DNA of 36,270 nucleotides from Flavobacteriaceae bacterium TMED48. Lineage in GTDB: Bacteria; Pseudomonadota; Gammaproteobacteria; Pseudomonadales; Porticoccaceae. Below the pieces are notes generated by a model that did no database searches, was not told where the DNA came from, and saw nothing but the letters and a program-made list of their open reading frames with translations. Of this stretch, positions 1 through 36,270 are shown piece after piece (the first letter of the stretch is position 1; each line of letters opens with the position of its first letter). The translations under genes were made by a program, and so were the position numbers. The stretch lies in contig CAJIZO010000077.1 of NCBI GenBank assembly GCA_905181995.1, positions 1 to 36,270 of the forward strand, in the 5' to 3' direction.

Positions 1-42
1 CGTAACGAGCCACAGCAATTACCCGACCGCAGCTGTTCCTAA

Positions 43-120
43 CCATGGCACTCTTTAACCACGGCGCTTTTTAGCCCCGGCGCTTTTTGGTCACGGCGCT
101 TTTTTAGCCCCGGCGCTTAT
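43..120. repeat. Short tandem array, about 4.8 imperfect copies of a 16-17 bp unit (CCMCGGCGCTTTTTAG)
   Basis: Units read directly: CCATGGCACTCTTTAA (43-58), CCACGGCGCTTTTTAG (59-74), CCCCGGCGCTTTTTGG (75-90), TCACGGCGCTTTTTTAG (91-107), CCCCGGCGCTTAT (108-120). Confidence 0.85.
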
Positions 121-211
121 CTGACTACAGCTCCTACGTAACGGCAGTGCTTGCTCACCCATAGCTTGCGCATTGCCAAAGCCTTAATACCCTTTACAAC
201 GGGGTGAAACG

Positions 212-1348
212 TTACAGGCCGAAGATAATTTTTTCGCTCTTCAACAATCGCTCCATACCCAATACCAAGGCAATCGACAGCGCCAGCGTCGACAGGCAGG
301 AAACCCCCAGCGCCAAAAGGGGTGTACTCTGCCCCTTCATCAGGTCGATCAGCGCCTGCAACTGACCAGTGACCGGCGCCCAGCGTAGCTGATCGGTGGC
401 AACGTCAAAAGTCACGGCGTAGGACAGCGCCATCGGCACAAACATCACAAAGGTGATGTAGGTTTGGGCCTCTTTAAAACTCTTCGCCATAAACGACACA
501 AACAGTTGCATGCTGGCGGCCAATACCGCGACTGGAATGCATACCAACACCGCGGCGAGCATAAATTCGATGCCGATATGGATGCTGAAGCCAAACTCTT
601 GCCAGGGCACCAGTGGGTAGATCAGTTTAGACATGCTCACCACCAACACCAGACCGGCCATACCGAAGACACTCACGGCGCCGACTTTGGCGAGTATGAG
701 CTGGCGCAGACCGATTGGGTGACTGAGCAGCAACGCCAGCGAATGCCGCTCGCGCTCTCCCGCGCTGGTATCTATCGCCAGATTCATGCCGGCGATAAAT
801 ACCGCCAATAAGATCAGCAGCACCATCATGCCAATGAACATGCCCCCCTTGGACTCAGCGGTCGCGCGATCCTGTAGCTGGACGTTCAGCGGTCGCACGG
901 TGTCTGGATGTATACCGCGGGCGATCAGGCGCAGCGCGCTCATTTGGCTGCTGTACTGCCCCAGCGCTCCCCTAATTTGTCGCACCGAACTCTGCAGTCG
1001 ATCGTTTGAGGTGTCGGCAATTAAAATCACCTCCGCCGGTTCTCCACGGGCCATTTGCTGGCCGTATTCGGTACCAATAATCAACTCAATGGCAACTTGT
1101 TCCGCGTCGTCATCGCTGTGCAAAATACCCTCGCGTTTGAGGTGGGCCACCAGATCCGGCGCTTGCTCGACGTTGGTTATGGTGATGAGCACATCTTCGA
1201 CATTGGAAAATTTATCGATCATCAGCATAAATAGCGCGGCGGTGAACACCGGCGTCAAGATCGCGTAGTACAGTCCCGCCATCACCGATCGTTTGTCGCG
1301 TATTGCATCGAGCAATTCTTTGCGCAGCAGACTCCAAAAGATTGTCAT
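212..1348 (-). CDS. ABC-2 type transporter permease (NatB-like / CPBP-less ABC exporter permease)
   Basis: MTIFWSLLRKELLDAIRDKRS N-terminus typical of ABC-2 permeases; several hydrophobic segments; start at 1348 overlaps the end of the upstream ATPase gene (track ORF start 1486 is too long). Confidence 0.85.
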   Translation of the reverse strand: MTIFWSLLRKELLDAIRDKRSVMAGLYYAILTPVFTAALFMLMIDKFSNVEDVLITITNVEQAPDLVAHLKREGILHSDDDAEQVAIELIIGTEYGQQMARGEPAEVILIADTSNDRLQSSVRQIRGALGQYSSQMSALRLIARGIHPDTVRPLNVQLQDRATAESKGGMFIGMMVLLILLAVFIAGMNLAIDTSAGERERHSLALLLSHPIGLRQLILAKVGAVSVFGMAGLVLVVSMSKLIYPLVPWQEFGFSIHIGIEFMLAAVLVCIPVAVLAASMQLFVSFMAKSFKEAQTYITFVMFVPMALSYAVTFDVATDQLRWAPVTGQLQALIDLMKGQSTPLLALGVSCLSTLALSIALVLGMERLLKSEKIIFGL

Positions 1349-2079
1349 GCGGCGATCCCCTCGTCGGTTCCGATGAGGCAGATAAACGCCTCCTCGAGAG
1401 AATCCTTGTTGGTTTGCGAACACAGCTGCTCGGGACTGCCGACGGCTCTGACGCGGCCATTGGCCATCACCACCACCCGATCGCACAGCGATGCTACCTC
1501 TTGCATGACATGGCTGGAAAACAGGATACAGTGACCCTGATCTCTGAGTCGGCGCAACACGTCTCTTAGCAGTCGCGTGCTCATCACGTCGAGACCGCTG
1601 GTGGGCTCATCGAGGACGATGTTTTTCGGGCGGTGCACGATCGCTTGTGCCAGCGCGGTTTTCATCCGCTGACCCTGAGAAAATCCCTTGCAGCGTCGAT
1701 CGGCAATTTCGCTAAGCTGCAAGTCGGCAATCACTTGTTGGGTCGCGTCGGCGGCGATCTGTCTGGACAGTCCGCTGAGTTCGGCAAAGTATTGGATATA
1801 CTCACGCGGCGTTAGGCGTTCGTATATACCGAACGGGTCGGGGAACAGACCGAGTTCACGTTTCGCCGCTATCGGCTGCTTGGCAACATCGAATCCGTTG
1901 ATAGTAGCGCTGCCCGCATCGGCTTGGAGCAGACCAAAAATGGTTCGTAGACAGGTGGTTTTACCTGCCCCATTGGGGCCGAGAAGACCGGTGATCTGAC
2001 CGTCCGCAGCCTCCAGTGACAGGTTGTCCAAGGCTTGAACGTCGCCGATTTTTTTGTACAGATTGGCTACAGCGATCAC
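1345..2079 (-). CDS. ABC transporter ATP-binding protein (NatA-like)
   Basis: Walker A GPNGAGKTT, signature FSQGQRMKTALAQA, Walker B IVLDEPTSGLD. GTG start at 2079 gives a 4-bp overlap with the upstream gene stop at 2076. Confidence 0.88.
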   Translation of the reverse strand: MIAVANLYKKIGDVQALDNLSLEAADGQITGLLGPNGAGKTTCLRTIFGLLQADAGSATINGFDVAKQPIAAKRELGLFPDPFGIYERLTPREYIQYFAELSGLSRQIAADATQQVIADLQLSEIADRRCKGFSQGQRMKTALAQAIVHRPKNIVLDEPTSGLDVMSTRLLRDVLRRLRDQGHCILFSSHVMQEVASLCDRVVVMANGRVRAVGSPEQLCSQTNKDSLEEAFICLIGTDEGIAA

Positions 2080-3578
2080 GGTGATTCCTCGGTGTTGGGT
2101 TGCAGTGCCGTTGCAGTGGCGGGGCGGTCGAGCGCATTGGCATTCAGATAAAAGCCGCCCGCGCCGCCGTCTTGGATACATTCGCTGTTGATTTCGGTGG
2201 TCGACCCGAGGTCGATAAATTGCGCAATCAACCGCCCCGCGCAGGTTTGCATGGCTACGCCATGAGCTGCGTGGGGCGCAATCCAATGCACCGCATTGGT
2301 CATCTTGCTCATCGCCAATTCAGCCCATTCCGGCGGCGTCGCCGGATCCTGCTGGCCAGACAATAACAGGGTCGGGATGGCGCTGGCGATCGGCTTAAAA
2401 AAATCATCATTCACCGGATCGGCTGGCCATACGGCGCAGGCGTCAGACATTTGCTCGAGCATGCTAGTGCCGATTGTCGATTGACCTAATTGCTCGGCCA
2501 AATCGCTTGTAAGGCGATGGATGTCCTCGCTGCAGAGCACCGCATTGTGCATGCCCATCGCCAGATCGAGTCCGTTCATGGTCAGCGAATACAGCCCCAA
2601 CACCGGCTGATAATTACCCGCTGCCGCGCGGTCGATCGCCAACGGCAACAGCGATCGGGTGTTGGGTGCATACAGCGCCAGGCGCAGCACGCCAAGGAAT
2701 TTGTCGCGGGTGAGAAAAAATTTGCTCGGCTCGCCGGTCGTAGGGTGCATCACCTGCAGCATGGCCGGCGACTGGTCGAGTTTGGCGATCACCGTGGCTA
2801 GGCGTTCGGCAAGGTTGGGGAATTGCTCGCCGCAGCGATCGCGATCCGCGCATTCGGCCAATAACAGCGCCATCGCGCGATCGATCGCCAGACCAATCGC
2901 CAACACCGACTGCTGCATGGGCACCACGCCATCTAGCGTCACCGTGCCGAGGGCCTCGGGATAGCGGCGCATATAGAGCTGCGCCATGCGGCTGCCGTAA
3001 GAAATGCCGTAGAGGTGGAGCTTTTGGTAGTTGAGCTCGACCCGCACCGCCTCAAAATCTGCCAGCGCGATGGCACTGGTATATTGCTTGACGTCACCCT
3101 GCAGTTGGGCCAGACAGTTTTGCGTTTCTAGCGCCGCGTCGAACTTACGGTCGTCGACCTGCAGCGGTAACACGCTGGTATCCTCAGGACACAGCAGTGG
3201 GTTGGAGCGGCCGGTGCCGCGCTGGTCGATGAGTAAAATATCACGGGTCTGCCTAACGTTGGCAAAGGTGGCGTCAAACGTCGGCGCGCTATCGATGGCC
3301 GACTGTCCGGGTCCCCCGGCGATGGCTAAGAACGCCTCAGCGGGGTAGATATTTTTGATCGCCGGGATGACCGCGTAGTGGATGTCGATCTTGCGCCCTT
3401 CGGGTTGCAGCGGGTTTTCTGCAACCTCGATGGAACCGCAGCGGAGTCGGTCGGCGATGCCATCGACATAGCACGGCGGGTGGTCGGCCTGCGCCTGCGC
3501 CCAAGCGCCGACCGGCGTCATACTCAAGCACACCAGCGACATTAGATGGATGCACAGGCTGTGGGTGCGAAGCGGCAA
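2076..3578 (-). CDS. Secreted alpha/beta hydrolase, TAP-like/S33 peptidase family
   Basis: Signal-like N-terminus; AIAGGPGQSA oxyanion motif, DQRGTGRS, GISYGSRMAQ nucleophile elbow, C-terminal LLLSGQQDPATPP and AAHGV. Confidence 0.85.
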   Translation of the reverse strand: MPLRTHSLCIHLMSLVCLSMTPVGAWAQAQADHPPCYVDGIADRLRCGSIEVAENPLQPEGRKIDIHYAVIPAIKNIYPAEAFLAIAGGPGQSAIDSAPTFDATFANVRQTRDILLIDQRGTGRSNPLLCPEDTSVLPLQVDDRKFDAALETQNCLAQLQGDVKQYTSAIALADFEAVRVELNYQKLHLYGISYGSRMAQLYMRRYPEALGTVTLDGVVPMQQSVLAIGLAIDRAMALLLAECADRDRCGEQFPNLAERLATVIAKLDQSPAMLQVMHPTTGEPSKFFLTRDKFLGVLRLALYAPNTRSLLPLAIDRAAAGNYQPVLGLYSLTMNGLDLAMGMHNAVLCSEDIHRLTSDLAEQLGQSTIGTSMLEQMSDACAVWPADPVNDDFFKPIASAIPTLLLSGQQDPATPPEWAELAMSKMTNAVHWIAPHAAHGVAMQTCAGRLIAQFIDLGSTTEINSECIQDGGAGGFYLNANALDRPATATALQPNTEESP

Positions 3579-3872
3579 CTGGGACCTCCTTTTCGTTGAT
3601 GACGCTGAACCATTTTCCGAGTTTGTAGGGCGTAGTCAGCGTGGATATCTAAGGCAATAATTTAGCATTATACGGCGAGAGTAAACCCTATTTAGACGGT
3701 GAGGGCCATCGATATTTGATGGCTTACCGTCGCCGAGCGTGCCGCGTGAAGCGCTCGCTCGCCCGCCGTTGGTGAGGGCAAATGCGCCCGTTTAAAAACG
3801 GCAATCGAGGGTTAGTCGAGGTAGCGATGATTTAGTGACCTATCTCGTGTACGGAATAAATGCTGGTAGTAA

Positions 3873-3894
3873 CCGCTTACTTATAAGCGGCTTT
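3873..3894 (+). terminator. Terminator-like hairpin followed by a short T run
   Basis: CCGCTTA-CTTA-TAAGCGG followed by CTTTT; no conventional CDS lies immediately upstream on this strand. Confidence 0.4.
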
Positions 3895-4539
3895 TCGCCC
3901 ATTGAGCTGTGGATTATAGTCTGCGCCGCTGGCTTTTTCGTAGGTTGAATTGGCTAAAAACCGGATCAAATCAACCGCACGAGGGTGACTCACTTGGCGC
4001 TGGCGAGCCCACCGAATGGATTGCCTGCCTTGGTTGGGCAAGGTGTTTTTGTCTGGCTACGCTGATAGATTGATATTTTAAATTTGGAGATTTATATGGC
4101 GGTATTTTGTATTTCCGTTGCGTTTCTCGGGATACAAAGGCTTCTTTTTTGATGCTTAGAACCTCTGTTGTGTTGACATCTAACCCAGCGCAACCAATCA
4201 CCCTGCTCGCGCAGCGAAATCAGGGCATCATTATCATAGCTCGAATAATCCGCATTAGAATGGGCACCGGCTTGATGGTAGCGTGACTCTCCGGGGAAGA
4301 CACCCCGCCGGGTTTTGAATGCACTTCTGTCCTCGAATGCCCTGACCTTCCTTTCAATCTTGAGTTCGTGCGGGCTACACCCCTCATTACGGTAATTTTT
4401 TGAGCCAAGAAAAAAGCCGAAAAAGCGTTTTGTGGCTTCGTCCGGTAGCGCTGGCCTGTGCTGGTTTTTACCAAGCTCTGCTTGTACAGCTTGGGAACTG
4501 GCGATATGAGGTCAACCGTGCGCAATTTGAGCAGTGTGT

Positions 4540-4568
4540 GACCCAGGGCGGTTGCCCTGCCCTGGGTC
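4540..4568. other. Strong hairpin downstream of the redoxin gene
   Basis: Perfect 9-bp arms GACCCAGGG / CCCTGGGTC, loop CGGTTGCCCTG; no T tract on either side. Confidence 0.6.
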
Positions 4569-4613
4569 GTTGGTTGGCGCGATCGGCGTGGTTAACGCCT
4601 TAGCGCCGGTGGT

Positions 4614-5180
4614 TTAGATGCTACAGCTGTCGCTGTCGCAGCGTTCGCTGTTGTCGCTTTTTACGCTCGAACTACTGGTTGCGGCGGCCGACGTTGCGCT
4701 GGCCTCTTCCGGCACTGAGGCTTCCTTGAGCAGTTGCCCGATGGCGTTGCCCACCTGCATATCGTTAACCCGGCCGGTGTGATTGAGACGAATACGCCCC
4801 GCCCGATCGATCAAAACCAGGCTCGGTGTGCCCTGCAACTGATAGGCTGCCATGGTTTTTGGGATCGGCCCGTGCTCGGCGGGTTGATCGATGGCAATCG
4901 GAAAGCCCAAGCGGTACTCGTGAATAAACACCTTAAGCGCCTCCGGGGTCATCACCGAATGGTGCTCAAACACGCTGTGCAGGCCGATCACCTGTACCTG
5001 ATCGCTGGAATACAGCTCGTGGATGGCACTCGCCTGCGGCAGACCGTGAGATATGCAGCCGGGGCAGAGCATCTGAAAGGCGTGCACTGCCACCACCTTG
5101 CCGCGCAGCGAGGCGATCGATAATGGATCGCTGTTATGCCACTGCTGCGCGTGGATTTCTGGAGCGATAATAGTGTTCAC
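4614..5180 (-). CDS. TlpA/redoxin-like thioredoxin-fold protein
   Basis: Thioredoxin-fold pattern with LRGKVVAVHAFQMLCPGCISHG active-site region, YQLQGTPSLVLIDRAGRIRLNHTG; Cys-containing tail CDSDSCSI. Confidence 0.8.
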   Translation of the reverse strand: MNTIIAPEIHAQQWHNSDPLSIASLRGKVVAVHAFQMLCPGCISHGLPQASAIHELYSSDQVQVIGLHSVFEHHSVMTPEALKVFIHEYRLGFPIAIDQPAEHGPIPKTMAAYQLQGTPSLVLIDRAGRIRLNHTGRVNDMQVGNAIGQLLKEASVPEEASATSAAATSSSSVKSDNSERCDSDSCSI

Positions 5181-5192
5181 GATAACCTCCAG

Positions 5193-6029
5193 TTATTGGC
5201 TCTTCATCGCTTTTGGCGGTGTGATCTTGCCGGGTAGGCTGAGATCTCCCGAGGCGACGTCGAGTACGTTGCTGACGCAAAATAGCGGTGCATGGATGTT
5301 CTTGTTGACCATCAGGCCCGCGGTCACACCGTCATAGCTCGCCGTATCGAGCGCCGTAGCATTGTCAAAGGCGACTTTAACTTCAACCGTGTCGCCCGCT
5401 ATCACCGGCTCCCAGCCTGGGCTATCGAGCAGAATCGGCAGTCCCGGCCAGGTCTTTGGTAGCCGCGGGGTGGTGTCCTTGGGAATATCGACCACGGTCA
5501 ATGCACCCTCGCCACAGCGCTCGTCAGGCTTTAATACCACCCAGTGGGTGTGCCATGTGCCGCCGTCGTTGCCGGTGTCTTTGTCGCCGTTTTCGTCGAA
5601 CAGGGGGGTGTCATCAAAGTCTGGGTGGGTCGCCACCGCCAGCGCTAAAATGCCCGCGTCGTGCTCAAAACCGGCTTCATAACTGTCGATGCTGGTTGGC
5701 CAGACGTAGGCATAGGCCGGTGCACCGGCCAATTCGCCAGCCGGGGTTGGCAGGGTATTGCCGACATCGCCGGCAACGCCCATGTGAAAGGTGGCGACGT
5801 TGTCCTGCCGTGATACTTTGGCGTGAATAATGTCGAAGTCGGGATTGCCATCGGCAGTTTTAGCCGACTGTATACCGCCGGCGTTCGGTCCGTGAGCGGC
5901 TGCAGGTAGCGCAGCAAGGGCCATTGTAATAGCGCTTGCGAGTACATAATTTGAATGCCGAGCGCTGCGGCCGCGAGCGGTAGATGAACGGGTTTGAGAG
6001 GTGTTACTGTGCTGAATAGCCATGATCAA
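5193..6029 (-). CDS. Secreted hypothetical protein
   Basis: 278-aa ORF with signal-peptide-like segment LASAITMALAALPAAAHG; ends just upstream of the redoxin start; Asp-rich loop DENGDKDTGNDGGTWHTHW. Confidence 0.7.
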   Translation of the reverse strand: MIMAIQHSNTSQTRSSTARGRSARHSNYVLASAITMALAALPAAAHGPNAGGIQSAKTADGNPDFDIIHAKVSRQDNVATFHMGVAGDVGNTLPTPAGELAGAPAYAYVWPTSIDSYEAGFEHDAGILALAVATHPDFDDTPLFDENGDKDTGNDGGTWHTHWVVLKPDERCGEGALTVVDIPKDTTPRLPKTWPGLPILLDSPGWEPVIAGDTVEVKVAFDNATALDTASYDGVTAGLMVNKNIHAPLFCVSNVLDVASGDLSLPGKITPPKAMKSQ

Positions 6030-6156
6030 GTCCTTTTTATCTGTTCAGTCGCGGGTGAGACATCACTCGCTTGACTGGGTTGGGTATCAATGTGTTACGG
6101 GGCGCAATATAAAACGCGCCAGAGGGCTTGGCAAGTTAGTTTCGACCCGATACTAT

Positions 6157-6753
6157 ATGCCCATGTCGACAGAGAACCTTTACAATCTTGCCGAGCGCCT
6201 GGGCGAGCTGCTGCGCGTGGAGCGCCGCGGCATGCTCAGGGCCAAACAACTGGAGCCGGTGCACTTGGCGACGCTGCGCTATCTGTGCGCCTGCAATCGT
6301 TTCTCTAACTCCGCCAGCGCGATCACCGAGTACCTTGGTCAGACCAAGGGCACCACCTCGCAAACGCTCAAAGTATTGGAAAAAAAATCGCTTCTAAAAC
6401 GCGTTGCCGACGTCAAAGATCGCCGTGTGGTGCATTTTTTAGTTACTTCCAAAGGCCGCCAACTGGTGTCTGAGGTGGCGCCGTCATTGGCTCTTATGGA
6501 TGCCTGCGCGCGCATTGAACCGTCGGATCAGGTGGGTGCCGAGCAGGTTTTGGCGCATTTGATTACCGCGTTGTTGCAGACTAACAACATGCGTGCCTTT
6601 GGTGCCTGCGGGCGCTGCCGCCACAATCAGCGACGCCGAACCGGCCTGACGGAGGGTGGGTCGTATTGTAACTTGGTCAAGCAACAACTCAGTGCCTCTG
6701 AGAACCAATTGATCTGTCGGGAATACCAGCGCGTCGACGTTGCTGCGGGGTAG
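6157..6753 (+). CDS. MarR-family transcriptional regulator with a C-terminal four-Cys extension
   Basis: Winged-helix motif ITEYLGQTKGTTSQTLKVLEKKSLLKRVADVKDRRVVHFLVTSKGRQL; ATG at 6157 is the plausible start; C-terminal C-x2-C-x16-C-x15-C. Confidence 0.85.
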   Translation: MPMSTENLYNLAERLGELLRVERRGMLRAKQLEPVHLATLRYLCACNRFSNSASAITEYLGQTKGTTSQTLKVLEKKSLLKRVADVKDRRVVHFLVTSKGRQLVSEVAPSLALMDACARIEPSDQVGAEQVLAHLITALLQTNNMRAFGACGRCRHNQRRRTGLTEGGSYCNLVKQQLSASENQLICREYQRVDVAAG

Positions 6754-6877
6754 ACTCTAGTATCCGTGGCCCTGAAATGCGCGCCTTGAACGCGTCGCCA
6801 CCGACATTGCGGTAGAGAGCTTATTTTAAAGAGCCGCCACAATACTGTTTTTTAGGGGGCTTGTTTAAGGCGCTTTT

Positions 6878-6903
6878 TTAGATCAGCTCTTTAGATCAGC
6901 TCT
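6878..6903. repeat. Perfect 13-bp tandem duplication TTAGATCAGCTCT x2
   Basis: Copies at 6878-6890 and 6891-6903. Confidence 0.9.
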
Positions 6904-6938
6904 TGAGAGCGACTTTTTAAACCAGAGGAGTTCTAAAA

Positions 6939-7040
6939 ATGTCTTTTAGCGCGGTTCAACGCATGCCGCAGAGCCATGGTCTCTGGCGAGGCTGCAGACA
7001 AAACCGTTGGATAAAGGCGTTAAACCGCGGCTTTACTTAA
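6939..7040 (+). CDS. Candidate small ORF, 33 aa, MSFSAVQRMPQSHGLWRGCRQNRWIKALNRGFT
   Basis: ATG preceded by AGAGGAG Shine-Dalgarno-like sequence at good spacing (ccagaggagttctaaaaATG); no Asp/Glu, five Arg and one Lys. Coding status untested. Confidence 0.35.
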   Translation: MSFSAVQRMPQSHGLWRGCRQNRWIKALNRGFT

Positions 7041-7067
7041 AGCTGTCAAACAAAACCATCAAATGTT

Positions 7068-7117
7068 GATTTTAAAGTGAGAAAAATTTCAGGAATGGAT
7101 TTTAAAGAGAGAAAGAT
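7068..7117. repeat. Two imperfect copies of a 20-bp A-rich repeat, 30-bp period
   Basis: GATTTTAAAGTGAGAAAAAT (7068-7087) and GATTTTAAAGAGAGAAAGAT (7098-7117), 18/20 identical. Confidence 0.75.
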
Positions 7118-7178
7118 GTATCGCAAGTTCCAGGCCACGCCATCAAGCCACGCTGCATGCTAGGTCCTCGACACGCCC

Positions 7179-7213
7179 GCTGGCCATTAACGAGGGGGGA
7201 GACAATGGCCAGC
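7179..7213. other. Perfect 10-bp inverted repeat with a 15-nt G-rich loop
   Basis: GCTGGCCATT (7179-7188) / AATGGCCAGC (7204-7213), loop AACGAGGGGGGAGAC; no T tract follows. Confidence 0.8.
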
Positions 7214-7460
7214 AGGTGCGTCGGGTATAACTGAGACCACCGCGCTAATCAAAAGTTCCATAAAAGCATAATTAACCACTTTTTATCTATTTTGCGCGCG
7301 TTACCGTCGCCCGGATGATCCGCCTGCCATTGCCATAGGTGCTGTGGGGGTCGCCACCGTTAGTGCGTATGCTGCTTAATTCTCGACCATCCATGTCAAG
7401 ACCTTGCGTGGGCCGACACAGTGGGTTCTGTGCTGCATACCATCATGGATCCGCGCAACC

Positions 7461-8297
7461 TCACAGCAGGTCGCGGTATTGAGAGTCAAAATTGGCCGCC
7501 ACCTGATTGCGATTAAACTCGCTGACCACGCGCAATAGCTGGCGGCAGGTGATTTGGCCGACCAAACGGCCATCGTCGATAACCGGCCGCCGCCGGCGCC
7601 CTTTGATCAGCATGTCGTTGGCGATGCTGACAATATCCGCATGCAACTGGCAGGCATCCACGGTAGCATTCATGTGTTGCTGCACCTGGTCGCCGTGGGG
7701 GCGATCTCGGTACAGCCCAAAGAGCATCTGCCGGCAGGTGATCTGCCCGATCAGACGATCCCCGTCGAGCACCGGTCTGCGCCTACGGCCCTTGCTGAGC
7801 ATGTCTGTGGCGACCGTTATCATGTCGGCACCCGCGTCGCAGCTCTCGACGTCGGTGGTCATGTGCTCCGACACTCGGCCGACCTCGCGGTGATCGTTGT
7901 AAATCGCCGATAAAATCGCCCGTAGGCAGTCCATTTCAGACAGTACCCCAAGCAAACTTTCGCCTTCATCGACCACGCAAAGCCCGGATACTCGATTGTC
8001 AATAATCGCCTTAATGGCCGTGAACAGGTCGTCGTCGGGATGAATTTTGATCGGGTGGAGCAACATGCAATCGCCGATCACGACGCCCGATGTCGCCTCG
8101 TTGAGCGTCGCCAACGCCGCTTTGAGGCAATCCATTTCAGACAAAACTCCGCGCAGCGCATCGTTGCCATCGATTGCGCAAAGCCCCGATACCCGGTGTT
8201 CAATAATCAGTTCAACGGCCCTATCGAGGCTGTCGTCGATGGAGATTTTTACCGGATTGTGCTGCATATAGTCGCTTAGATCGACGGAACGTAACAT
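7461..8297 (-). CDS. Protein with four CBS motifs in an A-A'-B-B' arrangement
   Basis: Repeated RVSGLC..D....L.GVLSEMDCL (x2) and KGRRRRPV.D..RL.GQITCRQ.L (x2). Start MLRSVDLSDYM at 8297 preceded by AGGAGG; track start at 8345 is less likely. Confidence 0.85.
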   Translation of the reverse strand: MLRSVDLSDYMQHNPVKISIDDSLDRAVELIIEHRVSGLCAIDGNDALRGVLSEMDCLKAALATLNEATSGVVIGDCMLLHPIKIHPDDDLFTAIKAIIDNRVSGLCVVDEGESLLGVLSEMDCLRAILSAIYNDHREVGRVSEHMTTDVESCDAGADMITVATDMLSKGRRRRPVLDGDRLIGQITCRQMLFGLYRDRPHGDQVQQHMNATVDACQLHADIVSIANDMLIKGRRRRPVIDDGRLVGQITCRQLLRVVSEFNRNQVAANFDSQYRDLL

Positions 8298-8409
8298 CTG
8301 CTGGTACCTCCTATTGGCCGTGCGCTGTATTGCGTCTGCGCGCACTTTATGGATTGTTAACGTTAATCGCCGCGCACTGTCGTTGTATATCTTGGCGCGC
8401 CGTAGCCGT

Positions 8410-9849
8410 TCAAAACTGACTCGCCAGATCGATGAAAGCTTGCGGCAAGGTGCCTAAACCAAGCACCATCAGCAGCAGTAAAATCGCCAATGGATTGCGC
8501 CAGCCGCGTTGACTCTCGCCTGCTGATGATGTCACTTGGGCGGCGCTGGCCATACTAAAAATGACCCGCAAGTAATAGTAGATACCGATCGCGCTGCCCA
8601 CCACCAGCGTGCCTAACAACCACCAGAGCTGTGCGTCATAGCTTAGTGCAATGACGTAAAATTTAGCGATAAAGCCGGCGGTCAGTGGAATCCCCGCCAG
8701 CGACAGCATCGCCACCGATAGCGTCGCCGCTTGCACCGGGTGGCGCCAAAACAGTCCGCGATAAGCGTCAAGGTCGGTGTCGTCTTCGCCACCGATCATA
8801 TGCACTACCGACAGGGCGGCTAGCGTGGTGACAATATAGGCGGCTAAATAATAGCTCACGGCCGCCCGGCCCAGTGGCGCTAATTGACTGCCCTCGGCCA
8901 ACTGTGGCAAGCTGATCAAGATCACCAACAGATAGCCAATATGAGCGGTAGATGAATACGCCAGCAGGCGCTTGATCTGCGTTTGGCGCAACGCCAGCCA
9001 GTTGCCGATCAACATCGACGCCATCGCCAGCGCGGCGAGCGCGTTGAGCAGCGCCGGGTAGTGATAGAGTTGGCCGTCGATCACAAAGCGCGTCAGCGCG
9101 ATAAACATGGCGCCTTTGGACAGCGTCGCCAAAAAACTGGTGACGGTGGTCGGCGCCCCTTGATAGACGTCGGGCGTCCACATATGAAACGGCGCCAGCG
9201 ATAACTTAAAGCTCACTCCGGCCAGAACCATGGCGCTGCCGGTCATCACCAACACCGGGTTTTGGACGTAGGCAGCACCGACCTTGGCCCCTATTCCTGC
9301 GTAACTGAGGTCGCCGGTGGCGGCATAGACCAGCGCAAAACCAAACAGTAGCATGGCCGACGCGCAGGCCGACAGCACCAGGTATTTGATCGCTGCCTCG
9401 AGCGGTAGGCTGCCGTCTTTGGGGAAGGCGATCATCGCGTACAGCGCGATGCCCATCAGCTCCATACCGAGCAACAACGACGCGATGTGGCAGGCTTGCG
9501 CCAACACCACCGCCCCAAGCGTTGCCAGCAGCAACAGCAGGTAAAATTCCTCTTTGCGGTGCCCCTCGGCGGGAAAGGCATCACGGGCTAGCATCAGGCT
9601 CACCAGCGCGGCAAACACCAATAGAGCGCTGAACCACAGGCCCCAGAGATCAACCTTAAACAGTGGCGTGACCTGCTGCGTAAAGCCGCTGGCGTACTCG
9701 GCGCACCACAGTGTGATCAGTAGACCGACGGCGGTAATCCACCATGCCAGGTGGGGATTGCGCCGAATCGATGTCTGCGTCATCAACACGATGACGGTCA
9801 GCGACAGTGAAAGAATTGGCGCCAGCGCCAAGAATTGTTGCGCGGTCAT
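8410..9849 (-). CDS. nuoN: NADH-quinone oxidoreductase subunit N
   Basis: Proton-pump family protein at the end of the nuo operon; MTAQQFLALAPILSLSL start at 9849 overlapping the nuoM stop by 4 bp. Confidence 0.95.
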   Translation of the reverse strand: MTAQQFLALAPILSLSLTVIVLMTQTSIRRNPHLAWWITAVGLLITLWCAEYASGFTQQVTPLFKVDLWGLWFSALLVFAALVSLMLARDAFPAEGHRKEEFYLLLLLATLGAVVLAQACHIASLLLGMELMGIALYAMIAFPKDGSLPLEAAIKYLVLSACASAMLLFGFALVYAATGDLSYAGIGAKVGAAYVQNPVLVMTGSAMVLAGVSFKLSLAPFHMWTPDVYQGAPTTVTSFLATLSKGAMFIALTRFVIDGQLYHYPALLNALAALAMASMLIGNWLALRQTQIKRLLAYSSTAHIGYLLVILISLPQLAEGSQLAPLGRAAVSYYLAAYIVTTLAALSVVHMIGGEDDTDLDAYRGLFWRHPVQAATLSVAMLSLAGIPLTAGFIAKFYVIALSYDAQLWWLLGTLVVGSAIGIYYYLRVIFSMASAAQVTSSAGESQRGWRNPLAILLLLMVLGLGTLPQAFIDLASQF

Positions 9850-11363
9850 TGTGCCACCCCCTGTGCGATCCATTCAACGAGTCCCAACACCGACGACTGG
9901 GTGGTGTCGAGTATCGGTTGTGGATACAGCCCGAGGGCTACAAGCGCGACGATCATCGCCGCCATGGTGAACATTTCTCGCGCGCCAAAGTCGTTCAGTT
10001 GCAGATTCTCAAAGCGCGGGTTGGGCTCGCCGTGGAACGCCCGCTGCATCAGCATCAGCGAATACACCGCACCGGTGATCAATCCAAGCGCCGCGATCAC
10101 CGCGATCCAACGATCGACTTGAAAGACCCCCAGCAAGACCAAAAATTCGGCGACAAAATTTCCCAGCCCAGGCAATCCCAGCGAGGCGACCACAAAGAAC
10201 ATAGCCACCGCGCCCATGCGCGGCATGGCCTGCCACAGGCCACCCATCTGCCGCATGTCGCGGCTATGGAGACGTTCCTGCAGCGCCCCGGCGATCATAA
10301 ACAGCGCAGCGGTGCTAAACCCATGGGCGATCATTTGCATCAACGCGCCCTGCAGCGCCAGTTCGTTTAAGGCGTAGACGCCGAGGAGAATAAAGCCCAT
10401 ATGGCTGACGCTGCTGTAGGCGACGAGCCGCTTAAAGTCGGTCTGCGCAAAGGCCAGCACGGCACCGTAGAGGATCCCGGCAACCCCCAAAAAAAGCGCA
10501 ATCGGCGCAAATTCGATGGCGGCTGTGGGGAACAGCGGCACGGCGAAACGAATCAGGCCGTAGGCGCCGGTCTTGAGAAGAATGCCAGCGAGAATCACGC
10601 TGCCGGCGGTTGGCGCTTGAGTGTGGGCGTCGGGCAGCCAGGTGTGAAAGGGAAAGCCCGGTAGTTTGACCACAAAGGCGATAAAAAAGCCGAGCATCAA
10701 CCAGTGCGCGGTGGTCTCGCTCATCGGCGTATGCAACAGGTCGAAATAACTAAAGCTGAAGACGCCGGTCGCCTCGCGGTGCGCAGCCACCAGCCCCAGC
10801 GTTGCCACCAGCATCAGCAGGCCGCTGGCCTGAGTAAAGATGAAAAACTTCATCGCTGCGTAAGCGCGATTTTCATGACCCCAAATGGCGATCATAAAGT
10901 ACATGGGAATCAGCATCACCTCCCAAAATACGAAGAACAACAGCAGATCAACGGCCATAAAGACGCCCAGCACACCGGCCAGCGTCCACAGCAGATTGGC
11001 CTCGAAAAACCCCTGATGCTGATCGACGTCGGTCCATGAGGCGCTGACCGCAACGGCGCCTAAAAACAGCGTCAGCAATACCATCAATAGGCTGATTCCA
11101 TCGAGCGCCATTTCTAGGTTGATGCCAAACGCTGGGATCCAAGGGCTCTTAAAGTGCATCAGCCAGGTGGCTGGGTCGCTTGGGGTCGACGCTTGTAGCC
11201 GCTGCAGGTCGTCCATCGTCGCCATTACAGCGAGCAGGTAACCGAGCGTCAGGGCAATGGTTGCGAGCGCCACCCAGCGCGGCGCGTTGCTGCTCAAACG
11301 CTCAGACAATGCCGCGATAACTCCGCCGACGAGGAGTATCAATACCAGACTGATCATGGCCAT
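9846..11363 (-). CDS. nuoM: NADH-quinone oxidoreductase subunit M
   Basis: KLPGFPFHTWLPDAHTQAPTAGSVILAGILLKTGAYG and LVAYSSVSHMGF motifs. Confidence 0.96.
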   Translation of the reverse strand: MAMISLVLILLVGGVIAALSERLSSNAPRWVALATIALTLGYLLAVMATMDDLQRLQASTPSDPATWLMHFKSPWIPAFGINLEMALDGISLLMVLLTLFLGAVAVSASWTDVDQHQGFFEANLLWTLAGVLGVFMAVDLLLFFVFWEVMLIPMYFMIAIWGHENRAYAAMKFFIFTQASGLLMLVATLGLVAAHREATGVFSFSYFDLLHTPMSETTAHWLMLGFFIAFVVKLPGFPFHTWLPDAHTQAPTAGSVILAGILLKTGAYGLIRFAVPLFPTAAIEFAPIALFLGVAGILYGAVLAFAQTDFKRLVAYSSVSHMGFILLGVYALNELALQGALMQMIAHGFSTAALFMIAGALQERLHSRDMRQMGGLWQAMPRMGAVAMFFVVASLGLPGLGNFVAEFLVLLGVFQVDRWIAVIAALGLITGAVYSLMLMQRAFHGEPNPRFENLQLNDFGAREMFTMAAMIVALVALGLYPQPILDTTQSSVLGLVEWIAQGVAQ

Positions 11364-13210
11364 TAGAGCGCTCCGGGTGCAATGTTAAACGCGATACCGA
11401 GCAGCGCGATCAAGCCGAACACCATGCTCGCGATGTACCAGCGCATGCGCCCGGACTGGGTGCTGCTGAGCCACTGGTGCAGCGTTTGATTAACATCGAC
11501 GATGGCGCTATAAAAGCGGTCGACCGGTTCGCTCGAGAACAGCGCCGCCAATCGATCGTAGGGGCGCACCAAAAGCCCATCGTAAAGTCGGTCGATGCCC
11601 CAGCCTGAAAACCAAAATTCTCGAAGCGCCTGGCCAGTCACACCCGTAGTCCAGGATGGCGCGCTGAGTTGACGCCCGAGGTAGAGGCCGTAGGCGATGG
11701 CAAGGCCGACCAGCGGCACGCCGATCGAGACAATTTCGACCCAGTGCGCGGGGTGATCGGCACTGGCGGTTGGGAATACCTGTGCCAGCGGCAACGCAAA
11801 ATAGCCACCGACCATCGACAGCGCGCAGAGTATGGTTAGTGGAATGGCCATGGCCCAGCCGATCTCGCGATCGGGCTCGGTCTTGGCGTTGCCGAAAAAC
11901 ACGATAAATACCAGACGAAAGCTATACACCGCGGTCAGCAGCGCACCGAGCAATCCTGCGAGCCACAGCCATGGGCCAATGCTTGCCTGTTGGTAGGCCT
12001 GCAGGAGAATCTGATCCTTGCTAAAAAAGCCGGAGGTCATGGGCAGCGCGGCGAGCGCTGCGGAGCCGATCATAAAGCTCCAAAAAGTCACCGGCATACG
12101 ACTGCGCAGTCCGCCCATTTTGAAGATGTTGTGCTCGTGGTGGAGGCAGTGGATGATCGCGCCCGAACCGAGAAATAACAGCGCTTTAAAAAACGCATGG
12201 GTCATTAGGTGAAAAATGCCCGCCGTCCAGGCGCCGACGCCGAGCGCCAAAAACATGTAGCCGATCTGGCTGATGGTCGAGTAGGCGAGTATGCGCTTGA
12301 TATCCGATTGCATCAGCGCGGTCACGGCCGCCAGCAGCGAGGTCGCGATACCGACGATGGCGACGGTGGTCATGGCGGTGGGCGAGAGCAGAAACAGGCC
12401 GTGGGTGCGGGCGATTAAATAGACCCCGGCGGTGACCATGGTGGCGGCGTGAATTAGTGCGCTAACCGGCGTTGGGCCGGCCATGGCGTCGGGTAGCCAG
12501 GTGTGCAGGGGCAGTTGCGCGGATTTTCCCGCGGCTCCTGCGAGCAGCAGTAAGCAGGCCAGCGTTGGCAGGCTGTCGCCGACCTGCCATTTGGCGTTGG
12601 CGGCGCCGACCATGCTTTGAATATCCAGCGTGCCGAGTTCAGTGAATAGCAATAACAGTCCGAGTGCCATCGCCGTATCGCCGATGCGCGTGACGATGAA
12701 CGCCTTGCGCGCCGCACGGCCGTTGGCTCTGTCGGTATACCAAAAACCCACCAGCAGATAGCTGCATACCCCAACGCCCTCCCAACCGAGGTACAGCAGC
12801 AGTAAATTGTCCGCCAGCACCAGCACCAACATGGCGCAGACAAACATATTTAGATAGGCAAAATAGCGCGCGTAACTGGCGTCTTGGTGCATAAATTCAC
12901 TCGAAAATAAGTGAATTAAAAAGCCTACGCCGGTGATCACCGACATCATCACCAAGGTCAGGCCATCGACGTAAAAGGCCACGCCCGATGTCAGGTTGGC
13001 AACCTTCATCCAGGTCCATAGCGTGATCTCGATGGGTTGCGGATTGGCCATAAACTCCATCGCTAACGCTGCGGTTGCGAGGGCGGCGGCACCGACTGAA
13101 CCGACCCCGAGCAGGGTGATCATCGGGCGCGTCATGCGCGCTCCAAAGATCATCAATAGCAGCGAACTCAGCAGCGGCAGGAGAGGCACTAACCCGATAG
13201 CGTTGCTCAT
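11363..13210 (-). CDS. nuoL: NADH-quinone oxidoreductase subunit L
   Basis: LGWEGVGVCSYLLVGFWY, AQLPLHTWLPDAMAGPTPVSALIHAATMVTAGVYL, ILAYSTISQIGYM. Confidence 0.97.
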   Translation of the reverse strand: MSNAIGLVPLLPLLSSLLLMIFGARMTRPMITLLGVGSVGAAALATAALAMEFMANPQPIEITLWTWMKVANLTSGVAFYVDGLTLVMMSVITGVGFLIHLFSSEFMHQDASYARYFAYLNMFVCAMLVLVLADNLLLLYLGWEGVGVCSYLLVGFWYTDRANGRAARKAFIVTRIGDTAMALGLLLLFTELGTLDIQSMVGAANAKWQVGDSLPTLACLLLLAGAAGKSAQLPLHTWLPDAMAGPTPVSALIHAATMVTAGVYLIARTHGLFLLSPTAMTTVAIVGIATSLLAAVTALMQSDIKRILAYSTISQIGYMFLALGVGAWTAGIFHLMTHAFFKALLFLGSGAIIHCLHHEHNIFKMGGLRSRMPVTFWSFMIGSAALAALPMTSGFFSKDQILLQAYQQASIGPWLWLAGLLGALLTAVYSFRLVFIVFFGNAKTEPDREIGWAMAIPLTILCALSMVGGYFALPLAQVFPTASADHPAHWVEIVSIGVPLVGLAIAYGLYLGRQLSAPSWTTGVTGQALREFWFSGWGIDRLYDGLLVRPYDRLAALFSSEPVDRFYSAIVDVNQTLHQWLSSTQSGRMRWYIASMVFGLIALLGIAFNIAPGAL

Positions 13211-13212
13211 GC

Positions 13213-13527
13213 TCAGCCCCTCATCCGGTTGGCGTTGTCCATGTCGAGGGTTTTAAAGCGTCGTTGCACCTGCAGCACCAAACCCAGTCCAACCGCCACT
13301 TCCGCGGCGGCAACGCTGAGAATTAGCATAAACATAATCTGCCCATCGGGTTGCCCCCAGTGTGCCCCAGCGGCAATAAACGCAAGCGCCGAGGCATTCA
13401 ACATGACCTCGAGCGACATCAATATAAAGATGATATTGCGGCGCATCATCAATCCCAACATGCCGATGCAAAACAGCAAGGATGAGACCAGTAGCACGTG
13501 GTTGAGCGGCACTGCCAATTCTTGCAT
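13213..13527 (-). CDS. nuoK: NADH-quinone oxidoreductase subunit K
   Basis: [24 protein letters not shown] and [13 protein letters not shown] motifs, 104 aa. Confidence 0.95.
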
Positions 13528-13530
13528 CGC

Positions 13531-14037
13531 CTATCCCTCCCGCTCGAGGGCACGGCGCCCGAGGTGGTAGGACCCGACCAGGCCGGCGAGCAGTAACATC
13601 GATGCCAATTCGACGGCCAGGACGTAGGGGCCAAAGAGCGCCATGCCGACGGTTTTTGCCGATACCACGCCGATTGACGCGGGGCCGGTAATGGTCGACA
13701 TCAGGTACAGTAGCTCGCCGAGCAACACCAGTGACAACGCCGCCGGGCCCGACCAGATACGCGGTTGCAGCCACTGCCGCTCGCGGGCGTCGCCCTCCTC
13801 GCCGAGGTTTAACATCATAATCACAAATACAAATAGCACCATGATGGCGCCGGCATAGATAACGATCTCGAGCGCCGCTGCAAACGGCGCACCGATAATA
13901 AAGAAGATCACCGCCACCGCCAGCAATGAGACGATCAAGTAGATCAATGCATGAATGGCATTGGCGCGGGTCATGGCTAAAATGGTCGCTACCAGCGCGA
14001 CCGCAGAGGCCAGATAAAACAATGTCACTTCAAGCAT
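13531..14037 (-). CDS. nuoJ: NADH-quinone oxidoreductase subunit J
   Basis: NAIHALIYLIVSLLAVAVIFFIIGAPFAAALEIVIYAGAIMVLFVFVIMMLN; start MLEVTLFYLAS at 14037, not 14256. Confidence 0.94.
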   Translation of the reverse strand: MLEVTLFYLASAVALVATILAMTRANAIHALIYLIVSLLAVAVIFFIIGAPFAAALEIVIYAGAIMVLFVFVIMMLNLGEEGDARERQWLQPRIWSGPAALSLVLLGELLYLMSTITGPASIGVVSAKTVGMALFGPYVLAVELASMLLLAGLVGSYHLGRRALEREG

Positions 14038-14071
14038 TGGCGGTATCCCTGTCGGTTTTCCTATCGCGCAC

Positions 14072-14587
14072 TTAGGGCAGTAAACTCTTGGTGTCGATGG
14101 GCGGGGTTTCGTTGTGCGCTTCGCCCTTATCCTTGGACGCCGTCTTGAGGCCAGAGACGCGGTAAAAGTTGTAATCTGGGTACTTGCCGACGCCGTTGAT
14201 GAGCAAGTGCTCTTTTTCGTAGACCATGTTCTGTCGGTCGTATTCACACATTTCAAAATCCGGCGTTAATTGAATCGCATAGGTCGGGCAGGCTTCTTCG
14301 CACATACCGCACATGATGCAGCGCGAGAAGTTGATGCGAAAAAACTCCGGGTACCAAGTGCCGTCGTCGCGGGTGTCTTTTTGCAGTGCAATGCAGTCCA
14401 CTGGGCAGACCGCCGCGCACAGGTTGCAGGCGACGCAGCGCTCCTCGCCATCGGGATCGCGGGTTAGCACAATGCGGCCGCGGTAGCGCGGTGCTAAATA
14501 GGGCATCTGCTCCGGGTATTGCACGGTCTCCGACTTGCTAAAGCTGTGTTTAAAGATCTCCCACAGGGTACGCAATTGACTCAACAT
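14072..14587 (-). CDS. nuoI: NADH-quinone oxidoreductase subunit I (two 4Fe-4S clusters)
   Basis: [15 protein letters not shown] and [12 protein letters not shown] motifs; MLSQLRTLW start at 14587. Confidence 0.96.
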
Positions 14588-15561
14588 TAAACCGCCTCCT
14601 CCAGCCATAACAAGATGCCGCCGGTGACCACCAAATTAACCAGCGTGATCGGCAGCATGACTTTCCAGCCCAGCGACATCAGTTGGTCGTATCGCGGTCG
14701 CGGTATCGCCGCCCGCAACAGCACGAAAAAATTGATCACAAAACAAACTTTAATGCCGAACCAGACCAGCGGCGGCAACCAGTGCGCGATCGCTGCGGGG
14801 CCCATCCAGCCGCCAAAAAATAAGGTCACGATCATGCACGAAATCAACATCAGGCCGAGATATTCGCCGAGCATAAACATGGCAAATTTCATGCCGCCAT
14901 ACTCGGTGTGAAAACCCGCGGTCAGTTCGTGTTCGGCCTCCGGTAGATCGAATGGCAAGCGATGGCTCTCGGCGATGCCGGCGACCACAAACACCAGCAG
15001 TCCCAGCGCCTGCGAAAAACAGAACCAGACATCGCGTTGCGCGGCCACGATGTCGACCAAGCTAAAGCTGCCGGACATCATCACTACACCCATTAGCGAT
15101 AGCCCCATAAAGACTTCGTAGCTGACCATCTGCGAGGCCGAGCGCAACCCGCCCAACAGCGCATACTTGTTGTTCGACGCCAAGCCGCCCAACAGCACGC
15201 TGTAGACCGCCAACGAGGTCATGCCGAGAAAGAACAACAGTCCGATATTGACATCGATGATTTGCATGCCGGGCGCGAACGGCACCACGGCAAAGCCCAT
15301 CATCATGGCGACCACAATCGCCGTCGGCGCAAAAATAAACACCATGCGATCGGCAAAGGGTGGTACCCAATCATCTTTTAACAGCAACTTGATCATGTCG
15401 GCGGCGACTTGGCCGATGCCCCAGGGGCCGATGCGGTTGGGGCCGTGGCGATCTTGCCAAAAACCCAGCAGCCTGCGCTCCCACCACGTCAGCACTGCCG
15501 CGCCGGCCACGCCACCGACGAGTATCGCCAACGCCAACAGTATCGGCCCCCAGTCAAACAT
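14587..15561 (-). CDS. nuoH: NADH-quinone oxidoreductase subunit H
   Basis: [49 protein letters not shown]. Confidence 0.97.
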
Positions 15562-18313
15562 GTGGGTTGCCTCGATCGACGGCCATGGATTGGCGGTCGG
15601 TGGCGATCAAACTCGGCTGCGGTGGTCGCCAGTCTGTATCCCGTTGCAGATCGGCATGGGCGCCGGCGATCAATCCCCTGGTTGCGGCATAACCATAGCT
15701 GTAGCCGACGCATCCGGCCGCCATGCGATCGACGATTTTGACCGCGAGCGAGATGCTGTCGCCATTGGCGATAACCTTCAGTCGGTCGCCCTCGGCGACC
15801 TCTAGCTGCCCAGCCGTTTCCGCGCTGAGCGCGATAAAGGCATCGCCGGCTAATTCGGCGATTTCATCGCTGCGGGCGCTGAGTTCCTCCGAGCCGTGGA
15901 GGCGATGCACCGGCACCAATTGCCAGCGATCGTTGGGCGCGGCTCCGATGGGTGTCGTTGTCTGCGGGGCGACGCCGTCGGCCGACGATATCAGCACGCG
16001 CACGCCGGATTGGCCACCCTTGAGCGGGCCATCGACTTCGGCTTGAAATTTTTGCAGCGCGTGATTGGAGTTCCAACCCGGCGACCAAACGTAGGGTATG
16101 AGGGTCGATGGTTGATCCCGGTTGAGGCCCTCCATACTAAATGCCAAGGGCGTTTCGTGGTCCACCGGTTGCTGCGGTTCGTGAACTGAGACTCCTGCAT
16201 TGATCGCGGTGCGGCCACTGTAGCGGTGGGTTTGGCGGGGTATTTTTTGACCGCGGTCGCGAAAACTGCGGTCCGGTGCGACTTCGTTTAGATGGGCAAA
16301 TGCCGGTTGACTGGCGGCGCAGGCATCGACTACCTGATCGAACTGGGTCAGCGCTGTCAGTTGACTATTGCCGTTGAGCGCGGCCAGTTGCAGCAGCCAC
16401 TGCCAACTGGGCAGGCGTTGCTCGGCCGGTGGAAAGACCGGGAAAAAGCGCTGGGCGCGTCCTTCATGGTTGATCAAGGTGCCTTGAGATTCGGCGAAGG
16501 AGGCCGCCGGTAGAACCATGCTGGCGCGCTCGACAGTGGCATTTTCAATGACATCGAGGGCAATGATTTTGGTTCCCGAGGCGACCAGTTTTTGCATCGA
16601 GGCGGCGTCTAGGCGGCGCGTTACATCATTCTCCAAAATGACCAGCACATCCAGCTCAACAGCGCGCTCGACCATACCCTCAAGGGATAGATTGTTCGGG
16701 TGAGCGAGCATCGTCGCGCCGACCGTATTTGATTCTGGCGCGGTTAAGCTGAGCATGGTCTGTGGGTTGTCGAGACACAGCGCCTCGGCGATGGCTGCAC
16801 CGGCGTCGATGATGTTGCTCTGCAACATACTGCTGCCGCTGATAATCAGCGGGCGCTCGGCTGCCGCCAGACTGCTAGCAAACTCTTCGATAAGCGGGCT
16901 CTGCGCGGGCTCGCCCTGCAGTCGAGCGGCCAGATGGCGGCCAAATTCGGCGATGTCATCGGGTGCCAGCGTCACCGTGCGCTGGGCGATATCGTCGAGC
17001 CGACTGGCGTAACTTGTGACCACAAATAGCGGCGACAGCGCGTCTTGAGCGAGATTGCGCACAGCCGCATCCTGCCAACTGGGAAGTCCCATTTGCGTGG
17101 CCATCGCCAGTGATTTATTGCGCACCGCCTGACGCAAAGCCAGTGCTACGCGGGCCGCGGTATGGGTCAAATCCTCGCCGAGGATCAGCACCGCATCCGC
17201 CGATTCCATCTGTTTTATCGACGGGTTGATGGCCCGTGTCGATTGCAGGATTTGCAGTTGCCGATCGACCGTTGCGCGCTCGATATCGGCGATCCCAGAG
17301 GAAAATTGATCGGCACCTACCCAGGTCTGCAGCAGGAAATTGGCCTCTAGCGAGGCCCTTGGCGAGCCGATGCCGCCAATTTTTGCATTTTTGAGCCAGG
17401 CGCCGGCGGTGTCTAGGGCGGACGCTTGGTCGACCGCGGTGAAGCGCCCATCGGCATCCTGAATGCCGGCGTAGTCAATGCGCTGGTCGGCGTTGACATA
17501 GCTGTTGCCGAAGCGTCCGCGATCGCAGATAAAATAGCCGTTGATGTCGTCATGATAGCGGTTGTGAACGCGCTTTAGACGGCCGTAGCGCTCGCCCGGA
17601 GCGATGTTGCAACCGACGCCGCAACCCCCGCAGATCGAAGGCGCCGATTGAAGATCCCACTTGCGGCTAAAATCGGCCAAAAATGGTTTGTCGGTAAACA
17701 CCCCGGTCGGACAGACCTCGACAAGGTTACCGGAAAATTCACTTTCTAATACGCCGTCCTGCTGGCGGCCAAAATACAGTCGGTCGCGCGATGCTTGGGC
17801 GCCGAGGTCGGTGCCGCCGGCGTAGTCGCGATAGAAGCGCTCGCAGCGATAGCAGGTGATACAGCGATTCATCTCGTGGTGAATGAGCGGGCCTAGATAC
17901 TGGTTGCGATGGGTATTTTTTTTACCCCGATAGCGCCGATCTCGATGGCCAACCATCACCGTCATATCCTGCAGATGGCACTCGCCGCCCTCGGCACACA
18001 CGGGGCAGTCGTGGGGGTGGTTGAGCATCAACGATTCGACCACCGCCTCGCGAAATTCAACCGCGTTGTTGGCGTCCAGTGAAAAGCGAGCGCCGTCGGT
18101 TACCTGGGTCATACAGCCCATCACGATGCGGCCGCGCTCGTCGCTCGGGTTCTGGTATTGCACCAGGGCGCACTGGCGACAAGAACCGATGGAGCCCATT
18201 GCCGGGTGCCAGCAAAAGTACGGCAAGTCGAGCCCGGCATTCAGGCACGCCTGTAGAATGTTGTCGCCCTCTTTGACCTCAAGGGTTTGGCCGTCGATCG
18301 TGATGGTTGGCAT
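15554..18313 (-). CDS. nuoG: NADH-quinone oxidoreductase subunit G
   Basis: N-terminal 2Fe-2S and 4Fe-4S motifs (CWHPAMGSIGSCRQCALVQ, CPVCAEGGECHLQD, CITCYRCERF), molybdopterin-oxidoreductase-like C-terminal region. Confidence 0.96.
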   Translation of the reverse strand: MPTITIDGQTLEVKEGDNILQACLNAGLDLPYFCWHPAMGSIGSCRQCALVQYQNPSDERGRIVMGCMTQVTDGARFSLDANNAVEFREAVVESLMLNHPHDCPVCAEGGECHLQDMTVMVGHRDRRYRGKKNTHRNQYLGPLIHHEMNRCITCYRCERFYRDYAGGTDLGAQASRDRLYFGRQQDGVLESEFSGNLVEVCPTGVFTDKPFLADFSRKWDLQSAPSICGGCGVGCNIAPGERYGRLKRVHNRYHDDINGYFICDRGRFGNSYVNADQRIDYAGIQDADGRFTAVDQASALDTAGAWLKNAKIGGIGSPRASLEANFLLQTWVGADQFSSGIADIERATVDRQLQILQSTRAINPSIKQMESADAVLILGEDLTHTAARVALALRQAVRNKSLAMATQMGLPSWQDAAVRNLAQDALSPLFVVTSYASRLDDIAQRTVTLAPDDIAEFGRHLAARLQGEPAQSPLIEEFASSLAAAERPLIISGSSMLQSNIIDAGAAIAEALCLDNPQTMLSLTAPESNTVGATMLAHPNNLSLEGMVERAVELDVLVILENDVTRRLDAASMQKLVASGTKIIALDVIENATVERASMVLPAASFAESQGTLINHEGRAQRFFPVFPPAEQRLPSWQWLLQLAALNGNSQLTALTQFDQVVDACAASQPAFAHLNEVAPDRSFRDRGQKIPRQTHRYSGRTAINAGVSVHEPQQPVDHETPLAFSMEGLNRDQPSTLIPYVWSPGWNSNHALQKFQAEVDGPLKGGQSGVRVLISSADGVAPQTTTPIGAAPNDRWQLVPVHRLHGSEELSARSDEIAELAGDAFIALSAETAGQLEVAEGDRLKVIANGDSISLAVKIVDRMAAGCVGYSYGYAATRGLIAGAHADLQRDTDWRPPQPSLIATDRQSMAVDRGNPHV

Positions 18314-19612
18314 CTAGCGGGCTCCTGTGCCGTTGTGGTAGGGGCAGTGGCCGCCGTCGACATGGCGTACAAAGTCGTCATAAAAATATTTCATTGCGCT
18401 CTGCAATGGCTCCATTGCCCCGGGCGCCAAGGCGCAGTGGGTATTGCCAATGGCGCCGATGTACTTCACTTGGTAAGCGAGTGTTTCTAGGTCCTCGCTG
18501 CGGCCAGCGCCGTTTTCGATGTCTTCGAGAACTTGCCGCGACCACGGCAATCCATCGCGGCACGGGGTGCAAAAGCCGCAGGATTCTTGAGCGAAAAACC
18601 GAATTAGGTTCAGTACCATGCCAACGGGGCAGGTGCGGTCGTCGAGTATGATCATGGTGCCGGTACCCATGCGGCTACCAGCCGCACCAATCACGTTGTA
18701 ATCCATCGCCAGATCGAGGTGTTCTGGAACCAAGAAATCGGTTGAACCACCGCCCGGCAAAAAGCCTTTCAGCTGGAATCCTGCGCGCATGCCGCCGGCG
18801 TGTTGGTCGATAATCTCGCGAATTGGCGTGCCCATGGGCAGTTCCCAACAGCCCGGATTGTTGACTTTGCCGCTAACCCCAAACAGTTTGGTGCCGCTGT
18901 CTTCGCCGACGCCGAGGGTTTTGAACCAGTCTGCACCACGATCGATAATGTGTGGAATGTTGCACAGCGTCTCGACGTTGTTGACGATGGTGGGCCGACC
19001 CCAGAGCCCACTTACCTGCGGAAAGGGAGGTTTAGCCCTGGGGTTGGCTCGCTTGCCCTCGAGCGCGTTGATCAGCGCGGTTTCCTCTCCGCAGATATAG
19101 CGCCCAGCGCTGGGATGGACGTGCATTTGCAGGTTGAAGTCCGAGCCGAGAATACGCTCGCCGAGGTAGCCGCTGGCGTAGCATTCAGCGATCGCATCGC
19201 GCAGTCGCTGGATCGCCACCAGATACTCTCCGCGGATAAAAATGTAGGCAATATCGGCACCGATGGTGTAGGCGGCGAGTATCATGCCCTCGATCAGTTG
19301 GTGCGGGTCGCACTCCATCAACAGGCGGTCTTTAAAAGTACCCGGTTCCATTTCATCGGCGTTGCAGACCAAGTACTTGTGGCCGGGTGTGCAGGCGTCT
19401 CCCCTCGGGACAAAGCTCCATTTCATGCCGGTTGGAAAGCCGGCACCGCCGCGACCGCGCAGGTTGGAATTTTTTACCACCGCCTGACAGTCGTCGGCCG
19501 ACATCTCGGTGAGCGCTTTGCGCAGTCCGCGATAGCCGTGGTTGGCCTGATACGCCGCCAAATTTGTGGGGCAGCGTTCGGGGCCTATATTGCGCGTTAA
19601 AACAGGTTCCAT
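18314..19612 (-). CDS. nuoF: NADH-quinone oxidoreductase subunit F
   Basis: NLRGRGGAGFPTGMKWSF, GAYICGEETAL-type motif, ESCGFCTPCRDG. Confidence 0.97.
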   Translation of the reverse strand: MEPVLTRNIGPERCPTNLAAYQANHGYRGLRKALTEMSADDCQAVVKNSNLRGRGGAGFPTGMKWSFVPRGDACTPGHKYLVCNADEMEPGTFKDRLLMECDPHQLIEGMILAAYTIGADIAYIFIRGEYLVAIQRLRDAIAECYASGYLGERILGSDFNLQMHVHPSAGRYICGEETALINALEGKRANPRAKPPFPQVSGLWGRPTIVNNVETLCNIPHIIDRGADWFKTLGVGEDSGTKLFGVSGKVNNPGCWELPMGTPIREIIDQHAGGMRAGFQLKGFLPGGGSTDFLVPEHLDLAMDYNVIGAAGSRMGTGTMIILDDRTCPVGMVLNLIRFFAQESCGFCTPCRDGLPWSRQVLEDIENGAGRSEDLETLAYQVKYIGAIGNTHCALAPGAMEPLQSAMKYFYDDFVRHVDGGHCPYHNGTGAR

Positions 19613-20127
19613 CAGTCTGTCCGCGCTTCGTTGTGAGCGCCGAATAACAGTTCGATGCGGGCGTCGTCGAGGTCGGTTATCAATTCGTCACCGATCATCA
19701 TCACCGGCGCGCGGTCGCAGGCACCGAGGCAGGGGACCGGTAGCAAGGTGTAGCGGTTATCGGTGGTAGTTTCGCCGTAATCGATCTGCAAATGTTGCGA
19801 GATTTTGGCTTTAATGCCATCGCAATCGGAGATCCAACAGCTCACGCTGTCGCAAAACAAAATGACTTTTTCGCCGACTGGGCGGCGGTAGATTAAATTG
19901 TAAAAAGTCGCGATGCCCTCGAGTTGTTCAGCCGACATATCTAGGTGTCTGGCGATTGCCATCAGGCAGTCATCTGACACCCAACCGCGCCGTGCTTGGA
20001 CGATTTTAAGCGCGTCGATGGCAGCGCCAGATTTGTACGGAACATGGCTGAGTTCTGCATCGATGGCGTGAATTTCCTCGTGGCTAAGGACGGAGTTTAG
20101 ATCGGTTTGAATGGGCTGCTGGGTCAT
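19612..20127 (-). CDS. nuoE: NADH-quinone oxidoreductase subunit E
   Basis: FCDSVSCWI and [10 protein letters not shown] 2Fe-2S motifs; [13 protein letters not shown]. Confidence 0.95.
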
Positions 20128-21875
20128 CGGTCAACGTCCGCCATAACAAAGTCAATACTGGCAATAATAGCGATTAGATCGGGGATCATAAGGCCGCGAC
20201 TAATCAGTGGAATTTGCTGCAAATGTGGGAACGACGGCGTGCGAATACGGGTGCGGTACGAGTTGGTGCCGCCGTCGCTGATCAGGTGATAGCTATTGAT
20301 TCCCTTGGTCGCCTCGATCATCACCGAGGCCTCGCCCGCGGGAATTACTGGCCCCCAACTGACGTTTAAAAAATGATGTATCAGGGTTTCGATATCCTCC
20401 ATGGTGCGCTCTTTGGGCGGCGGTGTGGTCGCTGCGTGCGCGCTCTTATAAGGGCCAGAAGGCATGTTGTCGACGCATTGGCGAATGATTTTTAAGCTCT
20501 GGCGGATTTCTTCGATGCGCAGTTCGGCGCGCTCATAGCAGTCGCCGTTGTTGGAGGTCGGCACCTCGAAGTCAAATTGATCATAGCCGCCATAAGGGCG
20601 TTTTTTACGCACGTCCCAATCGTTACCCGTGGCGCGTAATCCCGGTCCGGTAATGCCCCAATCCAGCGCCTCGCGCTCGGTGTAGACGCCGATACCGACG
20701 GTTCGATCCTTGAGTATTTTGTTTTGCATGGCCATCTTGTCGTAGTGGTCGAGCCGCGCCGGCATGCCGTCGATAAACTCGCGCACCATGTGCTGCCAAC
20801 CGTTGGGCAGATCTTGGCTAACGCCGCCAATCCGGAACCACGCCGGGTGCATGCGCCCGCCAGTGATGGCCTCGATGATGCCAAACAGACGTTCGCGATC
20901 GGCAAACATATAAAACACTGGTGACATCTGGCCGACGTCCTGCACAAAAGTACCGTAGAACACCAGGTGACTGGCGATGCGAAATAATTCAGCGAGCATG
21001 ATGCGGATGATTTTGGCTCGCTCTGGAACTTCGATCCCGGCGAGAATTTCGACCGATTGGATATACGCGAGATTGTTCATCACGCCGCCTAGATAATCGA
21101 TGCGATCGGTGTAGGGGATATAGGTATGCCAGGTTTGGCGTTCGGCCATCTTTTCGGCACCGCGGTGGTGATAGCCGATGTCCGGCACCGAATCGACGAT
21201 CACTTCGCCGTCGAGTTGCAGGGCAATGCGGAACACACCGTGAACGCTCGGATGGTTGGGGCCTAGGTTGAGGAACATGTATTCGTGATCCTCCGTTGCG
21301 GTTTGCATGCCCCACTCCTCTGGCCTGAAGCGCAGGGCTTCCTGTTCCCGAGCGACCCGTTCGGGGCCCATTTCAAAGGGCGCCATTTCTGTGGCGCGGG
21401 CGGGGTGGTCCTTGCGCAGCGCGTGACCTTCCCAGGTCGGCGGTAACAAAATACGGTACAGGTTGGGATGACCCTCAAAGGTGATGCCAAACATGTCCCA
21501 GGCCTCGCGCTCATACCAGTTGGCGTTGGGCCAAATAGCGATGCTGGTCGGCAGGTTGAGGTCGCTCTCGGCGAGGCCGATTTTAATCCGCAGATCTTCG
21601 TTGCGGCGCATCGACAGCAGTTGATAGACGACGGTGAAATCTGCCGCAGGTTGCCCAGCGCGATGCTCGCGGGTGCGCTCGTCAATGGCAAACAGATCGT
21701 AGAGCATGCAGAAATGGGGTCGTAAAAACGTCAGTACAGCGGTTAGATTATCGCGACTAATCCACAGGGTGCGCACGCCGTCGGCGCAGGGTTGATCGAC
21801 AAATAGCGCCTCTCCGAATTCTCGGTAGAGGCGTTCTTCAACTGTACTTGCGGCTCGCGTTGCGGCTGCTTGCAT
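20124..21875 (-). CDS. nuoCD: NADH-quinone oxidoreductase subunits C and D, fused
   Basis: NuoC-like N-terminal part ([26 protein letters not shown]) continuous with NuoD part ([23 protein letters not shown]). Confidence 0.96.
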
Positions 21876-21904
21876 GTCGACCTCGGCGTTATGGAGAAAA
21901 ATAT

Positions 21905-22540
21905 CTAGCTGTCTTTTGGTTCCCTTAATTCTGTCGCTTGGATACGCTGCGCGGTGAGTTCATCGCGCTTGCTTATTTTTGTTGGTTTAACGATCCTCTG
22001 ATCACCCGCAGCCCAACTGATCGGGCGGCGCTCTTTGCCGATCGATTCCTGCAGCATAATCAGCCCCTGCATCAGCGCCTCTGGACGCGGAGGACAACCG
22101 GGAACGTAGACGTCTACGGGGATAAATTTGTCGACCCCTTGGACCACCGAATAGATATCGTACATACCGCCAGAATTGGCGCACGAACCCATGGAAATAA
22201 TCCAGCGAGGCTCTAACAACTGGTCGTAGAGGCGTTGCACTACCGGTGCCATTTTTAGGAAGCAGGTGCCGGAGATAACCATTAAATCGGCTTGGCGGGG
22301 GGTGGCGCGGATGACCTCTGAACCGAACCGAGCGATGTCGTGGCGGCTGGTAAACGAGGTCGCCATTTCGACGTAACAACAGGATAGGCCAAAATTAAAC
22401 GGCCATAGCGAGTGGGCCCGCCCCCAGGCGACCAAGTCTTCGAGTTTGGCAAAGGCGACGTTGCGCTTGACCTGCTCCTCAACGGCGTCCATATTCAGCA
22501 TGTCGTTGTCGTCACCGGGGCGACTTAGGCTCCATTTCAT
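21905..22540 (-). CDS. nuoB: NADH-quinone oxidoreductase subunit B
   Basis: [59 protein letters not shown]; start [11 protein letters not shown] at 22540. Confidence 0.96.
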
Positions 22541-22992
22541 CGATCGGCTCCCCCTGCATTGCGTGCGTCGGCTTGCGCCTTGCGCAAGCCGATACGCTCT
22601 TTGTTGCCCCAGTCGAGACCGCCGCAGCGCCACTCGTAGACGAGCGCCAGCGTCAGCACAGCGATAAATACCAACATCGAAAAATAGCCTTGCCAGCCAA
22701 GTTCAAAAAAGGCCACCGCCCAAGCAAAGATGAATACTGTCTCGAGATCGAAGATCACAAAGAAGATGGCGACCAGATAAAATTCCACCGAGATGCGGAT
22801 TTGAGAATTGCCAACCGACACAATGCCGGATTCAAATGGCTCGTTGGTGGCATCTTCGCGGCGGCGCTGACCGAGCAGCCACGACAGCACCAACATGGTG
22901 ATGACCAACAAAATTACCATCAGGGTATAGACCGCGAGGGGCCAAATTTCAGTGCTTGAGGTCGCCACTACACCACCTCGCCACGGTTGCAT
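22537..22992 (-). CDS. nuoA: NADH-quinone oxidoreductase subunit A
   Basis: [40 protein letters not shown]; start taken as 22992 (22971 GTG region also possible). Confidence 0.93.
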
Positions 22993-23074
22993 CGGGCGGG
23001 CGCTGAGCGAGCATCCACTGCAGTTGACCAACCGCTGCTGGGCAGTCGGTTTTTGTTGCGTAAAAATACCCTTC

Positions 23075-23094
23075 GACTCCCCATTTGGGGTGTC
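23075..23094. promoter_or_regulatory. Palindrome upstream of nuoA
   Basis: GACTCCCCA-TT-TGGGGTGTC, 8/9 bp arms, about 80 bp upstream of the nuoA start; a TATAAG hexamer lies just upstream on the minus strand. Confidence 0.5.
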
Positions 23095-23433
23095 TTATAG
23101 ATCCCTCTTAGCGGCATAAACACCTCTAATTAATTGACTGACTACAGGGCATAAGCCGCTTTATTAATAGATCAGTAATTACAAACTTCTTTCTTTTATA
23201 TTCTTTTTATTTATATTAAGTATTCGCCTTGAAAATATAAGGTAGCGAACTTCAACGCCTTTGGCAAGCGATTGTTAGCCATTATTTTGCAAATAGAGGT
23301 CTCTTTAAAGTCGTTGATGAGGGGCCAGACAAGCCCCTTGTTTGGCCCATTTGGATGGAATTTTTGTCCAATATGGACGTGAATAGCCATCGCGAGTTAT
23401 TTGATATGCCGTCCATGGCTATCGTCTTGGACG

Positions 23434-23464
23434 GCTAAAATGCCCGTGCTGTCGGGGTTTTAGC
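23434..23464. other. Hairpin in the gap between TIGR02444-type gene and nuoA
   Basis: GCTAAAA-TG-CCCG-TGCTGT-CGGG-G-TTTTAGC. Confidence 0.6.
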
Positions 23465-23583
23465 GTCGCTAAGATGGGGCCAAGCGTTTCAAGAGCGGTT
23501 GCTTCGCCGGGCCCAATTCATGGCTGTCTTGATCTACTCATTAGCGGGTATCGGCTGGCGGTGTTACAGCGGCTTCGAGGGTT

Positions 23584-24123
23584 TTATGAGCGCCCGTCGG
23601 TTTGATTTGGCGCGCCGGTCTCGAGGTTCATGGCGTGGATTAAAGTATCGATATCGGCAACGTCGAATCGGTGGCCGAGGGTTTGGTTGTAAATTTCAAG
23701 GTTGGATCGACACGCCTCGATGATATTGTCGGTGTGGTCGCCGGGCAGCGATGGCTGAGTGGATTCAAACAGGCGTTGCAGTTGCAATTTTTCGGCATCT
23801 AATTCGAGTTTTTTGAGAAGCTGCCGAAGCCTCTCCGCAGCCGTTTGAGTCGGCATTGACTGGCTGTTTTTAAGGCCCCGTCGCAACGCGCGCAGCGGCT
23901 TTATTATCCGTTCACGCCAATCCTGAGTGGTGCTCGTGATGCGCTCAATTTCGGTGTCGTCAAGTCGTCTTTTGAGACTCGCCAACCACAGCAAATACAA
24001 TATAATAGTTACATCTGCATGGCATCGATCCTGCAAGTTTAGGCAACGTTCAGCGACCTCTGGGCGGGCGTAGAGCGCGAGACAAAATAACCATAGCGGC
24101 GAGTCGGAACTATCTGGCATCAT
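23584..24123 (-). CDS. TIGR02444 family (DUF2390) protein
   Basis: SPLWLFCLALYARPEVAERCLNLQDRCHADVTIILYLLWLASLKRRL typical of this family. Confidence 0.8.
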   Translation of the reverse strand: MMPDSSDSPLWLFCLALYARPEVAERCLNLQDRCHADVTIILYLLWLASLKRRLDDTEIERITSTTQDWRERIIKPLRALRRGLKNSQSMPTQTAAERLRQLLKKLELDAEKLQLQRLFESTQPSLPGDHTDNIIEACRSNLEIYNQTLGHRFDVADIDTLIHAMNLETGAPNQTDGRS

Positions 24124-24174
24124 GCGATCATCGGAACCTCAAGTGTTCCATCACTATAGCAAGTTGTCATCTGT

Positions 24175-25407
24175 ATGCCCAAAGCAGCCCAACCACTAGC
24201 GCGACAGACGTTGCAAACGTCGGTGATGTTTATGGTTTTTTTGGGTGCTATGTCGGCGCTGGCGCCGCTGTCTGTGGACGCCTACCTTCCGGTTCTCGGT
24301 CAACTGGCGGAACATTTTAAGGTCGATCTTGCGGCGGTTAATCTCACCATCAGTGCCTACTTGATTGGCAATGCTCTGGGGCAATTTTTCGGTGGTGCAC
24401 TGTCCGATCAATTAGGCCGCAAACCGGTGGGTAGCTTCGCATTGTTGATCTTTTCCGCAGCGACCCTAGCGATCATATTGGCACCGACTATCTATGCGGT
24501 GCAGGGCCTGCGCGTCTTGCAAGCGCTGGGCGGGGGCGCCCTACTGGTGGTGTGCATGGCGCAGGTGCGCGACCTATACCCAGTCGAGGAGGTTCCCCGG
24601 CGTTTGGCCTCGGTTATTTTGGTGATGATGGTGGCACCGATGGTGGCACCGCTGCTGGGGTTATGGTTGTCGGCTTGGGGTTGGCAAATGATCTTCGTTT
24701 TTTTGGCGCTCTACGGTTTGCTCTGCTGGTATATCTTTACCTTTAAGATTCCTGAATTAATGCTCAAACCGCCAACTGGCGTCAACTTCGTGTCGCTGTT
24801 TGTCAATTACTGGGGGGTTCTCAAGCAGCGTCAAAATGGACGGCTCAGCGCGCTTTTATACAACATTTTCAGCGCTTTAACCGGCGCGGTTTACTTTGTC
24901 TATCTCACCAATGCCGCGCTGATTTTTGATCGTATTTTTGGTCTCTCGGCGCTGGCGTTTTGTTGGGTTTTTGCCGCCGGCGGTCTGAGCATGTTGCTGG
25001 GCAATTTTTTTGCTGCCCATCGGATGAAAACCACCTCGCCGATGGCGCTCATGGGGGAGGGCAACCTATTGCAACTGTCAGCGACTCTATTGTTGTTTGC
25101 AGTTGCGATATTTGAAGTAGCCGAGGTGTATTCGGTGGTCGTTCTGATCTGCCTGTGTCTATTTGCTGGCGGCGCGGTTAGGCCGACCGCCGCCGGCGTT
25201 TACATGACATTTTTTGATCACAACAGCGGTGCGGCGGCGTCTATACAGGCGACCCTGTTGTTTATGCTCGGCGCGCTAGTGGGCGCGCTGTCTGCGGTGC
25301 TATCGGCGGGGACGCTGATGCCGATTTTCGCCATTATGTTGCTCTGCAGCGCGGCGGCTCGCGGCGTTTTTATGGCGATTCGACGCGCTGCGATCGATGC
25401 CTCATAA
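24175..25407 (+). CDS. Bcr/CflA family MFS drug efflux transporter
   Basis: PLSVDAYLPVLGQLAEHF, GQFFGGALSDQLGRKPV, 12-TM-like hydrophobic pattern. Confidence 0.88.
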   Translation: MPKAAQPLARQTLQTSVMFMVFLGAMSALAPLSVDAYLPVLGQLAEHFKVDLAAVNLTISAYLIGNALGQFFGGALSDQLGRKPVGSFALLIFSAATLAIILAPTIYAVQGLRVLQALGGGALLVVCMAQVRDLYPVEEVPRRLASVILVMMVAPMVAPLLGLWLSAWGWQMIFVFLALYGLLCWYIFTFKIPELMLKPPTGVNFVSLFVNYWGVLKQRQNGRLSALLYNIFSALTGAVYFVYLTNAALIFDRIFGLSALAFCWVFAAGGLSMLLGNFFAAHRMKTTSPMALMGEGNLLQLSATLLLFAVAIFEVAEVYSVVVLICLCLFAGGAVRPTAAGVYMTFFDHNSGAAASIQATLLFMLGALVGALSAVLSAGTLMPIFAIMLLCSAAARGVFMAIRRAAIDAS

Positions 25408-25742
25408 AGCCCTCGTGGTGGCGTGATTGGGGTTCTAAAACAACCGTGGGATGATGGTTTTTCGCGCGGTTGCGGCCCCTGATCTTCACCGCACAAGGTG
25501 GCGATGCGAGCCATAAAACAATGGTTCCAATGACCATGCTGACCACTACCGATCGTTTTACGATTGACCAATTGAGATATTCTGGTGGCCCAATATTCAT
25601 AACGAGCGTGACGAAATAAGATTTGTTTTCCGCAGGCCACGAATACACCGATTACGGTATATCGGTAAAGACTAGTTTGCAATCTTAAGCCTGGACAGGA
25701 TTGATTGGTGCCAATTAAATTTTCCCGTTTAATATAACGATA

Positions 25743-26591
25743 TTACTCGTAAAGAGAATCAGAATTTTCAACTAGTTCCAAAAGCACTCGGTTACTGTTT
25801 TCGTCTGTTGGTAGCGCAAACTCCATCTGCATTTCCTGCAAAGTTATGTTCAATGGTCCTCCCATGGTCGCCACCATCGTAAAAAGGCTAAGTTCCAGTT
25901 CATTTTTTTTTAAATGCAGTGGCATGACCAGCTGAGGTATATCTTCATCAAGGGCTTTGGGATTTTTAGGGCGGTACTGAAGAACTTCATTCAAAAGGTT
26001 CTTATTTTCAGCATCGCTACCCATAATATTTACAAAGCGTCTGGCTCGATTCAGCATTGTCGAGTAAATATCATTAAAGTTTTGTATAGAACGTCCCACA
26101 CAATCTGGGTCTAAAAAAATGCGCAACAAATTTAACGGTTTTTTATCCAACAGACGTGGGTCATGCACAAACGCGATACACATCCGTTTAAAGGCGGTGT
26201 TCGATTCAATGATATTCCAGTGTCGGTCAATCAGGGTGCTTGGGTAGTGATTATATTTATGGACCATAATCGACAACATCTTTCTGATTTGTTTCATTTC
26301 CTGATCGCTTAATCCGGTCTCCTCAAATAACGGCGCATAGCCAGCCGATATTAGCAAGGTGTTTCGTGAGCGCAGCGGGACGTGCAAAACTCGCGCCAAA
26401 TCTAGCAGAAGTTCTCGGGTCGGGTGGGCTTTACCGGTTTCCAAAAAGCTAAGGTGGCGCGATGAAGAATTACATTCGAGCGCCAACTCCAATTGACTAA
26501 TATGGCTGCGGGTACGCCAGAGCTTCAGCTGTTCGCCAATGCTTTTTTGCTCGACGCCTCTTTGCTGTGCAAGATCCCTATCGCTCTTCAT
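25743..26591 (-). CDS. XRE-family regulator with MmyB-like ligand-binding domain
   Basis: N-terminal HTH (RTRSHISQLELALECNSSSRHLSFLETGKAHPTRELLLDLARVLHVPLRSRN) followed by MmyB-like domain (YPSTLIDRHWNIIESN). Confidence 0.85.
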   Translation of the reverse strand: MKSDRDLAQQRGVEQKSIGEQLKLWRTRSHISQLELALECNSSSRHLSFLETGKAHPTRELLLDLARVLHVPLRSRNTLLISAGYAPLFEETGLSDQEMKQIRKMLSIMVHKYNHYPSTLIDRHWNIIESNTAFKRMCIAFVHDPRLLDKKPLNLLRIFLDPDCVGRSIQNFNDIYSTMLNRARRFVNIMGSDAENKNLLNEVLQYRPKNPKALDEDIPQLVMPLHLKKNELELSLFTMVATMGGPLNITLQEMQMEFALPTDENSNRVLLELVENSDSLYE

Positions 26592-26635
26592 AAAGAATTT
26601 TTGAGCAATAATTCATAATTGTACTACCCTCGATT

Positions 26636-26649
26636 TTACCGTTTGGTAA
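26636..26649. promoter_or_regulatory. 14-bp inverted repeat TTACC-GTTT-GGTAA between divergent XRE regulator and dehalogenase-like gene
   Basis: Perfect 5-bp arms in a 131-bp divergent intergenic region. Confidence 0.45.
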
Positions 26650-26722
26650 TTGTCAGGACTGCGAGAACGAATAATACTCTCTATCACAACCTTTAGTCTC
26701 TAGTAAATATCGGAGTGCAGCA

Positions 26723-28132
26723 ATGACTAGTAAGAGAGAGTTCGGATCAACAATAACAGAACACGCTGATGTTCAGTGGCGAAAAGCACACGAACACGCG
26801 ACCACATTGCCGGCCGCCGATTTTCCGTACGAATATAAGTTTGTCGAGATCGATGGCAACAGGATTGCCTACATCGAAAAAGGTGAAGGCGACCCGATTC
26901 TATTTATACATGGCGCGCCAACCTCATCGTATTTGTGGCGGAACATCTTGCCCTGGATGAGCGATCGAGGTAGATGTATCTCGATGGATTTAATCGGTTT
27001 CGGGCAATCAGATAAACCAAAAGATCATTTTGGATACTTTATTCACACTGACTATGTAAGAAAATTTATTGAAGCGCTGGATTTAAAAAACATAACATTG
27101 GTATTGCACGATTGGGGGTTTAACTACGGCATGGAGTACACCGTCGACCACCCTGAAAATGTTAAAGGTGTTTGTTATGGGGAAGCCCTTATGAGCCCGC
27201 GCTATCCGATAGATGATACCGAAAGCTACGGTAAAGAATGTCCCGGCGTGTTGAACATGTATCGGACCATGCAGTCGGAGGCCGGCCACGACATTGCAGT
27301 CACACAAAACCTGTTTGTAGAGCGGGTAATGCCAGAGCATATATATAGAAAGATGACCCAGGCAGAAATGATGCACTACCGCCAGCCATTTTTTAATGTG
27401 GAGGACCGGGGCCCGATTCTGCAAATGCCACGCGATGTCCCGCTTGATGGTGAGCCTGCGGATATTAGAGCTTCATACACTAAATACAACGATTGGTTTG
27501 AATCAGACAACAAGACGGTACCGACTCTCCACGTTTATGCCACTCCCGGTGCGGTCAATACAACAGAAGACGCCGCCTGGATGTGCAACAATATTCGAAA
27601 TCACGAAAGCGCCTGGATCGGGACCGGCATTCACTATATTCAGGAAGACAATCCAGAAGGTTGGGGGCGTGCCCTAAGGGATTGGCATCGGCGAATAGAC
27701 CATAGCCTGCCCGGGTCGAGTGCCATGAGCGCGGGCGGGCTGTCCGAATTCGTACAGAATAACATTTACGCAAACTTTGAAGCGGGTAATATAGAAGGTG
27801 TACTGGCCAACTTTCACCCCGACATAAAATTCACGCACCATGGGCCAAGAGATCAGATTCCATTCGCTGGAGAATGGAATGGCATTGAAGGCGCGGGCCA
27901 AATGCTACTAACATTTGCAGAAACTGTGGAACCCGTGTTTGTCAATGTAAAAGACATCACGGCCTCAGGAAACAAAGTTATTGTTTCCATCAATGAAAGT
28001 TACAAAGTTAAGGCGACAGGTAAGGTCTATGTTACCGACGTTGCGCATATATGGACAATCGAGGGAGAAACGGTCGTTCAATTTGATGAGCTTTACGATT
28101 CCGCAGCGATTGCAAATGCGTTCTTACCTTAA
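26723..28132 (+). CDS. Haloalkane dehalogenase-like alpha/beta hydrolase fused to a C-terminal NTF2/SnoaL-like domain
   Basis: HGAPTSSYLWRNILP, LHDWGFNYGMEY (D130/W131), CYGEA (E154), GIHYIQED (H304) align with LinB/DhaA-type motifs; about 130 further residues (SEFVQNNIYANFEAGNIEGVLANFHPDIKFTHHGP...) look NTF2/SnoaL-like. Confidence 0.85.
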   Translation: MTSKREFGSTITEHADVQWRKAHEHATTLPAADFPYEYKFVEIDGNRIAYIEKGEGDPILFIHGAPTSSYLWRNILPWMSDRGRCISMDLIGFGQSDKPKDHFGYFIHTDYVRKFIEALDLKNITLVLHDWGFNYGMEYTVDHPENVKGVCYGEALMSPRYPIDDTESYGKECPGVLNMYRTMQSEAGHDIAVTQNLFVERVMPEHIYRKMTQAEMMHYRQPFFNVEDRGPILQMPRDVPLDGEPADIRASYTKYNDWFESDNKTVPTLHVYATPGAVNTTEDAAWMCNNIRNHESAWIGTGIHYIQEDNPEGWGRALRDWHRRIDHSLPGSSAMSAGGLSEFVQNNIYANFEAGNIEGVLANFHPDIKFTHHGPRDQIPFAGEWNGIEGAGQMLLTFAETVEPVFVNVKDITASGNKVIVSINESYKVKATGKVYVTDVAHIWTIEGETVVQFDELYDSAAIANAFLP

Positions 28133-28229
28133 TGCATGCAGAGCATCGTTGGCGGAGATAAAAATAATTTCCTTTAGCCTATATTCAATGTTCCTCGGCC
28201 CGAATTCGGCCTTGGTCGCCCAGTAGCGG

Positions 28230-28432
28230 GAAGAGGTGCTAGTGACAGCGCAGAATCATTACAACACGCGCCGGTATCTGTCGCGGTCACGGTGGGCGAA
28301 ACCATTGAAAAACAGGTGTTGCGAAATTCGCAAGATGTTTCCGCGCGAATGCCCAACGTGAAAATAACCAAGGGTCCTGACGAAGACCAACTATTTATGT
28401 ACTTGCAGAACGCCCTCGTTCTCGGGGCTTAA
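28230..28432 (+). pseudogene. Frameshifted fragment of a TonB-dependent receptor plug domain
   Basis: Frame at 28230: EEVLVTAQ; after a frame change, frame at 28253: ESLQHAPVSVAVTVGETIEKQVLRNSQDVSARMPNVKITKGPDEDQLFMYLQNALVLGA*. Matches TBDR start pattern EEVVVTAxxRxESLQxVPVSVT...LQDLSARxPNV. Confidence 0.75.
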
Positions 28433-28560
28433 GGCAACCTAGACGGTGGAGACGCTTACTCCGGCCCTTGCAGTATTGATCAAAACCTGATTCAGAGGCC
28501 GTTACGGGGAACAAAACATCACCAAACCCCGGTAAAGCTTATTTTTGGAGGAATAGAATC

Positions 28561-29514
28561 ATGAAAGCTATATATTACCAACAACATGGCGACGTTGACG
28601 TACTACAATATGGAGAACTGCCAACTCCTGAGCCAAACGCGGATCAGGTGCTGGTTAAAATAGCTGCCGCGGCGGTAAATCCTATCGATCGCCGATTGCG
28701 CTCTGGTGAATTACAGGGGTATATTGGCCGTACGTTTCCTGTCGTCCCCGGGTGGGACTTTTCCGGAACCATCGTCAAAATCGGATCGAATGTAACGAAC
28801 TGGAAAGTCGGCGACGAGGTCGTTGGGTTGGCATTTACATGGTCGATCCAACATGGAACCTACGCGGAATATTGCCCCGTCGACGCGTCAGCCATCGCTC
28901 TCAAACCGCCGAGCCTCAGTTTCGTCGAAGCAGCTTCTTTACCTCTGGTCAGTTTGACTGCGTGGCAAGCCCTCGACGAATTCGCGGGTCTAAAACAAGG
29001 CCAGACGGTCCTGATTCAAGCCGGCGCAGGTGGTGTGGGTAGCGTGGCTATACCCATAGCAAAATATTTGGGCGCAAAAGTTTACACGACGACGCGAAGC
29101 GAAAACTTTAACTATGTCTTGGATCGTGGAGCGGACCATCCAATTGACTACACAACGCATGACTATGTGGAGGTGATAAAAGAAATGGAACCCGATGGTC
29201 TGGACGTTGTTCTTGAATCCTTGTACGGCGACAAAATTGTAGAAGATGCGATTCACCTGACCAAAAATGGTGGCGCAGTGCCCTATCTGAACAATGAGCC
29301 TCCGGAGCTGGCCGACATCGCTTCTCGGCGGATTAAAGCAGCGTTCATCCATCACCGACCTGATGGCGAAATGCTCGCTATGCTTATGTCACTGTTTGCG
29401 GGTGCTGACTTGCCCGCTCCACGGGTTACGACGATGAATTTGAGCGATGCACAAAAAGCGCACGAACAATCAGAAAGTATGACAACCAATGGAAAATTGG
29501 TCTTGCAAGTGTAA
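28561..29514 (+). CDS. Quinone oxidoreductase-like zinc-independent alcohol dehydrogenase (MDR superfamily)
   Basis: VKIAAAAVNPIDRRLRSG, VPGWDFSGTIV, VLIQAGAGGVGSVAIPIAKYLGAKVYTT; RBS GGAGG upstream. Confidence 0.88.
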   Translation: MKAIYYQQHGDVDVLQYGELPTPEPNADQVLVKIAAAAVNPIDRRLRSGELQGYIGRTFPVVPGWDFSGTIVKIGSNVTNWKVGDEVVGLAFTWSIQHGTYAEYCPVDASAIALKPPSLSFVEAASLPLVSLTAWQALDEFAGLKQGQTVLIQAGAGGVGSVAIPIAKYLGAKVYTTTRSENFNYVLDRGADHPIDYTTHDYVEVIKEMEPDGLDVVLESLYGDKIVEDAIHLTKNGGAVPYLNNEPPELADIASRRIKAAFIHHRPDGEMLAMLMSLFAGADLPAPRVTTMNLSDAQKAHEQSESMTTNGKLVLQV

Positions 29515-29759
29515 GGCCTTTGACATCACTGCAGCCTTTGTTTCAACACTCCGCTCTCAATAGAGAATCGCAACAGTGACGCGGTCTAGCAGCGTCGAGT
29601 GAGCAATAGGCAAATATAGAAAAATTGCTTACCCAGATTGGCAGCGGTGGAATTAAACTCAGCAGCTTCATTTAAGCGTGGCGCTATTAAGTCATTATAC
29701 CGCTATTGCCAATAACACTAATAAGCGTGAGTTGCTTCCGAGTCGTTTTTAACTGGGGG

Positions 29760-30122
29760 ATGACAGAACACGAAAACATCTGGGCTTTGGGCCTGTATAT
29801 AGGTGCAACTAGCTTTGGTATTTTTGTCGCTCTCTATTTATATAACTTCGGTCTTTTGGGGATCAAGGTCAGTATTTTAGCTAGCACAAAAGAGAGGATA
29901 AACAGCGAGTTTGTATTACATGTAATTTTTGGGGTCATGCTTCTTGCAGCCAGACAAGTTCGATTGTTAGGGTTCGACTTTGCACCTTACATAGCCGCAT
30001 TGATTGCAGGTGGCTATATGGCATATCTGCTATACAAATTCCCTACTGATGAGTACTTAACAATAAAAAGAATAATGACTAAGGCAGCCTTCGACAGGGT
30101 CATCCATGCACCTAACCGCTGA
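29760..30122 (+). CDS. Small membrane protein ORF, C-terminus reading into a disrupted regulator
   Basis: ATG at 29760 preceded by GGGG-rich RBS; hydrophobic segments; last 15 residues (MTKAAFDRVIHAPNR) belong to the relic described separately. Confidence 0.45.
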   Translation: MTEHENIWALGLYIGATSFGIFVALYLYNFGLLGIKVSILASTKERINSEFVLHVIFGVMLLAARQVRLLGFDFAPYIAALIAGGYMAYLLYKFPTDEYLTIKRIMTKAAFDRVIHAPNR

Positions 30123-30284
30123 CAAATATGCGCTCTGTTGGAAACCACAAATGAGTTGGAGTTTCAGATTGTTAAAGAACAACTCGAGGTAAGTGATTCA
30201 GTACCAACCAAACATTTAAAGGTATTGAAAGATAAAAAATACAAAATTTATATTTTAAATAATTTTTTTAGCGGTTTGTTATGA
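30075..30284 (+). pseudogene. Winged-helix (HTH_34/PF13601-like) transcriptional regulator interrupted by an in-frame TGA
   Basis: MTKAAFDRVIHAPNR-*(30120-30122)-QICALLETTNELEFQIVKEQLEVSDSVPTKHLKVLKDKKYK..., same frame on both sides of the stop. Confidence 0.7.
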
Positions 30285-30326
30285 CCCTTAAGTCGGTTGG
30301 GTTTAACCAACGCGCTATCCATTAAC

Positions 30327-30361
30327 TGCAGAATCTGCATGCTCACTGCAAGATTTGAATA
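30327..30361 (+). promoter_or_regulatory. Candidate AraC-type operator upstream of the FMO operon (copy 1)
   Basis: TGCAGAATCTGCATGCTCACTGCAAGATTTGAATA; 30/35 identical to 35858-35892 without gaps. Confidence 0.65.
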
Positions 30362-30480
30362 TCTGCCGTGCGACTAAAAATATTGAATAACCGTCATAGG
30401 AGTAAGTGATCATCTTTTGGGAGCAGCATAGGTATGGGGTTATTGGGTCGTCTTCACAGTGGGTTGCTCAGGTAGCGGCT

Positions 30481-31977
30481 ATGGGTGATATCAAAAAACT
30501 GTGCATTATTGGTGCTGGATTTGCCGGATTGACCGCCGCAAGGGTGTTTAAAGCCCTAAATTATGGCATCACAGTCTACGAAAAAGATGCGCAGGTCGGC
30601 GGCGTGTGGGCGGCGTCGCGGCGCTATCCAGGTGTTACTACGCAAAATCCTCGAACCACCTACGAGCTGTCGGATTTCCCGATGCCGGCAGACTATCCCG
30701 AATGGCCAAGCGGCGAGCAGGTTCAAGCCTATATGCAGGATTATGCGCTGCATTTTAATGTCTTACCGCAGATCCATTTAAATACTGAGGTGACTCGAGC
30801 GGTTTATGACTCGCCATCGCAAAGCTGGGAGGTTAAAACTGTCCGTACTACCGCCGACGGCCAAATAAAACATAGCACTCAGCAGTTTGACTATCTCATC
30901 GTTGGCAACGGCATTTTTTCGATTCCATCGGTGCCTCATTTCCCTGGTGAAGAGGTTTTTTTGGCCGCGGGTGGCCGCGTTTGCCACACCAGTCAATTTA
31001 ATCACCGTGAAGAAGCTACCGACCGGCATATGCTCGTGGTGGGGTATGGCAAATCATCTTGCGACGTGGCCGGTGCGATCGCGCCGATTGCCGCCAGTAC
31101 CCGAGTGATAGCGCGAAATTTAATCTGGAAGATACCTAAATTTATAGCCAATAAAATTAATCATAAGCACCTATTTTTATCGCGCATGAGCGAGGCGCTG
31201 TTCCGCTATATTCGATTGCAAGGTATGGATCGATTTTTTCATACGGTCGGTAACCCGATAAGAAAAGGCCTATTAAAAAGCCTGGAGTATGTCATTGAAA
31301 AACAGTTAGGCTTGCGCCGTCTTGGCCTACACCCTGACAAGCCCCTTGAAACTATTGCCCGCAGCACCGTGAGCCTGGTCACCGATGGCTTTTACGAGGC
31401 CGTTGAGCGCGGTGACATTGTGCTGCATAAACGCAGTGAAATTGTTGAGTTGATGGCGGGCAATGCACGATTATCCTCCGGAGAAGTAGTGCCTGCCGAC
31501 ATTATTGTGTGCGGCACGGGATGGCATCAACGTTGCGCGTTTCTCGACCCGGACGTTCTGAGCAAGGTCACGGATGAGCAGGGCAACTTCAGACTGTATC
31601 GCTCAATCCTCCCTGTCGATATGCCGAGACTCGCTTTTAATGGTTACAACTCTTCATTTTTTAGTCAACTCAATTGCGAGGTGGCCGCCCTTTGGCTCGC
31701 GGACTACCTCAACGGCGGATTTTCGCTACCGAGCAATCAGCAGCAGAATAGCGACATCGATGCGCGGTTAGCCTGGATGGAAGCGCGCACCGATGGCAAG
31801 CACTCGAAAGGCACCAATATCATCCCATTTTCGATTCACAATATCGATGAACTATTGGGCGATATGAATATGAACGTCGGCCGTTTTCGGCAATTTTTAC
31901 AATGGATTGGGGCACTGCAGCCGAAAAGTTATGGCTACTTGCTACCGCAATTACAAAAAAAGTACACCGATAAATAA
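30481..31977 (+). CDS. Flavin-containing monooxygenase-like FAD/NAD(P)-dependent oxidoreductase
   Basis: MGDIKKLCIIGAGFAGLTAARVFKALNYGITVYEKDAQVGGVW, second Rossmann VVGYGKSSCDVAGA. GTG at 30406 behind AGGAG is an alternative start. Confidence 0.85.
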   Translation: MGDIKKLCIIGAGFAGLTAARVFKALNYGITVYEKDAQVGGVWAASRRYPGVTTQNPRTTYELSDFPMPADYPEWPSGEQVQAYMQDYALHFNVLPQIHLNTEVTRAVYDSPSQSWEVKTVRTTADGQIKHSTQQFDYLIVGNGIFSIPSVPHFPGEEVFLAAGGRVCHTSQFNHREEATDRHMLVVGYGKSSCDVAGAIAPIAASTRVIARNLIWKIPKFIANKINHKHLFLSRMSEALFRYIRLQGMDRFFHTVGNPIRKGLLKSLEYVIEKQLGLRRLGLHPDKPLETIARSTVSLVTDGFYEAVERGDIVLHKRSEIVELMAGNARLSSGEVVPADIIVCGTGWHQRCAFLDPDVLSKVTDEQGNFRLYRSILPVDMPRLAFNGYNSSFFSQLNCEVAALWLADYLNGGFSLPSNQQQNSDIDARLAWMEARTDGKHSKGTNIIPFSIHNIDELLGDMNMNVGRFRQFLQWIGALQPKSYGYLLPQLQKKYTDK

Positions 31978-31992
31978 CCGAGGGATCGGCTA

Positions 31993-33582
31993 GTGGCGCA
32001 GCGTTATGATTATGTCATCGTCGGCAGCGGCATTAACTCACTTTGCTGCGCGGCGTTGTTGGCGAAAAAAGGCCACCAAGTGTGTGTGCTCGAGCGAAAC
32101 GACTATCTCGGTGGCTGTATTGTGACCGCCGAAATTACGCTGCCGGGTTTTAAACACGATGTACTCTCTGGATTTCATCCGTTATTCGTTACCTCGCCTA
32201 ACTACGCCGAGCTAGCAGACGACCTCGCACGACATGGTTTGGAATACCTCAACAGCAACAAACCCACAGCGTCGGTGACGTCCAGTCAACAAGCCTGCGT
32301 GTTGACAACGTGCAGAGAAACCAATGTGCGCGCCTTCAATTTGCTCGCCAGTGGCGATGGCGATCGGTATGCAAAAACCATGCGCGAAATGGAGGGCGAT
32401 GCCGAGTTTACGTTTGGGGTGCTGGGCGGCGAGTTGATGCGGGTAAATATGTTGTGGCTGTTAATCAAGCAATTTCGACAGCGAAAACTCACCGGGATAA
32501 TCGATTTTCTGGGTGACGCCATGCTGTCGAGCAGAGATTGGTTGTCACAAAGATTTCACTCACCCGCCATTCAAGCGCTATTAGCACCGTGGATATTGCA
32601 CACCGGACTCGGTCCCGAAGCGAATTTTTCTGGCGCGATGAACCGACTGATTGCCTTTAGCTTGGAGTCTGCCGGCATGCCGATTGTCAAAGGCGGCAGT
32701 GATAAGCTGGTGCAGGCTTTCGTTGGCCTGATCGAAGAGTGCGGGGGCGTCTTGACGACCGAGGCACATGTGTCGCAAATACTTGTAGAATCGGGCGTTG
32801 CAACCGGTGTGGTGGTCGCCGGTCAAGAGTCCATTTACGCAACTCGCGCAGTGATCTGTAATGTCACGCCTAACCAGCTATACGACAGCTTGCTCGACCG
32901 GCAATGGGTGCCCGACAACATCTTGCAACAGGCTGCCGGCTATCGTTATGGGCGCGCCGGCATGCAAATACATTTGGCGCTAAAGGGCCGGCCGGAGTGG
33001 CTTGAGAAAAGCTTGAATGATGTCGCCATGGTGCACATTAGCGATGGTATCGACAGCGTTTCTAAGGCGGTAAATCAGGCCGAGCGTGGCTTGTTGCCAG
33101 AACAGGCGACGATTGTCGTCGCCCAACCGACGGTGATCGATCCGAGTCGCGCGCCTCAAGGACATTCAATCCTGTGGATTCAACTACAGGAGTTGCCCAG
33201 CGTGATTTTGGGGGACGCCGCTGGCACTATCCAAATACCCGACGGTGGCGTTTGGAATCACCAGGTCAGGGAGGCCTATGCAGACCGTATTATCGATAGA
33301 ATCGGCGAGTATATACCGGGATTGAAGTCCGCAATTTTGCACCAAGAAGTACTTTCGCCAGCCGATTTACAGGCGATGAATATCAACCTCGTCGGTGGCG
33401 ATCCCTATTCGGGGCACTGCGGTATGCAGCAATTTTTCTTTTGGCGGCCGCTTAAATCGCTTAGTAACCACACCACCACGGTTGAAAAACTCTATCACAT
33501 CGGCGCCTCCAGCCATCCGGGTCCGGGGCTGGGCGGCGGTTCAGGCTACATGGTGGCGAAACACTTGATGGGATCTGCATAG
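31993..33582 (+). CDS. Phytoene dehydrogenase/PYROXD2-like FAD-dependent oxidoreductase
   Basis: GTG start; YDYVIVGSGINSLCCAALLAKKGHQVCVLERNDYLGGC; C-terminal GASSHPGPGLGGGSGYMVAKHL. Confidence 0.87.
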   Translation: MAQRYDYVIVGSGINSLCCAALLAKKGHQVCVLERNDYLGGCIVTAEITLPGFKHDVLSGFHPLFVTSPNYAELADDLARHGLEYLNSNKPTASVTSSQQACVLTTCRETNVRAFNLLASGDGDRYAKTMREMEGDAEFTFGVLGGELMRVNMLWLLIKQFRQRKLTGIIDFLGDAMLSSRDWLSQRFHSPAIQALLAPWILHTGLGPEANFSGAMNRLIAFSLESAGMPIVKGGSDKLVQAFVGLIEECGGVLTTEAHVSQILVESGVATGVVVAGQESIYATRAVICNVTPNQLYDSLLDRQWVPDNILQQAAGYRYGRAGMQIHLALKGRPEWLEKSLNDVAMVHISDGIDSVSKAVNQAERGLLPEQATIVVAQPTVIDPSRAPQGHSILWIQLQELPSVILGDAAGTIQIPDGGVWNHQVREAYADRIIDRIGEYIPGLKSAILHQEVLSPADLQAMNINLVGGDPYSGHCGMQQFFFWRPLKSLSNHTTTVEKLYHIGASSHPGPGLGGGSGYMVAKHLMGSA

Positions 33583-33620
33583 TTACCACAACAGTAATCA
33601 CAAACAATGAGGGAAATGAT

Positions 33621-34415
33621 ATGGGAAATCTAACCAACAAGGTGGCAATCATTACCGGGGGAGCGGCCTCCATCGGTCGCGATATCAGCAGAGAATTACA
33701 CGCGCAGGGCGCGCGCGTGGTGATTGCCGCCCGAACGGCGGAAAAAGGCAACCGGTTAGCCGATGAACTGGGTGCAGGCGCGCTCTACGTGCAAACCGAT
33801 ATCACCGACGATGCGCAGTTAGAAAACCTGATTGCGCGCGCTGTCAATGAGTTTGGCGGTCTTGATATTGTGGTGAATAATGCCTGTTCCTACGATGACG
33901 ATGGTGCTCAAACAGATCGACAGACTTGGCTCTCAACGATCAACACTTCAGCGATTTCCGCGGCAATATTGGGTGAAATGGCGCGCCCCTATCTAGCCAA
34001 AAATAAAGGCTGTATCGTCAATATTGGGTCCGTATCAGGCGCTTTTCCGCATATTGGTCGGTGGGCCTATCCGGTCGCTAAGGCGACGCTTAGGCACCTG
34101 AGTAAAACCCAGGCAGTCGAATATGCCGCTGACAACATTCGCGTCAATATGGCGGTTCTCGGGCATATATGGTCGGATCCATTTGAAGGCCTTACTCAGG
34201 ATAATCGCGCTCATGCAGATGCAGTGTCATCACCGTTAAACCTGATGGGGCGGGTCGCAAACGGAAGCGAAGTAGCCAGTGTGGCTGCGTTCTTAGCCTC
34301 AGATGCGGCCTCTTATATGACCGGAGCCGAGGTGGCTGTGGATGGCGGATACAGTGCCATGGGGCCCGAGGGTCACGAGCCGTTGATGCCGCAATTGATG
34401 AGCTTAGCCGAGTAG
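33621..34415 (+). CDS. SDR family oxidoreductase
   Basis: TGGAASIGR cofactor motif, VVNNACS, catalytic YPVAK, C-terminal YMTGAEVAVDGGYSAMG. Confidence 0.9.
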   Translation: MGNLTNKVAIITGGAASIGRDISRELHAQGARVVIAARTAEKGNRLADELGAGALYVQTDITDDAQLENLIARAVNEFGGLDIVVNNACSYDDDGAQTDRQTWLSTINTSAISAAILGEMARPYLAKNKGCIVNIGSVSGAFPHIGRWAYPVAKATLRHLSKTQAVEYAADNIRVNMAVLGHIWSDPFEGLTQDNRAHADAVSSPLNLMGRVANGSEVASVAAFLASDAASYMTGAEVAVDGGYSAMGPEGHEPLMPQLMSLAE

Positions 34416-34563
34416 CTAGCCACGTGCGGCAAGTCGCTTGAATAGCTCGCTAGGCCTGGGTCGACAGTGGCTCAGGCGAGGTTGTCGATTGGCTACTCGG
34501 CGCTAATCCAGACATCAAAAGTGCGGCCCGCGCGATCTAAAACTATGCCGGTAAGGTTGCCCG

Positions 34564-35556
34564 TTAGTCCATGAACCTCGCTTTAGTCGTCGATGGGAGC
34601 TCGCCATAAACGCTCTTATAATGCGCTGAAAATCGTCCTAGCTGACTGAAGCCATTGTTGAAGGCAATCTCTGTAACGCTCATATGTAGCGATTGAGCGG
34701 GGTCGAGCAATTGCAGTCTGGCATTCGCCAGTCGGTGCTTTTGTACAAATTGCATTGGGGTCATGTCGAGGCATTGCTTAAAACTATTGAACAGGCTGCG
34801 CTCGCTGACCTCGGTAATACGCACTAACTCCTCAACGGTGAGGTTTTCACTGGCGTGTTGTTTGATATATTCGATCGCGCGTCGCAGCGACTTAGGCAGC
34901 ACGGGGCGGTTGTCGAGCTTTAGTCTCGCGCTGTAATTGTTCTCCAATGTGTAGAGCAGGCCGCGGATAATATTGGACAGTGCGTTGTCGATCATTTCCG
35001 GGGTTTTGTAAAATCCATACGGCTGATTGCAGTCATTGATAAACCGCATCACATGTTGCCACCAAGATGCATGCTGGCGATTGCGATTTTCCATATACGG
35101 AGAAAACACCAAATCTTGCGTTGCTGGTCGGCCTAGGCAATTGTTCAGTACACCGTGAACCCTGCGTTTTGATAATTGCAGCATGAGCTGTTCGCAGCCA
35201 TCACCCCAGGTCATTTTTGTGTACACGCTGGGGTTGATGACGGTGGCTTTGCCAGGTTTCGACTCGATGGTTTGCTTGTCGGCATGCATGCTAGCTGAGC
35301 CTGTAATGGGTAGTTGTATTAAATAAAAATCCCTCAACAGGCCCGGCTCTATGTTGCTTTGTGGGCCGTATCCCATGTAGTTAAACGAGATGCCATCAAA
35401 CGGCATATGGTAGTGGAAGGCATCTAATTGCCCGCATTTTAGCGATAGGCGGTGCTCGCAGTAGACCTCGCTTACTTTCATGCGCGCGTATTCGATATCG
35501 GCGGTGCGAAATCGTTTAAATTGATTGTCGGCTAGCGCCACTGGGTATGAATTCAT
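34564..35556 (-). CDS. AraC-family transcriptional regulator
   Basis: C-terminal HTH_18: LTVEELVRITEVSERSLFNSFKQCLDMTPMQFVQKHRLANARLQLL...VTEIAFNNGFSQLGRFSAHYKSVYGELPS; N-terminal cupin-like sensing region. Confidence 0.92.
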   Translation of the reverse strand: MNSYPVALADNQFKRFRTADIEYARMKVSEVYCEHRLSLKCGQLDAFHYHMPFDGISFNYMGYGPQSNIEPGLLRDFYLIQLPITGSASMHADKQTIESKPGKATVINPSVYTKMTWGDGCEQLMLQLSKRRVHGVLNNCLGRPATQDLVFSPYMENRNRQHASWWQHVMRFINDCNQPYGFYKTPEMIDNALSNIIRGLLYTLENNYSARLKLDNRPVLPKSLRRAIEYIKQHASENLTVEELVRITEVSERSLFNSFKQCLDMTPMQFVQKHRLANARLQLLDPAQSLHMSVTEIAFNNGFSQLGRFSAHYKSVYGELPSTTKARFMD

Positions 35557-35857
35557 ACAAATCCCCCCAAACCCTTTATTTTATATTTAAAGTATTTTTC
35601 TAATTTATAGTGGTAAATGTTTATTTTGTCAAACACTATTTGCCGCACTGGCCGCAGATATGCGTCTCAATCGGGCGGAGGTTGAAAATCAATCTAATCG
35701 ATACGGGTCGACGGCTAAATATTGTTGAGTTAGTTCACGGTATCGGCTCTGTGGACGCCGTCGATGTTCGAGTTGATGACACCCCACCACCACTGTTGGT
35801 TGCATACTGATTAGCGTTTGACTAATTTAAAAATTTAATCAATCCGCTGTGATTAGA

Positions 35858-35892
35858 TGCAGAATATGAATGCTCCATGCACGATTTGAATA
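35858..35892 (+). promoter_or_regulatory. Candidate AraC-type operator upstream of the TonB-dependent receptor (copy 2)
   Basis: TGCAGAATATGAATGCTCCATGCACGATTTGAATA; 30/35 identical to 30327-30361. Confidence 0.65.
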
Positions 35893-35957
35893 GCCGTTAT
35901 GCCCTTATTGATATGCACTGATAATAAGAAATTTACTATCAGCGGAGATCCGTAATT

Positions 35958-36270
35958 ATGCACACTCAAATGGCCAATAGGCTGGACAGTTTGATGTCCG
36001 AAATAGTTTTAAGTTTGCGCTCAGCGTTGCATATATATTGTCGGGGGGCATTGTTAGTTGGCATTATGCTGGCGCTGTGCGCGCCAGTGGTATCGGCCGC
36101 CGATTTGGAAGAAATTGTGGTGACGGCGCGTAAAAAGGCCGAGAGTTTGCAGGACTCGCCGATTTCCATTACCGCACTGTCGGGCGATCGTCTGGAGGAT
36201 ATGGGTCTGACCCGGGTGACGCGGCTTCAGGATGTGACGCCCAATTTAGTCTTTCAAAACACCCCGACGT
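35958..36270 (+). CDS. TonB-dependent receptor, N-terminal part, truncated by the window edge
   Basis: Open frame from ATG 35958 to the edge: signal-like segment then AADLEEIVVTARKKAESLQDSPISITALSGDRLEDMGLTRVTRLQDVTPNLVFQNTPT. Not in ORF track because no stop is reached. Confidence 0.9.
   Translation, partial: MHTQMANRLDSLMSEIVLSLRSALHIYCRGALLVGIMLALCAPVVSAADLEEIVVTARKKAESLQDSPISITALSGDRLEDMGLTRVTRLQDVTPNLVFQNTPT

Follow-up and report, generated by a model that had tools for sequence, protein, structure and literature searches.

Introduction

Dehalogenases and epoxide hydrolases have their fold and nucleophile in common, and how one activity gave rise to the other is a long-standing question. 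In the HLD-II haloalkane dehalogenases (HLDs), the halide is stabilized by two residues, an Asn and a Trp or Tyr, and in DmxA, an active HLD, Gln replaces the Asn and one halide-stabilizing residue is possibly missing (PMC6920932). The alpha/beta epoxide hydrolases also use an Asp nucleophile, with two cap Tyr residues that open the epoxide (PMC6315908). Co-occurrence of alpha/beta hydrolase domains with SnoaL-like or DUF4440 domains in one polypeptide has already been reported; among the examples in the accessible part of that report the NTF2-like DUFs lie N-terminal to the hydrolase, and no HLD-II enzyme is named there (PMC3924330).

Here we describe a protein that combines the same two folds with the SnoaL domain at the C-terminus, encoded in a 36,270-nucleotide stretch of DNA (hereafter, the window). 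It is nearer overall to HLD-II enzymes (LinB, DhaA, DmmA, DmxA) than to alpha/beta epoxide hydrolases, having the HLD-II fold, ~38-41% identity, the Asp-His-Glu triad, the Trp of HDWG and the NF002938 match in common with the former, from which it differs by an Ala in place of the halide Asn, a Tyr at F151 and the extra C-terminal domain. With alpha/beta epoxide hydrolases (sEH, StEH1, EphA) it shares an Asp nucleophile in HDWG, an HGxP motif and a candidate cap Tyr, but it has the HLD-II-type Glu acid and a Pro/Ala at the second cap Tyr position. The tail resembles SnoaL_2/NTF2-like proteins (3fgy, 3ebt, TerC; fold TM 0.74-0.90). Unlike these proteins, the domain described here is joined to an HLD-like hydrolase or has one as its genomic neighbor. 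The folds of ketosteroid isomerase and limonene epoxide hydrolase are more distant from the tail, and the resemblance to the latter was seen at the level of the fold (TM ~0.75).

Results

A hydrolase and a SnoaL-like domain in one ORF

The first-pass annotation had proposed a haloalkane dehalogenase-like enzyme fused to an NTF2/SnoaL-like domain. The reading frame runs without interruption and is divided as follows:

26723..28132 (+): whole fused ORF (469 aa), an HLD-II-type alpha/beta hydrolase followed by a SnoaL_2/NTF2-like domain
26816..27703 (+): residues 32-327, forming the HLD-II-like alpha/beta hydrolase domain, from the NF002938 score and Foldseek
27704..27724 (+): linker, matching the stop codon and 22-bp gap of the homologue L007, from alignment and low-confidence model residues
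27725..28129 (+): SnoaL_2/NTF2-like domain from the internal ATG (M335), from Pfam, the model and alignment with L007

The ORF matches Pfam Abhydrolase_1 (E 3.6e-18), and residues 32-327 score 313.7 bits for the NCBIfam haloalkane dehalogenase family NF002938 (cut-off 241). PDB sequence matches to this front part are HLD-II enzymes (AncHLD5, 1.9e-80), and Foldseek aligns the hydrolase domain to DhaA/DmmA with TMt 0.93-0.95. Residues 349-452 match Pfam SnoaL_2 at 47.3 bits, above the gathering threshold of 27, and the PDB sequence matches to the tail are NTF2-like proteins (TerC at 3.6e-6, 3ebt and 3fgy). Modelled alone with AlphaFold2, the tail adopts an NTF2-like cone fold (mean pLDDT 95.2) with 3fgy as the closest PDB structure (TM 0.90). 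Together this confirms the proposed two-domain ORF, including the NTF2 fold whose absence from a structure prediction had been named as grounds for rejecting it. In the full-length model, low-confidence linker residues 329-333 separate both domains, and with a pTM of 0.69 their relative placement is not trustworthy. A chance ORF was ruled out, as both domains exceed curated cut-offs and have predicted folds, and a decaying read-through tail is not favored, since both halves are constrained (NG86 dN 0.14 and 0.20, with dS saturated).

Fused and separate forms

The closest homologue of the window protein, L007 from a Halieaceae MAG (78/72% identity), encodes the hydrolase and SnoaL in two ORFs that differ in frame and have 22 bp between them. 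The start codon of its SnoaL ORF is preceded by an AGGAG ribosome site and aligns with the internal ATG at M335 of the window ORF, which has no clear AGGAG upstream. At a further locus, L044, the stop and start of the pair overlap as ATGA. L039 and L040, divergent Halieaceae paralogues with only ~36% identity to the window protein, are fused in long clean ORFs of 468 and 454 aa. Because the SnoaL partner is separate in L007 and L044 and fused in the window, L039 and L040, the fused state either recurs or was gained and lost, and the SnoaL tree fits either one pairing event or two. From these comparisons the fused ORF is best read as derived from an operonic gene pair.

The linker bears on whether the window copy is truly fused. 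One T inserted after GACCAT would place a stop exactly at the L007 stop position, and the frame would be split by most indels of one base within the ~44-bp linker. As one base decides between the two states, an assembly error in the window copy is possible; the source genome is a MAG of 218 contigs that is 88% complete, and the closest homologue is split, with its own AGGAG. We nevertheless think it unlikely that the gene pair alone is real and that the fusion reflects a mistake in sequencing or assembly, or a frameshift at the level of the strain, with the proteins made separately. The lack of a clear AGGAG before the internal ATG argues against this, as do L039 and L040, whose fused ORFs in other genomes indicate that the fusion is viable in the clade.

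How common the architecture is

The first-pass annotation left the frequency of this arrangement open. The fusion architecture is real and rare: besides the window copy, fused or adjacent pairs were found in only two Halieaceae genomes among those sampled, at search thresholds of the 1e-60 to 1e-90 type, which divergent fusions could escape. With three genomes in that sample, a common architecture is not supported. The 112 genomes of the window's family contain only ordinary HLDs (37-42%), the plasmid search returned single-domain HLDs only, with no place covering 80% of the query, and the viral contigs searched gave no match. Literature searches did not find an HLD-SnoaL fusion, although there is a precedent in kind in the hydrolase and SnoaL-like combinations described in PMC3924330.

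A 450-aa frame with a SnoaL match (L089:928-2250, G165) was considered and rejected as the same architecture, as it joins a SnoaL-like domain to two CxxCH cytochrome c-like motifs; it adjoins an FAD-linked oxidase ORF. Separately, at L067:703-2376 (G562), an open frame of 558 aa ends, on its C-terminal side, in an HLD-like domain.

Active-site residues

The positions compared with HLDs are listed below. The LinB position numbers come from the alignment and from what we take to be the standard numbering of LinB.

26915..26917 (+): Ala65 of the HGAP motif, where LinB has its halide-binding Asn (N38), from alignment
27110..27115 (+): HDWG motif, with Asp130 in the nucleophile position and Trp131 in the halide-binding position that is retained
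27182..27184 (+): Glu154, HLD-II catalytic acid position
27260..27262 (+): Tyr180 in the cap, LinB F151 position, from alignment
27632..27634 (+): His304, catalytic base position (GIHYIQED)

D130, H304 and E154 align with the HLD catalytic triad, which is therefore kept. The halide pair is incomplete, with Trp131 present and Ala65 in place of Asn. We compared the active sites of 71 HLD-like sequences by alignment and tree, and the seven that bear Ala at the halide Asn position form one clade (support 100/98); of the other 64, 61 have Asn and two have Gln. All six clade members that cover the LinB F151 position have Tyr there, and the others have Phe (62/64), Leu (1) or a gap (1). The combination of Ala and Tyr occurs in none of the 64 other dehalogenase-like ORFs. 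Subclade 2 reads HGAPE, resembling the HG-x-PE of epoxide hydrolases.

Because the halide Asn is Ala in the protein and throughout its clade, classic dehalogenation is doubtful, and these substitutions suggest that the hydrolase has probably left it. Asn loss alone is no proof of this, given that DmxA is active with Gln. The label "haloalkane dehalogenase-like" therefore holds for the fold, the NF002938 score, the triad and the Trp, and is doubtful as a statement of function.

Two further loci of this clade were seen. The HGAP-clade hydrolase encoded at L064:1456-2607 appears to carry a signal peptide, and the 3-kb stretch examined contained no SnoaL partner. L006:3854-5462 carries two HGAP hydrolases in tandem, the second cut by the contig end.

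Inserted segment and regulator

The fused gene lies in a segment with a divergent regulator:

25521..30301 (no strand): segment missing from the syntenic congener G100, with the regulator, the fused gene and a quinone reductase
25743..26591 (-): divergent XRE-type regulator with an MLTR ligand-binding domain; L007 has a homologous gene in the equivalent position
26636..26649 (+): TTACCGTTTGGTAA, an inverted repeat between the divergent genes and a candidate operator

Its nuoF, 98% identical to that of G100, shows that the contig belongs to its genus and rules out a contaminant. The window is collinear with G100 at 15731-25520 and 30302-36270, and in place of the ~4.8-kb segment G100 has 1.6 kb of unrelated sequence, with no counterpart of the fused gene between its MFS and FMO genes. 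The absence of the segment from a collinear congener, together with a family that has only ordinary HLDs, fits a recent horizontal acquisition of the cassette. Within the segment the neighbors are the MLTR-type regulator and the quinone reductase, and outside it are FMO-like, CrtI-like and SDR genes. The segment also holds a 138-aa ORF with no Pfam match (29706-30122), and elsewhere in the window a 583-aa ORF in the nuo gene run (20124-21875) resembles a fused NuoC and NuoD.

At the place equivalent to TTACCGTTTGGTAA, L007 carries TTACCTTTCGGTAA, so that both have TTACC-N4-GGTAA in the gap separating the regulator from the hydrolase. When one mismatch is allowed, this pattern has a single match in the window, where 0.56 would be expected by chance. 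From this arrangement, the fused unit is probably under the control of the divergent MLTR regulator and its ligand.

Discussion

Our best explanation, held tentatively and at somewhat less than an even chance, is a fused pair gained horizontally, in which an HLD-II-derived hydrolase acts on a non-halide substrate with a SnoaL partner under MLTR control. In this proposal, having given up the halide site based on Asn and acquired a Tyr in the cap, the Asp-nucleophile hydrolase would most likely open a non-halide substrate, for example an epoxide, by way of an Asp-ester intermediate. The attack on the substrate would come from Asp130, His304 and Glu154 would activate water, and Tyr180 and Trp131 would stabilize the leaving oxygen. 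The SnoaL domain may then act on or hold the product or a hydrophobic substrate of the same pathway; the first-pass annotation had suggested that it could bind or convert the product or mediate oligomerization. The two-domain architecture, the history of pairing and fusion, the residue substitutions and the insertion are directly seen in the sequences, and the class of substrate, the regulation and the parts played by Tyr180 and the SnoaL domain are inferred from them.

Epoxide-hydrolase-like chemistry instead of dehalogenation is a reasonable but unproven proposal. The protein has both the Asp nucleophile (HDWG) and the HGxP motif (HGAP), and the paired changes of Asn to Ala and Phe to Tyr are confined, among the sequences compared, to one fully supported clade. 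Immediately upstream of L039 are a LysR gene and genes for a StyA-like monooxygenase and a flavin reductase, which may place an epoxide-forming enzyme beside it. Against this, the StyA-like matches, at 106 and 56 bits, fall far short of the 550 bits set by NCBIfam, no StyA-like gene occurs among the window's own neighbors, Trp131 and the HLD-II-type Glu are kept, and the second cap Tyr position is Pro or Ala in the clade. Tyr180 itself is a candidate cap Tyr from motif comparison by eye; a profile alignment with epoxide hydrolase left the cap unaligned. The fullest version, in which those two substitutions turned an HLD-II lineage to epoxide hydrolysis and an NTF2-fold product-processing enzyme was joined to it, giving a bifunctional two-step enzyme that marine gammaproteobacteria carry on a mobile catabolic cassette, we regard as rather improbable.

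It is unlikely, if not strongly so, that the hydrolase domain has remained a haloalkane dehalogenase whose reduced halide site uses Trp131 only or is assisted by Tyr180. The retained triad and Trp, the score above the NCBIfam cut-off and the precedent of DmxA all speak for it, but Ala, unlike Asn or Gln, is unable to donate a hydrogen bond to halide, and the loss is fixed across the whole clade together with F151Y. A catalytically silent SnoaL domain that binds a ligand or drives oligomerization, and so regulates the hydrolase, is an alternative to the role proposed above that we hold at somewhat less than an even chance. In its favor, NTF2-like domains are often non-catalytic ligand binders and have been put forward as regulators of attached hydrolases (PMC3924330); against it, intracellular members tend to be enzymes (PMC3924330), and in L007 and L044 the partner is a free-standing ORF. 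That a SnoaL protein is coupled to the hydrolase more than once suggests a partner that acts in sequence with it or regulates it.

As a natural group with a Tyr in the cap and without the halide Asn, this clade allows a direct test of conversion between dehalogenase and epoxide hydrolase, and it illustrates how a "haloalkane dehalogenase" annotation made by score only can mislead. The StyA-like monooxygenase and flavin reductase genes upstream of the LysR gene and L039 span L071:19297-20000 to L072:1-1487 (G112:C28), and downstream of L039 are MBL, DUF1302, RND, SDR, sulfatase, AMP-ligase and thiolase genes, which resemble a catabolic cluster.
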